DNA of 64,000 nt. Source: Lachnoclostridium sp. An169. GTDB lineage: Bacteria > Bacillota > Clostridia > Lachnospirales > Lachnospiraceae. Both the position numbers and the translations under genes were made by a program. The stretch lies in NCBI RefSeq assembly GCF_002160525.1, contig NZ_NFKT01000001.1, positions 124,001-188,000 on the forward strand, in the 5' to 3' direction. Within the stretch, counting starts at the first letter, position 1, and the number at the start of each line of letters is the position of its first letter. Below the pieces are notes generated by a model. It saw only the letters and a list, made by a program, of their open reading frames with translations. It made no database searches and was not told the origin of the DNA. This document shows positions 1-64,000 of this stretch, in pieces.

Positions 1-47
1 AATATCTGAAAGGAATCCTTAAGAAAAAATAAAAATACAAAAAGGTC

Positions 48-76
48 TTTCCATTTTTTGAAAAGTCTATTATACT
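48..76 (+). promoter_or_regulatory. Putative sigma-A promoter for mreB
   Basis: A -35-like TTTCCA (48-53) and a -10 TATACT (71-76) are separated by exactly 17 bp. The -35 matches the consensus in 4 of 6 positions and the -10 is good. It is the only convincing promoter in the roughly 310 bases before mreB. Confidence 0.5.
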
Positions 77-311
77 AGTGGTGCGGATGGACAACAGCAG
101 CAGAAAATGTCCGTCCGGATTTACACGAAAGAGTGCCCCGCGTTTCGGGGAATATACGTTTCCGGTACCGGCAGTGATGCTGTGCCGGAAACGAGTGGTT
201 TAAAGATTACAAAATGTATGTCCGGAGCGGGCCGGGTATATTTGAGAAAAAGGTTTATGCGAGGAACGCAAAGGGAGAAGAGTATAAAGAATTTTGGAAG
301 GGAGAGTCATT
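77..311 (+). other. Long structured leader of mreB
   Basis: About 235 bases between the putative promoter and the mreB start hold no credible gene. They contain two inverted repeats: CCCCG/CGGGG at 136-150, and GTTTCCGG (158-165) with CCGGAAAC (185-192). Neither is followed by a T-run, so they do not look like simple terminators. They may form a structured 5' untranslated region. The sequence matches no riboswitch class I recognise. Confidence 0.4.
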
Positions 312-1301
312 ATGTCGGTAGATCTTGGAATAGATTTAGGAACAGCCAGCGTACTGGTGTATGTGAAGGGAAAAGGTGTTGTGCTCAAAGAGCCTTCGGT
401 TGTCGCTTTTGACAGAGATACGAATGTGATCAAGGCCATCGGCGAGGAAGCGCGCCTGATGCTTGGAAGGACACCGGGCAATATCGTGGCGGTGCGCCCT
501 CTCAGACAGGGAGTTATCTCGGACTATACGGTGACGGAGAAGATGATCAAGTATTTTGTCCAGAAAGCTCTCGGAAAGCGCACCTTCAAGAAACCGCGCA
601 TCAGCATCTGTGTCCCCAGCGGCGTTACTGAGGTGGAGAAGAAAGCGGTGGAGGAAGCTACGTTTGCAGCCGGAGCCAGGGAAGTGCATCTGATCGAGGA
701 GCCGGTGGCAGCAGCCATAGGAGCAGGGATTGACATATCGAAACCATGCGGAAACATGATTGTTGATATCGGGGGAGGTACATCCGATATCGCGGTGATT
801 TCTCTGGGTGGAACTGTTGTCAATACATCCATAAAGATTGCCGGGGATGATTTTGACGAGGCCATAGTCCGCTATATGAGAAAGAAGCACAATCTTCTGA
901 TCGGTGAACGGACCGCTGAGGATATCAAGATCAAGATCGGTACCACCTATCCGCTCGTGGAGGAGGAGACTATGGAAGTGCGGGGAAGAAACCTTGTTAC
1001 AGGGCTTCCCAAGACAGTGACTGTGACTTCTTCCGAGACAGAGGAGGCATTGAGAGAGTCTACAAGCCAGATCGTGGAAGCAGTCATTGCAGTTCTCGAA
1101 CAGACGCCTCCGGAACTGTCGGCGGATATTCTGGACCGGGGAATTGTCCTCACGGGTGGCGGCTCGCTGCTTCGCGGGCTGGAAGAGCTGATTGAGGAAA
1201 AGACGGGAATCAATACCATGACTGCGGAGGATCCGATGAAGGTTGTGGCAATCGGTACCGGACAGTTTGTGGAGTTTATGAGCGGACGAAAGGATTTTTA
1301 G
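312..1301 (+). CDS. mreB: MreB/Mbl actin-like rod-shape protein
   Basis: A bacterial actin homologue that polymerises at the membrane and guides the cell-wall elongation machinery. The 329-residue product has the actin-fold ATPase motifs: the phosphate-1 loop LGIDLGTAS at the N-terminus, DIGGGTSD near residue 151, and LTGGGSLLRG near residue 279. The length is normal for the family. I take ATG at 312, which has the Shine-Dalgarno-like GGAAGGGAG just upstream; an in-frame TTG at 294 lies further up. No mreC or mreD follows, so this is a solitary mreB/mbl-type copy and a second paralogue elsewhere is likely. A hairpin follows the stop. Confidence 0.93.
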   Translation: MSVDLGIDLGTASVLVYVKGKGVVLKEPSVVAFDRDTNVIKAIGEEARLMLGRTPGNIVAVRPLRQGVISDYTVTEKMIKYFVQKALGKRTFKKPRISICVPSGVTEVEKKAVEEATFAAGAREVHLIEEPVAAAIGAGIDISKPCGNMIVDIGGGTSDIAVISLGGTVVNTSIKIAGDDFDEAIVRYMRKKHNLLIGERTAEDIKIKIGTTYPLVEEETMEVRGRNLVTGLPKTVTVTSSETEEALRESTSQIVEAVIAVLEQTPPELSADILDRGIVLTGGGSLLRGLEELIEEKTGINTMTAEDPMKVVAIGTGQFVEFMSGRKDF

Positions 1302-1315
1302 AGAAAAGCGGGAAT

Positions 1316-1346
1316 GGGGTGTGCGTGAAGACTGCACCCCTTTTCT
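1316..1346 (+). terminator. Possible terminator after mreB
   Basis: GGGGTG (1316-1321) can pair with CACCCC (1335-1340), and TTTTCTG follows. The stem is short and the T-run broken, so the site may be weak and let some transcription through into recD2. Confidence 0.45.
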
Positions 1347-1398
1347 GCGTATTTGCGGGAAAAAGCAAGTGAATCTGTACGTGAGAGAGGGATAAAAT

Positions 1399-3609
1399 GT
1401 GGAAGTAGTGACAGGCTATGTGGGGCATATCGTATTCCGCAACGAGGAAAACGGCTACACGGTATTCCATCTGGAGAACGATGACGGGGAAGTAACCTGT
1501 GTGGGAAATTTTAATTTTATAAATGAGGGGGAGCTCATGGAGCTTTCCGGAGAATATGTCAATCACAGTGTTTACGGAACTCAGCTGAAGGTGGCTTCCC
1601 ACACGGTGAAAGAACCGGAGGATCTCGTTTCCATTGAGCGGTATCTCGGTTCCGGAGCCATCCGCGGAGTGGGGGCAGCACTGGCCGGCAGAATTGTCAA
1701 AAAGTTCCGGGAGGATACATTCCGGATTATTGAGGAAGAGCCGGAGCGCCTTGCTGAGATCAAGGGGATCAGCGAGCGGAAGGCGAGAGAGATCGCGGAG
1801 CAGGTGGAAGAGAAAAAAGACATGCGCAAGGCGATGATCTATCTTCAGAAGTACGGAATCTCCACAAAACTTGCTGCAAAAATATACCAGTATTACGGTA
1901 TACGTGTATACAAAGTTCTGGAAGAGAATCCCTATCAGCTTGCAGACAATATAGAAGGCGTGGGGTTCCGGACAGCAGATGAGATTGCCGCCAAGATCGG
2001 TATTCACACCGATTCGGATTACCGGATCCGCAGCGGACTTTTCTATACGCTTCAGCAGGCCGTGGGCGAAGGACATATCTACCTTCCCCAGGATGTGCTT
2101 CTGAAACGTGCGGCGGCACTTCTGGAGATTGAGATTCCCAATATTGAGAAATATGTGATGGATCTCTGTATTGAACACAAGACCGTTATGAAAGAAACGG
2201 ACGGGGAGATCCGGGTCTATCCGGCACATTATTACTATCTCGAGCTGAATACCGCCAAGATGCTCCATGATCTTGACATCGACTGCGAGATGCCGGAGGA
2301 GATGATGGAGAAGCGTCTGCGGAAAGTGGAAGAAAACGAGAAGATTCAGCTGGATCCCATGCAGCACAGGGCGGTGATCGAGTCGATCAAGCACGGACTT
2401 CTTGTTCTCACCGGAGGACCGGGAACGGGAAAGACTACGACGATCAATACGATGATCCGGTTCTTTGACAACGAGGGCATGAGTATTCTTCTTGCGGCGC
2501 CTACCGGACGCGCAGCGAAGCGGATGACAGAGGCTACGGGTTATGAAGCCCAGACGATTCACAGACTTCTTGAGGTAAACGGCAACCCGGAGGAAGAGGG
2601 AAATTCCGGCGGTTTTATGCGGAACCGGCAGAATCCCCTGGAAGCGGATGTGATTATCATCGATGAGATGTCCATGGTGGATCTTCCGTTGATGCACGCA
2701 CTGCTGTCGGCGGTAGTGCCGGGGACACGTCTTGTCCTTGTGGGAGATGTGGATCAGCTCCCGTCCGTGGGACCCGGGAGCGTACTGAAAGATATCATTG
2801 CATCTCAGAGATTCCCGGTGGTTACGCTGACCCGGATTTTCCGGCAGGCAGGGGAGAGCGATATTATTGTCAACGCCCATAAAATCAACAATGGCGAGAT
2901 GGTTGTTCTGGATAATAAAAGCCGGGATTTCTTCTTCCTGAAAAGACAGGATGCAGATGTGATTATCAGCGTGGTAATCACGCTGATTCTGAAGAAACTG
3001 CCGAAATATGTGGGGGCTTCGCCCAATGAGATCCAGGTGATGACTCCGACCCGGAAAGGACTTCTCGGGGTGGAACGGCTGAACACGATTCTGCAGAGAT
3101 ATCTGAACCCGCCTGATGCGAAGAAGACGGAAAGGGAGATCAACGGCAGACTGTTCCGGGAAGGGGACAAGGTCATGCAGATCAGGAACAACTATCAGCT
3201 TGAGTGGGAAGTGTGTACAAAATTCGGCCTGACTGTGGATAAAGGAATGGGAATTTTCAATGGCGATATGGGGATCGTTACGGAGATTAACGAATATACC
3301 GAGACAGTGGAAGTTGAGTTTGATGAATCGCGGAAGGTAAAGTACAGCTTTGATATGACGGAAGAACTGGAACTGGCATATGCCATCACGGTACATAAGT
3401 CCCAGGGCAGTGAGTATCCGGCGGTTGTCATCCCGCTTCTGCCCGGGCCGCGGCTTCTGTACAACCGGAATCTTCTGTACACGGCAGTGACAAGGGCAAA
3501 AAGATGTCTCACGATAGTTGGGAGTGATCAGACATTTCAGGAAATGATACAAAACAAAAACGAACAGTCCAGATATACCAGCCTGGCGGAACGCATCAGG
3601 GAATTCTGA
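1399..3609 (+). CDS. recD2: RecD2-type ATP-dependent DNA helicase
   Basis: A superfamily 1B 5'-3' DNA helicase of the RecD2/YrrC type, which works in DNA repair without RecBC. The 736-residue protein has an N-terminal OB-like region and tandem helix-hairpin-helix segments (about 95-190). The helicase core follows, with Walker A GGPGTGKTT near 339, Walker B DEMSMVD near 421 and the C-terminal motif VHKSQGSEY near 661. Translation starts at GTG 1399 behind GAGAGAGG; an ATG two bases upstream is in another frame and hits a stop at once. The stop codon overlaps the probable start of comF. Confidence 0.93.
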   Translation: MEVVTGYVGHIVFRNEENGYTVFHLENDDGEVTCVGNFNFINEGELMELSGEYVNHSVYGTQLKVASHTVKEPEDLVSIERYLGSGAIRGVGAALAGRIVKKFREDTFRIIEEEPERLAEIKGISERKAREIAEQVEEKKDMRKAMIYLQKYGISTKLAAKIYQYYGIRVYKVLEENPYQLADNIEGVGFRTADEIAAKIGIHTDSDYRIRSGLFYTLQQAVGEGHIYLPQDVLLKRAAALLEIEIPNIEKYVMDLCIEHKTVMKETDGEIRVYPAHYYYLELNTAKMLHDLDIDCEMPEEMMEKRLRKVEENEKIQLDPMQHRAVIESIKHGLLVLTGGPGTGKTTTINTMIRFFDNEGMSILLAAPTGRAAKRMTEATGYEAQTIHRLLEVNGNPEEEGNSGGFMRNRQNPLEADVIIIDEMSMVDLPLMHALLSAVVPGTRLVLVGDVDQLPSVGPGSVLKDIIASQRFPVVTLTRIFRQAGESDIIVNAHKINNGEMVVLDNKSRDFFFLKRQDADVIISVVITLILKKLPKYVGASPNEIQVMTPTRKGLLGVERLNTILQRYLNPPDAKKTEREINGRLFREGDKVMQIRNNYQLEWEVCTKFGLTVDKGMGIFNGDMGIVTEINEYTETVEVEFDESRKVKYSFDMTEELELAYAITVHKSQGSEYPAVVIPLLPGPRLLYNRNLLYTAVTRAKRCLTIVGSDQTFQEMIQNKNEQSRYTSLAERIREF

Positions 3610-4304
3610 TCCGGGGATTCCTGAATCTCCTTTATCCGCCGGTCTGTCCTTTCTGCGGGGAGATTTCGCAAAACGGCATCTGCCCGGCCTGCAGGAAGAA
3701 GATTGTCCCCGTGGGCGGCGTGTGCTGCATGCACTGCGGAAAGCCGCTGGAAGACGAGACGGAGGAATACTGCTCAGACTGCAGGAAGAGGAAGTCTTAT
3801 ATTACCCAGGGAAAGGCCCTCTGGCTGCACAGGGATCCGGTGCCGGCGGCTGTTTACCGGTTCAAGTATAAAAACAGGCGCAGTTACGGAAAAGTATTTG
3901 CCCGGGAAATGATGGAACAATATGAGAAGCAGATCGGGCGCTGGCGGGTCCGGGAGATTATTCCGGTTCCTCTGCACCGCTCAAAAAGGCGGGAAAGAGG
4001 GTATAACCAGGCGGAGATACTGGCAGAAGAAATCGGTGCCCTGACCGGAATTCCTGTGAGAAAAGATGTGCTGTTCCGGATTCGGAAGACGGTTCCCCAG
4101 AAAAAACTGGATACAGAAGGAAGAAAGAAAAACCTGCAGGGCGCCTTCGCTGTTTCCGGAAAGTGGAGACCTGTGAAAAATGTTCTTCTGGTGGATGATA
4201 TTTACACCACAGGGAGCACAGTCGAACATGCGGCAAAGGTGCTGAGAAAGGCAGGAGCCGAAAATGTCTATTTTTTGACCATAAGCATTGGACAAGGTAT
4301 CTGA
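3606..4304 (+). CDS. comF: ComF family phosphoribosyltransferase-like protein, non-ATG start
   Basis: ComF proteins join an N-terminal zinc finger to a phosphoribosyltransferase fold. They take part in DNA uptake in naturally competent bacteria; the role elsewhere is unclear. The frame encodes two Cys pairs (CPFC at codons about 15-18, CPAC about 27-30) and a further CMHC pair. The PRPP-binding motif VDDIYTTGST lies near residues 196-205. The frame has no ATG, GTG or TTG between an upstream stop at 3525 and GTG 3711, which would delete the first zinc ligands. The likely start is CTG 3606, overlapping the recD2 stop as CTGA where ATGA is usual; ATT 3603 or ATC 3609 are alternatives. This gives about 232 residues, normal for ComF. 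Confidence 0.85.
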   Translation: MIRGFLNLLYPPVCPFCGEISQNGICPACRKKIVPVGGVCCMHCGKPLEDETEEYCSDCRKRKSYITQGKALWLHRDPVPAAVYRFKYKNRRSYGKVFAREMMEQYEKQIGRWRVREIIPVPLHRSKRRERGYNQAEILAEEIGALTGIPVRKDVLFRIRKTVPQKKLDTEGRKKNLQGAFAVSGKWRPVKNVLLVDDIYTTGSTVEHAAKVLRKAGAENVYFLTISIGQGI

Positions 4305-4318
4305 GTATATGATATACT
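4289..4318 (+). promoter_or_regulatory. Putative sigma-A promoter for the cdaA operon
   Basis: TGGACA (4289-4294) and TATACT (4313-4318) are 18 bp apart, straddling the end of comF. A perfect palindrome, CGTCCGGACG, lies downstream at 4346-4355 and could be a regulator site. Transcription would enter the membrane-protein genes and cdaA-cdaR. Confidence 0.55.
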
Positions 4319-4374
4319 AAAACATAATGGACTGAAATAAATGAGCGTCCGGACGGATGCGTGAAGGGTGTACG

Positions 4375-4785
4375 GTGATCGTTATGCTTGATAAAAGAAG
4401 AATAAGGCTGATGACAAAGGCTGCTGTTTATGAGAAGGAACACGCCGAAGAAGATGTAAAGATCAGCAGCTATTATAAAAAAGATTATGCAAGCCTTAAT
4501 ACCTGGATTACACTGATCTGGGTGACGGTGGGCTATATCCTTGCAGGGGGGCTGGCAGTAATCTGTACGGCAGACACACTGATGGAAGACCTTACGATCT
4601 TCAAGCTGATTATCCTGGCTGCAACAGCGGTGTGTGCATATCTGGCACTGTTCATTATCTATGGGATCGGAGCAGGAAAGTTCTATAAAAAGAAACATAC
4701 CCGGGCCAAGCAGCGGGTGAAAAAATACTACCGGGATCTCTCCCGGATTGAAAAGATGTATGAAAAGGAGAACAACAGATCATGA
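4375..4785 (+). CDS. Uncharacterised two-pass membrane protein
   Basis: I do not recognise the family. The roughly 136-residue product has a basic N-terminus, two hydrophobic segments (about 42-64 and 74-100) and a strongly basic C-terminal tail, predicting a small inner-membrane protein with both ends in the cytoplasm. GTG 4375 is preferred because GAAGGG lies six bases upstream; ATG 4384 and ATG 4357 are in-frame alternatives. It overlaps the next gene by ATGA, so the two are translationally coupled and probably co-functional. The position directly before cdaA suggests a link to c-di-AMP signalling or the envelope, but nothing in the sequence proves it. Confidence 0.7.
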   Translation: MIVMLDKRRIRLMTKAAVYEKEHAEEDVKISSYYKKDYASLNTWITLIWVTVGYILAGGLAVICTADTLMEDLTIFKLIILAATAVCAYLALFIIYGIGAGKFYKKKHTRAKQRVKKYYRDLSRIEKMYEKENNRS

Positions 4786-5846
4786 GTACATTACTTGTCT
4801 GGAGAGAAAGGCTGCAGAAAGTGTATGCCGCTTATTCCATCTATATTTTAAAAGGACTTCAGTTTATTCTGGGGCTTCTGGTGTTCGGACTGATCAATGC
4901 CAACGTGGGATATATGGAGATGGCGTCGTCGGTTTTCTGTACGCTGGGACTTGCGGTATTCTGTACATTTTTCCCGATGATTGTGATGGTACTTGCGGCA
5001 GCGGCACTGATTCTGGTGCATTTTTACGCACTGTCGATTCCGATCACGATCGTTTCCCTGCTGATTTTTCTTCTGATGTACATATTTTATTTTCGGTTTA
5101 CTCCGAAAAAGGCATGGCTTCTGCTGGCTTCTGCACTGGCATTTGCCCTCCATATCCCGTTTGTCCTGCCGATTGTATTCGGACTTCTGGGGACTCCGGT
5201 GTGGATTGTGCCTGCGGCCTGCGGAATTATTACATATTACATGGCGGCTTTTGTTAAGACTTCCACAACCGTGCTTCAGGGAGCGGATGCAGACGGGATG
5301 GTTACGGGCCTGATGAATTTTGCCAGACAGGTAGTTACAAACCGGGAGATGTGGCTGATGGTCCTTTCGGTTTCTCTCGGGATTCTTGTGGTGAATCTGA
5401 TCCGCACCAGACCGGTTGAGCATGCATGGAAGATTGCTTCCGCAGCGGGAGCGTGCGTGTGTGTGATTGTGACTGCAGCGGGGAATATAGCGCTGGGAAC
5501 ACATGTATCCTATGTGAGTACAATCGTTAGCTCCGTGCTGGGAGCTTTCGTCGGAATTGTCCTGGAGTTCTTCTTTTTCTCCGTGGACTATTCCAGGACG
5601 GAGAATATACAGTTTGAGGATGACGAATACTACTATTATGTAAAAGCTGTTCCGAAGGTTGGAGTTCCTGTGCCGGAAAAGAAAGTCAAGCACATTACGG
5701 AACAGAGTGGAAAAGAGACACCGGCAGGTGTGAAAAAAGAAGAGCCTGACGATGCGGACAGTGAAAAAAATACAGAGGAGATCCTTCTGACGAGAAGTCT
5801 GAGCAAAGAACTGGGACTGGATCAGAATCAGGATCTCCGGGAATAA
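4782..5846 (+). CDS. Uncharacterised polytopic membrane protein upstream of cdaA
   Basis: The 354-residue product has about seven or more hydrophobic segments over the first 265 residues. A hydrophilic, charged cytoplasmic tail of about 90 residues follows, starting with a run of acidic and tyrosine residues. I see no transporter ATPase motif, catalytic signature or signal peptide, and cannot assign a function. It is coupled to the gene before it by ATGA and ends 21 bases before cdaA, so the four genes 4375-8023 form one operon. The fixed pairing with a diadenylate cyclase makes it a candidate regulatory or scaffold partner. Confidence 0.75.
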   Translation: MSTLLVWRERLQKVYAAYSIYILKGLQFILGLLVFGLINANVGYMEMASSVFCTLGLAVFCTFFPMIVMVLAAAALILVHFYALSIPITIVSLLIFLLMYIFYFRFTPKKAWLLLASALAFALHIPFVLPIVFGLLGTPVWIVPAACGIITYYMAAFVKTSTTVLQGADADGMVTGLMNFARQVVTNREMWLMVLSVSLGILVVNLIRTRPVEHAWKIASAAGACVCVIVTAAGNIALGTHVSYVSTIVSSVLGAFVGIVLEFFFFSVDYSRTENIQFEDDEYYYYVKAVPKVGVPVPEKKVKHITEQSGKETPAGVKKEEPDDADSEKNTEEILLTRSLSKELGLDQNQDLRE

Positions 5847-5867
5847 CAGAGGCGGTGAAGCAGCAGT

Positions 5868-6725
5868 ATGATGGACTGGATCAGGACATTCCTTAAAAAT
5901 TACACATATTATTTTCCCAACATTCACATCAAGGATGTAATTGAAATCCTGATTGTGACAGTCATTGTATATGAGATCATACTGTGGATCAAAAATACAA
6001 AGGCGTGGATGCTGCTCAGAGGGATTATTACACTTGCGGTTTTTATTCTTATCGCATTCCTCTTCGAGATGAATACGATTCTCTTTCTTGCAAGAGAGTC
6101 GATCAATGTACTGGCTGTTGCGGCTGTTGTTGTGTTCCAGCCGGAACTCAGGCGCGCCCTGGAAAAGCTCGGCGAGAAGAAGATTCTGAGTACGATCAAT
6201 CCCTTTGACCGGGGGAAGGAAGATCAGCGGTTTTCCGATGAGACGGCGGATAGTATTGTCCGGGCCTGTTTTGAGATGGGGAGCGTCTGTACGGGGGCAC
6301 TGATTGTGGTTGAACAGGCGATTCAGCTGACAGAATATGAGATGACCGGAATTGAACTGGACTGTAAAGTGTCGTCCCAGGTGCTGATCAATATTTTTGA
6401 GCACAATACACCTCTTCACGACGGCGCTGTAATTATCCGGGGCGACCGGATTACATCCGCAACCTGCTACCTTCCGCTTTCGGATAACATGTCAATCAGC
6501 AAGGAACTCGGTACAAGGCACCGGGCGGCTCTTGGCATGAGTGAGGTGTGCGATGCCCTTGTGATTGTCGTGTCGGAGGAAACCGGTCTTGTATCGACGG
6601 CACTGGAAGGAAACTTAAACCGCGGCGTGACCCAGGAAGAACTGCGGAAGTGCCTGGAGAAAATCCAGTACAGGAATTCCGAGCCGAAGAAGTTTACGAT
6701 ACGGAAAGGATGGCGCAGAACATGA
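5868..6725 (+). CDS. cdaA: Diadenylate cyclase CdaA
   Basis: Makes the second messenger c-di-AMP from two ATP molecules, controlling potassium and osmolyte balance and wall integrity. The 285-residue protein has about three transmembrane helices in residues 1-85. The DisA_N-type cyclase domain carries the two diagnostic motifs, DGA near residue 183 and RHR near residue 216. Length and layout match membrane-bound CdaA. The start is one of two adjacent ATGs; GGCGGTGAAG lies upstream. The stop overlaps the cdaR start as ATGA, the usual coupling of the enzyme with its regulator. Confidence 0.95.
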   Translation: MMDWIRTFLKNYTYYFPNIHIKDVIEILIVTVIVYEIILWIKNTKAWMLLRGIITLAVFILIAFLFEMNTILFLARESINVLAVAAVVVFQPELRRALEKLGEKKILSTINPFDRGKEDQRFSDETADSIVRACFEMGSVCTGALIVVEQAIQLTEYEMTGIELDCKVSSQVLINIFEHNTPLHDGAVIIRGDRITSATCYLPLSDNMSISKELGTRHRAALGMSEVCDALVIVVSEETGLVSTALEGNLNRGVTQEELRKCLEKIQYRNSEPKKFTIRKGWRRT

Positions 6726-8023
6726 ATAAGTACAAGCTTACAAGAAATCTGGGCCTGAAAATCGTGGCATTTATCTTTGCGTTCTTCCTCTGGTTTATTG
6801 TAGCGAATGTGGACAACCCGATTTCGAGAACGACCTTCTCCAATATCCAGGTGAATATAGCAAACGATGATATCATTCTCCAGGGAGGGAATGTGTACCG
6901 GGTAGTGGGGAGCCAGACGGCCAGCGTTGTGGTTTCCGCCAAACGTTCGGTTCTGGAGAGCATTGAGCCATCTGACATTGTGGCTACAGCAGATATTTCG
7001 GAGATGGATTCATCTACCGGGCTTGTTCCCATCGAGATTACGATACAGGGTTTTGAGGGAGATTACGAGAGTGCGGAGGCTGTTCCGAGAAATCTGCAGA
7101 TTGTGACGGAAAAGACGAACACGAAAGTATTTACCCTTACAGTTACCACAGTCGGGACGCCGAGAGACGGATTTGAACTTGGGGATATGACTGTGAATCC
7201 GGAGCGGGTTACGATAGCCGGACCGCAGTCGACCATTGATCAGATCAGCCGGGCATCCGCCAGCATCTCCGTTTCGGGGATTTCAGAAAGCCAGGAAATC
7301 AAAGCGGATCTGGTGCTTTATGATGATGATGGGAATTCCATGGATCAGAACCAGCTCAGCAATAATCTGGGTGATGACGGGATTACCGTGAATGTGGAAG
7401 TGTTGAAGAAGAAGAGCGTTCCCATGACGTTCAGCGTTTCGGGAACACCGGCTGGCGGATACGAATACAAAGGCTGTTCCAGTGAACCGGAGCAGGTGGA
7501 AATCTGCGGAAATCCGGATGTGGTGAATGGCGTGGATTCGATCGATATACCCGCCGCGGCGCTGAGCATAGAAGGCGCTACGGAGAATGTGGTGCAGACG
7601 ATTGATATCCGCCCCTATCTTCCCGACGGTGTAGAACTTGTCGAGGAGAGCGCAGGGGATGTTATTGTAACGGCGCTGATCGAACAGGATGGAACGAGAA
7701 CGATTGATGTACTGGTAAGTTCGATCAGAATTAACAATCTGTCCGAAGACCTTGAGGTGTCCTATCAGGTGGACGCAAAAGTGTCGCTCAGGTTTGAGGG
7801 AGAACAGTCCAGGCTGGACGTACTGGATATCAGCAATGCTGTTTCCGTAGACCTTTCTCCCTATACGAGACCGGGAACTTATACAGTTCCGGTCCTGGTG
7901 GATGTGCCGGAGGGAATTACCCTGATTGATGAGGCGAGTGTTCAGCTGACCCTTCAGGAGAAGGAGTCAGAACCGCAGACGGATGCGGAAGAAAAGCCGT
8001 CAGACACTACGGCAGAAGAATAA
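6722..8023 (+). CDS. cdaR: CdaA regulator CdaR, YbbR-domain protein
   Basis: CdaR is a membrane-anchored extracytoplasmic protein that modulates CdaA. The 433-residue product has one N-terminal transmembrane helix (about 10-30) and then four YbbR-type beta repeats (about 47-400). A polar C-terminal tail rich in Glu, Asp and Thr completes it. ATG 6722 is chosen because it overlaps the cdaA stop and sits 11 bases after GGAAAGGA; ATG 6710 abuts that Shine-Dalgarno site and is less likely. The repeats face the wall side of the membrane, consistent with sensing envelope state. Confidence 0.92.
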   Translation: MNKYKLTRNLGLKIVAFIFAFFLWFIVANVDNPISRTTFSNIQVNIANDDIILQGGNVYRVVGSQTASVVVSAKRSVLESIEPSDIVATADISEMDSSTGLVPIEITIQGFEGDYESAEAVPRNLQIVTEKTNTKVFTLTVTTVGTPRDGFELGDMTVNPERVTIAGPQSTIDQISRASASISVSGISESQEIKADLVLYDDDGNSMDQNQLSNNLGDDGITVNVEVLKKKSVPMTFSVSGTPAGGYEYKGCSSEPEQVEICGNPDVVNGVDSIDIPAAALSIEGATENVVQTIDIRPYLPDGVELVEESAGDVIVTALIEQDGTRTIDVLVSSIRINNLSEDLEVSYQVDAKVSLRFEGEQSRLDVLDISNAVSVDLSPYTRPGTYTVPVLVDVPEGITLIDEASVQLTLQEKESEPQTDAEEKPSDTTAEE

Positions 8024-8068
8024 CGGCGCTTTTTGCCCGTATGAATGAATACAAGGAGTTGATACAGG

Positions 8069-8344
8069 ATGGTTAGCGATAAAGTGGCAATCAAGAATCC
8101 GACCGGTCTTCATCTGCGGCCGGCGGGGCTGTTCTGCAAAACTGCCATGCAGTTCAAAAGTAGGATTACCGTGCAGAAGAGAACAAGACATGAAGATGTG
8201 ACGGCGAACGCAAAGAGCGTACTCAGCGTGCTGGGGGCGTGCATTAAGAGCGGAGACGAGATTACGATTATCTGCGAGGGGGAAGACGAGCAGAAAGCAC
8301 TGGACAAGATGCTGCAGATTGTAAAAGACGGACTCGGCGAGTGA
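8069..8344 (+). CDS. HPr family phosphocarrier protein
   Basis: HPr relays phosphate from Enzyme I to sugar-specific PTS enzymes; in Firmicutes it also acts as a catabolite co-repressor after serine phosphorylation. The 91-residue protein has the active-site motif GLHLRPAG, with the phosphorylatable His at about residue 15. NAKSVLSVLG contains the expected regulatory Ser near 48. Leu replaces the common Ala or Thr after the His. A clear AAGGAG lies nine bases before the ATG. It follows cdaR by 45 bases and no ptsI is adjacent, so it could be ptsH or a second HPr. Confidence 0.85.
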   Translation: MVSDKVAIKNPTGLHLRPAGLFCKTAMQFKSRITVQKRTRHEDVTANAKSVLSVLGACIKSGDEITIICEGEDEQKALDKMLQIVKDGLGE

Positions 8345-8376
8345 GAAAACAGCGGAAAAGTGGACAGCTTCCGCAA

Positions 8377-8405
8377 TTGACAAATACCTGAAATACTGCT
8401 AGAAT
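8377..8405 (+). promoter_or_regulatory. Strong sigma-A promoter for the LCP gene
   Basis: A perfect -35 TTGACA (8377-8382) and a -10 TAGAAT (8400-8405) are separated by 17 bp. The leader to the LCP start is about 110 bases. Confidence 0.8.
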
Positions 8406-8524
8406 ACGGTTTTGTATGACTGATACGGGAATGGGATATATTAAGCAGCAAATAAGTTGTATTCAGAGATGGGAACCGGTCGTCGGGGAGACGGGTTCTT
8501 GAATAAACGAAAAGGAATTTTGTT

Positions 8525-10060
8525 ATGTCAAAGAAGCAGAGAACATCCGATAAGACAGGACGAAGGAGCAAACAGAGAGGAAGGTCGAGAAGAAATCAGA
8601 ATAATAACAGGTTCGGAGCGTTCTGCATTATACTGCAGACCATATTGAGCCTGGCATTTATGGCGGTTCTGATGATGATCAATATACTGCCGCTGAAATA
8701 TCTTTCTCTGATTGCGATGGTGCTGGTTTTCCTCTGGTGTATTACACTGAATACCCAGATTGCCAGAAAAAGGCGGGGGATTGCCGGTAAAGTGTTCAGT
8801 CTTGTCCTGGTCGGCTGCCTGTCGATGGGAACGTTCTATATTGCACAGGCAAACGGCGTGCTGGGGATGATTACAGATGGAAATTTCCAGGTGAATAATA
8901 TGGTGGTGGCTGTTCTGGCAGACGATCCCGCTGAGAGCATAGAGGGAGCGGCAGATTACAACTTCGGCGTTCAGTTTGAACGGGGCGGAGATAATATGCA
9001 GGCTGCAATTACAGATATCCAGGAGGAACTGGGGCGCGACATTAATATGACGGAATTTGATTCTGTCCAGGACCAGGCGACGGCTCTCCATGACGGAAAG
9101 GTAGAAGCGATCCTCTATAATGATGCGTATACCGATCTTCTGGAGGAAGCTTTTCCGGGATACAAAGACAGCGTGAAGATTATTTACCAGCATTCGATCC
9201 GTGTGGAACTCAATCTGGGAAATTCCTCTTCCGATGACAGTCTGACGAAAAAGCCGTTTACGGTGTATATCAGCGGTATTGATGTCTATGGTGATATTTC
9301 ACAGACAAGCCGGAGCGATGTAAATATTATTGCGGTAGTGAATCCGACGACCCATCAGGTGCTTCTGGTTACTACTCCGAGAGATTATTATGTGGAGATC
9401 CCGGGGATATCAAAGGGAGAAAAAGATAAGCTGACTCATGCAGGTATTTACGGAGTGGATGCTTCCATGGATACGCTGGCAGAGCTGTATGAGACGGAGA
9501 TTAATTATTACGTCCGTCTGAACTTTACATCCATGATTGATATCGTAGATATTCTCGGCGGAGTGGATGTGTATTCCGAGTATGAGTTTACGACAAGCAA
9601 GGATTCGGGATATGTGATGGATGTTAAGAAAGGAATCAACCATTTTAACGGCGAACAGGCGTTGGCGTTCAGCCGTGAAAGACAGAATGTTCCGGATGGT
9701 GATAATACAAGAGGAAAAGATCAGCAGGCTGTTATCACTGCCATGCTGAAGAAGATGCTTTCCCCGACTATGCTTCTTAAAGCGGGAAGCGTTATGAATC
9801 AGGTAAGCCAGAATGTGGATACGAATGTCTCTCAGGCTCAGCTTACAGGACTCATACGTAATCAGTTGGGAACAAATGCAACATGGACGATTAAATCTGT
9901 TGCGGCTGAAGGAACCGGGGCAAAGGATGTCTGTTATTCGTCCGGAAAACAGCAGCTCTATGTTACAAAACCGGATAGGAACAGCATTGATTCGATTATA
10001 GAAGAGGTGAATATAGTTGAAGAAGGCGGCATATTAGAAGATGCAGAACCGCTTAACTGA
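8525..10060 (+). CDS. LytR-CpsA-Psr family cell-wall polymer ligase
   Basis: LCP proteins move teichoic acids or capsules from lipid carrier to peptidoglycan. The 511-residue protein has a very basic cytoplasmic N-terminus and three transmembrane helices (about 33-53, 57-77, 86-106). The LCP domain covers about 245-425, with the conserved arginine motifs TTPRDYY near 284 and AFSRERQ near 381 followed by the downstream NTRGKDQQ. Residues about 120-235 form an extra outer region that resembles half of a type 3 solute-binding fold. AAGGA lies eight bases before the ATG. Its own promoter and terminator make it monocistronic, and the glycan locus it may serve begins about 6 kb on. Confidence 0.9.
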   Translation: MSKKQRTSDKTGRRSKQRGRSRRNQNNNRFGAFCIILQTILSLAFMAVLMMINILPLKYLSLIAMVLVFLWCITLNTQIARKRRGIAGKVFSLVLVGCLSMGTFYIAQANGVLGMITDGNFQVNNMVVAVLADDPAESIEGAADYNFGVQFERGGDNMQAAITDIQEELGRDINMTEFDSVQDQATALHDGKVEAILYNDAYTDLLEEAFPGYKDSVKIIYQHSIRVELNLGNSSSDDSLTKKPFTVYISGIDVYGDISQTSRSDVNIIAVVNPTTHQVLLVTTPRDYYVEIPGISKGEKDKLTHAGIYGVDASMDTLAELYETEINYYVRLNFTSMIDIVDILGGVDVYSEYEFTTSKDSGYVMDVKKGINHFNGEQALAFSRERQNVPDGDNTRGKDQQAVITAMLKKMLSPTMLLKAGSVMNQVSQNVDTNVSQAQLTGLIRNQLGTNATWTIKSVAAEGTGAKDVCYSSGKQQLYVTKPDRNSIDSIIEEVNIVEEGGILEDAEPLN

Positions 10061-10067
10061 TTTTGAG

Positions 10068-10108
10068 GTCTGGAATTTTCATAAAAAATGAAAATTCCAG
10101 ACTTTTTA
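10068..10108 (+). terminator. Rho-independent terminator after the LCP gene
   Basis: A perfect 15-bp stem (10068-10082 with 10088-10102) closes an AAAAA loop, and TTTTT follows. Confidence 0.92.
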
Positions 10109-10183
10109 TATAGATTATTTTTGTCTTTTGCATTAAAATAGTAAAGTATTCATGAAAAATGAAATAGGAGGGGCAATAAGATA

Positions 10184-13033
10184 ATGAAGAAAAAGTTTTT
10201 GTATCTGCTTCTGGCGGCAAGTATGATCACTGTTAATCTTGGTTCTGTAGCAATGGCAGCAGATGGCGAAACTACATCACAGATAGCGGCGGAAGCAGAG
10301 AATGAAAATGCAGCCGATAACAACGCAAGTGAAAGTACGGTACCTGATGAAAATGTGGCGCAGGATGTGAAAGAGAACATCGAATCCACCGGGGACGATG
10401 TGGAGGAAGATAACGCTGCTGTTTCCGAAGAAGATGGTGGAGAAAAAGCGTCTTCCGAAGAAAACGCTGCGTCGGATTTGGAAACTCCGGATATCGATTC
10501 AGCAGAAAATACTGTTGCGGAGCAAGAGGATGAAAGTGTATCAGAAGATGCATCCATAAATGAGGAGCCGGATGTTCAGAAAACGGAAAGCCCGATGGTT
10601 GAAAATAGCTGGCGTTATACGGACGGAGTCTGGACGCCTTCAGAAATCATGACGTTCAGTGACGATCCCAATGCCTGGGGTAAAGTAGATGGATATTTTG
10701 TTAACAATCTGGGAGACAAGATTGAAGGAGCAGTTGCAAGGGGAATTGATGTATCTCATCATCAGGGAGAAATCGACTGGGAAAAAGTAAAAGATTCGGA
10801 TATTGACTTTGTAATTATCCGTTGTGGCTATGGTGGAAATGATTCATCACAGGATGACAAATACTGGGAAAGAAATGTTTCGGAGTGCGAAAGACTCGGT
10901 ATTCCATATGGCGTGTATATTTATTCATATGCGATGAATGTGGAATCTGCAAAAAGTGAGGCGGATCATGTCCTTCGCCTTCTGAAAGGGCATAATCCGG
11001 ACTATCCGGTTTATTATGACCTGGAAAACGAGGGGACAGGTTATGATCAGTCAAAACTCGGAGCCAAGACCCTTGGGGATATGGCAGAAGCGTTTTGCAA
11101 TAAGATCACTGCAGCAGGTTATGATGTCGGTATCTATGCAAACAAGAACTGGTTTACCAATATACTTACAGACTCCAGATTTGCCCAGTGGGATAAATGG
11201 GTGGCGCAGTATAACCCGAAGTGTACATATGAGGGAGAATATGTAATGTGGCAGGCAACCGCTTCGGGTCGGATTGACGGCATAGACGGTCCGGTTGATA
11301 TTAATTTTGAATTTGAAAACTGGCAGGTGAATACGATCAAGACGGATATAGCTTCTCCGCAGACTGCGGGAAAGGATATCACATTATCTGCTGATGTGTC
11401 CGGAGCGACGTCAGGTCTGGAGTACAAATTTGTGTGGATGAAAGATAACTGGCAGTCCTGGGATGTGATTCAGGCGTTTTCAAAGAAAAGTACAGCAGTG
11501 TGGACTCCGAAAGAAGACGGCGATTATACATTATATATGGATGTGCAGAATCAATGGGGAAAGATTGTTACGGTAACTATTCCTTATAAGATACAAAGCT
11601 GGCATCATGGAGGCGTGACCACGAATATTGCAGCACCGCAGGTGAAAAATCAGGGTATTACTGTAAAAGGAAATGTTGAAGGTAATTCGGATGGACTGGA
11701 ATATAAATTCGTCTGGATGAAAAATAACTGGCAGTCCTGGAATGTAATACAGGATTTCTCGAAAAAGAATACGGCAGTATGGACGCCGAAAGAGTCCGGA
11801 AAGTATACACTTTATGTGGATATCAGAGACAAGAACGGAGTGATAGAAACCAAGACGGTGGATTTTGAAATACTGGACAGGAATTGGAAACTTTCCGATA
11901 TTCAGCTCTCTACTACAGGTAATGCAGAGGTGGGGAAAGGTATTCAGATTATTCCACAGATTACACAGGTATCACAAAATGCCGGAAACGCTGATCTTGA
12001 ATTTAAATATGTATGGATGAAAAACGGATGGAATGCCTGGGGAGTGATTCAGGATTTCTCAGACAGTAAGTCTGTGACGTGGATACCTACCGAGACAGGA
12101 GATTATTATTTCTATGTTGATGCACAGGATCAGAATGGTTACAAGGAAACTGTCTATGTACATATGAAAGTGTCTGCACAGAGTTGGAGTTATAATTCTG
12201 TGAAAGCGAATGTTTCTTCGCCACAGGTTAAAGAAACCAGGATTACGGTTACTCCACAGCTGAGCGGAAACCTGTATGGTCTGCAGTATAAGTTTGTATG
12301 GGAGAAAGACAATTGGAATAAGTGGGGTGTATTCCAGCAGTTTTCGAACAAGAATTCTGCTGTCTGGCAGCCTGATGAACCCGGAAATTACACAATCTAT
12401 GTCGATGTCAGGGATATAGCCGGGAACATTATCACAAAGACCATGGATTTCGAGGTGTGGGACAAGGAATGGAAGATTGAAAGTATCAATTTCTCGCCTG
12501 AATCATCACAGACGTATGGAGAGTCGTTTGTGATAACACCGGTTGTAAAATGGATTGACGAAAGTAAACAGTCAGCACTGGAGTATAAATATGTCTGGAT
12601 GACGGACGGATGGAAGAAATGGGATGTTCTTGCCCAGTTTTCCGGAAGAACCAGTATGGAATGGATGGCAGCAGAGCCGGCAGAATATGGAATCTATGTG
12701 GACGTCCGGGACAGTGAAGGAAATATGGAAACTATGAGTGCTGATTATACAGTAGCACAGGGTGAGTGGAAATATGAAGACCTTGTAATCAGCCAGGTGG
12801 GAAATGACGCCCAGGTAAAGATCGCTCCTCAGATTTCCGGTAATACATATGGTCTGGAGTACAAATATGTCTGGATGAAAGACGGATGGCAGAAGTGGGG
12901 CGTAATCAAATCTTTTTCGGATCAGTCAAGTATTAACTGGACAACAGATCCGGGCGAATATGAGATTTATGTAGATGTGATGGACAAGACAGGAAGCATA
13001 GTTACTTTGCATAAAGAATTTACAGTGAATTGA
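10184..13033 (+). CDS. Secreted GH25 muramidase with six C-terminal repeats
   Basis: A predicted N-acetylmuramidase cutting the peptidoglycan glycan strand. The 949-residue protein opens with a signal peptide ending near AMAA. An acidic low-complexity linker (about 25-140) and the GH25 domain (about 185-385) follow. GIDVSHHQG near 187 and YDLEN near 286 hold the acidic catalytic residues. The rest is six tandem repeats of about 95 residues with the core YKFVWMK..W..W..I..FS, a W.P.E.G.Y.LYVD strand and a closing W. These resemble triple-tyrosine or Ig-like beta modules and probably bind wall or surface glycan. The same repeats fill the next gene, 18 bases downstream. AT-rich codon use differs from recD2 or mfd. 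Confidence 0.9.
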   Translation: MKKKFLYLLLAASMITVNLGSVAMAADGETTSQIAAEAENENAADNNASESTVPDENVAQDVKENIESTGDDVEEDNAAVSEEDGGEKASSEENAASDLETPDIDSAENTVAEQEDESVSEDASINEEPDVQKTESPMVENSWRYTDGVWTPSEIMTFSDDPNAWGKVDGYFVNNLGDKIEGAVARGIDVSHHQGEIDWEKVKDSDIDFVIIRCGYGGNDSSQDDKYWERNVSECERLGIPYGVYIYSYAMNVESAKSEADHVLRLLKGHNPDYPVYYDLENEGTGYDQSKLGAKTLGDMAEAFCNKITAAGYDVGIYANKNWFTNILTDSRFAQWDKWVAQYNPKCTYEGEYVMWQATASGRIDGIDGPVDINFEFENWQVNTIKTDIASPQTAGKDITLSADVSGATSGLEYKFVWMKDNWQSWDVIQAFSKKSTAVWTPKEDGDYTLYMDVQNQWGKIVTVTIPYKIQSWHHGGVTTNIAAPQVKNQGITVKGNVEGNSDGLEYKFVWMKNNWQSWNVIQDFSKKNTAVWTPKESGKYTLYVDIRDKNGVIETKTVDFEILDRNWKLSDIQLSTTGNAEVGKGIQIIPQITQVSQNAGNADLEFKYVWMKNGWNAWGVIQDFSDSKSVTWIPTETGDYYFYVDAQDQNGYKETVYVHMKVSAQSWSYNSVKANVSSPQVKETRITVTPQLSGNLYGLQYKFVWEKDNWNKWGVFQQFSNKNSAVWQPDEPGNYTIYVDVRDIAGNIITKTMDFEVWDKEWKIESINFSPESSQTYGESFVITPVVKWIDESKQSALEYKYVWMTDGWKKWDVLAQFSGRTSMEWMAAEPAEYGIYVDVRDSEGNMETMSADYTVAQGEWKYEDLVISQVGNDAQVKIAPQISGNTYGLEYKYVWMKDGWQKWGVIKSFSDQSSINWTTDPGEYEIYVDVMDKTGSIVTLHKEFTVN

Positions 13034-13051
13034 CGGGAGGTGGACAGATAT

Positions 13052-15919
13052 ATGAAAAAAGGAAGAGTGTTGAGTATAATTCTGGCTTTTGCTCTTTTCA
13101 GCAGTGCTTTTCCGGTCAATGCCGCTGAAAACAGCCAGAGTATAGAAATTCAGGCAGACGAGACACAAGAAGTGCTGCCCGAAGAAAGTTCAGTTTCAGA
13201 AATAGGAAACAGTATAGCTGATGATGACGAGCAGTATAATGCAGAGGTGCAGAAAGAGGAAAAAACGGATTCTGTAGAAACCCGGGAAGAGGAAAATGAT
13301 GGGGCTGCAGAGCCGGACCAGAACAACATAGAAGAATATTCCAAGGCTCAGACCGCATGGAATTTTGAAAAGGTCACTACAGATCTGAAAAGTCCTCAGC
13401 CGGCGAATACAGATGGAATTACAATTTCACCCGAAATTTCCGGTGCGCCGGAAGGGCTTCAATATAAGTTTGTCTGGATGAAGAACAACTGGAAGGAATG
13501 GGGCGTGATTCAGCCTTTTTCAAAAGCATCAGAGGCGGTCTGGAAACCCCGGCAGACAGGGAAGTATTCTTTATACGTGGATGTAAAAGATGCTACAGGA
13601 AAAACTGTGACGAAGACGCTTGAATACCAGATCTCGGATGTCAACTGGAAGTATGAAGGGCAGGATGTTGTTCCTGTAAATGCACAGAATCCCGGAGAAG
13701 AGATAGATGTAACTGTCAATGTCAGCGGTAATACGAAAGGAATGCAGTATAAATTTGTGTGGATGAAGGATAACTGGGAAAAATGGGGAGTCCTTCAGGC
13801 TTTCTCAAGCAAGAATACTGCAAAATTTACTTTATCAGAGCCGGGAGATTATAAAATTTATGTGGACATAAAAGACTGGAAAGGTGAAATTACCACAAAG
13901 ATCTTTGACTATAAAATTATGACCCACATATGGTCGTTTGACAGTATATCGACGGATTTGCCGACCCCCCAGGAAAAATATACGGTTCCCATTACGATAA
14001 CCCCACAGGTTTCCGGTGATACAGAAGGCTTGAAATACAAGTTTGTATGGGAAAAAGATAACTGGAAAAAATGGGGTGTCATACAGAAGTTTTCGTCGAA
14101 AGCCTCTGCTGCATGGTCTCCCGATGAAGAGGGAAACTACAATCTATATGTAGATATTCAGGATGTGGATGGCAGAATTATTACAAAACATATTCCATAT
14201 CAGATAACAAAAGTTAACTGGAAATATGAAGGCATTGAGACGACTCCGGAAGATGTCCAGAAAAAAGGAAATAAAGTAACGATTAAGGGAATCGCTTCAG
14301 GAAACACGGAAGGACTCCAGTATAAATTTGTCTGGGAGAAAGATAACTGGAAAGAGTGGGGCGTAATCCGAAAATTCTCCGACAGTTCTGAATGTACATG
14401 GAATACTCCGAAAAAAAGTGGAGAGTATAAGATATATGTAGATATAAAGGACAGAGATGGAGAAATACGGACGCAGTATATTGACTATTATGTGGCAACG
14501 CAAATCTGGAAACATGAAGGGGTTGATGTCAATGGAGGTGTCTCTGAACAGGTTTATACGAATATTCCGATTACAGCATCAGCATCCGGAGAAACAAAGA
14601 ATCTGAAATACAAATTTGTCTGGATGAAAGATAACTGGAAAGAATGGGGGGTAATTCAGGATTTCAGTACAAAAAATACTGCAACATGGTATCCGAAGGA
14701 AGCAGGAACTTACGAGATCTATTCAGATATAAAAGATGTTGACGGACGAATTGTTACGCTTACTCAGAAATATGTCGTGAATAAAGCGCCCTGGAGTATG
14801 AAGAGTCTGGAGAAAGAAGGCACGGGATCCTATTTTGTAGGAGATACCGCTACAGTAACAGCAGTGACTAGCGGGCAGACGAATGGACTCAAATTTAAGT
14901 TTGTCCAAAAAAATGGAGAAAGCTGGGATGACTGGAAGGTTCTGAGAGATTTCAGTACCAATAATAGCGTAAATGTTAAAATTAACAAGTCAGGAAACAC
15001 CTATATTTATGTTGATGTAAAAGATCAGCGCGGGGTAATATTCGATCCTTTTGTCATCAAACTTACAGGGCTTAACTATAGCTCTGCCAGCGTGTCTTCC
15101 AGTAAAATTTCACTGGGCAAATCAGTTCAGGTATATCCTAATATTTATGGAGGGTCAGCGCCTGGACTTGAATGTAAATATGTCTGGATGAAGGATAATT
15201 GGAGCAGTTGGAATGTAATTAAGGATTTTTCGGGTTCAAAAAGCGTGACCTGGACACCGAGTGAAGAAGGAACGTATTACATTTATATTGATGCGCGACT
15301 GAATGGAGTTGTGAAAACGAAAACAGTTAAAGTTGTTGTCGAGAAGCAGAAAAATGGCTGGTATTATGAAGGCGGTTATAAATTCTATTATATTAATGGA
15401 GTTAAACAGCTTGATCTGGATGGAATACTTCCGAAACAGTCCAGCTACTATATAAAAGTAAACAGGACAACATGCTCGGTAACTGTTTATGCAAAGGATG
15501 GAAGCAATGGTTATATAATCCCGGTGAAAAGGTTTGCTTGTTCGGTCGGACTTCCGTCAACGCCAACACCTGCAGGAACGTATTACACTTCCAACAAATA
15601 CAGATGGCATACTTTGATAGGTCCGTCATATGGACAATATTGCACAAGAATTGTCGGCGGTGTTCTCTTCCATTCTGTGGCAGGAAGAAATATGACCAGT
15701 TACAATTTGAATGCGCGTGATTATAATAAACTTGGTTCTCCTGCATCACATGGATGTGTTCGATTATGTGTGCGTGATGCAAAATGGATCTATGACAACT
15801 GCAGTCTTGGAACAAAGGTTACGATATATGACAGTTCTGATCCGGGACCGCTGGGGAAACCCGCTACCATAAAGATACCGTCTGGACAGACCTGGGATCC
15901 CACAGATCCTAATATTTAA
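13052..15919 (+). CDS. Secreted L,D-transpeptidase with seven repeats
   Basis: A predicted YkuD-family L,D-transpeptidase forming 3-3 peptidoglycan cross-links or attaching surface proteins. The 955-residue protein has a signal peptide ending near VNAA, then an acidic linker to about residue 105. Seven repeats of about 95 residues match those in the GH25 protein. A short choline-binding-like piece (NGWYYEGGYKFYYINGV) precedes the catalytic domain (about 800-950), whose SHGCVRL motif carries the active Cys near residue 901. ATG 13052 is chosen, with GGGAGG 11 bases upstream; GTG 13040 lies inside that site. It is in an operon with the muramidase and ends at a hairpin. Confidence 0.92.
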   Translation: MKKGRVLSIILAFALFSSAFPVNAAENSQSIEIQADETQEVLPEESSVSEIGNSIADDDEQYNAEVQKEEKTDSVETREEENDGAAEPDQNNIEEYSKAQTAWNFEKVTTDLKSPQPANTDGITISPEISGAPEGLQYKFVWMKNNWKEWGVIQPFSKASEAVWKPRQTGKYSLYVDVKDATGKTVTKTLEYQISDVNWKYEGQDVVPVNAQNPGEEIDVTVNVSGNTKGMQYKFVWMKDNWEKWGVLQAFSSKNTAKFTLSEPGDYKIYVDIKDWKGEITTKIFDYKIMTHIWSFDSISTDLPTPQEKYTVPITITPQVSGDTEGLKYKFVWEKDNWKKWGVIQKFSSKASAAWSPDEEGNYNLYVDIQDVDGRIITKHIPYQITKVNWKYEGIETTPEDVQKKGNKVTIKGIASGNTEGLQYKFVWEKDNWKEWGVIRKFSDSSECTWNTPKKSGEYKIYVDIKDRDGEIRTQYIDYYVATQIWKHEGVDVNGGVSEQVYTNIPITASASGETKNLKYKFVWMKDNWKEWGVIQDFSTKNTATWYPKEAGTYEIYSDIKDVDGRIVTLTQKYVVNKAPWSMKSLEKEGTGSYFVGDTATVTAVTSGQTNGLKFKFVQKNGESWDDWKVLRDFSTNNSVNVKINKSGNTYIYVDVKDQRGVIFDPFVIKLTGLNYSSASVSSSKISLGKSVQVYPNIYGGSAPGLECKYVWMKDNWSSWNVIKDFSGSKSVTWTPSEEGTYYIYIDARLNGVVKTKTVKVVVEKQKNGWYYEGGYKFYYINGVKQLDLDGILPKQSSYYIKVNRTTCSVTVYAKDGSNGYIIPVKRFACSVGLPSTPTPAGTYYTSNKYRWHTLIGPSYGQYCTRIVGGVLFHSVAGRNMTSYNLNARDYNKLGSPASHGCVRLCVRDAKWIYDNCSLGTKVTIYDSSDPGPLGKPATIKIPSGQTWDPTDPNI

Positions 15920-15930
15920 CAATTATTGTT

Positions 15931-15971
15931 TACGCCTCTGCCTACATTAAATCAATGCAGGCAGAGGCGTA
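15931..15971 (+). terminator. Terminator-like hairpin after the L,D-transpeptidase gene
   Basis: TACGCCTCTGCCT (15931-15943) pairs perfectly with AGGCAGAGGCGTA (15959-15971) across a 15-base AT-rich loop. Only a short T-poor tail follows, so it may also act as an RNA-stabilising 3' end. Confidence 0.7.
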
Positions 15972-16016
15972 TTTGTCAAAAATGTGAAAGGATTGTGTGC
16001 GGCAGAAGGAATATGG

Positions 16017-16091
16017 TTGTATTTGGAGAGCAGATGTACTATAATATTCAGCGAATGTATTCTTGTAATAATGTGGATATTCTGGTATTAT
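16017..16091 (+). promoter_or_regulatory. Tandem putative promoters for the surface-glycan locus
   Basis: Two candidate sigma-A promoters lie in the gap: TTGTAT (16017-16022) with a perfect TATAAT (16040-16045), and TTGTAA (16063-16068) with TATTAT (16086-16091). Each pair has a 17-bp spacer. These are the only clear promoters before the long unidirectional run of glycan genes. Confidence 0.6.
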
Positions 16092-16142
16092 AAAGCGTAT
16101 GTTAATAAAATGTTAAATTTTGAAACAAAGAGGACATAATTT

Positions 16143-18080
16143 ATGAAGAAGTTGATTAATTTTAGAAATTCAAGAACAAGAATGATTTTACTCTGCCTCG
16201 TAGATATACTTACTCTTACAGTGCATCCTTTTCTGGCAATTATTATGCGATATGAGATGCATTATTCGTGGGTGCCTGCGGATTATCTGCACAGTATAAG
16301 GTCGTATTTAATTATTAATATTGCCACTACGCTGATTATTTTTCTGATTTTGAATCTGTATAACAGTATCTGGAGTTTTGCAGGGATGAATGAGCTTGCG
16401 CTGATAGTGATCGCCTGCGGGTTGTCAACTGTAATACAGGCATTTGGCATGCAGATACTGGCTCTCAGTGTTCCGCGAAGTTTTCATGTGTTTTATTTTT
16501 TCCTTTTGACAATGACTACAACCATTACCAGGTTCTCTTATAAAGCCCTTCGTGCCATAAAGAGCAGTTGGAAGAAGCAGAGCGGACATGTGTATCAGAC
16601 TCTTGTGATCGGTGCGGGAGAGGCTGGCAGCATGATTATCCAGGAATTGAAATTCAGTTCTCATCTGAACAGCAGAGTTGTCGGAGTGATCGATGATAAT
16701 CCGTCGAAAAAGGGAAAATATATTCATGGCGTAAAGGTGCTTGGAAACAGGGATATGATCATTCCGGTGGTGGAAAAATACGGCGTGGATGAAATTATCC
16801 TTGCCATTCCTTCAGCAAGTCCGAAGACAACAAGAGAGATCCTTGAAATCTGCAATCAGACATCGTGTAAATTGAAGATTCTTCCCGGAATGTATCAGTT
16901 CATTACGGAAGAAGTGAATGTCTCAAAACTGCGTGAGGTTTCCATAGAAGATCTGTTGGGAAGAGACCCGATTAAGATTGATATGGACAGCGTAAAGGGA
17001 TATATAGAAAATAAAACAATCCTTGTAACCGGAGGCGGCGGTTCAATCGGAAGCGAACTTTGCAGACAGGTTGCAAAATGTAACCCTCGGAGACTGATTA
17101 TCTTTGATATCTATGAGAATAATGCATATGACATTCAGCAGGAATTGAAACATGATTATCCGCATCTTGACCTTGTTGTACTGATCGGCTCAGTTCGTAA
17201 TACAAAGAGAATAGAATCCGTAATGGAATCATACAGACCAGATGTAGTATATCATGCTGCTGCACATAAACATGTGCCTTTAATGGAAGACAGTCCAAAT
17301 GAAGCGATTAAAAATAACGTGTTTGGAACGTATAAGACTGCCCGTGCAGCAGATAAGTTCGGCGTGCGGAGATTTGTTCTTATATCCACAGATAAGGCAG
17401 TGAATCCGACGAATATCATGGGCGCATCAAAACGAATTTGCGAGATGGTGATACAGACTTTTAATCGCTATTCGAAAACAGAGTATGTGGCAGTGAGATT
17501 CGGAAATGTGCTGGGAAGTAATGGAAGCGTAATTCCGCTGTTCAAAAAGCAGATGGCAGCAGGTGGACCGGTTACGGTAACTCATCCGGACATTATACGT
17601 TATTTTATGACTATTCCGGAAGCTGTTTCTCTGGTAATGCAGGCAGGAGCGTATGCAAAAGGCGGAGAGATATTTATTCTTGATATGGGAAAACCGGTTA
17701 AGATAGCAGATCTGGCAAAAAATTTGATCAGGCTTTCCGGGTATACTCTTGGCGTTGACATGGAAATAAAGTATACTGGTCTCAGACCGGGAGAAAAACT
17801 GTACGAGGAATTGCTTACAAAAGAAGAAGGAATTACAAAAACGGACAATGATCTTATCTTTATAGGGAAACCGCTTGTGTTTGATGAAGTTCATTTCCTG
17901 AGCGAACTGAAAAAACTTGAGAAGGAAGCGGCAGATGAAAGTCCCTATGTCAAGCAGATTGTATCCAATATTGTTCCTACCTATCATATCAGGCAGGAAG
18001 ATAAAGAACGCGATGCAAGAATATATAAAGAGCTTCATGAACTGGGAGAAGACAGCCAGGAGAAGCCGGTTATGGAATAG
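16143..18080 (+). CDS. Membrane nucleotide-sugar 4,6-dehydratase, CapD/PglF family
   Basis: Predicted to convert UDP-GlcNAc to the 4-keto-6-deoxy sugar, the first step toward 4-amino-trideoxy sugars. The 645-residue protein has four N-terminal transmembrane helices (about 1-140). A CoA-binding-like Rossmann domain has VIGAGEAGSMI near 155. The catalytic short-chain dehydrogenase domain begins with VTGGGGSIGSEL near 297. This is the standard FlaA1/CapD/PglF layout and length. AGAGGA precedes the ATG. It heads the locus, directly followed by an aminotransferase and a sugar-phosphate transferase, the PglF-PglE-PglC order. Confidence 0.9.
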   Translation: MKKLINFRNSRTRMILLCLVDILTLTVHPFLAIIMRYEMHYSWVPADYLHSIRSYLIINIATTLIIFLILNLYNSIWSFAGMNELALIVIACGLSTVIQAFGMQILALSVPRSFHVFYFFLLTMTTTITRFSYKALRAIKSSWKKQSGHVYQTLVIGAGEAGSMIIQELKFSSHLNSRVVGVIDDNPSKKGKYIHGVKVLGNRDMIIPVVEKYGVDEIILAIPSASPKTTREILEICNQTSCKLKILPGMYQFITEEVNVSKLREVSIEDLLGRDPIKIDMDSVKGYIENKTILVTGGGGSIGSELCRQVAKCNPRRLIIFDIYENNAYDIQQELKHDYPHLDLVVLIGSVRNTKRIESVMESYRPDVVYHAAAHKHVPLMEDSPNEAIKNNVFGTYKTARAADKFGVRRFVLISTDKAVNPTNIMGASKRICEMVIQTFNRYSKTEYVAVRFGNVLGSNGSVIPLFKKQMAAGGPVTVTHPDIIRYFMTIPEAVSLVMQAGAYAKGGEIFILDMGKPVKIADLAKNLIRLSGYTLGVDMEIKYTGLRPGEKLYEELLTKEEGITKTDNDLIFIGKPLVFDEVHFLSELKKLEKEAADESPYVKQIVSNIVPTYHIRQEDKERDARIYKELHELGEDSQEKPVME

Positions 18081-18094
18081 AGGTGTTTGATAAA

Positions 18095-19312
18095 ATGAAA
18101 AATATGCATATTGCATTTTCACCTCCGGATATTACGGAGAAGGAAATAAATGAAGTGGTTGATACTCTGAAAAGCGGTTGGATTACTACTGGACCAAAGA
18201 CAAAAGAATTTGAAAGAAGGCTGGCGGCTTTTATAGGGACGTCCAGGGTCGCCTGTCTGAATTCTGCTACAGCGTGCGCCGAGATGATACTCAGAATTCT
18301 TGGTATCGGAGAGGGAGATGAAGTGATAACTTCAGCGTATACCTATACTGCATCAGCGAGTGTTATCGCACATGTAGGCGCTAAGATTGTATTAGTCGAT
18401 ACGGCTGAAGATTCTTATGAAATGGACTACAACAAGCTTGAAGAAGCTATTAACGAGCGCACAAAAGCAATTATTTGTGTTGATATTGGCGGAACAGTAT
18501 GCGATTATGACAGAGTGTTTGAAATTGTAGAACAAAAAAAAGCTTTGTTTAAGGCTTCCACAGATATTCAGAAGAAAATAGGACGTGTTGCTGTTCTGGC
18601 AGATGGCGCGCACGCACTTGGAGCAGAGAGAGATGGTGTTCGCTGTGGGAAAATCGCTGACTTTACGAGCTTTTCATTCCATGCGGTTAAAAATCTGACT
18701 ACAGCTGAGGGCGGCGCTGCAACCTGGAAAGACATCGAAGGGGTTGATAATGATGAGCTGTATAAACAGTTCATGCTGCTGTCTCTTCATGGACAGTCAA
18801 AAGATGCACTTGCAAAGACACAGCTTGGCGCATGGGAATATGATGTTGTGGCGCCTTATTTCAAATGTAATATGACTGATATTATGGCAGCGATAGGTCT
18901 GGCTCAGCTTGAGAGATACCCGGGAATGCTTGCAAGAAGAAAACAGATTATTGAGCGTTACAATGACGGTTTTAAGGACCTGGATATAAGTGTGTTAGAC
19001 CATTATCATGACCATATGGTGTCGAGTGGACATCTTTATCTTGTTCGGGTGAATGGGTGCGATCGTACAGCAGCTAACAGAATTATTGAAAAGATGGCAG
19101 AAGCTGGGATTGCAACGAATGTCCATTATAAACCGCTGCCGCTTTTGACAGCGTACAAAAATCTGGGATTTAGGATTGAAGACTATCCGAACGCCTATCA
19201 CATGTTTGAAAATGAGATTACTTTACCACTTCATACAAAGCTTACAGATGAAGAGGTAGATTATATTATTTATTATTTCAGAAAAATAGTATTGGAACAG
19301 GTAGCAAAATGA
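18095..19312 (+). CDS. DegT/DnrJ/EryC1/StrS PLP-dependent sugar aminotransferase
   Basis: Predicted to transaminate the 4-keto sugar from the dehydratase before it, giving a UDP-4-amino-4,6-dideoxy sugar. The 405-residue protein has the family's N-terminal SGWITTGPKTKEFE and the PLP lysine in SFHAVKNLTT near residue 197. The C-terminal NVHYKPLPLL segment is typical of sugar aminotransferases. ATG 18095 is chosen, nine bases after AGAGGTG; GTG 18083 is an in-frame alternative. It overlaps the next gene by ATGA. No dedicated N-acetyltransferase is seen nearby, so the new amino group may stay free. Confidence 0.9.
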   Translation: MKNMHIAFSPPDITEKEINEVVDTLKSGWITTGPKTKEFERRLAAFIGTSRVACLNSATACAEMILRILGIGEGDEVITSAYTYTASASVIAHVGAKIVLVDTAEDSYEMDYNKLEEAINERTKAIICVDIGGTVCDYDRVFEIVEQKKALFKASTDIQKKIGRVAVLADGAHALGAERDGVRCGKIADFTSFSFHAVKNLTTAEGGAATWKDIEGVDNDELYKQFMLLSLHGQSKDALAKTQLGAWEYDVVAPYFKCNMTDIMAAIGLAQLERYPGMLARRKQIIERYNDGFKDLDISVLDHYHDHMVSSGHLYLVRVNGCDRTAANRIIEKMAEAGIATNVHYKPLPLLTAYKNLGFRIEDYPNAYHMFENEITLPLHTKLTDEEVDYIIYYFRKIVLEQVAK

Positions 19313-19989
19313 AACCTTGGAGTGAACTTCCCGAAAACATGCAAAATGATGCAGTGCGGAAATATTATCAGATACTGGAAAAACATCGAAAAGGCCTTGT
19401 CATAAAACGCCTGTTTGATATTTGTGTATCTCTGATTTTGATAATTATTCTTTCCCCGATATTGCTTATTTTGAGTTTGATGATAAAATTAGACTCAAAA
19501 GGACCGGTTTTATTCAGGCAGGTGAGAGTTACTCAGTATGGAAAAGAATTCCGAATCTGCAAATTCCGCACGATGGTAAATGATGCGGAGAAGAAGGGAA
19601 CACAGGTGACGACAAAGAATGATTCCCGTGTAACCCGTGTGGGTAAAATGTTAAGAGGATGCCGGCTGGATGAGCTTCCGCAGCTTTTTAATGTGTTGAA
19701 AGGCGAGATGACTTTTGTCGGTACAAGACCGGAAGTGGTTAAATATGTAAATTGTTATACCGAAGAAATGCTGGCAACTCTTTTACTTCCTGCGGGGATT
19801 ACATCACAGGCAAGTATTGAATATAAGGATGAAGAAAAATTACTGGAAAATGCTGAAAACGCAGATGAAGTGTACGTGGAGAAGGTTCTCCCGGATAAAA
19901 TGAAGTATAATTTGAAATCGTTGGAGGAATTTAGCGTACTAAATGATTTAAAAACAATGATTCTTACAGTTATTGCTGTGGTGAAATGA
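19309..19989 (+). CDS. Initiating sugar-phosphate transferase, WcaJ/PglC family
   Basis: Transfers the first sugar-1-phosphate from a UDP-sugar to undecaprenyl phosphate on the inner membrane face, starting polymer assembly. The 226-residue protein has a soluble N-terminus of about 30 residues. KRLFDICVSLILIIILSP marks the re-entrant helix, and FRICKFRTM, CRLDELPQLFNVLKGEM and FVGTRPE are the bacterial sugar transferase signatures. The short form without extra transmembrane helices is PglC-like. Coupling to the aminotransferase by ATGA suggests the amino-trideoxy sugar is its substrate. Confidence 0.92.
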   Translation: MKPWSELPENMQNDAVRKYYQILEKHRKGLVIKRLFDICVSLILIIILSPILLILSLMIKLDSKGPVLFRQVRVTQYGKEFRICKFRTMVNDAEKKGTQVTTKNDSRVTRVGKMLRGCRLDELPQLFNVLKGEMTFVGTRPEVVKYVNCYTEEMLATLLLPAGITSQASIEYKDEEKLLENAENADEVYVEKVLPDKMKYNLKSLEEFSVLNDLKTMILTVIAVVK

Positions 19990-20005
19990 TTGTACAGGAG
20001 TGGAT

Positions 20006-20998
20006 ATGATAGTTTCAGTTTGCGTCATTGCATACAATGAAGAAGAATATCTTGGAAATATTTTAGAAAATATAAAAGAACAGACTTTTCCTCATGATCA
20101 GATGGAGATTGTCCTTGTTGACAGTATGTCCAAAGATGGAACAAAAGCGATTATGGAAAAGTTTCAGAAAGAAGAAAAAGACTTCAAATCGGTTATTGTT
20201 TTGGATAATCCAGGCAGGCGGCTCCCTGCCGGCTGGAATGTGGCATTAAAAAACTACACAGGAGACATTATTTTAAGAGTTGACGCGCATTCTATGATTC
20301 CAAAAGATTTTGTGGCAAAGAATGTCGCTGTTTTAGAAAGCGGGGAATATGTTTCCGGAGGAATACGGCCTAATATTATTCAGGGGAGTACTCCTTGGAA
20401 GGAGACACTCCTGATGGCGGAACAGTCTATGTTTGGAAGCAGCATTGCTTCTTATCGGCGCAGCGGAAAAAAAGGGTATGTGAAGACTCTGTTTCATGGA
20501 GCTTATCGGCGCGAAGTGTTTGAAAAAGCCGGTGAATTCAATGAAAAACTCGGCAGGACAGAGGATAATGAAATGAATTACAGAATCAGAAAAGCCGGGT
20601 ATAAACTTTGCTATTCACCCGAAATCATTTCTTATCAGTATACCAGAAGTTCTCTAAAAGCCATGCTGAAGCAGAAGTTTGGAAACGGATACTGGGTTGC
20701 GCTTACACTTAAAGTATGCCCGGGCTGTCTGTCTTTATACCATTTTATTCCAGCAGCATTTGTATTTGGTATATTGATTACTACTTTATTGGGAATTTTG
20801 GGGTATCCCCAATTTGCTGCAGTTATGTGGGGACTGTACTGGCTTATGGCTATTATTATGTCAATACAGGCAGTTATCGGCCATCGTAAGTTCTGGCAGG
20901 AATTACTTCTGCCTATCCTTTTCTTCCTGCTTCACATCAGCTATGGAATCGGAAGCTTCGCCGGACTTATTAAACTGCCGTTTTGGAAGGCAAAATAG
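20006..20998 (+). CDS. Family 2 glycosyltransferase with C-terminal membrane helices
   Basis: An inverting GT-A glycosyltransferase predicted to extend the lipid-linked oligosaccharide. The N-terminus VSVCVIAYNEEEYL, the nucleotide-binding VDSMSKDGT, the metal site RVDAH and a TEDNEM motif near 190 are visible. Three or so hydrophobic segments occur after residue 245, placing it at the membrane as in ExoA-like enzymes. ATG 20006 lies five bases after CAGGAG, while GTG 20000 overlaps it. The donor and acceptor sugars cannot be read from sequence. Confidence 0.87.
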   Translation: MIVSVCVIAYNEEEYLGNILENIKEQTFPHDQMEIVLVDSMSKDGTKAIMEKFQKEEKDFKSVIVLDNPGRRLPAGWNVALKNYTGDIILRVDAHSMIPKDFVAKNVAVLESGEYVSGGIRPNIIQGSTPWKETLLMAEQSMFGSSIASYRRSGKKGYVKTLFHGAYRREVFEKAGEFNEKLGRTEDNEMNYRIRKAGYKLCYSPEIISYQYTRSSLKAMLKQKFGNGYWVALTLKVCPGCLSLYHFIPAAFVFGILITTLLGILGYPQFAAVMWGLYWLMAIIMSIQAVIGHRKFWQELLLPILFFLLHISYGIGSFAGLIKLPFWKAK

Positions 20999-21012
20999 AT
21001 AAGGAGAGAAAG

Positions 21013-21876
21013 ATGGAAATTTTGTCCGAACAGGAACTGAAAAAACTGCAGAAGATAAGCATTGATATGGCAAAATGTTTTGCTGATTTCTGCAGGAAAC
21101 ATGGACTTACCTGCTATCTCTGTGGCGGCGGATGTATCGGCACAATCCGTCATGGAGGAATGATTCCATGGGACGATGATCTTGATTTTTTTATGCCGCG
21201 TGACGATTATGAAAAAGCATGGCGTTTATGGAAAAAGGAAATGAAGGACAGCAGGTATGTATTGGAAAAATCCGATGCCTCCCATGTTGATCACAATTTA
21301 TTTTTTACACTGAGGGATAAAGAGACGACTTTGATCAAGCCATATCAGAAAGATCTGGATATTACACACGGAGTTGCACTCGATGTGCTTCCTTTAGACG
21401 GGTATCCGGATAAGAAATGGCAGAGAAGGCTGCAGTGTTTCTGGGCACTGATCTATTCGCTTTACTGTGCGCAGCTTGTGCCGGTAAATCATGGGAAAAA
21501 AGTCGAAATGCTTGGGAAAATCGCTCTGGCAGTGGTCCCCTCCAGAAAAATACGTTATTGTATCTGGAGAATGGCAGAAAAGAAGATGACAAAATATAAA
21601 ATTAAGGAATGTAAAGGTATTACAGAACTTTGTTCTGGCCCGGGATACATGAAGAACTGGTATCCAAGAGAAGCATTTGCAAAAGCTGTTTATCGGCCGT
21701 TCGAAGACACCCAGATGCCGATTCCGGTGGGATATGACGACTATTTGAAAATTGCCTTTGGAGATTATATGCAGATGCCTCCGGAAGAAAAACGGGTCGG
21801 ACATCATGAGGCACTGTTTATGGATCTGGATAATAGTTATGTGAAATACAGGGGAAAGTATTATGCACAAAATTAG
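21013..21876 (+). CDS. LicD family phosphotransferase
   Basis: LicD/fukutin enzymes transfer phospho-alditols or phosphocholine from CDP donors to glycans. The 287-residue protein has the family hallmark GGGCIGTIRHGGMIPWDDDLDFFMPRDDYE split over about 35-70, with the metal-binding DDDLD and a later DVLPLDGYP. AAGGAG lies just before ATG 21013; an upstream in-frame ATG lacks such a site. It overlaps the next gene by 14 bases. No choline uptake or activation genes (licABC) are present here, but a CDP-ribitol pathway is, so ribitol-5-phosphate is the better donor guess. Confidence 0.88.
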   Translation: MEILSEQELKKLQKISIDMAKCFADFCRKHGLTCYLCGGGCIGTIRHGGMIPWDDDLDFFMPRDDYEKAWRLWKKEMKDSRYVLEKSDASHVDHNLFFTLRDKETTLIKPYQKDLDITHGVALDVLPLDGYPDKKWQRRLQCFWALIYSLYCAQLVPVNHGKKVEMLGKIALAVVPSRKIRYCIWRMAEKKMTKYKIKECKGITELCSGPGYMKNWYPREAFAKAVYRPFEDTQMPIPVGYDDYLKIAFGDYMQMPPEEKRVGHHEALFMDLDNSYVKYRGKYYAQN

Positions 21877-22840
21877 TGTTATTGTACCGGTTTATAACGT
21901 TGAAAAATATCTGGAAAAATGTGTAGAGTCTATTATTGCACAGACGTACAGCAATCTGGAAATTATTCTGGTAGATGACGGAGCTACAGACAGTTCAGGG
22001 GTGATCTGTGACAGATACGCAGAAAATGATAAAAGGATAAAAGTGATCCATAAAGAAAACGGAGGTCTGAGCTCTGCAAGAAATGCCGGAATTGTTGCGG
22101 CAGAAGGTGAGTATATCGGGTTTGTGGACAGTGATGACTATATTGAAAAAAATATGATAGAGCTTCTGGCAGAAGAGCTTATCTCAAATGATGCCGATAT
22201 GTCTGTGTGTGGGGTTTATAATGTTTATCAGGAAAGAAAAATACCCCAGTGCAGTAAAATTGAACGGTTTGTATGTGGGGGAGAGGAAGCATATAAACTG
22301 TTGATGATAGGAGAAAAAATTCCGGGAACAGTGTGCAATAAATTATTTAAAAGAAAAATGATTCAGCAGCTGCGTTTCCCGGAGGGAAAGCTTTATGAAG
22401 ATGCATTCTTTCATATCAATCTTATGCCGTTAATAAAAAAAGTTGCTGTTAATACCACGCCGATGTATTTTTATGTACACAGAAAAGGCAGTATAACTAC
22501 AGCAAAGTTTAACAGTAGAGGTATGGATGTAATTGAAGCATACGAAAAGAATTATCTGTCAGTTAAGCAGAATTACCCTGCAATTATTGATGTGGCAGAA
22601 TTTCGGGTCGAGTGGGCTTATTTTGTTGTAATGGACCGCATGATGGAATGTGACCATTACTGGACCATACCGGAATATAAAAAAGTAAAGAGGTTTTTAA
22701 AGAAAAAAGCACCTGCTATACTGACAAGCAGATACTTTAGGAAATCAAGACGAATCGGGGCATTAGCGTTGATGCTTAATATAAAATTATATTGTTTGTT
22801 ATCCAGGATTAACAGGGCTCAAAGAGAAAAACTTGCATAA
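21863..22840 (+). CDS. Family 2 glycosyltransferase
   Basis: A GT-A glycosyltransferase of the EpsJ/WcaA type. The 325-residue protein starts ISVIVPVYNVEKYLEKCVESI and carries DDGATDSSG, ENGGLSSARN and the metal-binding FVDSDDY near residue 93. GGGGAAAG lies before the ATG, within the end of the LicD gene. It should add one sugar to the growing repeat unit in the cytoplasm. The specificity is unknown. Confidence 0.88.
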   Translation: MHKISVIVPVYNVEKYLEKCVESIIAQTYSNLEIILVDDGATDSSGVICDRYAENDKRIKVIHKENGGLSSARNAGIVAAEGEYIGFVDSDDYIEKNMIELLAEELISNDADMSVCGVYNVYQERKIPQCSKIERFVCGGEEAYKLLMIGEKIPGTVCNKLFKRKMIQQLRFPEGKLYEDAFFHINLMPLIKKVAVNTTPMYFYVHRKGSITTAKFNSRGMDVIEAYEKNYLSVKQNYPAIIDVAEFRVEWAYFVVMDRMMECDHYWTIPEYKKVKRFLKKKAPAILTSRYFRKSRRIGALALMLNIKLYCLLSRINRAQREKLA

Positions 22841-22849
22841 GAGGTTAAT

Positions 22850-23941
22850 GTGTCGATGAGAATATGTTTTGTTGATTATGATATTACTGTAACAGGCGGA
22901 GCAGAGCAGGTCAGTGTCTCTCTGGCGAATGAACTGTGCAAAAGCCACAAAATATATATTTATTCTATTAATGCTGAAAACGATTCTATTCCATATACGC
23001 TTGACAAAAGCGTTTTATGTGTGTGGGGGCCAAAAGGGAAGAAACGTTTAAATGAAATGATCAAGGCCAATTTTTCTCCTTTTATAAAATTTGTGAAACG
23101 GGAAAAAATCGATATTGTACTGTCAATGGGAAACTATCCTGCATTAATCGTATCGCTTACCCGCTTTTTTAATAAGGCAAAGTATGTTTTCTGTGATCAT
23201 GGAGCGTTGATTAATCAGTGGAAGCAGAAAGATGTCACAGCTATTCGGTTTTGGGATATGCTTCTCGCTGACAGAGTGGTTGTACTGACGGAAAGAACAA
23301 GGGATGATTACTGCAGGCTGTTTTATTGTCCAAAGAAAAAAGTCAGATGTATATATAACTGGAATGACGTCTTGCCGGCAGCAAAAGACTACGATGCTGA
23401 TAGTAAAAAAATTATTTCGGTTGGCAGATTCGGAAAGGAAAAAGGGTATGATATGCTTCCGGATATTGCTGAAAAGATTTTTCGAAAGCATCCGGAATGG
23501 GAATGGGATGTATATGGTGACGGGGAGACCTTTTTATCAGTGAAGGAAGCGATTAAGGAAAGAGGAATAGATGACAGAGTACATTTGCGCGGAAACCAGA
23601 AAAATGTGAAAAGTCTGTATCAGGACTACGCTTTTCTGATCCTTCCCTCATATAGAGAAGGAATGCCTCTTGTTCTGCTAGAGGCAAAGGCAAACCGGCT
23701 TCCCCTGCTCAGTTTTGACATTTTAACCGGTCCGAGAGAAATCATAAGAGATGGGATCGATGGTTATCTGATTCCGCCGTATAATGTAGAGAAAATGGCC
23801 GAGAAAGCCGTGAGGCTGATAGAAGATAAAGAATTAAGGAAGAGAATGTCGGATAATTCCCAGGATAATCTGGATAAATTCAGTAAGGAAGAAATTGAAA
23901 AGAAGTGGATGGCACTGTTTGCGGAACTCAAGAAAAAATAA
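22850..23941 (+). CDS. Family 4 glycosyltransferase
   Basis: A retaining GT-B glycosyltransferase. The 363-residue protein has VTGGAEQVSVSLA in the N-terminal domain. The C-terminal domain has SVGRFGKEKGYD near 187, the conserved PSYREGMPLVLLEAKA near 266 and GPREII. GTG 22850 is taken, five bases after AAGAGG; ATG 22856 is equally possible. An ATG at 22848 is out of frame and stops at once. It probably adds a hexose to the repeat unit. Confidence 0.87.
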   Translation: MSMRICFVDYDITVTGGAEQVSVSLANELCKSHKIYIYSINAENDSIPYTLDKSVLCVWGPKGKKRLNEMIKANFSPFIKFVKREKIDIVLSMGNYPALIVSLTRFFNKAKYVFCDHGALINQWKQKDVTAIRFWDMLLADRVVVLTERTRDDYCRLFYCPKKKVRCIYNWNDVLPAAKDYDADSKKIISVGRFGKEKGYDMLPDIAEKIFRKHPEWEWDVYGDGETFLSVKEAIKERGIDDRVHLRGNQKNVKSLYQDYAFLILPSYREGMPLVLLEAKANRLPLLSFDILTGPREIIRDGIDGYLIPPYNVEKMAEKAVRLIEDKELRKRMSDNSQDNLDKFSKEEIEKKWMALFAELKKK

Positions 23942-23972
23942 TAGTTGGAATTAAAACAAAAGGAGAATGAAA

Positions 23973-24665
23973 ATGATTTTTGGAGCTATTTTGGCCGGTG
24001 GAAAAGGTACAAGGATGGGAATTGATAAGCCGAAGCAGTTTTTGATGCTTGGAAATAAGCCGATTATTATTCATACGATAGAGAAGTTTCTGGTTTGCGA
24101 CAGAATTGATAAAGTTTTTGTTGGAGTACATCCCGACTGGGTTGATTATACAGAGGATTTAATCGGGAGATATATCCATACGGATAAAGCATTGTCAATT
24201 GTTCCGGGAGGAAAGGACAGAAATGGAACGATTTTTAATATTGTAGATCAAATTGAAAGTGAATATGGAGAAAACGACAGTCACATTATTGTCACTCACG
24301 ATTCGGTAAGACCTTTTGTGACGTTGCGAATTATCGAAGAAAATATAGATGCGGCTTTACAGTATGGTGCCTGCGATACAGTTGTCAATGCCGTAGATAC
24401 TATTGTTGCATCAGATGATGGAAATATGATTTCTGAAATCCCAGACAGAAGAACAATGTTTCAGGGGCAGACACCACAGTCATTTAATATGAGTCTGCTG
24501 AAAAAAATGTATCTCGACTTAAATGATGGAGAAAAGGAGATTCTTACAGATGCCTGTAAGATCTGCGTGGTGAGAGATATTCCAGTTAAACTTGTGCGGG
24601 GCGAGACTTCGAATATTAAAATAACTACAATTGATGATATGAAAATTGCAAAAGCGATGATATAG
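23973..24665 (+). CDS. TarI/IspD-like CTP-dependent cytidylyltransferase
   Basis: Predicted to make CDP-ribitol from ribitol-5-phosphate. The 230-residue protein has the nucleotide-binding AILAGGKGTRMG at the start and THDSVRPFV near 110. FQGQTPQSF near 168 is also shared by IspD and TarI. The partner dehydrogenase next door favours TarI over isoprenoid IspD. ATG 23973 is chosen because AGGAG at 23961-23965 is seven bases upstream, while ATG 23967 nearly touches it. Confidence 0.85.
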   Translation: MIFGAILAGGKGTRMGIDKPKQFLMLGNKPIIIHTIEKFLVCDRIDKVFVGVHPDWVDYTEDLIGRYIHTDKALSIVPGGKDRNGTIFNIVDQIESEYGENDSHIIVTHDSVRPFVTLRIIEENIDAALQYGACDTVVNAVDTIVASDDGNMISEIPDRRTMFQGQTPQSFNMSLLKKMYLDLNDGEKEILTDACKICVVRDIPVKLVRGETSNIKITTIDDMKIAKAMI

Positions 24666-24675
24666 GGAGTTTCAT

Positions 24676-25689
24676 ATGTTAAATTATGTATATCAGTTGA
24701 TCAATCCGAAAACAATCAGTGTAAAATATGAAGAGATTGACTGTGACAGCCGGGTAATTGTAAAGCCTGAGTACATGGCGGTATGCCATGCGGATCAGCG
24801 CTATTATCAGGGAAAACGCGATGTGAAGATTTTGAGGAAAAAGCTGCCGATGGCATTGATCCATGAAGCATGCGGAAAGGTGCTCCACGATCCGACCGGT
24901 ACATTTAAGCCGGGAGAGAATGTGGTTATGATTCCGAATGTTCCGGGTGAGAATTTCAATGGAGAAGTGTATGAGAATTATACAGGCGGTGGTTTCCTCA
25001 GCAGTGGTAAGGATGGGTTCATGAGAGAGCTGGTTGATCTGCCACCGGATCGACTGGTCAGATATGGAGAGATTGACAAAAGAATTGCGGCAATCACAGA
25101 GTTTGTCAGTGTAGGAATGCATGCTGTCTCAAGATTTGAATTATTGGCCAGAAAATCAAAAGAGAGAATTGGTATCTGGGGAGATGGAAGCCTTGCATTT
25201 ATTGTGAGCAGTATTTTAAAAAGGAAGTATCCGGAGAGTAAAATTTGCGTAATCGGTCGAAATATCAATAAACTTCATCAGTTTTCTTTTGCAGACGAGC
25301 TTTTTCTGGTAGATGAGCTGAATGAGAAGTTTACGATTGACCATGGTTTCGAGTGCGCCGGAGGGGATGGAAGTTATTATGCCATTGATGATATGATTCG
25401 GTATATAAATCCACAGGGGACTGTGGTTTTAATGGGAGTATCAGAGAGCAAAGTTCCTATAAATACCAGAGATATACTGGAGAAGGGCCTGATTTTTGTA
25501 GGATGCAGCAGGTCGGGACGTGAAGATTTTGAGAATGCGGTGTCTTTTTTGCAGGATAAAAAGATTCAGCGCAGACTGAGAACAATTATTTATGAAACTG
25601 AGGCTGTAAAGGATATTGCAGATATACACCGTGTGTTCAGTGTGGATATGGACACAGATTTTAAAACCGTTTTTCGATGGGAAATTTAG
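24676..25689 (+). CDS. TarJ-like ribulose-5-phosphate reductase
   Basis: A medium-chain alcohol dehydrogenase predicted to reduce ribulose-5-phosphate to ribitol-5-phosphate for the cytidylyltransferase before it. The 337-residue protein has the zinc-region VCHADQRYYQGKRD, HEACGKV, a Rossmann turn GIWGDGSLAF near 172 and GFECAGGDGSYY. These match TarJ rather than sugar-alcohol dehydrogenases of catabolism. GGGAG precedes the ATG and only 10 bases separate it from the TarI-like gene. Together the pair supplies CDP-ribitol. Confidence 0.85.
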   Translation: MLNYVYQLINPKTISVKYEEIDCDSRVIVKPEYMAVCHADQRYYQGKRDVKILRKKLPMALIHEACGKVLHDPTGTFKPGENVVMIPNVPGENFNGEVYENYTGGGFLSSGKDGFMRELVDLPPDRLVRYGEIDKRIAAITEFVSVGMHAVSRFELLARKSKERIGIWGDGSLAFIVSSILKRKYPESKICVIGRNINKLHQFSFADELFLVDELNEKFTIDHGFECAGGDGSYYAIDDMIRYINPQGTVVLMGVSESKVPINTRDILEKGLIFVGCSRSGREDFENAVSFLQDKKIQRRLRTIIYETEAVKDIADIHRVFSVDMDTDFKTVFRWEI

Positions 25690-25707
25690 AAATATATGGA
25701 GGATCGT

Positions 25708-26628
25708 ATGAGAAAAAGCAGAGTTATAGCTGTAGCGTTGGCGATGGGAATTGGCTTGGCAGGCTGTTCTCCTACAACTCGAACAGTTGCAGAAATACCG
25801 GAGACAGAATATACACAGGCAGGATATTCCGTAAAAGCAGAAGTTGAAGAAGATGGTACTGTAAAAATCACTTACGGATTGATTGGTGTAAAAGATGATA
25901 AAATAAAATATATTTATTTGGATCAGATTGAAGAAAATCCGGCCGAGGACAGATTTTTGATGACAAATAAAGAAATGGAAAATGCATATGGCCTGTCGTA
26001 CATTTCTGATCATGGAGAGTGGAGTACCCAGGTGCGGGCTCTTGAAAATTATATTGCAGGACATACAATGACCATAGAAGAAGTAAATGCGATACCGACA
26101 TATGAAAAAGATGAAGATAATCTGAATGTACCAACAGAAGGATCTGACCTGGAGGCCGGATGTGAGTTAGATATTACGGATTTTCTTGACGTGATTAATG
26201 ATGCGTACGATAATCTCGAAGATACCAATGCGACAAGGCTCGGAATTGGCGAAGATGTTCGAATTCATAATGCGGACAATCGTATTGATGTGACATTTTC
26301 ATTTGTGGGAACAGACTATAGATATAAGATTTGTTATGAACATTTAGATACTTATTCAGTATATGGAGAACCGGGGGCAGATATCCGGTCTCAGAAGGAA
26401 AAGGCGGAAGAACAGCCTGAGCTTTTCGAGTGGCGGAAGGGGATTGAAGGCTTCGAAGAGTACATTATGGGGCTGAATATGACGGAAGCTTATGGTGTTG
26501 AGACATATGATCCGGGAAACGGCATAGAAACTGCACTTCCAAAAGCGGGGACGGACCTGGCAGAGGTATGCAATATAGATTTGGATAAATTCATTATTAC
26601 TTTACGTGAAGCGGCAGGCAGATTATAA
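25708..26628 (+). CDS. Lipoprotein of unknown function inside the glycan locus
   Basis: The 306-residue product has a lipoprotein signal peptide with the lipobox LAGC, so it should be anchored to the outer face of the membrane. The mature part seems internally duplicated. The segment with DLEAGCELDITDFLDVINDA (about 148-170) is echoed by a C-terminal one, DLAEVCNIDLDKFIITLREA. I do not recognise the family. ATG 25708 follows GGAGG by five bases; ATG 25696 overlaps that site. A lipoprotein between sugar-nucleotide and polymerase genes is unusual; a role in polymer assembly or anchoring is only a guess. Confidence 0.7.
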   Translation: MRKSRVIAVALAMGIGLAGCSPTTRTVAEIPETEYTQAGYSVKAEVEEDGTVKITYGLIGVKDDKIKYIYLDQIEENPAEDRFLMTNKEMENAYGLSYISDHGEWSTQVRALENYIAGHTMTIEEVNAIPTYEKDEDNLNVPTEGSDLEAGCELDITDFLDVINDAYDNLEDTNATRLGIGEDVRIHNADNRIDVTFSFVGTDYRYKICYEHLDTYSVYGEPGADIRSQKEKAEEQPELFEWRKGIEGFEEYIMGLNMTEAYGVETYDPGNGIETALPKAGTDLAEVCNIDLDKFIITLREAAGRL

Positions 26629-26652
26629 GAAGAAAATTTTAGAGGATTAATA

Positions 26653-28152
26653 ATGATAAATAAGTTTTTTTTACAATTTAGTAAAAAGGAAGCGGCAGGC
26701 TACCTTTTTGGTGCAGTATGGAGCGTTCTTTCACTTGTAGTGGTTAACTGTGCAAGTGCATATGGTCAGTATAATCTTATGTTAGTGGGAATGTTGCTTC
26801 TGTTTGTGGGAATGGCTGCATTTTGTCTGCTTGAAATTAAGCGGAGAATAATGTTTTTTCTATTTTATCTTGCAATGTTTCTTTTTTTGATAGGAAGGAT
26901 TTTGATTCCTGCGTTGCAGGGATCTGCGTGGTGGAACAATTATTCGGTCAGTGCCAATGTTTTTGCAGTACGGGCAATAAGTTATTCAATGGTGGCAATT
27001 GCGGGCGGAGCTGTATTGACAGAAATAATAGTTCGACTGTTTAATAATAAAGAAAAGGTGAGCAAAGTTCAAAAGAAGCACTTTGTGAGTCATGAGTCTT
27101 TGATTTTTGTCCTTCGTATTATTCTACTAATATGTATGATATGCTTTTTTATAAGAGAGGCAGATAAACTGCTTTTTATGCGGGGGAAAGCTTATGAAGA
27201 TTATTTTTCTTTATATCATACAAGAATGCCATTTTTTGTTACATTTCCTGCAAGTTGCATGCAATTTTTTCTGTGTATGTTTCTGGCACTAAAGCCATCT
27301 AAAAAAGAATCATTTCTTTGGCTTTTTGTTTATATTCTTTCTGCTGTTCCAATGTTACTTATTGGAGTTCGTAATAACATTATTCTTAATTGCCTTTTTG
27401 CATTTGTTTATTATTTTTTACGCGATGCAATAAGGGGGCGGCAGGAAAAGCCGTGGATTGGCAGAGTAGAAAAAGGAATTGTTATTTGTGCGATCCCTGT
27501 TATGGTATTGTTCCTGGGAGCATATAATTATATCCGTGATGACAAGGCAGTAACACTTTCACCGGTTAATTTAATTGTAGATTTTGTGTATAAACAGGGG
27601 ACCACTTATGACACGGTTCTACAGGGATATGTTTATCAGAATCAATTACCATGGCGGGAAAATCAGGTGTATACTTTAGGAGCTGTTACGGATTCATTTT
27701 TTTACAGCTCGTTGGGAAAAGAAATTTTTGACCTTGAAGATATAGGAGAGGGGAATGGATTGCGTCAGGTTTATAATGGACATACTTTTACACATGCGAT
27801 TTCTTATGTTGTTTTAGGCAAATATTATATAGGAGGAGAAGGCAGAGGATCTTCGTATATTATTGAAAATTATCTGGATTGGGGGTATCCGGGTGTTGTC
27901 TTTTTCAGTATGCTTATAGGAGTGATTTGTTCGGTTATTCCGCAGTCGTTTGGCAAAAAGTGGTTGTGGTCGACGATCTGTCTTAATATTGCTTTAAATA
28001 TCTTTTTTACACCAAGAGCGGAATCGACTGCCTTTATCACGTTTATTTTTTCGTATAGATTTTGGGTATGTATTGCGGGCTGTGTTTTTGCGGCAAAACT
28101 GTGGGAATTATATTTCAGTAAACTTAAGATATTTAGAAAATGGGTGAAGTAG
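26653..28152 (+). CDS. Wzy-like oligosaccharide repeat-unit polymerase
   Basis: A very hydrophobic 499-residue protein with about twelve transmembrane helices and a large outer loop (about 300-410) rich in Gly and aromatic residues, the layout of O-antigen or capsule polymerases. Family members share little sequence, so the call rests on topology, length and position beside the flippase and glycosyltransferases. It would join flipped repeat units outside the membrane. The gene is the most AT-rich here, full of TTT, TTA and ATT codons. AGAGGA precedes the ATG. Confidence 0.72.
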   Translation: MINKFFLQFSKKEAAGYLFGAVWSVLSLVVVNCASAYGQYNLMLVGMLLLFVGMAAFCLLEIKRRIMFFLFYLAMFLFLIGRILIPALQGSAWWNNYSVSANVFAVRAISYSMVAIAGGAVLTEIIVRLFNNKEKVSKVQKKHFVSHESLIFVLRIILLICMICFFIREADKLLFMRGKAYEDYFSLYHTRMPFFVTFPASCMQFFLCMFLALKPSKKESFLWLFVYILSAVPMLLIGVRNNIILNCLFAFVYYFLRDAIRGRQEKPWIGRVEKGIVICAIPVMVLFLGAYNYIRDDKAVTLSPVNLIVDFVYKQGTTYDTVLQGYVYQNQLPWRENQVYTLGAVTDSFFYSSLGKEIFDLEDIGEGNGLRQVYNGHTFTHAISYVVLGKYYIGGEGRGSSYIIENYLDWGYPGVVFFSMLIGVICSVIPQSFGKKWLWSTICLNIALNIFFTPRAESTAFITFIFSYRFWVCIAGCVFAAKLWELYFSKLKIFRKWVK

Positions 28153-28153
28153 A

Positions 28154-29587
28154 GTGGCTTTTACAAATTTAATTTTTTTCTTTGTGTTTTTTCCATGCTG
28201 TCTTGCGGGATACTATGTAATTGAAGCAGTATCCCGCAAATGGAAATTTTTAGAAAGAGCACGGGTCAGGGATATATTTCTTTTGGCTGCAAGTATTGCT
28301 TTTTATGTATGGGCAGGACTGGACAATATATTTTTTATACTCGGGTATATCCTGTTGGTGTTTGTGGCAGGCTGGCTTGTATATATGCGGGATGTTACCA
28401 GATCTCACCGGTTCTGGATTGTAATATCACTGTTTACACTTGTGGCAATACTTTTTATATACAAATATACGGGATTTGTATATGAAATTTTTACGAGGGG
28501 TGAGGCTCAGTTCAGTATTACGGCACCGTTGGGACTTTCCTTTATTACTTTTTCAGCGATATCTTATCTGGTGGATGTTTACAGAAAAGACGCTGAAGCA
28601 GGAAACATACTTGATGTAGCACTGTATCTTACATTTTTCCCAAAAGTGAGCTCTGGTCCCATACAGCTCTGGAAGGATTTCAAGCCGCAGATAGAAAGAA
28701 AGAATCCGGATCTTGAGCGTGCAGTGAACTGTGTTAACCGGATTATAATAGGCATGTCTAAAAAGCTGATTCTTGCTGATACATTCGGAAGTGTGGTCTC
28801 TGATATTTAGGGAAATGTAGTGTATGGTATTGATACATGGACCGCGTGGGGCGGTGCATTTCTTTACATGCTTCAGATATATTATGATTTTGCAGGGTAT
28901 TCGGATACTGCCATTGGTCTGGCAGGACTCTTTGGATTTCAGGTAAAAGATAATTTCAATTTCCCTTATGTTTCAAAGTCGATTTCAGAGTTTTGGAGAA
29001 GGTGGCATATTTCTCTCGGTACCTGGTTCCGGGAATATATCTATATACCTCTCGGAGGAAACCGCAAAGGAATGTTGAAAACACTTTGCAATTTGTTTAC
29101 GGTATTCCTTCTGACAGGCATATGGCACGGCGCAGGTTGGAATTACATATTGTGGGGTGTGCTGAATGGTGTTTGCGTTGTTGTGGAACGCTGTGTCCGT
29201 GAAAAAACGTGGTATATAAAAATACCTGGAGTCATTAAATGGGCAGTTACAATGTTTGTCGTATATATCAGCTGGGTATTCTTCCGTTTGACCAGTCTTT
29301 TGGATATTAAACAATATTTTAAGATTATGCTGGGAATGGTGAGCTTTGAATATATCGACCTGTCATTTTCATATTTTTTTGAGTTTAAAATTGTAATACT
29401 GATGATAATTGCTGTATTAGGCGCTACAGTGTTTTCTGCTAAAAAATTGAAAAAGGCTGCTGAGATGGCGAATCAACAACCTGTACTTTTTGTTATTCAG
29501 GAAGCGTTTCTGATGATTTTATGCGTGGTTAACATAATGTGTATGGTCAATGCAACTTATAGTCCGTTTTTGTATTTTCAGTACTAG
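28154..29587 (+). pseudogene. MBOAT O-acyltransferase gene interrupted by an in-frame TAG
   Basis: Membrane-bound O-acyltransferases of the AlgI/DltB type move acyl groups across the membrane for glycan acetylation. The frame runs from GTG 28154 to 29587 (about 477 codons, normal for the family) but has a TAG at 28808-28810 after ...FGSVVSDI. The same frame continues with GNVVYGIDTWTAWG and the core motifs FWRRWHISLGTWFREYIYIPLGGN and GIWHGAGWNYILWG, which holds the catalytic His. Both halves keep the family sequence and no frameshift is needed, so one base change (for example TGG to TAG) explains it. An AGGGA followed six bases later by GTG 28820 might allow restart. The upstream 218-residue part alone lacks the active site. 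Confidence 0.85.
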
Positions 29588-29595
29588 AAAGAGAG

Positions 29596-31008
29596 ATGTT
29601 GTTACTAATGAAAAAAATCAGAATAGCAGTTCTCGTTTTGTTTTTTGCCATTATTCTGATCCCTGTCGCTGCATTTAACCGGGAAGAAAATGTCGTCTCT
29701 GAAATTGACAACAGAGCTTTGATGAATAACCCGTTCGGAGAAAACTATAATACAGAGGGAGAAGACAGAGACCTTACAGACGATCTGGAAACATATGTCC
29801 AGGATCGAATTGGTTTCCGGGATGATATGATTTTGGGATACACATTGCTTAATGATAAACTTTTCCATAAAATGGTTCATCCCACATATGACTATGGAAA
29901 GGATGGATATGTTTTCTTTAAGACCGGAAGAAATACTCGTTTCGGAGAATTCCATTATGCCTTTGCCCAGTTTATTAAAAAGGTGCAGGATTACTGTGAT
30001 GAGAGAGGGGTGCCATTTGTCTTTGTTTTCAACCCGGCAAAAACTACGGTTTTGTCAGATGAGCTTAGAGAAGGAATTAATTATGATGCAGAATGGGTTC
30101 AACAGTTTTTGGAATGTCTGGATGAACTTGGAGTGAATTATATCGATAATACTCCTCTGATGGAAGAAAAAACGGAAGAGGGAGAAGCGGTTTATAATAA
30201 GGTGTATAATGCGGGACACTGGAATGATCTTGGCGCATTTTACGGATGTAATGCTATTCTCGAATATTTTACGCAGTTCTTTCCGGATTTGCATATTAAT
30301 TCGAAAGAAGATTTTACAATTGAAGAACATTTAAACACCTCGCTGATGGTTTCGGAATTTCCGATTTATGAGTATGAGCCTGTATTTGAACCGATTGATC
30401 AGGTAGAGAACATTGCCGATCAGTATGTGGACGAGCTTGAAATGGATAGCCAATACAGAACGTTTGCTTATTATTTAAATCCGAAAAGAATATCAGAAGG
30501 AGCTCCAAAGGTATTATCATTTCAGGGAAGTTACATGAATGGTATGGGATATAAGTTTCTGGAAAATAGTTTTGGCGAGTATATTGTTGTCCATGATTAC
30601 CAGAATACTTTAAATCTGGATTACTATTTTAATATTTTCCAGCCGGATTGTGTTATATTTGAGACTGCTGAGTATACATTGACGTCCGGTTATTATAACT
30701 TGGAAAATATGGTAGAGGTTTCTTTTAATGAAGGACTTTCAGAGGAAAGTTATTCAGAGGCCCGCTCTGAGCAGATGCCTGCGAATATGATTGAATTTGT
30801 ACAAGGAAACCGCCTGACAGAAATCCATGTTTCGGGACTCCCTGAAAACACCAGGTATGCGTATGTTTCAAATGGTTCGCAAATTTTTGATCTCATCAGA
30901 GATGAATCGTCATATACGGCTACTGTGGAGAAGGCAAATGTAGACGAGAATGAAATACAGATTATTGTTATTCTGGACACAGGAGAAAGGATTTGCTATA
31001 CTGAGTAG
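29596..31008 (+). CDS. AlgX/AlgJ-like SGNH-type protein, partner of the MBOAT
   Basis: The 470-residue protein has one N-terminal membrane anchor or uncleaved signal (about 6-27) and an outer domain. The features ENRx-like SEIDNRAL, DRIGFRDDMILGY, a KTG-rich YVFFKTGRNTRF and NAGHWNDLGA recall AlgX/AlgJ and DHHW proteins, which complete acetyl transfer to polysaccharides. The location straight after the MBOAT gene supports this. GAGAG precedes ATG 29596; ATG 29608 lacks a ribosome site. If the MBOAT is inactive, this protein has lost its acyl supply. Confidence 0.72.
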   Translation: MLLLMKKIRIAVLVLFFAIILIPVAAFNREENVVSEIDNRALMNNPFGENYNTEGEDRDLTDDLETYVQDRIGFRDDMILGYTLLNDKLFHKMVHPTYDYGKDGYVFFKTGRNTRFGEFHYAFAQFIKKVQDYCDERGVPFVFVFNPAKTTVLSDELREGINYDAEWVQQFLECLDELGVNYIDNTPLMEEKTEEGEAVYNKVYNAGHWNDLGAFYGCNAILEYFTQFFPDLHINSKEDFTIEEHLNTSLMVSEFPIYEYEPVFEPIDQVENIADQYVDELEMDSQYRTFAYYLNPKRISEGAPKVLSFQGSYMNGMGYKFLENSFGEYIVVHDYQNTLNLDYYFNIFQPDCVIFETAEYTLTSGYYNLENMVEVSFNEGLSEESYSEARSEQMPANMIEFVQGNRLTEIHVSGLPENTRYAYVSNGSQIFDLIRDESSYTATVEKANVDENEIQIIVILDTGERICYTE

Positions 31009-31055
31009 AATCTTTTAAGAGAATTGGGAAAACAGCTTCATGCAAAGGGGTTACT

Positions 31056-31952
31056 ATGGAAAAACATGCGTATTTAATAATTGCCCACCATCAGTTAGAA
31101 CTCTTAAAAAAACTTCTGGCACTTTTGGACGACAGAAGAAATGACATATATATCCATTTGGGAAAAAATATGTGGGACGATAAAGATATACTGCAGGATA
31201 CGGTAAAAGAGTCTGCGTTGTATTTTGTGTCTCCAATGCAAGTGAATTGGGGCGGATACAGTCAGATAGAATGTGAATTACGACTTTTTTCGGAGGCTTC
31301 AAAAAGGAAATATAGTTATTATCATCTTTTGAGTGGAGTGGATCTGCCCTTGAAGACACAGGACGAGATACATGATTTCTTTCAAAAGCATAACGGAAAA
31401 GAATTTATATATTTCTGTCCCCAGTCGTTCTGTAGAAAATCGCTGTTTAAGTGCGCACAATACCACTTCCTTCAGGAAAAGATTGGAAGAAGACAAAAGG
31501 GCATTCTGTATCTGATTGAAAAAGTGTTACTGACAGTACAGAAGAAATTAAGAATATCCAGGTTAAAGGAAAATATTGAATATGCGATGGGAGCAAATTG
31601 GGTCAGTATAACACATGAGCTGGTGTGCTATATTCTAGATAAGCAAAAAGATATCTATGAAATGTTTCATGCGACGCTTTGCTGTGATGAATTTTTTATT
31701 CAGACATTGGTGTGGAATTCGCCATACTTTAAGGCCCGGGTGTTTTCTTTGGAGGATGACTATTTTGCATGTCTGAGGTTAATAGACTGGTCACGGGGGA
31801 AGCCGTATATTTGGAGAAAGAGTGATTACGAACAATTGATTCGAGCTCCGCATCTGTTTGCAAGAAAATTTGATGAGGAGACCGATTCGGAGATAATTGA
31901 TTGTATATACGATTTTGTCGGAAAAGACAAAATAAAAGGTGATGGTATATGA
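31056..31952 (+). CDS. GT14 core-2/I-branching-type glycosyltransferase
   Basis: A family 14 (Branch) glycosyltransferase, classically adding beta-1,6-GlcNAc or xylose branches. The 298-residue protein has AYLIIAHHQLELLKKLLALL at the start and YIHLGKN. YSYYHLLSGVDLPLKTQDEI near 88 and the catalytic-side CCDEFFIQT near 207 are also family hallmarks. AAAGGGG precedes the ATG. It would put a side branch on the repeat unit; the sugar is unknown. It overlaps the flippase gene by ATGA. Confidence 0.85.
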   Translation: MEKHAYLIIAHHQLELLKKLLALLDDRRNDIYIHLGKNMWDDKDILQDTVKESALYFVSPMQVNWGGYSQIECELRLFSEASKRKYSYYHLLSGVDLPLKTQDEIHDFFQKHNGKEFIYFCPQSFCRKSLFKCAQYHFLQEKIGRRQKGILYLIEKVLLTVQKKLRISRLKENIEYAMGANWVSITHELVCYILDKQKDIYEMFHATLCCDEFFIQTLVWNSPYFKARVFSLEDDYFACLRLIDWSRGKPYIWRKSDYEQLIRAPHLFARKFDEETDSEIIDCIYDFVGKDKIKGDGI

Positions 31953-33463
31953 GGAGCAAATTAGCTTTTAGCAATATGGCAGCAAGCTTGCTGCTTCAGA
32001 TAACAGTATTTATTTCAGGCATTATTCTGCCGAGATTTATCCTTGAAGCGTATGGTTCTACAGTAAATGGAATGATTACTTCGATTAACCAGTTTTTAAC
32101 GTATCTCGGACTGGCAGAAGCAGGTGTGGGAACTGCAACAGTGGTTGCGCTTTATACCCCATTGGCTATGAAAAGAACCGGCGAGGTGAACTCAATTTTG
32201 TCAGCATGCCGGCGGTTTTATAATCGATCGGGTATGATATTTCTTGTTTTAGTACTCGCCCTGGTATATGTTTATCCGTTTTTTATCTCGAATCAGTTGG
32301 ACACCAGCCTGGTTCGCTGGATGGTAATTGTTCTGGCAGGAAGTACTTTGGTGGATTATTTCTTTCTGGGGAAATACAGAGTACTGTTGAATGCTAATCA
32401 GGAAGGGTATGTTGTCGCTTTGGTTCAGGCCGCAGGAACGATAGTCAATATGGCGGTTTCCATTCTGCTGATTTATGTTGGAGCAAGCGTATTGATCGTA
32501 AAGTCTGTTGCAACAGGTGTATATATGTTGCGGCTGCTTCTCATAAAAAGTTACGTAAAAAAGAAGTATCCTGATCTGGATTTGCATGCTGAACCGAATA
32601 ATGGGGCATTAAAGCAGAGAAACGCAGCTCTTTTACATCAGGTTGTCGGGATTATTACAAATAATACCGACACAACAATTTTGACGATTTGCCTGGGAGC
32701 ACGATCTTTGCTGGAGGTCAGCGTATACGGGACATATATGCTGGTAGTAAATGCGGTAAACCAGCTTCTTACTGCATTTTCAAACGGATTAACAGCCGGA
32801 TTTGGGGAAGTAATAGCGAGAAAGGAAGATGATGTATTATTAAAGAGCTATTCTTCCTATGAGTATATGTATATGGTTATTCTTTTCATAGCGGTAGCCT
32901 GTATGTCTGTACTGATTCTTCCGTTTATTATGGTGTATACGATTAATCTGGAAGATGTGAATTATGTTCGCCCGATACTGGCAGTATTGTTTACGCTGGT
33001 TGTATTGATGCAGAATATCAGAATCCCAAGTCTGACAATTATTTGTGCCGCAGGACATTATAAAGAAACACGTTACCAGGCAATTCTGGAAGCTGTGATC
33101 AATTTGGTTGTTTCCCTTTCGCTGGTGTGGAAATTCGGAATATCAGGCGTACTTTTTGGAACGGTGTGTTCTTATGGTTATCGCTCGTGTGAAATGTTTT
33201 TATATAATAACAGGCATTTGTTAAAAGGTACTATCAAGACTTCCTTTATCCGTATCCTCCGCAATCTTATTGCCGTGGCTGTGCTGATTGCTGCCGGGCT
33301 GTGGATCATACCCCAGACGATGGATTCCTTTGTCACATGGTTTATCTATGCAATGGGAATGGGAATTGTAAGCTGTGCAGTGATTGTGGCGGTTAATTAT
33401 GTTGCCGAGCCGGAAGAATTTAGAAGCCTCTGGGAGAGAGTGAAGGGAATTCTGGGAAGATAA
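31949..33463 (+). CDS. Wzx-type polysaccharide flippase
   Basis: A 504-residue protein of the MOP/PST flippase family with about twelve to fourteen transmembrane helices and no catalytic motif. Its N-terminus SNMAASLLLQITVFISGIILPRFIL resembles oligosaccharide flippases of Gram-positive capsules; it is shown here in parts by position only. It should move lipid-linked repeat units to the outer face for the polymerase at 26653. It is the last gene of the locus, coupled to the GT14 gene by ATGA, and a new promoter begins just after it. Confidence 0.87.
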   Translation: MRSKLAFSNMAASLLLQITVFISGIILPRFILEAYGSTVNGMITSINQFLTYLGLAEAGVGTATVVALYTPLAMKRTGEVNSILSACRRFYNRSGMIFLVLVLALVYVYPFFISNQLDTSLVRWMVIVLAGSTLVDYFFLGKYRVLLNANQEGYVVALVQAAGTIVNMAVSILLIYVGASVLIVKSVATGVYMLRLLLIKSYVKKKYPDLDLHAEPNNGALKQRNAALLHQVVGIITNNTDTTILTICLGARSLLEVSVYGTYMLVVNAVNQLLTAFSNGLTAGFGEVIARKEDDVLLKSYSSYEYMYMVILFIAVACMSVLILPFIMVYTINLEDVNYVRPILAVLFTLVVLMQNIRIPSLTIICAAGHYKETRYQAILEAVINLVVSLSLVWKFGISGVLFGTVCSYGYRSCEMFLYNNRHLLKGTIKTSFIRILRNLIAVAVLIAAGLWIIPQTMDSFVTWFIYAMGMGIVSCAVIVAVNYVAEPEEFRSLWERVKGILGR

Positions 33464-33474
33464 TGACAATATTC

Positions 33475-33503
33475 TGGACATTTCTACACAAAACGTGTAT
33501 GAT
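33475..33503 (+). promoter_or_regulatory. Putative sigma-A promoter for the cohesin-like gene
   Basis: TGGACA (33475-33480) and TATGAT (33498-33503) are 17 bp apart. A 6-bp GGCGCG/CGCGCC hairpin (33515-33540) lies in the leader. This promoter separates the surface protein from the glycan locus. Confidence 0.65.
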
Positions 33504-33578
33504 AATAAACGAGTGGCGCGCTGGTATTTTATTCCGCGCCGGAAAACGAAAAGAAATCACAAAAGAAGGGGTAGTTAC

Positions 33579-35060
33579 ATGAAAGCATTAAGAAAATTGT
33601 CTGCCGTTCTGCTGGCTGTTTTTCTGGCGGTTCCGATGTTCGGTATGATCGCCAGCGCGGCGGACGGGCGTCTGCTGTTTACAGATCCGCAGACGCAGGT
33701 CGGAGAAAATTTTGAAGTTGAACTGGTGATCCGAAGCGGTGAAGGAGATGTCGGTGATGCGGAAGTCACGATGAGCTATGACACATCCTACCTGGAGTTT
33801 GTCAGCGGTGACGGGTTTACTGCGGATGGTTCCGGCAGCCTGACTTTTTCCGGAAATGCGGATGATCAGGGAAGGGTTGGCACCGCGTCGGGATTTCGTG
33901 AAATCCATGCAACAATGCAGATGAGAGCTCTCCAGGCAGGCAGTACAAAGATTTCTGTGGAAGACAGCTCGGCGTCAATGGCTTCCGGAGACACGATCAA
34001 CATGGAAGTCGGTTCCTCAGCTGTGACCATCAGTGCTGCAGCAGACGGAAGTACAACGGCGGAGCCTTCGCAGACGACACAGACCTCCGGCTCTGTGACG
34101 GACATTGTTGTTTCGGTAAACGGTACGGATTACAATTTCTCAGAAGCCTTTACAAGCGCGGATATCCCCAGCGGTTATGCGGAGACGACTGTGAATTTCA
34201 ATGGCGCAGACCACAGATTTGTGGCGAATGACGCGGGAATTTATCTGGGATATCTGGTTGATGCGGAGGGAGCAGGGCGCTTCTTCCTGTACAATACAGA
34301 TAACAGTACATTTGAGCCGTATGTGGAGATCAGCATTTCCGGTACGACTTCCATCATTCCGCTCAATGAGCCGGATCAGGTGACGCTTCCGGAATCGTAT
34401 CAGGAAGTGGGACTTACCGTTCTGGACCAGGAGTATCCGGCATGGTCAGACCCGTCGGAAGACAGATACTGTCTGATCTATGCGCAGAACACAAATTCCG
34501 GCGAGAAGCAGCTGTACCGCTATGATATGCAGGATGGAACATACCAGAGCTTTGCTGTGGCAGCGGAAAAGGATAATACTTCTGAAAGCAGCCTTCCGGG
34601 ACAGCTCGGAGCGTTTGTCACCGGGCACATCCTCGTAGTCCTGACAGCGGCAGCTTTAGTGATCCTGATCCTTCTGATTCTCATGATCGTTTTCGCGGTG
34701 AAACTCGTGCATCGCAACCAGGAACTGGATGACCTCTATGATGAGTATGATATTCCTTACGATGATGAGGAAGAGGAGGAGGAAGAAGAGCCTGCTCCGC
34801 AGAAGAAGGAGAAACGCGGATTCTTCGGGCGTCGTGCGAAGAAGGAAGAGGAAGAAGAAAACGAGTACGACGAAGAAGAGTACGAAGATGATGACTACGA
34901 TGAAGACGACGAGTATGATGAAGATGACGGCTATGAAGACGAAGAAGATGACGAAGACGACGTTGAGGATGACCGTCATGGAAAGACGAAAAATGTCAGA
35001 AAGTCGAAGAAGTCATCGGATGAAGAGGATGACTACGAGATAGATTTCATCGATCTGTAG
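33579..35060 (+). CDS. Cohesin-like surface protein with membrane anchor and acidic tail
   Basis: The 493-residue protein has a signal peptide ending at ASAA and then a cohesin-like beta domain (about 28-155), with LLFTDPQTQVGENFEVELVI, YDTSYLEFVSG and a hydrophobic closing strand. A Thr/Ser linker and a second beta-rich domain (about 180-330) follow. One transmembrane helix lies near 350-375. The cytoplasmic tail of about 115 residues is almost all Glu, Asp, Tyr and Lys with basic patches. AGAAGGGG precedes ATG 33579; an upstream in-frame start lacks a signal peptide. Cohesins bind dockerins in cellulosomes, but a single membrane-spanning copy suggests a surface or signalling role. The partner is unknown. 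Confidence 0.75.
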   Translation: MKALRKLSAVLLAVFLAVPMFGMIASAADGRLLFTDPQTQVGENFEVELVIRSGEGDVGDAEVTMSYDTSYLEFVSGDGFTADGSGSLTFSGNADDQGRVGTASGFREIHATMQMRALQAGSTKISVEDSSASMASGDTINMEVGSSAVTISAAADGSTTAEPSQTTQTSGSVTDIVVSVNGTDYNFSEAFTSADIPSGYAETTVNFNGADHRFVANDAGIYLGYLVDAEGAGRFFLYNTDNSTFEPYVEISISGTTSIIPLNEPDQVTLPESYQEVGLTVLDQEYPAWSDPSEDRYCLIYAQNTNSGEKQLYRYDMQDGTYQSFAVAAEKDNTSESSLPGQLGAFVTGHILVVLTAAALVILILLILMIVFAVKLVHRNQELDDLYDEYDIPYDDEEEEEEEEPAPQKKEKRGFFGRRAKKEEEEENEYDEEEYEDDDYDEDDEYDEDDGYEDEEDDEDDVEDDRHGKTKNVRKSKKSSDEEDDYEIDFIDL

Positions 35061-35117
35061 AAATATGTGGCAAATAACAGTTTGCCGCCGTGAAAATTCT
35101 GATTAAGACAACATGCG

Positions 35118-35152
35118 AACCGCAGCGGGGGAAACCTGGCTGCGGTTTTCAA
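35118..35152 (+). terminator. Terminator after the cohesin-like gene
   Basis: AACCGCAGC (35118-35126) pairs with GCTGCGGTT (35139-35147), and a short T-rich tail follows. Confidence 0.8.
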
Positions 35153-35237
35153 TATTTGTTAATCGATTGAACACACATTTATCACAATGGGAAGGTATTA
35201 TATAACCATAAAATAAACGAGAAAGCAGGTAATCTTT

Positions 35238-36560
35238 ATGGAGAATCAATATAATTATTATAATCCGGAAGGATCAAACGGAAATTATCAATACGGAGGA
35301 CCTCAGATGAACCAGAGCTATGAGCCTCCCAAAAAGGAGAAAAAGCCTCATAAAAAAATGCCGAAGGCTGTAGCTGTTACAGGACTGGCGCTGCTCTTCG
35401 GCGTAGTTTCCAGTGCGACTTTCCTTACTTCCAATATTATAGGAAGCAGAATCCTTGGCCTGGAAACTTCATCCGGCTCTTCCGAACCGGCTAAAACAGT
35501 GAGCAATGGCACAGCCCTTTCCACATCGACCAGTGTTGTTACCTCCGATGTATCTGACATTGTCGAAAAAGTGATGCCGTCTATCGTTTCGATTACGAAT
35601 ATGAGTGTGGAAGAGGTACAGAGCTTTTTCGGCGGTGTGACGCAGCAGAAGAGCGAGAGTGCCGGAACCGGAATTATTATCGGGCAGAATGACACAGAAC
35701 TCCTGATTGTGACAAACAACCATGTGGTTGAGGGAAGTGATACACTGACTGTTACATTTGATGACGGCAACAGTCTGGAGGCGAATATCAAGGGTACGGA
35801 TTCCGAATATGATGTGGCGGTGATTGCAGTGCCTCTGGATTCGATTTCAGATGATACAATGGATGCGATTACCATTGCTACATTAGGCGATTCTTCGGCA
35901 CTGAAAGTCGGTGAACCGGCGATCGCTATCGGAAACGCACTGGGATACGGACAGTCTGTCACAACGGGTGTGATCAGCGCCCTGAACCGTTCCGTTTCGG
36001 AAAAGGACGGACTGACAGGCGAGACTGTTGAGAGCGATGCAAAACTGATCCAGACCGATGCTGCAATTAATCCCGGAAACAGCGGCGGGGCACTTGTGAA
36101 TGCAAGCGGAGAAGTCATTGGTATCAATTCATCCAAACTTGTGGGCGAGACAGTGGAAGGAGTCGGCTATGCGATCCCGATCAGCGATGTATCTGATCTG
36201 ATCCAGAATCTGATGAATCAGGAGACAAAGACAAGAGTGCCCGAAGCACAGCAGGGAGCGCTTGGCATTACAGGCGTCAATACGGATGATGTAATCTCCC
36301 AGCAGCTTGATGTCCCGCAGGGTGTCTATGTATATGAGGTTACGCCGGGCGGCGGGGCAGCGGCTGCAGGTATGACCAGAGGCTGCATTATCACCGCGAT
36401 TAACGGCAGCAGAGTGGATTCCATGGATGCTCTGCAGGAACAGCTTGAGTATTATGCAGTGGGAGATACCGTTACTTTGACGATTCAGATCCCGCAGACG
36501 AATGGAGAATATAAGGAAACCACCCTTGATGTGACGCTGGGGGTAAAACAGGCGGATTGA
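35238..36560 (+). CDS. HtrA/DegP-type serine protease with PDZ domain
   Basis: A membrane-anchored quality-control protease acting on misfolded exported proteins. The 440-residue protein has a cytoplasmic Asn/Tyr/Gly-rich N-terminus and one transmembrane helix (about 42-65). The trypsin-like domain follows, with His in NNHVVEG near 161, Asp in EYDVAVIAV near 192 and Ser in NPGNSGGAL near 281. A C-terminal PDZ domain (about 335-435) ends it. A Shine-Dalgarno-like GAAAGCAGG precedes the ATG. Stress control is usual for the family, but I see no CssR-type site here. A terminator follows. Confidence 0.93.
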   Translation: MENQYNYYNPEGSNGNYQYGGPQMNQSYEPPKKEKKPHKKMPKAVAVTGLALLFGVVSSATFLTSNIIGSRILGLETSSGSSEPAKTVSNGTALSTSTSVVTSDVSDIVEKVMPSIVSITNMSVEEVQSFFGGVTQQKSESAGTGIIIGQNDTELLIVTNNHVVEGSDTLTVTFDDGNSLEANIKGTDSEYDVAVIAVPLDSISDDTMDAITIATLGDSSALKVGEPAIAIGNALGYGQSVTTGVISALNRSVSEKDGLTGETVESDAKLIQTDAAINPGNSGGALVNASGEVIGINSSKLVGETVEGVGYAIPISDVSDLIQNLMNQETKTRVPEAQQGALGITGVNTDDVISQQLDVPQGVYVYEVTPGGGAAAAGMTRGCIITAINGSRVDSMDALQEQLEYYAVGDTVTLTIQIPQTNGEYKETTLDVTLGVKQAD

Positions 36561-36573
36561 CGAAATAAGAAAG

Positions 36574-36606
36574 CCCGGAGCAGGAATGTCCTGTTCCGGG
36601 TTTTGT
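36574..36606. terminator. Bidirectional terminator between htrA and cotJC
   Basis: CCCGGA-CAGGA and TCCTG-TCCGGG arms form a long stem with one mismatch, and TTTTG follows on the plus strand. The minus-strand reading also ends in a T-rich stretch, so it may serve the convergent cotJ operon too. Confidence 0.82.
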
Positions 36607-36676
36607 TATCAGTCGGGCGTACCGGATCCGGAGAAACCGTGCAGGATTCGCAGAATCCGGATTATCTGTGCGGAAT

Positions 36677-37294
36677 TCAGCCGTTCTGGCAGCCGCAGGG
36701 GTTGTCGAATTCCGGGTTGAGTGCATAGAAGTTCCTGCTGTCCAGTTTATCCTGTACGATCCGGAGGCTTTCCCCGAATCTCTGGTAGTGGACGATTTCC
36801 CTTTCACGGAGGAAGCGGATCGGCTCGCAGACTTCCGGGTCTTTTACAAGACGCAGGATGTTATCGTAGGTGGTGCGGGCTTTCTGTTCTGCAGCCATGT
36901 CTTCATGGAGATCTGTGATGGGATCGCCCTTGGACTGGAAGACGGTGGCTGTCCACGGCATTCCGCTTGCAGCCTGGGGCCAGAGGGCGAGCGTGTGGTC
37001 CACGTAGTAGGGAGCGAAGCCGGAGCGCTCGATCTCCTCCGGGGTCAGGTCTTTGGTGAGCTGGTAGACGATAGCGCAGATCATCTCCATGTGGGCGAGT
37101 TCTTCCGTGCCGATATCCGTCAGTGTTCCGGTCACTTCTTTGTAGGGCATTGTGTACCGCTGCGACAGATACCGCATGGACGCCGCCAGTTCTCCGTCCG
37201 GACCGCCGAACTGGGAGATGATGATCTGGGCGATTTTCGGGTTGGTCTGGCTTATCTTTATGGGGTACTGGAGTCTTTTTTCATAATTCCACAT
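36677..37294 (-). CDS. cotJC: Spore coat protein CotJC, manganese-catalase family
   Basis: CotJC is a spore coat protein related to dimanganese catalases, made in the mother cell. The 205-residue protein has the typical MWNYEKRLQYPIKI start, and TEELAHMEMICAIVYQL carries metal-ligand Glu and His residues. DLHEDMAAEQKARTTYDNI supplies another Glu pair. AAGGAGG lies upstream of the ATG, and cotJB ends three bases before it. The protein ends with a Cys-Gly tail. The three-gene cotJ order is intact, so the organism very likely forms endospores. Confidence 0.93.
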   Translation of the reverse strand: MWNYEKRLQYPIKISQTNPKIAQIIISQFGGPDGELAASMRYLSQRYTMPYKEVTGTLTDIGTEELAHMEMICAIVYQLTKDLTPEEIERSGFAPYYVDHTLALWPQAASGMPWTATVFQSKGDPITDLHEDMAAEQKARTTYDNILRLVKDPEVCEPIRFLREREIVHYQRFGESLRIVQDKLDSRNFYALNPEFDNPCGCQNG

Positions 37295-37297
37295 AAA

Positions 37298-37567
37298 TCA
37301 GCAGCCTCCTTCCTGCCAGGGCCATGGCTCGTTAATCCAGTTCCAGCGCTCCGTACATGACTCGGAGGCTGTGTCAATGGTGAGAGGACCGTAAGCGCGG
37401 GCGTACTCATTTAACGCCTCGTTCCGTTTCCGGCTGTACTCGTGAAAGTAGACGAGAGCCTCCTGGTCGCAGGGATGGGTGTCGAGATAGAGTTTTACCT
37501 CATCAACGGCGAAGCTGACCTGGTTGATATGGTTCAAAAGTTCCTTGCGATTCATCTGTCCGGTCAT
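37298..37567 (-). CDS. cotJB: Spore coat protein CotJB
   Basis: A small spore coat component needed with CotJA for CotJC assembly. The 89-residue protein has the family pattern LLNHINQVSFAVDEVKLYLD, then HPCDQEALVYFHEYSRKRNEAL and a Trp-rich end (WNWINEPWPWQEGGC). It starts at an ATGA overlap with cotJA, indicating coupling; an internal ATG four codons in is an alternative. Confidence 0.9.
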   Translation of the reverse strand: MTGQMNRKELLNHINQVSFAVDEVKLYLDTHPCDQEALVYFHEYSRKRNEALNEYARAYGPLTIDTASESCTERWNWINEPWPWQEGGC

Positions 37568-37833
37568 CGGCAGCGCCCTCCTTTCCAGAGAAACGGTTTG
37601 TCGAGATCCTGAAAAATAGTTCCGCTGTGGAAAGCTTTGTCTGTATTATAGATGTTCTGCCATTTCTGCCATGGTACATATGCCATGGCGGGAGGCATCT
37701 GGGAGAGCGGATCTCTTCCGGTACATGGGCAGCCGTCCATTCTCCGCGGGGCGGGTACAGAAGTCTGCGGCGGCATGGACGGCATCGGAGAAGGGCGTCT
37801 CCCACAGCGCATATTATTCTGACAATTTGCCAT
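37564..37833 (-). CDS. cotJA: Spore coat associated protein CotJA
   Basis: The first gene of the cotJ operon. The 89-residue protein has a Pro/Met-rich N-terminal half and the conserved PPAMAYVPWQKWQNIYN segment. TDKAFHSGTIFQDLDKPF, the CotJA signature, follows. AAAGGAG precedes the ATG at 12 bases. Two Cys pairs occur before the core. Confidence 0.9.
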   Translation of the reverse strand: MANCQNNMRCGRRPSPMPSMPPQTSVPAPRRMDGCPCTGRDPLSQMPPAMAYVPWQKWQNIYNTDKAFHSGTIFQDLDKPFLWKGGRCR

Positions 37834-37871
37834 TTTTTTGCGTGCTCCTTTCCTTAAATTGATACATAATT

Positions 37872-37879
37872 ATAGTATG
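37872..37879 (-). promoter_or_regulatory. Possible sigma-E -10 element for cotJ
   Basis: On the minus strand CATACTAT matches the mother-cell sigma-E -10 consensus (CATACAAT type) at 7 of 8 positions, about 40 bases before the cotJA start. No convincing -35 was seen, so support is partial. The cotJ operon is sigma-E controlled in Bacillus. Confidence 0.4.
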
Positions 37880-37902
37880 GAAAAAATTTAAAAATGTTCT
37901 GC

Positions 37903-37931
37903 TTTACATTTGGACAAAAATTATATATAAT
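37903..37931 (+). promoter_or_regulatory. Sigma-A promoter for tRNA-Pro
   Basis: TTTACA (37903-37908) and a perfect TATAAT (37926-37931) are separated by 17 bp. The tRNA begins 12 bases after the -10. Confidence 0.8.
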
Positions 37932-37942
37932 ATATGAGTCGG

Positions 37943-38017
37943 CGGGGTGTGGCTCAGTTTGGTTAGAGCGCACGGCTGGGGGCCGTGAGGTCGCAGGTTC
38001 GAATCCTGTCACCCCGA
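37943..38017 (+). tRNA. tRNA-Pro(GGG)
   Basis: A 75-base cloverleaf. The acceptor arms CGGGGTG/CACCCCG pair fully with discriminator A. The anticodon stem CACGG/CCGTG holds the loop CTGGGGG, giving anticodon GGG, and the T-loop is GGTTCGAATCC. The CCA end is not encoded. Confidence 0.95.
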
Positions 38018-38251
38018 TTTTTGTCAGACAGAGCAGCCGGATACATATTTTGTGTCCGGCAGCAGTACATAACAGAGACTGTGATGGGACAGCAGGCGCA
38101 GAGACATGGATGAGGATAAGGGATCAGACCGGGTACGTTTTCCCGGAGACTGGTTCCTTCTGTTTTATAGGGAAATATTACAACTGCTGTACAGAAAGGG
38201 GATATCTGTCCCCGATGATCTGACAGGATTAAGCAAAAAAGGTGGTCGCAT
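38018..38251 (+). other. Gap after the tRNA gene with small hairpins
   Basis: No gene is credible in these 234 bases. A 10-bp hairpin with one G-T pair (38036-38060) lies 19 bases after the tRNA and could mark the end of its precursor. A second small GGGGA/TCCCC hairpin is at 38198-38213. No promoter for the next gene stands out. Confidence 0.4.
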
Positions 38252-39688
38252 ATGAGAAGCAGAACAGTGCAGCCGATTAAGCAGAAGAAGCCGGACAGAA
38301 GGAGAGGGCGGGAAAATGGGAGAGGAAACGGGAGAAGGCGTCCCGGTGATGAGACTCAGCCCATGCGCCCGGTGGAGGCTGAAGAGAGGCGTTACGGGAG
38401 ACCGGGGCCGTCCGGGATCCGCTCCGGTTATGAACGGTACCAGAGGACAATCGACCGGCGGCAGCGTGTGGTCCGTACCCCGGCGCCCGAACGGGCAAGG
38501 AGACCGGGAAAGGTCCGCAGGTCAGCATTCGCTGAGCTGATTATCCGGCTGAGGAGGAAGAACGCGGAGAAGGCACAGTATTTTGACTATGACATGCTCT
38601 TCATCATTATATTTCTGATGTGCTTTGGCCTGGTCATGCTCTACAGTACCAGTTCCTACACGGCGCAGACAGAGCTGGGGGACGGCATGTATTATTTTTC
38701 CAAACAGGCGCTGATCGGTCTTCTGGGCTTTGCAGCGATGTTTATCGTATCCAGGATCGATTATCATCTGTACGGGGCATTTGCAGTCGAGATATACATT
38801 TTTTCCCTGATTATGATGGCTCTTGTGCAGACGCCTCTTGGGATTACCCTGAACGGTGCCCGCAGGTGGATCCGCCTTCCGGGCAACATGACTCTGCAGC
38901 CTGCGGAGATCACGAAGATTGCAGTGATTCTTTTTATCGCCTATGAGCTCTGCCGCCTGGGGAAAAAGGCATATACCTGGGAGGGAATGGTGCGGGTGTT
39001 CGGCCTTGGAGCGATTGCATCTGCCGGAGTTCTCTTTCTGACAGACAACCTGAGTACGGCGATTATCGTCATGGCGATCACCTGTATCCTGATTTTCATG
39101 ATCCATCCGAAGACGAAACCGTTTATCCTGTTCCTTGTGATTGCGGCAGCAGTGGCGGCAGTCGGGATTATGATTCTGGCGAACATCGCCGCGGACAGCG
39201 ACAATTTCCGCCTCCAGAGGATCATTTCCTGGCTGAATCCGGAGGCAACGGCGGATGACGGAAGCTATCAGGTTATGCAGGGGCTTTACGCCATCGGTGC
39301 GGGCGGGCTCTTTGGCAAAGGCCTGGGAAACAGCACCCAGAAGATGGTGATTCCCGAAGCCCAGAACGATATGATCCTTGTAGTGATCTGTGAGGAGCTG
39401 GGGATTTTCGGTGTGATTGTGATTCTCATCCTCTTCGGGCTTCTTCTCTACCGGCTGATGTTTATTGCGAGGAATGCGCCGGATCTGTACGGTTCGCTGA
39501 TCGCATCCGGAATCTTTGCCCATATAGCGCTGCAGGTTGTTCTGAATATTGCGGTTGTCACGGGGATGCTTCCCACCACCGGAATCACACTCCCCTTTAT
39601 CAGTTACGGGGGCACGGCAGTGGTGTTCCTCATGACGGAGATGGGGATAGCTCTTGGAATTTCAAGAAAAATCCGTCTGGAAGATTAA
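38252..39688 (+). CDS. SEDS family peptidoglycan glycosyltransferase, FtsW/RodA-like
   Basis: SEDS proteins polymerise lipid II with a class B PBP partner. The 478-residue protein has an unusual hydrophilic N-terminal extension of about 105 residues, dense in Arg, Pro and Gly. About ten transmembrane helices follow. The signatures GARRWI, a polar catalytic-side loop, EAQNDMILVVICEELG near 370 and the end PFISYGGTAVVFLMTEMG are all present. No PBP is adjacent; its partner could be one of the dcw PBPs. It may be the RodA-type copy since another SEDS sits in the dcw cluster. Confidence 0.9.
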   Translation: MRSRTVQPIKQKKPDRRRGRENGRGNGRRRPGDETQPMRPVEAEERRYGRPGPSGIRSGYERYQRTIDRRQRVVRTPAPERARRPGKVRRSAFAELIIRLRRKNAEKAQYFDYDMLFIIIFLMCFGLVMLYSTSSYTAQTELGDGMYYFSKQALIGLLGFAAMFIVSRIDYHLYGAFAVEIYIFSLIMMALVQTPLGITLNGARRWIRLPGNMTLQPAEITKIAVILFIAYELCRLGKKAYTWEGMVRVFGLGAIASAGVLFLTDNLSTAIIVMAITCILIFMIHPKTKPFILFLVIAAAVAAVGIMILANIAADSDNFRLQRIISWLNPEATADDGSYQVMQGLYAIGAGGLFGKGLGNSTQKMVIPEAQNDMILVVICEELGIFGVIVILILFGLLLYRLMFIARNAPDLYGSLIASGIFAHIALQVVLNIAVVTGMLPTTGITLPFISYGGTAVVFLMTEMGIALGISRKIRLED

Positions 39689-39792
39689 AAAAAGGTTTCC
39701 ATTCATGGAAAAGTATGTTATATTTTAATGTAGTATTCAAAACTATGTTTGATAGAATAATAAAATATACGATAAAACATGGAGGGAACATC

Positions 39793-40632
39793 ATGAGTTA
39801 TAAAATAATTGTTGACAGCTGCGGAGAGCTTACGCCGGAGATGAAGGAGAGCGGAGTGTTTCAGACTGCATCGCTGAGCATGCAGGTGGGCGGCGTAACA
39901 ATTGTGGATGATGAGGCTTTTGATCAGGCGGATTTCCTGAAGCGGGTTGCCGCCTGCCCGGAATGTCCGAAGTCATCATGCCCTTCCCCGGAAGAATATA
40001 TGAAGCTGTATGACTGCGGGGCTGAGCGCGTCTACGCGGTGACGCTGTCATCGGAGCTGAGCGGCTCCTACAACAGCGCGCAGCTTGGGCGCAAGCTCTA
40101 TGAGGAGGAGAAAGGTTCTGCGAAAATCTACGTGTTCAACTCCCGCTCCGCTTCCGTGGGTGAGACTCTGATCGCCCTGAAGATCCGGGAGTGTGAGGAG
40201 AACGGGATGAGCTTCGAGGAGACGGTTGCTGCGGTGGAGTCATATATTGCCGGCCAGAATACTTATTTCGTCCTGGAGAATCTTGACACGCTGCGCAAGA
40301 ACGGCAGACTCACGGGAATCAAGTCTTTTGTGGCAAGCGCCCTGAATATCAAACCGGTTATGGGATCGACCCCGCAGGGGACGATCTGCCAGCTCGGGCA
40401 GGCAAGAGGGATTAAGAGGGCACTCGCAAAGATGGTGGATTACATTGCAGGAGATGCGGAGAATCCGGAGGGAAAGGTGCTGGCGATCTCTCACTGTAAC
40501 TGCCTGGAACGCGCCAGGGAAGTGGAGAGGATGCTGCTCGAAAAGCTCAATGTGAAAGCAAGTTTCATCGTGGACACAGCGGGAATCAGCTCCATGTATG
40601 CCAATGACGGCGGAGTGATCGTTGTGCTGTGA
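39793..40632 (+). CDS. DegV family fatty-acid-binding protein
   Basis: DegV (FakB-like) proteins bind fatty acids for phosphorylation by FakA. The 279-residue protein has the start YKIIVDSCGELTPEMKE, SSELSGSYNSA near 84 and the typical ENLDTLRKNGRLTG near 165. ATG 39793 follows GGAGGG; the frame extends upstream, but those starts lack a ribosome site. A short inverted repeat lies before it (39697-39712). No fakA is nearby. Confidence 0.88.
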   Translation: MSYKIIVDSCGELTPEMKESGVFQTASLSMQVGGVTIVDDEAFDQADFLKRVAACPECPKSSCPSPEEYMKLYDCGAERVYAVTLSSELSGSYNSAQLGRKLYEEEKGSAKIYVFNSRSASVGETLIALKIRECEENGMSFEETVAAVESYIAGQNTYFVLENLDTLRKNGRLTGIKSFVASALNIKPVMGSTPQGTICQLGQARGIKRALAKMVDYIAGDAENPEGKVLAISHCNCLERAREVERMLLEKLNVKASFIVDTAGISSMYANDGGVIVVL

Positions 40633-40659
40633 GATTGTTCCGGGATTTTGGGATGAAGC

Positions 40660-40688
40660 TTGCCAACGGCCGTGTATTGTGTTAAACT
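40660..40688 (+). promoter_or_regulatory. Extended -10 promoter for the small membrane protein
   Basis: TTGCCA (40660-40665), a 17-bp spacer and TAAACT (40683-40688) preceded by TGT, giving an extended -10 element. Confidence 0.6.
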
Positions 40689-40723
40689 GGCGGTAGTGCA
40701 GTGAAAGGAGCTGGAAAGATAAG

Positions 40724-40969
40724 ATGAGTCAGGAAAAGGTTGACCGTTATAAAAAGGAAAAGGCGAACAGAAAGCAGATCATGAGGAAACAGCGGATCAT
40801 GAGCGTTGTGCGCAAATGTGTGCTTGCCGTTGTGGCGGTGGCTCTGGTGGGGTGGCTTGCCTTTTCAGCCTATGATATCCATGAGTCCAATCGGGAGAGA
40901 GTGGTTGCAGAGGTCAATTACGATGCAATTACCGACTACTTGAACAGTTTATCGGAAAATGCGGAATAA
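40724..40969 (+). CDS. Small single-pass membrane protein
   Basis: I do not recognise the family. The 81-residue product has a very basic N-terminal 30 residues (Lys/Arg), one transmembrane helix (about 31-50) and an acidic outer tail. It should be a type II membrane protein with its basic part in the cytoplasm. AAAGGAG precedes the ATG, and it has its own promoter and a strong terminator. Its position before mraZ hints at a cell-envelope role but proves nothing. Confidence 0.7.
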   Translation: MSQEKVDRYKKEKANRKQIMRKQRIMSVVRKCVLAVVAVALVGWLAFSAYDIHESNRERVVAEVNYDAITDYLNSLSENAE

Positions 40970-40995
40970 AAAATAAATATTGTTTCTGCCACAAG

Positions 40996-41036
40996 ATGTG
41001 GGGTACGGGATTTTTCCCGTACCCCACATTTTTTGC
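40996..41036 (+). terminator. Strong terminator before the dcw cluster
   Basis: A perfect 14-bp stem (40996-41009 with 41016-41029) and TTTTTT follow. It isolates the dcw cluster from upstream transcription. Confidence 0.95.
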
Positions 41037-41109
41037 TTTTCAGGGAAATTTTCTGCTTTGAGTGCGGGTGAGGAAGCTTTTTCCATCCTGAAAAAAAGAA
41101 AAAAAGGGG

Positions 41110-41138
41110 TTGAAAAAGGGGGGAGTGTGGTTTACAAT
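41110..41138 (+). promoter_or_regulatory. Main promoter of the dcw cluster (PmraZ)
   Basis: TTGAAA (41110-41115) and TACAAT (41133-41138) have a 17-bp spacer. The predicted transcription start falls at about 41145, at the first operator repeat. Confidence 0.75.
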
Positions 41139-41144
41139 GGAGTC

Positions 41145-41180
41145 AAGTGGTGAGAAGTGGTGAGTAGTGGTGTAAAGTGG
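41145..41180 (+). repeat. MraZ-type operator: four 10-bp-phased direct repeats
   Basis: AAGTGG occurs at 41145-41150, 41155-41160 and 41175-41180, with TAGTGG at 41165-41170: an exact 10-bp period. Repeated GTGG-containing boxes upstream of mraZ are the known binding sites of the MraZ repressor in E. coli and Mollicutes. Here they lie just downstream of the promoter, suited to autorepression. Confidence 0.8.
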
Positions 41181-41220
41181 GGAGAGATGTGGAGGCTCAC
41201 TTTAAGAGAAAGGGTTCCAG

Positions 41221-41658
41221 ATGTTACTAGGAGAGTTTAACCATAGCATTGATGAAAAGGGAAGACTCATCATCCCGGCAAAGCTAAGGGATGATCTGGG
41301 TGACAGTTTCGTTATCTGTAACGGACTGGAAGGATGCCTCTTTGTCTACTCCATGGAAGAATGGAAGAAATTCGTCGCCGAACTCGAGACTTTACCACGG
41401 ATGAACAAGGATGCCAGAATTTTCAAAAGGTATTTCTTTGGAAGCGCTTCCGAGGGCAGCTTTGACAAGCAGGGGAGAGTTCTTGTACCGCCGTCTCTTC
41501 GGAAGGCAGCACACCTGGAGAAAGATGTGGTCCTGGTGGGAGTCCAGGATCGTGTGGAGATCTGGGACAAGGCACTCTGGGAAGAGAGAAGCCAGGTCAG
41601 CGAAGAAGATCTGGATGCGATCGCAGAGCGCATGGAAGCCATCGGAATACGGATTTAG
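41221..41658 (+). CDS. mraZ: Transcriptional regulator MraZ
   Basis: A ring-forming DNA-binding protein that controls the dcw cluster. The 145-residue protein has two SpoVT-AbrB-like halves with the conserved IDEKGRLIIPAKLR near 11 and FDKQGRVLVPPSLR near 82. Length is normal. AAAGGG precedes the ATG. Four phased operator repeats sit in its own leader, so it probably represses its own operon. Confidence 0.95.
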   Translation: MLLGEFNHSIDEKGRLIIPAKLRDDLGDSFVICNGLEGCLFVYSMEEWKKFVAELETLPRMNKDARIFKRYFFGSASEGSFDKQGRVLVPPSLRKAAHLEKDVVLVGVQDRVEIWDKALWEERSQVSEEDLDAIAERMEAIGIRI

Positions 41659-41683
41659 GATTTTGGATTAAGAGGAGGAAGTT

Positions 41684-42619
41684 ATGGCATTCTCACATAC
41701 ATCCGTTCTGCTGCACGAGACAGTGGACGGGCTTAATGTCAGGCCGGACGGCATATACGTGGACGCCACTCTTGGCGGGGGCGGTCATGCCTATGAGGTA
41801 TGCACAAGGCTTGGCGAAAAGGGGAGATTAATCGGTATAGACCAGGACGCCGATGCGATAGAAGCGGCAGGAAAGCGCCTGGAAGGCTTCGGGGAGAAGG
41901 TCACGATAATCCGGAGCAATTATCGTGATATGAAGCCAAGGCTCCGCGAAATCGGGATTGACAGGGTTGACGGGATCACTCTTGACCTGGGAGTTTCCTC
42001 CTATCAGCTTGACACTGCAGAACGCGGTTTTTCGTACCGCGTGGATGCACCGCTTGATATGAGGATGGACAGGCGTCAGAAGATGACCGCCAGAGATATT
42101 GTCAATACCTACAGTGAGGCGGAACTTTTCCGCGTGATCCGTGACTATGGGGAAGATCGCTTTGCGAAGAACATTGCAAAGCATATTGTCGCGGAGAGGC
42201 AGAGAAGTCCGATTGAGACGACAGGACAGCTTAATGAGATTATCCGGCATGCCATTCCCATGAAGATCCAGAAGACGTCGGGACATCCGTCGAAGAGGAC
42301 GTTCCAGGCGATACGGATCGAACTGAATCATGAGCTTGACGTGCTCAGGGACTCACTGGATGAGATGATCGACATGCTCACTCCGGGAGGGCGGATCTGC
42401 ATTATCACATTTCATTCGCTGGAAGACCGGATTGTGAAAAGTGCATTCCGCAAAAATGAAAATCCGTGTACCTGTCCGAGTTACTTTCCCGTATGTACCT
42501 GTGGAAAGGAATCCAGGGGGAAAGTAATCACAAGGAAACCGATCCTTCCGTCGGAGGAGGAGATGGAATCCAACAGCCGTTCAAAAAGTGCCAAGCTGCG
42601 CATTTTTGAACACATTTAA
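41684..42619 (+). CDS. rsmH: 16S rRNA m4C1402 methyltransferase RsmH
   Basis: Adds the N4-methyl group to C1402 in the ribosomal decoding centre using S-adenosylmethionine. The 311-residue protein has [13 protein letters not shown], the SAM motif [11 protein letters not shown] near 25, [11 protein letters not shown] near 99 and the C-terminal [20 protein letters not shown] precedes the ATG. It is the usual second gene of the dcw cluster, 25 bases after mraZ. Confidence 0.96.
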
Positions 42620-42768
42620 GCAGCAGGGAGTATTTTTAAATATGATCCGTACACCATGCGGCAGGCTGGGGGAGCAGTGCCGCAGGGCAGTGCGGAAAAA
42701 CGAAACATGTCCGGGAGGGAAGGGGAGAGCCCGAACGGACAGCAGGAAATGAAAGGAGCTTTTGCATA

Positions 42769-43326
42769 ATGGCAGCAGGAAGAAGAGCGACAGCTTACAG
42801 ACAGCAGAGAAACGGTGGGAACAGAGGACAGTTTTATGTATATGGGAACACTGTACGCCAGGCGGAGGCTCTGCCGGAGAGAGCGCCGAAGCGCCGGCCG
42901 GCACAGGTGGAGAGACCGAAGCGCCAGACAGGGACAAGCCAGCAGGTAAAGAGAAACAGGAACCGCGCCATGACGATCAGTCCGGTATATGCGGGATTTC
43001 TTTCAGTGGCGGCTGTCTGTGCGGTTGTGGTCTGTACGATGTACTTGAGCCTCCAGGCAGAGGTGGTAAGCCGTTCGGAGAATATTTCAGCGCTTCAGGA
43101 GCAGCTCGCAGAACTGACTGAGGCGAACGACACGGCATACAATGCAGCGGTCAATTCCGTGAATCTGGAGACCGTGCGCAACAGAGCCATGAATGAGATG
43201 GGAATGGTTTATGAAGCGCAGGGAACGGTGATTGAGTACGACAGCCCCACCAGTGATTATGTGAAGCAGTACAGCGATATTCCGGAGAGCGGAGTGCTGG
43301 CGAAATCTGCGGATGTTTCTGAATAA
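42769..43326 (+). CDS. FtsL-like septum protein
   Basis: The 185-residue protein has a basic cytoplasmic region of about 65 residues, one transmembrane helix (about 68-88) and an outer coiled coil (about 90-125). This bitopic layout is that of FtsL/DivIC proteins, which activate septal peptidoglycan synthesis by the SEDS-PBP pair. Sequence is poorly conserved in this family, so position between rsmH and the PBP carries much weight. AAAGGAG precedes the ATG. The C-terminal tail is longer than in typical FtsL. Confidence 0.82.
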   Translation: MAAGRRATAYRQQRNGGNRGQFYVYGNTVRQAEALPERAPKRRPAQVERPKRQTGTSQQVKRNRNRAMTISPVYAGFLSVAAVCAVVVCTMYLSLQAEVVSRSENISALQEQLAELTEANDTAYNAAVNSVNLETVRNRAMNEMGMVYEAQGTVIEYDSPTSDYVKQYSDIPESGVLAKSADVSE

Positions 43327-43376
43327 AACGGGAAAGCCCGGAAAATCAGACAGGTATAATTAAATAATAAGGAATA

Positions 43377-45395
43377 ATGATGACTGGAAGAAAGAAAAAG
43401 AGAAACAGATTTGAATTTTTGACAAGGCGGTTTCCGGTCAGAATGCAGCGAAAACTGGTAATGATATTTTTGGCGGTCTTACTGGTTTTTGTTGTTTTAA
43501 TCGGAAGAATTGCATATATCAATATCGCCCGGGGAGAAGATTATTCGAAAACAGTTCTCGACCAGCAGAACTACGGAAGCCGGGCGATCCCCTACAAAAG
43601 AGGGGATATCGTAGACCGGAACGGCACCAGGCTTGCCACCAGCGAGCGCGTGTACAATGTGATCCTGGATGTGGTTGTCCTGACCGAGAAGGAAGCTTAT
43701 CTTGAGCCCACGAAAGAAGTCCTTCAGGAGTGCTTTGGAATCGATCCGGATACGGTGGACCAGGTGATTGAAAAACGTCCCAACAGCCGGTATGTCATCC
43801 TGGAACAGGATGTGGACTATGAAACGGCACAGAAGTTTGAAGCCATTGATGAGGATAATGAGAATTATCCCAATGTGAAGGGCGTGTGGCTGGAGGATGA
43901 TTACATCCGGACATACCCCTACGGCAGCCTTGCAAGCGACGTGGTGGGATTTACCTACTCCGGAAATGTAGGGGCGATCGGGCTGGAGAGCGCCTACAAC
44001 AGTGTGCTCAACGGCACGGACGGCAGGGAGTACGGATATTTTGACGATAATGCCACCATGGAGCGCACGGTAAAAGCCGCAAAGAACGGCAGTACCGTTG
44101 TTTCTACCATTGACGTTACCCTGCAGAGCATTGTGGAAAAATATATCCGCGAGTTTAACGAGGCCCATGCCGGTGAGGCAAGGGAAGGGGAGCTTGGGAG
44201 CAGCAATACGGCTGTGATTATGATGGATCCCAATACGGGAGAGATTCTGGCCGAGGCTTCCTATCCAAATTTTGACCTGAACAATCCGCGGGACCTGTCC
44301 CTTCTCTACTCTGAGGAAGAGTGGAATTCCATGGACGAGGAGGCGCAGCTTGACGCCATGAACAACCTGTGGAGAAACTTCTGCGTCAGCGATGCCTACG
44401 AGCCTGGTTCCACGTTCAAGCCCTTTACCATTGCGGCGGGACTGGAGACAGGCGCTCTCACGGGAGATGAGACTTATTACTGCTCCGGATCCCTGCACAT
44501 TGCGGATTATGACATCGGCTGTCATCTGAGATCCGGACACAAATATGAGACCGTGCAGGATGTGCTGGCGAATTCCTGCAATGTAGGTCTGATGGAGATG
44601 GCGGAAGCCATCGGAATCGATAATTTTATCCGTTACCAGCATGTATTCGGTTTCGGAGAGTATACGGGAATTGACCTTCCGGCGGAGGCGTCCACATCGG
44701 CGCTGCTCTATACGGCGGACCGCATGACGGAGATTGACCTTGCCACCAACTCATTCGGACAGAACTTCAATGTGACAATGACCCAGATGGTTTCAGCGTT
44801 CGCCTCCCTGATTAACGGCGGGTACTATTATGAACCCCATGTGGTAAGGCAGATCCAGGATGAGGACGGAAATGTGATTGAGACGAAAGACCCGGTCCTT
44901 CTGAGAAAAACAGTTTCCCGGGAGACATCGGATCAGGTGAAACAGTACATGAAAGCGGTACTGGATTACGGAACCGGTCAGAATGCCCAGGTGGAGGGGT
45001 ACGATATCGGAGGAAAGACGGGAACGGCAGAAAAGCTGCCCCGCGGAAACGGCAACTATCTGATCTCCTTTATCGGATATGCACCTCAGGAGAATCCGGA
45101 GATCCTGATCTATGTGCTGATTGATGAGCCGAACGTGGCAAGCCAGAGCAACAGTGCTCTTGTCCTTGAACTGGCGAAAAATATTATGTCAGAGGCTTTC
45201 CCCTACCTCGGGATTACGACGATCGCCGAGAGCGGGGAGACGCAGACGGCAGAAGGACAGAATTTCGGGAACACAGAGTATACGGATTACGATGAGAATT
45301 ATGAGGACACCTACGATAATCCGGACGGAGAATACGTGGATGAATCCTACGACCCGGATCTTGATGACTGGGCGACCGGAGATGCTTCAGAATAA
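43377..45395 (+). CDS. Class B penicillin-binding protein, septal FtsI/PBP2B type
   Basis: A D,D-transpeptidase that cross-links septal peptidoglycan with a SEDS partner. The 672-residue protein has one N-terminal transmembrane helix (about 28-50), the dimerisation region with RGDIVDRNGTRLA and the transpeptidase domain. Active-site motifs are STFK (Ser near 345), SCN (near 400) and KTGT (near 547). A strongly acidic C-terminal tail of about 50 residues, rich in Glu, Asp and Tyr, is unusual; no PASTA domain is seen. AAGGAA precedes two adjacent ATGs. Confidence 0.92.
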   Translation: MMTGRKKKRNRFEFLTRRFPVRMQRKLVMIFLAVLLVFVVLIGRIAYINIARGEDYSKTVLDQQNYGSRAIPYKRGDIVDRNGTRLATSERVYNVILDVVVLTEKEAYLEPTKEVLQECFGIDPDTVDQVIEKRPNSRYVILEQDVDYETAQKFEAIDEDNENYPNVKGVWLEDDYIRTYPYGSLASDVVGFTYSGNVGAIGLESAYNSVLNGTDGREYGYFDDNATMERTVKAAKNGSTVVSTIDVTLQSIVEKYIREFNEAHAGEAREGELGSSNTAVIMMDPNTGEILAEASYPNFDLNNPRDLSLLYSEEEWNSMDEEAQLDAMNNLWRNFCVSDAYEPGSTFKPFTIAAGLETGALTGDETYYCSGSLHIADYDIGCHLRSGHKYETVQDVLANSCNVGLMEMAEAIGIDNFIRYQHVFGFGEYTGIDLPAEASTSALLYTADRMTEIDLATNSFGQNFNVTMTQMVSAFASLINGGYYYEPHVVRQIQDEDGNVIETKDPVLLRKTVSRETSDQVKQYMKAVLDYGTGQNAQVEGYDIGGKTGTAEKLPRGNGNYLISFIGYAPQENPEILIYVLIDEPNVASQSNSALVLELAKNIMSEAFPYLGITTIAESGETQTAEGQNFGNTEYTDYDENYEDTYDNPDGEYVDESYDPDLDDWATGDASE

Positions 45396-45465
45396 GAGAC
45401 TTTGTAAGAAAATTCCCCGGCACGGCAGTGATAAGACAGTAAAATAAGAAAAAGATATACGAATA

Positions 45466-45511
45466 ACCCTGCAGAAGATGTAATAAGCTGTAAAAACATC
45501 TTTTGCAGGGT
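45466..45511 (+). promoter_or_regulatory. Long hairpin covering the ribosome site of the second PBP gene
   Basis: ACCCTGCAGAAGATGT (45466-45481) pairs with ACATCTTTTGCAGGGT (45496-45511): 16 positions with one G-T pair and a 14-base loop. GCAGGG, the only Shine-Dalgarno-like sequence before ATG 45523, lies inside the 3' arm. The stem is followed by an imperfect T-rich stretch, so it could act as an attenuator or as a translational block. Confidence 0.75.
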
Positions 45512-45522
45512 ATTTATTTCCC

Positions 45523-47247
45523 ATGAAAAACAAAACATATAATAAGAAGAAAATACTTGTGGTATTTCTCTGCGCGGTCGCGGTCATTATCGGGCTGATC
45601 GGCAGGCTCGTCTACCTGATGGTTTTTGATGCCGAGTACTACCAGGAACTGGCCCAGGATCTCCATGAGAGGGAGCGGGAGATCAAGGCCGCCAGAGGAG
45701 AGATTGTGGACCGCAACGGAGTGGTGCTTGCCACCAACGAGACGGTGTGTACCATATCCGTCATACACAGCCAGGTGGAGGATCCGCAGACCGTGATCCG
45801 TATCCTCGCCGAGGAACTGGAGCTGGAGGAGAGCACGGTCAGAAAGAAAGTGGAGAAAGTCTCTTCCATGGAGCGGATCCGGACGAATGTGGACAAAGAG
45901 ACAGGAGACCGCATCCGCAGTTATGATCTGGCCGGCGTGAAAGTGGACGAAGATTACAAGCGGTACTACCCGTTTGACGAACTGGCGTCAAAGGTACTCG
46001 GCTTTACCGGGGCGGATAATCAGGGCATCATCGGCCTGGAAGTAAAATACGAGGATTACCTGAAGGGACAGAACGGAACGATCCTGACAGTGACAGACGC
46101 CCGGGGCATTGAACTGGAGGGGGTGGCGGAGGACCGGATCGAACCTGTGGCAGGGGAGACGCTTCAGGTCAGCCTGGACTACAATATTCAGGCGTACTGC
46201 GAGCAGGCGGCGCTGAAGGTGCTGGAAGAAAAGCAGGCGCAGAGTGTCTCGATTATTCTGATGAACCCGCAGAACGGCGAGATTTACGCCATGGTAAATG
46301 CTCCGGAATTCAACCTGAACGAGCCTTACGAGCTCAATGACGGAACCGATACTTCCGGTCTTTCCGACGAGGAACTCCAGGATGCCCTGAACCGGATGTG
46401 GCGCAACGGCTGTATCAACGACACTTATGAGCCGGGATCCACCTTCAAGATTATCACGGCGTCCGCCTGTCTGGAGGAAGGCGTTGTATCTCTGGACGAT
46501 ACATTTGTCTGCCCGGGCTACCGGATTGTCGAGGACCGGAAGATCCGGTGCCATAAAGTGGGAGGACACGGGACGGAGACGTTTGTGGAAGGAATACAGA
46601 ATTCCTGCAACCCGGTATTTATCGATATCGGACTGCGGCTGGGGGCGGAGCGGTTCTATGACTATTTCAAAAAATTCGGGCTCTTCTCCCTGACCGGCAT
46701 CGATCTGCCGGGCGAGGCGGGGACGATCATGCACCGGGTGGAAGATATCGGTACGGTGGAACTTGCCACCATGTCTTTCGGACAGTCCTTCCAGGTGACG
46801 CCCATCCAGCTTATGACCACTGTAAGTTCGATCATCAACGGGGGCAGGAGAGTTACGCCTCATCTGGGCGTGGCGGTTCTCTCGAAGGAGGGGGATCTGA
46901 TCGAGGAATTTGACTATGAGGAGGAGAAGAAAATTGTCTCGGAGGAGACCTCGGAGACAATGCGGATGCTTCTCGAGAACGTGGTATCAGAAGGTTCGGG
47001 AAAGAATGCGTATATCGAGGGGTATTCCATCGGCGGAAAAACCGCCACCTCCCAGACGCTGCCAAGAAGCGCGAACCGGTATATCTCTTCCTTTATCGGT
47101 TTCGCTCCGGCGGAAGATCCGCAGGTGATCGGCATCGTCCTGATCAACGATCCCCAGGGGGTCTACTACGGAGGAACGATCGCTGCGCCGGTCCTGAGAG
47201 ATATTTACGACAATGTGCTGCCCTATCTCGGGATTGAAAAAAACTAG
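45523..47247 (+). CDS. Class B penicillin-binding protein, SpoVD-like, with KTA motif
   Basis: A second transpeptidase gene, placed like spoVD, whose product makes spore cortex peptidoglycan with SpoVE. The 574-residue protein has an N-terminal transmembrane helix (about 10-32), RGEIVDRNGVVLA and a transpeptidase domain. STFK has its Ser near 306 and SCN lies near 361. The third motif reads GGKTATSQ instead of KTGT (Lys near 506). No C-terminal PASTA domain is present, so SpoVD function is inferred from position only; it could equally serve vegetative division. The start lies beyond a hairpin that hides the ribosome site. Confidence 0.87.
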   Translation: MKNKTYNKKKILVVFLCAVAVIIGLIGRLVYLMVFDAEYYQELAQDLHEREREIKAARGEIVDRNGVVLATNETVCTISVIHSQVEDPQTVIRILAEELELEESTVRKKVEKVSSMERIRTNVDKETGDRIRSYDLAGVKVDEDYKRYYPFDELASKVLGFTGADNQGIIGLEVKYEDYLKGQNGTILTVTDARGIELEGVAEDRIEPVAGETLQVSLDYNIQAYCEQAALKVLEEKQAQSVSIILMNPQNGEIYAMVNAPEFNLNEPYELNDGTDTSGLSDEELQDALNRMWRNGCINDTYEPGSTFKIITASACLEEGVVSLDDTFVCPGYRIVEDRKIRCHKVGGHGTETFVEGIQNSCNPVFIDIGLRLGAERFYDYFKKFGLFSLTGIDLPGEAGTIMHRVEDIGTVELATMSFGQSFQVTPIQLMTTVSSIINGGRRVTPHLGVAVLSKEGDLIEEFDYEEEKKIVSEETSETMRMLLENVVSEGSGKNAYIEGYSIGGKTATSQTLPRSANRYISSFIGFAPAEDPQVIGIVLINDPQGVYYGGTIAAPVLRDIYDNVLPYLGIEKN

Positions 47248-47332
47248 GTGATGGGTTATACTGTATAGGATGCTGCGGGAGGGGCCTGCCCGGTTTCTCC
47301 CGCCGAGACAAAAGAGATGAAGAGGTGTGTTT

Positions 47333-48289
47333 ATGAGCAGTCATGTAGTGATTCCGGTGCTGATTTCCTTTGCGGTCAGTCTGGTGCTGGGACCGGTGGT
47401 TATTCCTTTTTTAAGGAAACTGAAAATGAGACAGACAGAGCGTGTGGAAGGAGTTCAGTCGCATCTGAAGAAAGCCGGAACGCCGACCATGGGAGGCATT
47501 ATCATTCTTGCTTCCGTGATTGTTACTTCGCTGTTTTACGTGAAAGATTACCCGAAGATCATCCCGGTGCTTTTCCTGACCGTGGCATTCGGGCTGATCG
47601 GTTTTCTTGACGATTATCTGAAGGTTGTGCTGAAGCGCTCCGACGGACTGATGCCCATGCAGAAGATGGCTCTGCAGATTGTGGTCACAGCCATCTTTGC
47701 CTATTATATTGTGGAGGTGGCAGACATTCCGCTGACGCTTTTGATCCCCTTCTCCGGCGGATATTACTGGGATATCGGCTGGCTTGCCGTTCCGGTGCTG
47801 TTCTTCGCGGTGATCGGCACGGTCAACGGGACGAACTTTACGGATGGTCTGGACGGGCTGGCTTCCAGTGTCACCGTCCTGGTGGCAACGTTCTTCACTG
47901 TGGTTGCAGTGGGGACAAACAGCGGGATCGAGCCGATCACCTGCGCGGTGGTGGGAGCCCTGCTCGGTTTTCTGCTCTTTAATGTCTATCCCGCCAGCGT
48001 ATTTATGGGGGATACGGGATCCCTTGCCCTTGGCGGCTTTGTGGCCGGGACGGCATATATGATGCAGATGCCGCTTTTTATCATTATTGTGGGATTCATT
48101 TATCTCGTGGAGGTGGCTTCGGTCATTATCCAGGTTGCATATTTTAAGAAGACCGGCGGAAAAAGAATCTTTAAGATGGCGCCGATCCATCATCACTTTG
48201 AACTCTGCGGATGGTCGGAGACGAGAGTGGTGGCAGTATTCTCGATCATCACGGCACTGCTGTGCCTGATCGCATTAATGGGGGTATAG
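47333..48289 (+). CDS. mraY: Phospho-MurNAc-pentapeptide transferase MraY
   Basis: Makes lipid I by joining UDP-MurNAc-pentapeptide to undecaprenyl phosphate. The 318-residue polytopic protein has GTPTMGGIIIL near 45, FLDDYLKV near 87, the catalytic NFTDGLDGLA near 166 and KMAPIHHHFEL near 284. AAGAGG lies seven bases before ATG 47333; GTG 47327 overlaps that region. Murein precursor genes murE and murF are not beside it. Confidence 0.96.
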   Translation: MSSHVVIPVLISFAVSLVLGPVVIPFLRKLKMRQTERVEGVQSHLKKAGTPTMGGIIILASVIVTSLFYVKDYPKIIPVLFLTVAFGLIGFLDDYLKVVLKRSDGLMPMQKMALQIVVTAIFAYYIVEVADIPLTLLIPFSGGYYWDIGWLAVPVLFFAVIGTVNGTNFTDGLDGLASSVTVLVATFFTVVAVGTNSGIEPITCAVVGALLGFLLFNVYPASVFMGDTGSLALGGFVAGTAYMMQMPLFIIIVGFIYLVEVASVIIQVAYFKKTGGKRIFKMAPIHHHFELCGWSETRVVAVFSIITALLCLIALMGV

Positions 48290-48293
48290 GACA

Positions 48294-49667
48294 ATGGAGT
48301 TAAACGGGAAAAAAGTACTGGTATTCGGTTCGGGAATCAGCGGGGAGGCTGCTGCGCGCCTGCTTCTTGGGGAGGGGGCACAGGTAGTCCTCTACGATGG
48401 AAATGACAAGCTGGACCGGAAGGAAATCCTTGGGAAAACCGGTGCTGCAGAGGAAGGCAGAGAGATGCAGGTCATTCTTGGCACGCTGGATGAGGAACAT
48501 GCCCGGGACATGCTTTCCGGTGTGGAACTGGCGGTTTTAAGTCCCGGGGTTCCCACGGATCTGCCCCTTGTGGAGATGATGAAAGAGATGGGAATCCCGG
48601 TGTGGGGCGAGATCGAACTGGCATACACCACAGGGCGGGGAGATGTCCTTGCCATTACGGGAACCAACGGGAAGACCACCACTACCACACTGCTCGGTGA
48701 GATTATGAAAAACTATAATGAGAGCACCTTTGTGGTGGGAAATATCGGTAATCCCTATACCAGTATTGTGACGCAGACTACGGATCACTCGGTGATTGTC
48801 GCGGAGATGAGCAGTTTCCAGCTGGAGACCATACATAGTTTCCGCCCGAAGGTGAGCGCCATTTTAAATATTACGCCGGACCATCTGAACCGGCACCACA
48901 CCATGGAGGCGTACATTGCCGCCAAGGAGCGGATCGCGGAAAACCAGACAGAAGAGGATACCTGCGTACTCAATTACGAGGATGAAGTGCTGCGCGTATT
49001 TGCGGAAAATGTGAAGGCAGATGTTCTATATTTCAGCAGCCGGCGTAAACTGAAAAGAGGGCTTTATCTGGAAGACGGGGAGATTGTCTGTGATCTGGGA
49101 GAGCGGATGGTGCTCTGCCGCACGGATGAACTTAAGATTCTGGGAACCCACAATTATGAGAATGTGATGGCTGCCGCGGCAATGGCTCTCGCTTACGGTG
49201 TTCCGGCGGACGTTGTCCGCAGCACGGTGAAGGAGTTCCAGGGAGTTGCCCACAGGATTGAATTCATTGCAGAGAAAAACGGCGTTGCCTATTACAACGA
49301 TTCCAAGGGAACCAATCCGGATGCTGCAATCCGGGGAATACGCGCCATGAACCGCCCTACGGTCCTGATCGGCGGGGGATATGACAAAGATTCCACCTAT
49401 GACGAGTGGATTGAAGCTTTCGACGGAAAAGTGAAGAAGCTCGTCCTGCTGGGCGCCACCCGTGATAAGATTGCAGAGTGCGCCAGAAAACACGGATTTA
49501 CGGAGATAGAGATGGCAGACAGTTTCGAGGAGGCATTTGAGAAATGCGTGGAGTGCGCCTCCCCCGGGGATGCGGTTCTCCTCTCGCCGGCATGCGCAAG
49601 CTGGGGTATGTTCAGGAATTACGAAGAACGGGGAGATAAATTCAGAGAACTTGTAAATCAGTTGTAG
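48294..49667 (+). CDS. murD: UDP-N-acetylmuramoylalanine-D-glutamate ligase MurD
   Basis: Adds D-Glu to UDP-MurNAc-L-Ala with ATP. The 457-residue protein has the N-terminal Rossmann KVLVFGSGISGEAAARLL. The ATP loop ITGTNGKTTTT lies near 121, NITPDHLNRH near 190 and YYNDSKGTNPDA near 335. It begins four bases after mraY stops. Length is typical. Confidence 0.95.
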   Translation: MELNGKKVLVFGSGISGEAAARLLLGEGAQVVLYDGNDKLDRKEILGKTGAAEEGREMQVILGTLDEEHARDMLSGVELAVLSPGVPTDLPLVEMMKEMGIPVWGEIELAYTTGRGDVLAITGTNGKTTTTTLLGEIMKNYNESTFVVGNIGNPYTSIVTQTTDHSVIVAEMSSFQLETIHSFRPKVSAILNITPDHLNRHHTMEAYIAAKERIAENQTEEDTCVLNYEDEVLRVFAENVKADVLYFSSRRKLKRGLYLEDGEIVCDLGERMVLCRTDELKILGTHNYENVMAAAAMALAYGVPADVVRSTVKEFQGVAHRIEFIAEKNGVAYYNDSKGTNPDAAIRGIRAMNRPTVLIGGGYDKDSTYDEWIEAFDGKVKKLVLLGATRDKIAECARKHGFTEIEMADSFEEAFEKCVECASPGDAVLLSPACASWGMFRNYEERGDKFRELVNQL

Positions 49668-49679
49668 GGAGTGGATATC

Positions 49680-50765
49680 TTGGAGCGTTCCGGGAAGAAA
49701 CGTACATTTGACGACACCCTGTTTGTCGTTGTCCTCATTCTTGTGGGCGTGGGGCTTGTGCTGCTCTACAGTACGAGCGCCTACAACGGCAGGGTGAAAT
49801 TCCACGATTCGCTTTACTATCTGAAAAAGCAGGGCTTTGCAGCCCTGATCGGGATTACGGGGATGCTTGTCATCGCACGCATCGATTACCATAAATGGGT
49901 GCCCTTTGCGATTCCCGGCTATATCACCGCAATCCTGCTCTCGATTGCTGTCATGCTCTTCGGAGACGAATATAACGGGTCCAAAAGATGGCTGTCTTTG
50001 GGCCCCTTCTCTTTTCAGCCCTCGGAGTTTGCCAAGGTGGCGGTCATCCTGTTCCTGGCATGTCTGGTAAGCTGGAATGTGAAGCGGATGGGGAGGTTCC
50101 GGATGCTTATCCTGACCCTTCTGACGGTTCTGCCCATTGTGGCCCTTGTGGGAGCCAGCAACCTGAGTACGGCAGTCATTATCCTGGGGATCGCCGTGGT
50201 GCTGATTTTCGCCGCCAGTCCCAAATATTCGCCCTTTATCTGGATGGGCGGGGCGGGAGTGGCGTTTCTGGGGATCTTTCTCGCCCTGGAGAGCTACCGC
50301 CTGGAGAGGATCGCCATCTGGAGGAATCCGGAGAAATACGAGAAGGGTTATCAGACCCTTCAGGGGCTCTATGCCATCGGAAGCGGCGGCCTTTTCGGAA
50401 GAGGGCTGGGGAACAGCGTGCAGAAGCTGGGATTTCTCCCCGAGGCCCAGAATGACATGATCTTCTCGATCATCTGCGAGGAACTGGGACTGGTGGGAGC
50501 CTCCCTGATTATCCTGCTCTTCCTTATCCTGATCTGGCGCTTCTTCGTGATCGCCACAAAGGCGAAGGATCTTCTCGGGGCGCTGATCGCTGCGGGAGCC
50601 ATGGCTCATATGATGATTCAGGTGATCTTAAATATCGCCGTGGTTACGAACACCATACCGAATACCGGGATCACCCTGCCCTTCATCAGCTACGGAGGCA
50701 CATCCATCGTTTTTCTGCTTCTGGAAATGGGGCTTGTCTTAAGTGTGTCCAATCTGATAGAATAG
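49680..50765 (+). CDS. SEDS peptidoglycan glycosyltransferase, FtsW/SpoVE
   Basis: The dcw-cluster SEDS polymerase, partner of the septal PBP. The 361-residue protein has about ten transmembrane helices, LYSTSAYNGRV, the catalytic-side YNGSKRWL, EAQNDMIFSIICEELG and the closing PFISYGGTSIVFLLLEMG. TTG 49680 is preferred, eight bases after GGGAG; GTG 49671 overlaps that site. It may serve both septation (FtsW) and the cortex (SpoVE), since only one SEDS gene is in this cluster. murG, often found right after it, is absent. Confidence 0.93.
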   Translation: MERSGKKRTFDDTLFVVVLILVGVGLVLLYSTSAYNGRVKFHDSLYYLKKQGFAALIGITGMLVIARIDYHKWVPFAIPGYITAILLSIAVMLFGDEYNGSKRWLSLGPFSFQPSEFAKVAVILFLACLVSWNVKRMGRFRMLILTLLTVLPIVALVGASNLSTAVIILGIAVVLIFAASPKYSPFIWMGGAGVAFLGIFLALESYRLERIAIWRNPEKYEKGYQTLQGLYAIGSGGLFGRGLGNSVQKLGFLPEAQNDMIFSIICEELGLVGASLIILLFLILIWRFFVIATKAKDLLGALIAAGAMAHMMIQVILNIAVVTNTIPNTGITLPFISYGGTSIVFLLLEMGLVLSVSNLIE

Positions 50766-50783
50766 GGCATAAGGAGGAATTGG

Positions 50784-51527
50784 ATGAAGAAAGCAAAGCA
50801 CAGAAGGAAAAGAATATGGCCGGCAGTGCTCACTGTCCTGGGTGCCATCGTCCTCGCGGGACTGATCGTCGTCTTCGGGTTCCGGACCCGGGACTTCGAG
50901 GTGGAGGGAAACAGCTATTACGGCGAGACGTCCATCACCACATGGCTCCAGAAGGATGAACTCTCGGTCAACACGCTGTACATTCTGTTGAAATATAATT
51001 TTACGAAACCGGAGCTTCCCGCTGCGGTGGAGAGCATGGACGTATCCCTTAAGAATCCCTGGACCATCCATGTGAAGGTGAAAGAGAAAGAAATGGCCGG
51101 ATATGTGGACTATGACGGCGCCTACCTCTATTTTGACGGGGAGGGCACCGCGACGGTGAGGACGAGCCAGGTGATCGAGGGCGCACCCTATATTGAGGGT
51201 CTGGAGTTTGATGCCTCGAAGGTGGTGATCGGAGAGCGGCTTCCGGTGGAGGATGACAGTATCTTCGGAAAGATTGTGGAAGTGTCCCGCTACCTGAAAA
51301 AGTACAGTCTTGCCCCGGACCGGATGTCCTGCGCGGGGGGAGATGTCCAGGTTTACTTCGGAAATGTGGAGGTCCTGCTCGGAAGCGGAAACTACGACGA
51401 CCGTCTTGCCCAGGTGGAACCGATTCTGGAGAAACTTGCCGAACGGTATCCGGATACGCCGGGAACACTGCACCTGGAGAATTATGACTCGGCGTCAACA
51501 TCCATACGCTTTGTGCCTTCTGCATAA
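50784..51527 (+). CDS. Cell division protein DivIB/FtsQ
   Basis: A bitopic protein of the FtsQLB/DivIB complex that regulates septal synthesis. The 247-residue protein has a basic N-terminus, one transmembrane helix (about 11-33), a POTRA domain (FEVEGNSYYGETSITTWL start, to about 105) and a beta domain (about 110-240). AAGGAGG precedes the ATG. The order SEDS-divIB-ftsZ agrees with clostridial dcw clusters except for the lack of murG. Confidence 0.9.
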   Translation: MKKAKHRRKRIWPAVLTVLGAIVLAGLIVVFGFRTRDFEVEGNSYYGETSITTWLQKDELSVNTLYILLKYNFTKPELPAAVESMDVSLKNPWTIHVKVKEKEMAGYVDYDGAYLYFDGEGTATVRTSQVIEGAPYIEGLEFDASKVVIGERLPVEDDSIFGKIVEVSRYLKKYSLAPDRMSCAGGDVQVYFGNVEVLLGSGNYDDRLAQVEPILEKLAERYPDTPGTLHLENYDSASTSIRFVPSA

Positions 51528-51564
51528 ACAGTATAAAAAATTCAGAAAAATAAGAAAAAATCTA

Positions 51565-51593
51565 TTGATTATTTGCCAAAAAGACTTTATTAT
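51565..51593 (+). promoter_or_regulatory. Putative ftsZ promoter
   Basis: TTGATT (51565-51570) and TATTAT (51588-51593) are 17 bp apart within an AT-rich gap between divIB and ftsZ, allowing ftsZ to be transcribed separately from the rest of the cluster. Confidence 0.65.
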
Positions 51594-51671
51594 ATACTTA
51601 TTGAATTATAGCGTTCAATCTTAATAAGGGATGTATAAGAAATTAATAGGACGACAAAGGAGGAAATACTC

Positions 51672-52847
51672 TTGTTAGAAATTAAAACCAACGAATCGGA
51701 AGCAGCCGCTAGAATAATCGTTGTCGGGGTAGGCGGAGGCGGAAACAACGCCGTGAACCGCATGATCGACGAGCAGATTGCGGGTGTGGAATTTATCGCA
51801 GTGAATACAGATAAGCAGGCACTGCAGCTTTGCAAGGCGCCGACACTGATGCAGATCGGCGAGAAACTCACAAAGGGACTGGGCGCAGGCGCGCAGCCGG
51901 AAGTGGGAGAGAAAGCGGCAGAGGAGAGTTCAGAAGAGATTTCGGCAGCGCTCAAAGGTGCGGACATGGTGTTCGTTACCTGTGGTATGGGCGGCGGTAC
52001 AGGAACCGGTGCGGCTCCGGTTATCGCCCGGATCGCAAAAGAGCAGGGCGCTCTTACCGTCGGAGTTGTGACAAAGCCGTTCCGTTTTGAATCCAAGACG
52101 AGAATGCAGAACGCTCTGGCCGGAATTGACAAGCTGAAAGAAAATGTGGATACGATCATCGTCATCCCGAATGACAAGCTGTTGGAGGTTGTGGACAGAC
52201 GCACAACCATGCCGGAGGCCCTCAAGAAAGCGGATGAAGTGCTTCAGCAGGGTATCCAGGGTATTACGGACCTGATCAATGTTCCGTCCCTGATCAACCT
52301 GGATTTCGCAGATATCCAGACCGTTATGAAGGACAAGGGTATTGCCCATATCGGAATCGGTTCCGGGCGCGGAGACGACAAGGCTCTCGAGGCGACAAAG
52401 GAAGCCGTTGCCAGCCCGCTGCTTGAGACAACTATCCAGGGCGCATCCAACGTCATTGTCAATGTATCCGGTGATATCACCCTTATGGATGCATCGGATG
52501 CGGCAGATTATGTACAGGAACTGGCAGGAGAGAATGCAAGCATTATCTTCGGTGCCATGTATGATGATACGAAGTCTGACGAATGTACAATCACAGTTAT
52601 CGCTACAGGCTTACATAATGTAGGCGGAAGCGCGTCGAAGCTGAAGGCGAGACTGGAAGGCCAGCAGAAACCGGGATCCATTCTTCCGCAGGGAGATTCT
52701 CCGGTGAGGAACCGCCTTGACAGCGAGAGAAAGACAGGCACGGCGGCGAGACCGCAGGGAGGCACGATGCCGACACTGCAGCCGAGAACTCCGTCCAGCC
52801 ATGTGAAAGAACAGCAGATCAAGATTCCGGATTTCTTCAAGAAATAA
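51672..52847 (+). CDS. ftsZ: Cell division GTPase FtsZ
   Basis: The tubulin homologue that forms the division ring. The 391-residue protein has [14 protein letters not shown], the GTP signature [10 protein letters not shown] near 106 and the synergy-loop region DFADIQTVM near 210. A linker of about 60 residues and the C-terminal peptide IKIPDFFKK, which binds membrane anchors, complete it. The start is TTG 51672, nine bases after a perfect AGGAGG; no ATG or GTG in frame is nearer. The terminator at 52891 ends the cluster. Confidence 0.97.
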
Positions 52848-52890
52848 AGCGGATCTGAGACTTTTATAAGAATACGGAAAGAAGAATGCA

Positions 52891-52944
52891 GGGCTCCTGC
52901 AGACGGGAAATATCAGTTTCCCTGTCTGCGGGGGCCCGTTTTTG
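52891..52944 (+). terminator. Terminator after ftsZ
   Basis: Long imperfect stem built on GGGC, GCAGAC, GGGAAA and their complements around TATCAG, followed by GTTTTTG. Confidence 0.88.
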
Positions 52945-52961
52945 TGCGCTTCAGAACCGGT

Positions 52962-53065
52962 TTCGCCGCTTCGAAACGTTGTTTTTCGGCGGAATATAAT
53001 GTCGAAATATATTTCTTTTTATCTCCCATCATCTGACAAATTCCATTCTGTTCCCGGACTATAAT
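52962..53065 (+). promoter_or_regulatory. Spo0A-controlled spoIIG-type promoter with long spacer
   Basis: A near-consensus -35 CTGACA (53033-53038) and a perfect -10 TATAAT (53060-53065) are 21 bp apart, much as in the Bacillus spoIIG promoter, whose long spacer needs Spo0A. A perfect Spo0A box TGTCGAA lies at 53000-53006. TGACAAA (53034-53040), 6 of 7 matches, overlaps the -35. TTCGCCG (52962-52968) and TTCGGCG (52985-52991) are 6-of-7 matches in reverse. Confidence 0.72.
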
Positions 53066-53103
53066 AAACCACGTACCGATACAAAGGAGAAAGAAGGTGA
53101 GTC

Positions 53104-53889
53104 ATGTATTATGAACTATACATAGATTTGTTTTTCCTTGAAAACTTTATGATGGACAGTCTGATCCTTCTTGCGGTAAACCGTATTATGAAATGCGGGG
53201 CAGGGTTCGGGCGTGTCCTTCTGGGCGGAGCGTCCGCAAGTGCGCTGACCTGTCTCGTAACAGCCGTGCCGTTTCCGGCAGTCATAAAACTGTTTCTCTT
53301 CCATATTGTCATCAGCGGATTCATGCTGGCAGCAGGACTGGGGATCCGAAATACCGGACAGTTTGTGAAGGCGTTTGTCCTTCTCTGGTTTTCTGCGGTC
53401 TGCATGGGAGGAATGATGCAGATCCTGCGGCCGCATATGAGATACATGAGTGTTTTTTATGCGGCAGCGGTGATCAGCTGGTTTGCTTTTACACGGCTGT
53501 GGAGGGCGGCGGTCTGTATACGTCGCCGGGAAGAGACGGTACTGGAAGTGGAACTCTATACCCGGACGAGAACAATCAGGGCGAAAGCTCTGTGGGATAC
53601 GGGGAACCGGCTTGTGGACGGACTTACGGGAAGTCCGGTAAATGTACTGGACCCGGCGTTTGCCAGGGAGGCATTTGAGCCGGAAGAGAGGAAAAGAGGA
53701 ATCCGCTATATTCCGTTCCGGTGTGTGGGCGGAGAGAGCGCGATGCAGATCTTCCGTGTCGAAAAGATGTGTATTCACATGGAGGGGGAGTATTGGATCA
53801 TGAATCCGGTGTTGGGGATCAGCGGGGAGTCGTTCTCCTGTGAGGGGGAATATCAGATGATCCTGAGTCCGGGTGTGCTTGATCAGTAG
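53104..53889 (+). CDS. spoIIGA: Sporulation sigma-E processing protease SpoIIGA
   Basis: The membrane aspartic protease that removes the pro-sequence of sigma-E after a signal from the forespore. The 261-residue protein has about five transmembrane helices (to about 135) and a C-terminal protease-like domain with the motif [11 protein letters not shown], active Asp near 165. Start [18 protein letters not shown] is typical. It is followed by sigE after 29 bases, the conserved spoIIG operon. Confidence 0.94.
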
Positions 53890-53918
53890 TAGAAAATCAG
53901 ACCAGGAGGAAGACAAAA

Positions 53919-54659
53919 ATGTTTGTAAAAGTAGCAGTAGGGCAGCAGTTCAGACTGCGTGTCATGCCGGATATCAAAAGTCTCATATTCGGCGGAGGAA
54001 AAGAGGTCCACTATATCGGAGGGACCGAGGTGCTGCCTCCGCCGCTGGAGGGGAGCCGGGAGACGGAGATGATCCGGAAACTCGGGACGGAGTGTGACGA
54101 GGAGGCTAAGAAAACGCTTATCGAGCACAATCTCCGCCTTGTGGTGTATATTGCCAAGAAGTTTGACAATACAGGAGTGGGGGTGGAGGACCTGATTTCC
54201 ATTGGGACAATCGGTCTGATCAAATCCATCAACACCTTTAATCCGAATAAAAAAATCAAGCTTGCCACCTATGCGTCCCGGTGCATTGAAAATGAGATTC
54301 TGATGTACCTGCGCCGCAACAGCAAGACGAAAATGGAAGTTTCCATAGACGAGCCCCTCAATGTGGACTGGGACGGCAACGAACTGCTCCTGTCGGATAT
54401 CCTCGGGACAGAGGAGGATACCATATACAGGGATCTTGAGAACGAGGCGGAGCGCAGGCTCCTCATCAAGGCGCTGGGAAAGCTCTCCGGCAGGGAAAAA
54501 CTGATCGTACGGATGCGGTTCGGACTGGACGACCCGGAAGGGAAGGAGAAGACACAGAAGGAAGTGGCAGACCTTCTGGGGATTTCACAGTCCTACATAT
54601 CCAGGCTGGAGAAGAAGATCATGCAGCGCCTGAAGCGCGAGATGGTCAGATATGAATAA
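53919..54659 (+). CDS. sigE: RNA polymerase sporulation sigma factor sigma-E
   Basis: The early mother-cell sigma factor. The 246-residue protein has a hydrophobic pro-sequence (about 1-28), with the [13 protein letters not shown] region marking the processing zone. Sigma region 2 includes [17 protein letters not shown] and [17 protein letters not shown]. Region 4 includes [26 protein letters not shown] precedes the ATG. It shares the operon with its activating protease and faces sigG across a bidirectional hairpin. Confidence 0.96.
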
Positions 54660-54699
54660 GTTAAGAGCTTTTTAAATGTCCGCCGGGGGACCGGCTCGG

Positions 54700-54744
54700 C
54701 CGCCCTGTATTGCCACGAAGGTCCGTAGAGGCAATACAGGGCGG
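54700..54744. terminator. Bidirectional terminator between sigE and sigG
   Basis: A perfect 15-bp stem (54700-54714 with 54730-54744) with a 15-base loop lies between two convergent genes. Flanking T-runs are short, so efficiency is uncertain. Confidence 0.75.
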
Positions 54745-54788
54745 TTCAGCCTGGTCGGCGGCAGGCATATGAAAAAGCTGCCTGCGCC

Positions 54789-55571
54789 TTACTCTCCCAG
54801 GAGGTACTGGCGCATGGTTTTCAGGGCGTTTTTCTCCAGGCGGCTTACCTGGGCCTGGGAGATGCCGATCTGATCTGCCACTTCCATCTGGGTCTTGCCC
54901 TCGAAAAAGCGGAGGGTTATGATATAGCGCTCCCGTTCGTTGAGCCGTTCCATGGCAGCTTCCAGGGAGAGTTCTTCCACCCAGTTTTCTTCTTTGTTCT
55001 TTTTGTCGCTTACCTGATCCATCACATAGAGCGTATCCCCTCCGTCATTGTAAACCGGTTCGTGCAGGCTCATGGGCGCCTGGATCGCATCCAGGGCAAA
55101 GACTACATCTTCCTTGGCGATGCCGATCTCATCGGCGATCTCCTGGACGGTGGGTTCCTTCATATACTGGCGGATATAACCTTCCCGGGCATAGATCGCC
55201 TTGTAGGCGGTGTCCCGCAGGGAACGGCTTACCCGGATGGAGCTGTTGTCCCGCAGATATCTCCGGATCTCTCCGATGATCATAGGGACGGCATATGTGG
55301 AGAAGCGGACCATCCGGTTCGGATCGAAATGGTCCACTGCCTTCATCAGCCCGACACACCCGATCTGAAACAGATCGTCCGCATTTTCACTGCTTCCCTC
55401 AAAGCGGCGGATCACGCTTAAGACAAGCCTTAAGTTCCCTTTGATATATTTCTCACGCGCTTCTTCGTCCCCGGCCTTGATCCGGGAGAAGAGCTCTTCT
55501 TTCTCCTCTTCTTTGAGCAGGGGAAGCTTCGATGTATTTACCCCGCACAGTTCAACCTTGTTCATCGTCAT
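54789..55571 (-). CDS. sigG: RNA polymerase sporulation sigma factor sigma-G
   Basis: The late forespore sigma factor. The 260-residue protein starts MTMNKVELCGVNTSKLP and has KGNLRLVLSVIRRF and DDLFQIGCVGLMKAVDHFD. Region 2.4 is TYAVPMIIGEIRRYLRDN and region 4 QMEVADQIGISQAQVSRLEK. ATG 55571 follows AGGAGG by nine bases; an upstream in-frame ATG at 55616 lacks one. In Bacillus sigG lies right after sigE on the same strand, whereas here it is convergent. CATTCTA on the minus strand upstream resembles a sigma-G -10, but its spacing to GAATA is long. Confidence 0.95.
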   Translation of the reverse strand: MTMNKVELCGVNTSKLPLLKEEEKEELFSRIKAGDEEAREKYIKGNLRLVLSVIRRFEGSSENADDLFQIGCVGLMKAVDHFDPNRMVRFSTYAVPMIIGEIRRYLRDNSSIRVSRSLRDTAYKAIYAREGYIRQYMKEPTVQEIADEIGIAKEDVVFALDAIQAPMSLHEPVYNDGGDTLYVMDQVSDKKNKEENWVEELSLEAAMERLNERERYIITLRFFEGKTQMEVADQIGISQAQVSRLEKNALKTMRQYLLGE

Positions 55572-55726
55572 TGCAAGAATCCTCCTAAGCCATTTTCTAC
55601 TTAGAATGATTCTCACTCCGGAACGAAGATATTCGGAACCGCCGGAAATTTTATAAACTTTTAGACCTTGACAAAACGGGCTGCCTGCAGGGAAACTCCG
55701 CGTCAGGCATCCGGGCTGCCGGCTGG

Positions 55727-57331
55727 TCAGTCATCCCACTTGTCGGCCAGGTTGTTGATCTGGCTTTCGAATTTCGCCTTGTCTTTGTTGGACAGTCCCT
55801 CGTGGCTGTAGATTACTTCAAGCAGCCGTTTTCCTGCCGCCACAAGACGGTCGAAAGCGGTATCCGCCTTTCTCTGTGCCGCCTTCTTCGCCTTTACCGG
55901 GATCCGCACGCCCTCGGCCGTGATCTCGTTTGTGATCAGGTCCGCCTCGCACTGGGGATAAGGCGCCCAGGTCTGATAGCCGAATTTCTCGGTTATGGTG
56001 CGGGCGAATTCTTCCGTCACCTCATCTTCCCCGTGGACGACAAAGACCCGGGAGATGGGAGAGTGGAATGCTCCGATCCACTGGAGGAGTCCGTTCATGT
56101 CCGCGTGTCCGCTGACCCCGTGGAGGCTCTCGATTCTGGCGTGTACCTCAATGGGTTCGCCGAACAGTTTTACATTTTTTTCTCCCTCAAGAAGCCTTCG
56201 CCCGAGGGTTCCGGCAGCCTGGTACCCGACGAAGAGAATGGTACATTCCGGCCGCCACAGATTGTGCTTCAGATGATGGCGGATCCGGCCTGCATCGCAC
56301 ATGCCGGAGGCGGAGATGATGACCTTGGGTTTCTCGATAAAATTGATCATCTTCGAGTCATCGCTTGTGGTTGATGTGTGGAGTCCGGGAAATACGAGGG
56401 GATTGATCCCTGCCCGGACCAGTTCCATGGCCTCCTCGTCAAAACAGTCCCGCATGTTCAGGCTGAACACCTTTGTCGCCTCGATGGCAAGAGGGCTGTC
56501 GAGATATACGTCGAAATCCGGATATTCCGGAAGCAGGTTCTTCTCCTTGATCTCCCGGATGAAGTAGAGCATCTCCTGGGTTCTGCCCACCGCAAAGGAG
56601 GGAATGACAACGTTGCCTCCCCGTTGGAATGTCTCTTTCAGAATCCGGGTGAATTCTCCGATGTAATCCGGTTTTTCCGCGGTGTGGATCCGGTTTCCGT
56701 AAGTGGATTCCACGACCACGTAGTCGGCGGATGTGGTGTAGGCGGGATCTTTTATGATGGGCTGGTCCGTGTTGCCCACATCGCCGGAGAAGACGATCTT
56801 TTTCGTCACGCCGTCCTCTGTCGCCCACACTTCAATGCTGGCGGATCCCAGCAGGTGCCCCACGTCTGTAAAGCGGATCTGGATGCCGTCGCAGATGGAG
56901 ATTCTCTCACCGTACTGGCAGGGGACAAGGAGCTCGATGGCGTCCAGGGCATCCTGCATGGTATAGACCGGTTCGTATTCCGGCTTCCCGGCACGTTTTC
57001 CCTTGCGGTTGCGCCACTCTGCCTCGAATTCCTGGATGTGGGCGCTGTCGCGGAGCATGATGTTGCACAGGTCCACAGTGGCGAAGGTGGCGAAGATGTG
57101 CCCCCGGAATCCCCTTTTTGCCAGCCTGGGCAGCATGCCGGAGTGATCGATGTGTGCGTGAGTCAGAAAGACGAAATCAACGTCCTTTTCCGGGATGGGA
57201 AGACCGGGATTCTCGTACAGGTCCGGCCCCTGTTCCATCCCGCAGTCTATGAGGATGTTCTTTCCCGCTGCCCGGAGATAGTGGCAGCTACCCGTAACTT
57301 CGTGGGCTGCTCCGATAAACGTAAGTTTCAT
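55727..57331 (-). CDS. Metallo-beta-lactamase/beta-CASP RNA-processing hydrolase
   Basis: A zinc-dependent nuclease of the beta-CASP family (CPSF/YSH1-like), predicted to act on RNA. The 534-residue protein has the THAHIDHSG metal motif near 57, GHLLGSASIEV near 160 and SGDVGNTD near 180. The beta-CASP domain has FAVGRTQEMLYF and SGMCDAGRIRHHL near 341. RMKL-domain GVSGHADMNGL near 404 follows. ATG is at 57331. It is upstream of sigG on the same strand with about 155 bases between. Confidence 0.9.
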   Translation of the reverse strand: MKLTFIGAAHEVTGSCHYLRAAGKNILIDCGMEQGPDLYENPGLPIPEKDVDFVFLTHAHIDHSGMLPRLAKRGFRGHIFATFATVDLCNIMLRDSAHIQEFEAEWRNRKGKRAGKPEYEPVYTMQDALDAIELLVPCQYGERISICDGIQIRFTDVGHLLGSASIEVWATEDGVTKKIVFSGDVGNTDQPIIKDPAYTTSADYVVVESTYGNRIHTAEKPDYIGEFTRILKETFQRGGNVVIPSFAVGRTQEMLYFIREIKEKNLLPEYPDFDVYLDSPLAIEATKVFSLNMRDCFDEEAMELVRAGINPLVFPGLHTSTTSDDSKMINFIEKPKVIISASGMCDAGRIRHHLKHNLWRPECTILFVGYQAAGTLGRRLLEGEKNVKLFGEPIEVHARIESLHGVSGHADMNGLLQWIGAFHSPISRVFVVHGEDEVTEEFARTITEKFGYQTWAPYPQCEADLITNEITAEGVRIPVKAKKAAQRKADTAFDRLVAAGKRLLEVIYSHEGLSNKDKAKFESQINNLADKWDD

Positions 57332-57435
57332 TAGTCAATCAACCCCTTTTTTCTTTTTTCTATATTGTAACATTTCCGGAGAAAATATACATCTTTTTTG
57401 TGCAGAATTCCCATACTTTTTCGGGCGGGAAGGGA

Positions 57436-57464
57436 TTGAAATTTATACGGTATCATACTATGAT
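57436..57464 (+). promoter_or_regulatory. Sigma-A promoter for the HAD phosphatase gene
   Basis: TTGAAA (57436-57441), 17-bp spacer, TATGAT (57459-57464); the gene starts 65 bases on. Confidence 0.72.
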
Positions 57465-57528
57465 AAAGGGGAAATCATTCTGCCGTGCAACAGGCGGGGC
57501 AAAAAAACAAGAGAGTAGGGAGGAAACC

Positions 57529-58194
57529 ATGTATAGAGCATGCATATTTGACCTGGATGGAACTTTGACGAATACACTGGATTCTCTGACTTATTCCGTG
57601 AATGCAGCGATGCGGGAACTGGGAATGCCCGAGATTACAAGGGAGCAGTGCAGACTGTTTGTCGGAAACGGATCGAGAGTTCTTCTCGAGAAGACGCTTG
57701 CGGCGGGAGGAGATGAAAAGCTCGAGAAGCTGCCCGCTGCGATGGAGGCTTACGGAAGGATTTTCGACGAGAACTGCACGTACCGGGTGACTCCTTATGA
57801 GGGAGTGCCGCAGATGATTGAGGAGCTCAAGCTTAAGGGACTCAGGCTTGCGGTCCTGTCCAACAAGCCGGACAGGCAGGCGGTACATGTGGTGGAGGAG
57901 ATTTTCGGGAAAGGGAAGTTTGACCTGATCCGCGGACAGCGGGAGGGCGTGCCGAGAAAACCGGATCCGACGGCTGCGCTCGCCATAGCGTCGGCGCTGG
58001 GTGTTACCCCCGGGGAGACCCTCTATATCGGGGATTCCGAGGTGGATGCGGCCACCGGGAAAGCGGCGGGCATGCGGACCGTGCTCGTGTCCTGGGGATT
58101 CCGCAGCATGGACGTCTTAAAGGCGGCAGGAGTGAAAGATATTGTGGATTCTGCCCGCGATATCGTGCGGATCGCAGAAGGCGAAAAAGAATGA
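57529..58194 (+). CDS. HAD family hydrolase, phosphoglycolate phosphatase-like
   Basis: A haloacid-dehalogenase phosphatase of the Gph/PgmB group. The 221-residue protein has the nucleophile motif CIFDLDGTLTNT near 5-16, VLSNKPDR (motif II) near 110, a Lys in PRKPDPTAAL (motif III) near 148 and YIGDSEVDAATG (motif IV) near 170. A helical cap lies between motifs I and II. AGGGAGG precedes ATG 57529; the upstream frame extension has no ribosome site. The substrate is not certain. It begins a two-gene unit with the small protein after it. Confidence 0.9.
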   Translation: MYRACIFDLDGTLTNTLDSLTYSVNAAMRELGMPEITREQCRLFVGNGSRVLLEKTLAAGGDEKLEKLPAAMEAYGRIFDENCTYRVTPYEGVPQMIEELKLKGLRLAVLSNKPDRQAVHVVEEIFGKGKFDLIRGQREGVPRKPDPTAALAIASALGVTPGETLYIGDSEVDAATGKAAGMRTVLVSWGFRSMDVLKAAGVKDIVDSARDIVRIAEGEKE

Positions 58195-58207
58195 CAGGAG
58201 GGAAAGT

Positions 58208-58471
58208 ATGGGAGATTACAGTGAGGAATGTCTGCTTACATTTCTGAAGAACCAGAAAAAACTTTTCGATGAGCCCGTTGCCGGGACGATGGAGGAGGCA
58301 GAGGCGTTTCTGGAGGACTGCATGGCAGCCGTTGTGGAATCGATCGAGGAAGTCAGAGAGTATTTCGAGGAGAGCGGAGCCGATGTGGACGGGATGAGCG
58401 ACGAGGAGCTTGAGGACGCATCTGAGGTGTTCGCCCTTCCGGACGGGACTTATCTGATAGTGGAAGGATAG
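58208..58471 (+). CDS. Small acidic protein of unknown function
   Basis: The 87-residue product is strongly acidic and mainly helical, with many Glu and Asp residues and a short beta-like C-terminus (FALPDGTYLIVEG). I see no known domain, signal peptide or membrane helix. CAGGAGGG precedes the ATG, and it lies 13 bases after the phosphatase, so the two share a transcript. Confidence 0.72.
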   Translation: MGDYSEECLLTFLKNQKKLFDEPVAGTMEEAEAFLEDCMAAVVESIEEVREYFEESGADVDGMSDEELEDASEVFALPDGTYLIVEG

Positions 58472-58474
58472 CAG

Positions 58475-58510
58475 AAAAAAGCCGCAGTTTCAGTTGACTG
58501 TGGCTTTTTC
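58475..58510. terminator. Bidirectional terminator between convergent genes
   Basis: GCCGCAGT (58481-58488) pairs with ACTGTGGC (58497-58504) with an A-run before and a T-run after, so it works in both directions. The 3' end of the minus-strand gene overlaps it. Confidence 0.85.
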
Positions 58511-58924
58511 TACGGCTTCCTTTACCGCGTCCAGTATAAGCTGGGACGTATATGGAGTGTCCTGCGGCAGAACAACATCGTCCAGAGACTGGGTCTGGCA
58601 GACCTGGTCGGCAATCTCTTCAATTGCGGGCTGGATCAGCGGGAACATGGCGGTTACGGTTTCATCCAGATTGGAGAAGCGGATGGAGTTGATTCGGGAT
58701 TCATCTACGGATACTTCGACCTCCAGATTCCTGTTTCCCAGCGTGATGGCGGATGTGTAGATGCCGGGGGTGTACTGCCGGCCGCCCGCAGCGCTGCCGT
58801 CATCTTCCCTGCGTCCGAACATGACGACGAGGAGAACGATGAGGAGTATGCCAAGAGCAGCGAAAATGGCTGTATAAATGATCTCCTTCATGTGCAGGAC
58901 GATGATCTTTGTTCTGGAACCCAT
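58490..58924 (-). CDS. Membrane-anchored protein of unknown function
   Basis: The 144-residue product has one N-terminal transmembrane helix (about 15-36), a short polar linker and an outer domain of about 95 residues with TPGIYTSAITLGNRNLEVEV, which has the look of an FMN-binding-type beta fold. No flavin-attachment Thr motif is evident, so the function is open. ATG 58924 follows GGGAGG; a start five codons upstream is poorer. It is monocistronic and convergent with the gene before. Confidence 0.72.
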   Translation of the reverse strand: MGSRTKIIVLHMKEIIYTAIFAALGILLIVLLVVMFGRREDDGSAAGGRQYTPGIYTSAITLGNRNLEVEVSVDESRINSIRFSNLDETVTAMFPLIQPAIEEIADQVCQTQSLDDVVLPQDTPYTSQLILDAVKEAVEKATVN

Positions 58925-59024
58925 AGAGATACCTCCCAATACATTCGGCTGCCGGAAAATGCCCGGTCAGCTCTTTTTTTATTAATTGTATGACCGGGAA
59001 AGAAAAAATATTCACGTCTTTTGC

Positions 59025-59053
59025 GTGACAAACCCTGCGCCATGCGGTACAAT
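59025..59053 (+). promoter_or_regulatory. Sigma-A promoter for pth-mfd
   Basis: GTGACA (59025-59030), 17-bp spacer, TACAAT (59048-59053). Confidence 0.68.
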
Positions 59054-59118
59054 AGACAGCGGCGCCGGGAGCGGGAAACCGTTTTCACCCGGCAAAGACG
59101 GGAAAGGAAAGATGAAAC

Positions 59119-59694
59119 ATGTTTATCATAGCAGGGCTTGGAAACCCTACAAAGGAGTATGAAGGCACGAGGCACAATGTGGGCTTCGAGGTCATAGACA
59201 GGATTGCGGAAAAATATAATATATCTGTGGACACAAAGAAGCACCGCGCACTGCTGGGGAAGGGGATTATCTCCGGCCGGAAGGTTATTCTTGCAAAACC
59301 GCAGACTTATATGAACTTAAGCGGTGAGAGCATCCGCAGTCTTATCGACTACTATAAAGCAGATGAAGAGCATGAGCTTCTCGTGATCTACGACGATATC
59401 AGCCTGGATGTGGGGCAGTTGCGGATCCGGGCAAAGGGAAGCGCAGGCGGACACAACGGGATCAAGAATATCATCGCCTGCCTCGGGACCCAGGTGTTCC
59501 CGAGGATCAAGATCGGGGTGGGCGAGAAGCCCCGCGGATATGATCTGGCGGACTATGTTCTCGGACATTTTTCGAAGGCAGAGCAGGAGAAGATGGAAGA
59601 AGGATACCGGGAGGCAGTTCAGGCGGCGGAGATGATCGTCTCCGGGGAACTTGAGGCCGCCATGAACGAGTACAACCGCAGAAAGAAAGAATAG
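59119..59694 (+). CDS. pth: Peptidyl-tRNA hydrolase
   Basis: Releases tRNA from prematurely dropped peptidyl-tRNA. The 191-residue protein has the start FIIAGLGNPTKEYEGTRHNVGFEVID, split here only in mention, with the catalytic His near residue 20. KPQTYMNLSGES, IYDDISLDVGQLRIRAKGSAGGHNGIKN and the DYVLGHFSK end complete it. GGAAAGGAAAG precedes the ATG. The pairing pth-mfd is common in Firmicutes. Confidence 0.96.
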   Translation: MFIIAGLGNPTKEYEGTRHNVGFEVIDRIAEKYNISVDTKKHRALLGKGIISGRKVILAKPQTYMNLSGESIRSLIDYYKADEEHELLVIYDDISLDVGQLRIRAKGSAGGHNGIKNIIACLGTQVFPRIKIGVGEKPRGYDLADYVLGHFSKAEQEKMEEGYREAVQAAEMIVSGELEAAMNEYNRRKKE

Positions 59695-59745
59695 AGAAAT
59701 CAGAAAGAAAGCCCCCGGCGGGCAAAAGAAGGGAAGAAAAGAGTC

Positions 59746-62700
59746 ATGCAGGCGTTACTGGCTCCGCTTACGGAACTTGCGGACTATCAGGAGATTTTAA
59801 GAGACAGAGGAAAAGAGAACGGATTTATTCAGATTGCAGGGTGCGTCAATTCCCAGAAGACCCATCTGATGTATGCACTGGGCGATGGCTGTGAATACAG
59901 AGTCATCGCTTTTTCCAGTGAGGAAAAGGCAAAGAAGGCCTTTGAGGAATACCGTTTCCTCACCGAGGATGTGTGGCTTTATCCGGCGAGAGATCTGCTG
60001 TTTTATCATGCGGATATCAAAGGGAAAGTGCTCACCGGGCAGAGGATGGAAGTCCTGCGGGTACTGACAGAGCAGAGGGAGGAATCCTCTGTGACGGTGA
60101 TTACCACCATGGATGCCTTCCTGGACGGTCTGCCTTCTCCGGAAGAGTTGAAGCGGGCGCGCACGGTGCTCGCTCCCGGGGATGCCCTGGATTTCTCTGA
60201 ATTCCAGAGCTATCTCGTCTCTGTAGGGTATGAGCGGGAGCCGCAGATCGAGGGACCCGGGCAGTTTGCAGTCCGGGGCGGGATTCTGGATGTGTTCCCC
60301 CTCACGGAAGAGCTTCCGGTGCGCATTGAGATGTGGGGGGACGAGATTGATTCCATCCGCAGTTTTGATGTGGACAGCCAGCGGTCCGTGGAGAACCTGG
60401 ATTCGGTGAGTATCTATCCGGCCTCGGAAAACTGGGATGACACGATGAAAACGGTCTCCTTTCTGGAATATTTCCCCCGGGAAAAGAGTCTTCTCTTTCT
60501 GGATGAACCCCCGCGGCTTCAGGAGTCGTCCCAGGTGGTGGAGGAAGAGTTCTTCCACAGCCGTGAGAGCCGCGCCCTGGCGGGAGTGGAAGAAGAGGAG
60601 GAGGGAAAAGTGCCGGTCGTCTACGAGACGAAGGGTGTCATCGAGAAGATGAACCGGTACAGCGGGTTTGCATTTACCACCCTGGAGTCAAAATGCGGAC
60701 TGTTCCGGATCCGCAGGACTTACAGTATCCAGGCAAAAAGCGTGAACCCATACAATAACAGCTTTGAACTTCTGACTAGGGATCTGAAGAGACTGAAGCG
60801 CAGCGGTTACCGCACAGTTCTCCTTTCCGGATCCAGAACAAGGGCAAAGCGTCTGGCGGAGGATCTCCGGGATTATGACCTGAGCAGCTTTTACAGCGAG
60901 GACATGGAACGGCGGGTGAGCCCGGGGGAGATCATGGTCACATACGGACATGTTTCGGAAGGGTACGAGTATCCGATGCTGAAATTCGTGGTGATCTCCG
61001 AGTCGGATATTTTCGGGAGAAAAAAGAAGAAAAAGCACAGGAAGAAGTACGAAGGCCAGAAGATTCAGGATTTCGCGGAGTTAAAGCCCGGAGATTACGT
61101 GGTTCATGAGAATCACGGAATCGGTATCTACCAGGGGATCGAGAAGATCGAAGTGGACAAAGTGACCAAAGATTATATGAAGATCTCCTATGCGGACAAC
61201 GGTGTTCTCTATATCCCCGCCGCACAGATGAACCTGATCCAGAAATATGCCGGCGCGGACGCGAAAAAGCCGAGGATCAACAAGCTTGGAACTGCCCAGT
61301 GGGGGAAGACAAGAAACCAGGTGAAAAAGGCGGTTCAGGCGGTGGCGGAAGATCTGGTGAAGCTCTATGCCGTCCGCCAGAAATCCCAGGGCTATGTGTA
61401 CGGGCCGGACACGGTGTGGCAGAAGGAATTCGAGGAGATGTTCCCCTTTGAGGAGACGGAAGACCAGATTCAGGCCATCGAGGATACCAAGCATGACATG
61501 GAGAGCACGAAGATCATGGACCGTCTGATCTGCGGCGATGTGGGATACGGGAAGACGGAGATTGCCATCCGCGCGGCATTCAAGGCCGTGCAGGAGGGAA
61601 AGCAGGTGGTCTATCTGGTGCCCACCACCATCCTTGCCCAGCAGCACTACAATACGTTTGTACAGCGTCTCAAGGACTTTCCGGTGAGAATCGATCTGCT
61701 CTGCCGGTTCCGGACCGCTGCGGAACAGAAAAAGACCGTGGAGGATCTGAAGAAGGGGCTGGTCGATATTGTCATCGGAACCCACCGGGTTCTGTCAAAG
61801 GACGTGGGGTATAAGGACCTCGGGCTTCTGATCATTGATGAGGAACAGCGGTTCGGCGTGACCCATAAAGAGAAGATCAAAAAGCTCAGGGAGAATATCG
61901 ACGTCCTCACCCTTACCGCCACCCCGATTCCCAGGACGCTTCATATGAGCCTGATCGGAATCCGGGATATGAGCGTTCTCGAGGAGGCGCCCATGGACCG
62001 GATGCCCATCCAGACGTATGTGATGGAATACAATGACGAGATGGTGCGGGAGGCCATCGAGAGGGAGCTGTCCCGTGACGGCCAGGTGTACTATGTGTAC
62101 AACCGGGTCGGAGACATCGCAGATGTGGCGGAGCGGATACAGAAGCTGGTGCCGGAGGCGAATGTCTCCTTTGCCCACGGGCAGATGAATGAGCGGCAGC
62201 TTGAGGATATCATGTATGACTTCATCAACGGGGATATTGATGTCCTGGTCTCCACGACGATTATCGAGACCGGTCTGGATATTTCCAATGCCAATACCAT
62301 GATCATCCAGGACGCGGACCGCTTCGGACTCTCCCAGCTCTATCAGCTCCGGGGAAGAGTAGGGCGTTCCAACCGGATGGCGTACGCCTTCCTTCTGTAC
62401 CGCAGGGATAAGCTCTTAAAGGAAGTGGCGGAGAAGCGTCTCGCCGCTATCCGGGAATTTACCGATCTGGGTTCGGGCATCAAGATCGCCATGCGGGATC
62501 TTGAGATCCGGGGCGCGGGCAATCTTCTCGGGGAGGCCCAGAGCGGCCATATGGAGGCGGTGGGATACGATCTGTACTGCAAGATGTTAAACGAGGCGGT
62601 GCGCCGCTTAAAAGGCGGGGAAGAGGAGGAGATCTACTCCACCACCCTGGACATCAATGTGGATGCATACATTCCGGAGTCCTACATCAGAAACGAATAC

Positions 62701-63105
62701 CAGAAGCTGGATGTCTATAAACGGATCGCTGCAATTGAGAGCGAGGAGGAGATCGATGACATGACGGAAGAGCTCATCGACCGCTTCGGGGACATCCCCA
62801 GGAAAGTGCAGCAGCTGCTTCATATTGCGGCGCTGAAGAATCTGGCTCACAGCGCCTATGTGACGGCGGTTGAGCAGAAAGGGGAGGACTTCCGTTTTAC
62901 CATGTACGAGCGGGCGAAGATCGATCCTTCCAGGATTCAGCCTCTTGTGCAGGCATATGCGGGGAAACTTGTATTTAAGGCGGAGGAGCCTCCGTATTTC
63001 CTCTATCAGAAACGAAACCGGGCGGTGAAAGAGACCGGGGAGGACATCCTCCGGCTGCTGCGGAAGATTCTGGAGGATATCCGGGGACTGCGTCTGGAAG
63101 GATGA
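59746..63105 (+). CDS. mfd: Transcription-repair coupling factor Mfd
   Basis: Removes RNA polymerase stalled at DNA damage and recruits UvrA. The 1119-residue protein has a UvrB-homology part (about 25-350) and the RNA-polymerase-interacting domain, whose PGDYVVHENHGIGIY lies near 449. The RecG-like translocase follows: GDVGYGKTEIA near 598, DEEQRFG near 697, TATPIPRTLHMSL near 725 and QLRGRVGRS near 866. A C-terminal TRCF domain begins near 995. The length is normal. Confidence 0.96.
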   Translation: MQALLAPLTELADYQEILRDRGKENGFIQIAGCVNSQKTHLMYALGDGCEYRVIAFSSEEKAKKAFEEYRFLTEDVWLYPARDLLFYHADIKGKVLTGQRMEVLRVLTEQREESSVTVITTMDAFLDGLPSPEELKRARTVLAPGDALDFSEFQSYLVSVGYEREPQIEGPGQFAVRGGILDVFPLTEELPVRIEMWGDEIDSIRSFDVDSQRSVENLDSVSIYPASENWDDTMKTVSFLEYFPREKSLLFLDEPPRLQESSQVVEEEFFHSRESRALAGVEEEEEGKVPVVYETKGVIEKMNRYSGFAFTTLESKCGLFRIRRTYSIQAKSVNPYNNSFELLTRDLKRLKRSGYRTVLLSGSRTRAKRLAEDLRDYDLSSFYSEDMERRVSPGEIMVTYGHVSEGYEYPMLKFVVISESDIFGRKKKKKHRKKYEGQKIQDFAELKPGDYVVHENHGIGIYQGIEKIEVDKVTKDYMKISYADNGVLYIPAAQMNLIQKYAGADAKKPRINKLGTAQWGKTRNQVKKAVQAVAEDLVKLYAVRQKSQGYVYGPDTVWQKEFEEMFPFEETEDQIQAIEDTKHDMESTKIMDRLICGDVGYGKTEIAIRAAFKAVQEGKQVVYLVPTTILAQQHYNTFVQRLKDFPVRIDLLCRFRTAAEQKKTVEDLKKGLVDIVIGTHRVLSKDVGYKDLGLLIIDEEQRFGVTHKEKIKKLRENIDVLTLTATPIPRTLHMSLIGIRDMSVLEEAPMDRMPIQTYVMEYNDEMVREAIERELSRDGQVYYVYNRVGDIADVAERIQKLVPEANVSFAHGQMNERQLEDIMYDFINGDIDVLVSTTIIETGLDISNANTMIIQDADRFGLSQLYQLRGRVGRSNRMAYAFLLYRRDKLLKEVAEKRLAAIREFTDLGSGIKIAMRDLEIRGAGNLLGEAQSGHMEAVGYDLYCKMLNEAVRRLKGGEEEEIYSTTLDINVDAYIPESYIRNEYQKLDVYKRIAAIESEEEIDDMTEELIDRFGDIPRKVQQLLHIAALKNLAHSAYVTAVEQKGEDFRFTMYERAKIDPSRIQPLVQAYAGKLVFKAEEPPYFLYQKRNRAVKETGEDILRLLRKILEDIRGLRLEG

Positions 63106-63131
63106 CAGGATGAAGATTTTGTGTTTTCTAC

Positions 63132-63160
63132 TTGTTAGAAGGGGAAAAACGGAGTATAAT
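63132..63160 (+). promoter_or_regulatory. Sigma-A promoter for the PrsA-like gene
   Basis: TTGTTA (63132-63137), a 17-bp spacer and a perfect TATAAT (63155-63160), about 86 bases before the start codon. Confidence 0.75.
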
Positions 63161-63246
63161 AGTCGGGAATGCGGATCGGAAGAAGGCAGAAAGCCGGAAC
63201 AGACGGGCTGCATCCCGGTCCGGGAAAAGTTACTTAGGAGGCTGTT

Positions 63247-64000
63247 ATGATACGATTTGGAAAAAAAGCAGCGGCCGTCGCAGCGTTTTCCGTCATGGCG
63301 TCCATGGCGTTTACCGGCTGCAGCGGTTCGATTAATTCAGATGAAGTCGTGGCGACTGTAGGTGGGGAGGAGATGACTCTCGGAGTAGCGAATTTCTATG
63401 CGAGATTCACCCAGGGGCAGTATGAGACTTATCTTGCCGGCATGATGGGAACTACGGCGGAAGAGATGTGGGCGCAGGATGCCGGGGACGGTTCGACCTA
63501 TGAGGAGTCCACAAAGGACGGTATTATGGAGAACCTGGAAAATATGTATCTGATTTCCCAGCATGCGGGAGAGTACGGCGTCTCCCTGACCGATGAGGAT
63601 GAGGAGGCCATTGCAGCCGCTGCAGAACAGTTTGACGCGGATAATTCCGAAGAGGTGAAAGAGACTGTATCCGGCTACCGCAAGGATGTGGAGAAGGTTC
63701 TTGAGCTTCTGACGATTCAGAGCAAGATGTATGATCCCATGAGAGAGGGAGTTGATGAGGAAGTTTCCGATGAGGAGGCGGCGCAGAAGAGCATGCAGTA
63801 TGTGTTCTTCTCCTACACGACAACCGATGATTCCGGAGCCAGCGTGCAGCTGACTGACGAGGAAAAAGAAGCGCTGCTCTCCACAGCACAGTCATTTTCT
63901 GACCGGGCGGCAGCAGGGGAAGACATGGAAGCACTTGCATCGGAGATGGGAGTTGAGGTGCAGACCGGAACCTTTGATTCGGACAGTACAACTCCGAATG
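63247..64000 (+). CDS. PrsA/SurA-like foldase lipoprotein (partial, cut at window edge)
   Basis: The frame is open to the window end, giving at least 251 residues. It has a lipoprotein signal with the lipobox FTGC (Cys near 25) and an N-terminal SurA/PrsA-like helical domain, with DEVVATVGGEEMTLGVANFYARF. The start of a following domain resembles a PpiC-type parvulin insert, but its catalytic core would lie beyond the edge. TTAGGAGG precedes the ATG, and the gene has its own promoter. The likely role is folding of exported proteins. Confidence 0.72.
   Translation, partial: MIRFGKKAAAVAAFSVMASMAFTGCSGSINSDEVVATVGGEEMTLGVANFYARFTQGQYETYLAGMMGTTAEEMWAQDAGDGSTYEESTKDGIMENLENMYLISQHAGEYGVSLTDEDEEAIAAAAEQFDADNSEEVKETVSGYRKDVEKVLELLTIQSKMYDPMREGVDEEVSDEEAAQKSMQYVFFSYTTTDDSGASVQLTDEEKEALLSTAQSFSDRAAAGEDMEALASEMGVEVQTGTFDSDSTTPN

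Follow-up and report, generated by a model that had tools for sequence, protein, structure and literature searches.

We identified a locus for a Wzx/Wzy-type cell-wall glycopolymer whose product is likely a choline-free relative of pneumococcal and mitis-group teichoic acid, all of its chemistry being inferred. The locus lies in a 64,000-nucleotide stretch of the genome of Lachnoclostridium sp. An169 (the window, contig NZ_NFKT01000001.1, positions 124,001 to 188,000). The identities of its genes, their orthology groups, their linkage, and the lack of any match to a TagF-type or choline kinase family in the 98.5% complete host genome are shown by the analysis described here. The genes at 16143-25689 are all intact reading frames on one strand, and the run of plus-strand genes extends past 25689 to 33463, with the following features.

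8525-10060, + strand: LytR-CpsA-Psr (LCP) protein, probable polymer-peptidoglycan attachment; conserved edge of the site (PF03816, 132 bits)
16143-18080, + strand: PglF/CapD-type UDP-GlcNAc 4,6-dehydratase, Spr0092 slot (PF02719, 415 bits; PDB WlaL, 4.3e-94)
18083-19312, + strand: UDP-AATGal aminotransferase (DegT) of the Spr1654 kind (PDB 6ewj, E 7.7e-168)
19309-19989, + strand: PglC-type phosphosugar transferase, Spr1655 slot, predicted to load undecaprenyl phosphate (PF02397, 197 bits)
20000-20998, + strand: GT2a, probable second-sugar transferase acting on AATGal (342 bits, 44.5% to a glycosyltransferase of S. infantis D6t1)
20983-21876, + strand: LicD3-type phosphotransferase, predicted CDP-ribitol:glycan ribitol-phosphate transferase (PF04991, 160 bits; LicD3 clade)
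21863-22840, + strand: GT2b, Spr1223-type glycosyltransferase, predicted acceptor ribitol (334 bits, 49.5% to a glycosyltransferase of S. mitis SK667; tree)
22850-23941, + strand: GT4 glycosyltransferase, specificity unknown (PF00534, 127 bits)
23967-24665, + strand: TarI, D-ribitol-5-phosphate cytidylyltransferase (NF001183, 339.6 bits, cut-off 166; PDB 4jis, 3.6e-81)
24676-25689, + strand: TarJ, ribulose-5-phosphate reductase (PDB 6xh9, 1.7e-90; clade with TarJs of LicD3-type genomes)
25696-26628, + strand: putative lipoprotein of no known family (lipobox-like start)
26653-28152, + strand: Wzy polymerase, distant TarP counterpart (PF14296, 296 bits)
28154-29587, + strand: MBOAT O-acyltransferase, frame broken by an in-frame TAG at 28808-28810 (PF03062, second part)
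29596-31008, + strand: AlgX-like SGNH acyltransfer protein (PF16822, 38.5 bits)
31056-31952, + strand: GT14 (Core-2/I-branching type) glycosyltransferase (PF02485, 77 bits)
31949-33463, + strand: Wzx-type flippase, not TacF-like (650 bits to a protein of the G380 locus; no Pfam match)

The first-pass annotation had placed the whole gene set, Wzx and Wzy included, at 16143-25689. All of the genes that it named were confirmed as present, open, and on the same strand, with the Pfam and NCBIfam results in agreement with the reading frames, but its coordinates held only in part: Wzy and Wzx fall outside them, and its list lacked the putative lipoprotein, the TAG-split MBOAT, the AlgX-like protein, and the GT14 protein, all within the run to 33463. 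Promoter sites (61 versus 52.6 expected) and terminator sites (12 versus 10.2 expected) were not above chance, and the operon structure therefore rests on the shared strand and tight spacing alone. Pfam and NCBIfam searches gave no match for the putative lipoprotein, a homologue of which directly precedes Wzy in locus L217 as well (91 bits). Pfam detected PF03062 on the second part of the split MBOAT frame and not on the first.

In the comparison with the pneumococcal pathway, other streptococci stood in for S. pneumoniae (S. mitis SK564 and SK667, S. pseudopneumoniae, S. infantis D6t1 and UC921A, S. timonensis, S. shenyangsis, and Streptococcus sp. SK643); we matched their genes to Spr and Sor numbers on the basis of gene order and the text of published papers. 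The three genes assigned to the initiating sugar have streptococcal counterparts detected by phmmer with 564 bits for DegT, 438 bits for PglF, and 276 bits for PglC. The dehydratase is 40.7% identical to the S. mitis SK667 enzyme, and the aminotransferase and the PglC-like transferase are 61.2% and 56.2% identical, respectively, to their S. infantis counterparts. Of the three top-scoring named matches to DegT, two are from Lachnospiraceae (L093, and L094 of Candidatus Bariatricus).

An alternative is that the initiating sugar is not AATGal but a 4-amino gluco sugar, the bacillosamine precursor, as in the PglF/PglE/PglC pathway. PglF- and PglC-type enzymes are found in both AATGal and bacillosamine pathways, and the best PDB match of the dehydratase is WlaL, which we take to be C. 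jejuni PglF. Opposed to this reading, which we consider unlikely, DegT scored 561.6 bits to 6ewj and exceeded 187.8 bits with none of the 56 further solved chains in the list (the next best E value being 2.7e-54), and no acetyltransferase of the PglD kind exceeded its cut-off in the scanned proteins. No sugar N-acetyltransferase family was above cut-off with either Pfam (20 proteins) or NCBIfam (10 proteins); a NeuD/PglB-type NCBIfam model touched the NH2-terminal part of PglF at 28.8 bits, far under its cut-off of 160.8. The Spr1654 paper mentions PDB code 6ewj one time, and the stereochemistry of the Spr1654 product was itself not shown. The AATGal trio of dehydratase, aminotransferase, and PglC-type transferase is widespread and has quite different neighbour genes, and the trio alone therefore says little about the polymer.

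Synthesis of CDP-ribitol is the assignment for TarI and TarJ, which are 55% and 59% identical to their mitis-group counterparts. In the PDB, TarJ best matched the ribulose-5-phosphate reductase 6xh9, and in a tree of 23 ORFs (two long-branch rows flagged) the protein fell with support of 98/99 in a clade of TarJs from LicD3-type genomes, including that of Streptococcus. TarI shared a clade with streptococcal TarI in a tree of 40 ORFs of 210-280 amino acids. The cytidylyltransferase might alternatively be an IspD that serves isoprenoid synthesis only: it is a member of the IspD superfamily (PF01128), and of the four PDB entries that it matched best, two (3f1c, 2vsh) carry IspD-type names. This reading is all but excluded. 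NF001183 scored at twice its cut-off, a second IspD on another contig scored better with the IspD-family profile (209 bits, versus 142 bits for the TarI of the locus), and a TarI-type gene adjoins TarJ in 16 of 16 loci of relatives. Our criteria for TarI, namely NF001183 over cut-off, an adjacent TarJ, and a separate IspD in the genome, were thus met. Given a TarI-type enzyme, supported also by the PDB matches, and a separate IspD, production of CDP-methylerythritol only was rejected at the sequence level.

The type of LicD bears on the likely donor. The protein belongs to PF04991 (cut-off 22.6 bits), and its Asp-rich motif, W63-D64-D65-D66 plus D68, was invariant in an alignment of 21 sequences. 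It is 56.6% identical to LicD3, compared with 31.3% to LicD1 and 29.3% to LicD2. In a tree of 72 ORFs (E 1e-10, 200-420 amino acids, duplicates removed; a 516-residue protein of genome G468 and one 438-residue protein left out), it grouped with streptococcal LicD3, apart from LicD1 and LicD2, with support of 99/97. Each of four Streptococcus genomes contains one LicD with 364.6 to 383.2 bits to that of the window, the others reaching at most 111.4 bits; the host genome contains one LicD only. LicD3 has been assigned as a ribitol-phosphate transferase without an assay in the paper sections bearing on it (for example, PMC4649388), whereas LicD1 and LicD2 are choline phosphotransferases (PMC4649388, PMC13385700). 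The fold of the window LicD matched that of human FKRP (Z 14.8), the sequence relation being remote (profile E 1.1e-8, best stretch of 49 positions). Despite the good fold match, we set FKRP aside as functional evidence: fold similarity cannot separate ribitol from choline, and other LicDs would be expected, although this is an expectation only, to share the fold.

LicD might instead move phosphocholine or another CDP-alcohol, with an unrecognised enzyme using CDP-ribitol. In favour of this reading, its LicD1 and LicD2 relatives are choline enzymes, and genome G176, in which TarIJ is present and neither LicD nor PF04464 was found, shows that CDP-ribitol users beyond these two families may exist. 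Genome-wide profile searches of the host, however, yielded no match to choline kinase (PF01633) or to the TagF-type family (PF04464); the same searches were positive in 5 of 14 and 3 of 14 control genomes, respectively. Together with this lack of choline kinase, the bit scores, tree position, and identities of LicD, as well as the tracking of TarJ by LicD3-type proteins across genomes, make a choline-type LicD very unlikely.

LicD3-type proteins were present in only 5 of 392 genomes of the order, and all five were among the 14 positive for TarJ (hypergeometric 7.5e-7, own genome excluded, kinship ignored). The genomes are not independent, given that two of them (G162 and G362) share a genus, and the LicD and TarJ surveys were taken to cover the same 392 genomes because number and handles agree. 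These two genomes have LicD3-type LicDs alongside 8 and 10 PF04464 matches, respectively. Among the genomes of 50 DegT loci, six contained a LicD3-type protein, five of these also TarJ, and TarJ was present in seven. In genome G468, LicD3-type proteins were present and no TarJ was found. The 50 loci, four of them streptococcal, were hand-chosen from 80, with 14 loci of Bacteroidota, 4 of streptococci, and 12 others left out by hand.

The S. infantis protein matched by GT2a is a 344-residue glycosyltransferase adjoining the dehydratase gene; a counterpart was present in two of eight streptococci (S. infantis D6t1 and S. timonensis) and absent from the other six. The S. mitis SK667 protein matched by GT2b lies next to LicD3 and TarP, and in a tree of the best 38 sequences GT2b grouped with streptococcal Spr1223-slot proteins. 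GT4 resembled the Spr1224-slot enzyme only weakly (51 bits; identity of 24.0% versus 23.6% shuffled). For Wzy, the Wzy-type genes that occupy the TarP slot of S. mitis SK667 and S. infantis D6t1 gave 208-223 bits; the identity of Wzy to TarP (30%) is barely above that of shuffled sequences (26-27%), and the link therefore rests on the bit scores. In these two streptococci, the LicD3-type LicD is the first gene of a LicD-GT4-GT2-Wzy run, in keeping with the consecutive numbers spr1225 (licD3), 1224, 1223, and 1222 (tarP) in published work (PMC12017771, PMC4649388). A TarP-like gene lies beside LicD3 in only two of the four Streptococcus lic3 regions examined, however. By phmmer, nothing in the locus resembled TarQ or TacF. 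Wzx, which scored 112 bits to the protein in the corresponding slot of locus L105, did not match S. mitis SK667 TacF by phmmer and was rejected as a TacF; the putative lipoprotein, also without a match, was rejected as a TarQ.

Ribitol-phosphate might be merely a side-chain decoration and the product a decorated capsule rather than a pneumococcal-type teichoic acid. With its additional genes for GT4, GT14, and acyltransferases, the locus builds a larger unit than that of streptococci, and GT4 is no clear counterpart of Spr1224. This possibility nevertheless seems unlikely, given that LicD, GT2a, and GT2b all map to streptococcal backbone slots and that the Spr1223-type enzyme acts on ribitol in the streptococcal pathway (PMC4649388).

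For the backbone reading, PglF and DegT would produce UDP-AATGal, and PglC would place AATGal-1-phosphate on undecaprenyl phosphate. GT2a would then add a hexose (galactose being a guess), to which LicD would transfer ribitol-phosphate from the CDP-ribitol supplied by TarJ and TarI. Further sugars would be added by GT2b, and perhaps by GT4 and GT14, before the unit is flipped by Wzx and polymerised by Wzy; the LCP protein would attach the polymer to peptidoglycan. The repeat unit is thus best read, by inference, as a lipid-linked, Wzy-polymerised AATGal-hexose-(phosphoribitol)-sugar with a free 4-amino group and no choline. The chain is predicted to be zwitterionic because of this amino group and the backbone phosphodiester, the same two groups for which the pneumococcal main chain is stated to be zwitterionic (PMC12017771). 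Every reaction is inferred, and so are the identities of the sugars, the positions of the linkages, the anchoring, and the charge.

Each computationally testable inference of the first-pass annotation came out in its favour. CDP-ribitol synthesis by TarI and TarJ held at the sequence level (NF001183, PDB matches, separate IspD), and the outcome that it had named as refuting, a cytidylyltransferase making CDP-methylerythritol only, was ruled out at that level. An amino-trideoxy-sugar start was supported, with an aminotransferase of the Spr1654 (AATGal) type, as was LicD as the ribitol-phosphate enzyme, on orthology and not activity. Its statement that choline genes were lacking held genome-wide for the choline kinase family, and that on N-acetyltransferase genes held for the scanned proteins. 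The free amino group, charge, and exact sugars of the proposed zwitterionic product remain predictions, and a gut Clostridium was not shown, the analysis containing no evidence on habitat.

These results suggest that a choline-free form of the pneumococcal-type wall polymer exists outside streptococci. In a second genome of the family, locus G389:C6 has the same functions in similar order, plus TacF-like and LicD1-like genes; licABC had no match among the ORFs of C6:20001-80000, the rest of that genome being outside the search. Three congeners have TagF-type TarIJ loci at the chromosomal site of the window cassette, with LCP counterparts at the same place in two (G020 and G029), and the cassette at this site therefore appears to have been swapped. 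A bolder reading, to which we lean slightly against giving credence, is that the pneumococcal pathway is the streptococcal version of a single-locus clostridial cassette. Lachnospiraceae-like bacteria would keep choline-free (window) and perhaps choline-type (G389) forms, exchanged with TagF-type loci at one site, and mitis streptococci would have acquired and scattered the cassette. If the choline-free assignment is true, the one-locus version would be another system for assaying LicD3-type ribitol-phosphate transfer, would show how backbone and choline part can be uncoupled, and would point to a new surface polymer of a Lachnospiraceae-like bacterium that bears AATGal and phosphate and is possibly zwitterionic. 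Such polymers, when made by Bacteroides, influence immune responses (PMC10167101).

No such locus outside mitis streptococci, or in Clostridia, was found in the literature searched, subscription papers being mostly beyond reach; a 2012 genome review reportedly treats pneumococcal teichoic acid genes. The papers drawn on were PMC5936713, PMC10167101, PMC12017771, PMC4649388 (the source of the pathway roles), PMC5448163, PMC13385700, PMC10434233, and PMC12413058. Human FKRP, the donor of which is CDP-ribitol (PMC4873967), has its fold in common with the window LicD but is remote in sequence and has another acceptor. AATGal zwitterionic capsules of the B. fragilis PSA kind, whose operons turned up across diverse bacterial orders in a published genome screen (PMC10167101), share the AATGal-type aminotransferase, PglC-type initiation, and a predicted free amino group, whereas the negative charge of the window polymer is predicted to come from ribitol-phosphate by way of CDP-ribitol and LicD. 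Clostridium species make type I teichoic acids without TacF-like proteins, and TacF homologues (cluster III) have been reported in them (PMC13385700), so that a pneumococcal teichoic acid gene family had already been noted in Clostridia; these homologues are flippases only, with no function known, and the window flippase is not TacF-like. The TagF/TarL-type wall teichoic acid loci of the congeners have TarI, TarJ, the site, and the LCP neighbour in common with the window but hold a PF04464 gene, a family with no match in the host genome, and a TarJ of another clade.

The closest likeness is to the mitis-group (pneumococcal type IV) pathway, for which the reference set was Spr0092, Spr1654, Spr1655, Spr0091/Sor_1862, LicD3, Spr1223, Spr1224, TarI, TarJ, and TarP. 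Teichoic acids of this group carry choline, and the literature calls them unique within the Gram-positive bacteria (PMC4649388). The window has eight strong homologues (PglF 41%, DegT 61%, PglC 56%, GT2a 45%, LicD 57%, GT2b 50%, TarI 55%, and TarJ 59% identity), with Wzy/TarP a weaker ninth, and its proteins shared a clade with mitis-group proteins wherever a tree was built (LicD, TarJ, TarI, and GT2b). It differs in keeping all genes in one locus, in lacking LicD1, LicD2, TacF, and TarQ counterparts there, and in adding GT14, MBOAT, AlgX-like, and lipoprotein genes and another flippase. Given the lack of a choline kinase match, the single LicD, and a Wzx that is not TacF-like, we regard the locus as a variant that would work like the pneumococcal pathway rather than as a member of it.

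On the plus strand, the locus encodes PglF, DegT, PglC, the glycosyltransferase GT2a, LicD, a second GT2 enzyme (GT2b), GT4, TarI, and TarJ (16143-25689), followed by a putative lipoprotein, Wzy, an MBOAT acyltransferase, an AlgX-like protein, GT14, and a Wzx-type protein (25696-33463). Genes from 16143 to 33463 overlap or almost touch on a single strand; the first-pass annotation ended the gene set for a ribitol-phosphate polymer at TarJ (25689), before the end of this run. The MBOAT gene (28154-29587) is broken by one TAG (28808-28810) that is in frame with the remainder; a pseudogene, variation, and sequence error could not be distinguished. An LCP protein, a GH25 hydrolase, and an L,D-transpeptidase are encoded 5' of the locus (8525-15919). 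The latter two (10184-15919) carry similar Y_Y_Y-like repeats (PF07495), which might, by analogy with pneumococcal choline-binding repeats, bind a wall polymer.

TarI scored 339.6 bits against the NCBIfam model for D-ribitol-5-phosphate cytidylyltransferase (cut-off, 166), and its top two PDB matches (3.6e-81 and 6.3e-77) are both named as that enzyme. The third and fourth (3.4e-76 and 3.5e-75) bear IspD-type names, with the best E value for the other 25 IspD-type chains being 1.2e-23. A separate IspD is encoded on contig 51 of the window genome (209 bits, versus 142 for TarI). The top PDB match of TarJ was a ribulose-5-phosphate reductase (1.7e-90), and TarI adjoins TarJ in 16 of 16 loci of relatives.

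The window genome (98.47% complete, 90 contigs) contains one LicD, and no match to the PF04464 (TagF-type) phosphotransferase or to PF01633 choline kinase was found in it; the LicD, PF04464, and PF01633 searches were positive in 2, 3, and 5 of 14 control genomes, respectively. At 1e-20, TarJ was detected in 14 and LicD in 96 of 392 genomes of the order. LicD scores showed a gap, with seven matches of ≥340.6 bits in five genomes followed by one of 223.3 and then by scores of ≤143. Each of these five genomes belongs to the 14 with TarJ, an overlap with a chance of 7.5e-7 when the window genome is left out (hypergeometric count; two genomes share a genus). PF04464 was missing from 4 of 16 TarJ genomes, three of which (the window genome, G389, and G380) have a LicD clustered with TarIJ that resembles LicD3, the streptococcal LicD assigned as ribitol-phosphate transferase. 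Both transferase kinds are present in G362 and G162, which also have tandem LicD3-type copies. The fourth genome, G176, lacks a LicD3-type LicD; it encodes TarI and TarJ (L045, G176:C12) without a PF04464 match or a LicD at 1e-20, and, judged from sequence alone, neither family would explain its use of CDP-ribitol.

The structure model for LicD (mean pLDDT, 90.7) best matched human FKRP (Z, 14.8; 173 residues; 3.2 Å), with the next family at 8.6 and the FKRP entry containing CDP-ribitol (6kam) at 14.1. This match is evidence for the fold but not for the substrate. A second LicD group (L086:7119-9869, L103:11892-13500, L135:11930-14570, L130, and L136; 223-281 bits to the window LicD) has an IspD-like cytidylyltransferase nearby in three of five loci. 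The only one tested, that of L086, fell under the TarI model cut-off and adjoins an extended SDR enzyme; the group may represent another CDP-alditol system. An IspD-like ORF was present in 12 of 55 LicD loci examined.

The DegT alignment scan yielded at least 80 named loci, including mitis-group streptococci. From named relatives in this set, the window genome and its family are inferred to be Lachnospiraceae. In the genomes of 50 of these loci, TarJ was found in seven, LicD at ≥340 bits in six, and both in five; the exception among the six is a metagenome-assembled genome, G468. At L218 (G468:C296), a 516-aa open frame with two LicD3-type domains (2076-3626) adjoins a GT2b homologue. Four Streptococcus genomes each have one LicD at 364.6-383.2 bits (57-59%) to that of the window, with the rest at ≤111.4. 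Downstream of this LicD3-type LicD, S. mitis SK667 and S. infantis D6t1 encode, in order, GT4 (54 and 46 bits, respectively, to the window GT4), GT2 (333 and 328 bits against GT2b), and Wzy (205 and 220 bits against the window Wzy). The LicD of S. mitis SK564 and that of S. pseudopneumoniae are followed by GT2 alone (170 and 315 bits) and then by a further LicD-bearing protein. In the pneumococcus, licD3 is spr1225, the glycosyltransferases are spr1224 and spr1223, and tarP is spr1222 (PMC12017771, PMC4649388); the SK667/D6t1 run agrees with this numbering and with the lic3 region of PMC5448163, the matching of slots being our own inference.

The dehydratase was found in all eight streptococci. 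The glycosyltransferase beside it resembles GT2a (344 aa, 342 bits) in S. infantis D6t1 and S. timonensis; in the other six it has 276 aa and does not resemble GT2a. PMC4649388 names Spr0091 (glucose) or Sor_1862 (galactose) as the second-sugar transferase, numbers that adjoin those of the dehydratases, and we infer that GT2a is of the galactose kind. Identity to streptococcal counterparts was 40.7% for PglF, 61.2% for DegT, 56.2% for PglC, 44.5% for GT2a, 49.5% for GT2b, 54.6% for TarI, and 59.3% for TarJ; that of LicD was 56.6% to LicD3 versus 31.3% to LicD1 and 29.3% to LicD2. Values for Wzy and GT4 were 30.2-30.5% and 24.0%, respectively; shuffled sequences in these comparisons gave 23-33%.

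In the LicD tree, the window, clostridial, and streptococcal LicD3 proteins form a clade of 12 (99/97) in which Streptococcus lies beside G389 (100/100), with LicD1 and LicD2 placed elsewhere, together with a second LicD of G389 (99/94). One clade of the TarJ tree (98/99) unites the proteins of the window, G389, G380, G435, and Streptococcus; those outside include the TarJs of G362 and G162. In the GT2b tree, S. mitis SK667 and S. infantis adjoin G389 (100) and then the window and G380 (95); the proteins of S. mitis SK564 and S. pseudopneumoniae branch nearby, alongside those of G435 and G468. Streptococcal TarI lies beside, not within, the clostridial LicD3 set (83, SH-aLRT only). The four trees therefore support common descent well, but not a direction of transfer.

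DegT scored 561.6 bits against PDB entry 6ewj and ≤187.8 bits against 56 other solved chains listed. The code 6ewj appears a single time in the article describing Spr1654, the aminotransferase of the pneumococcal teichoic acid pathway with the proposed product UDP-AATGal; that article states that use of the proposed substrate is still to be determined. No N-acetyltransferase exceeded the cut-off among the scanned proteins, and the 4-amino group is therefore predicted to remain free.

A related cluster was found in G389, a genome of the window's family:

G389:C6 (L081, G389:C6:40001-60000), 5728-19064, minus strand, teichoic acid-type gene cluster

It encodes PglF, DegT, PglC, GT2a, a TacF-like flippase (scoring 450 bits against TacF of S. 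mitis), GT2b, a LicD1-like LicD (364 bits), LicD3, a Spr1224-like glycosyltransferase (455 bits; just 60 bits to the window GT4), a Wzy_C protein, TarI, and TarJ, and is a nearly complete pneumococcal-type cluster at one site. Its TacF-like and LicD1-like genes hint at a possible choline-decorated polymer outside Streptococcus; a search of 60 kb around the locus showed no licABC. L217, from an uncultured Clostridia genome, encodes PglF, DegT, PglC, GT2a, Wzx, GT4, GT2b, a second LicD, a lipoprotein, Wzy, LicD, TarI, and TarJ. G380 has TarI-TarJ-GT2a-LicD with GT2b-GT4-Wzx 6.7 kb further, and the 60 kb examined showed neither an AATGal aminotransferase nor a dehydratase.

Close TarJ proteins were found in 3 of 36 congeners searched (G007, G020, and G029). 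Their TarIJ loci, which include a PF04464 gene, are bordered by the MreB-RecD2-ComF-CdaA-CdaR-LCP side in G020 and G029 and by the Coh-DegP-FtsW-DegV-RsmH side in G007. These congeners carry a different polymer cassette at the same site as the window locus, although both sides were never on one contig. Given these TagF-type loci beside the same flanks, the wall-polymer locus seems to be swapped like a serotype cassette.

The proposed unit is a lipid-linked AATGal-hexose-(phosphoribitol)-sugar, which Wzx would flip and Wzy would polymerise, with the LCP protein probably attaching the polymer to peptidoglycan. The order of steps and the linkages are taken by analogy from the streptococcal papers, and activity and chemical structure are inferred. 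Whereas the pneumococcal pathway has choline genes and TacF, neither was found in the window system, and for this reason we class it not as a member of that pathway but as a variant that would work like it.
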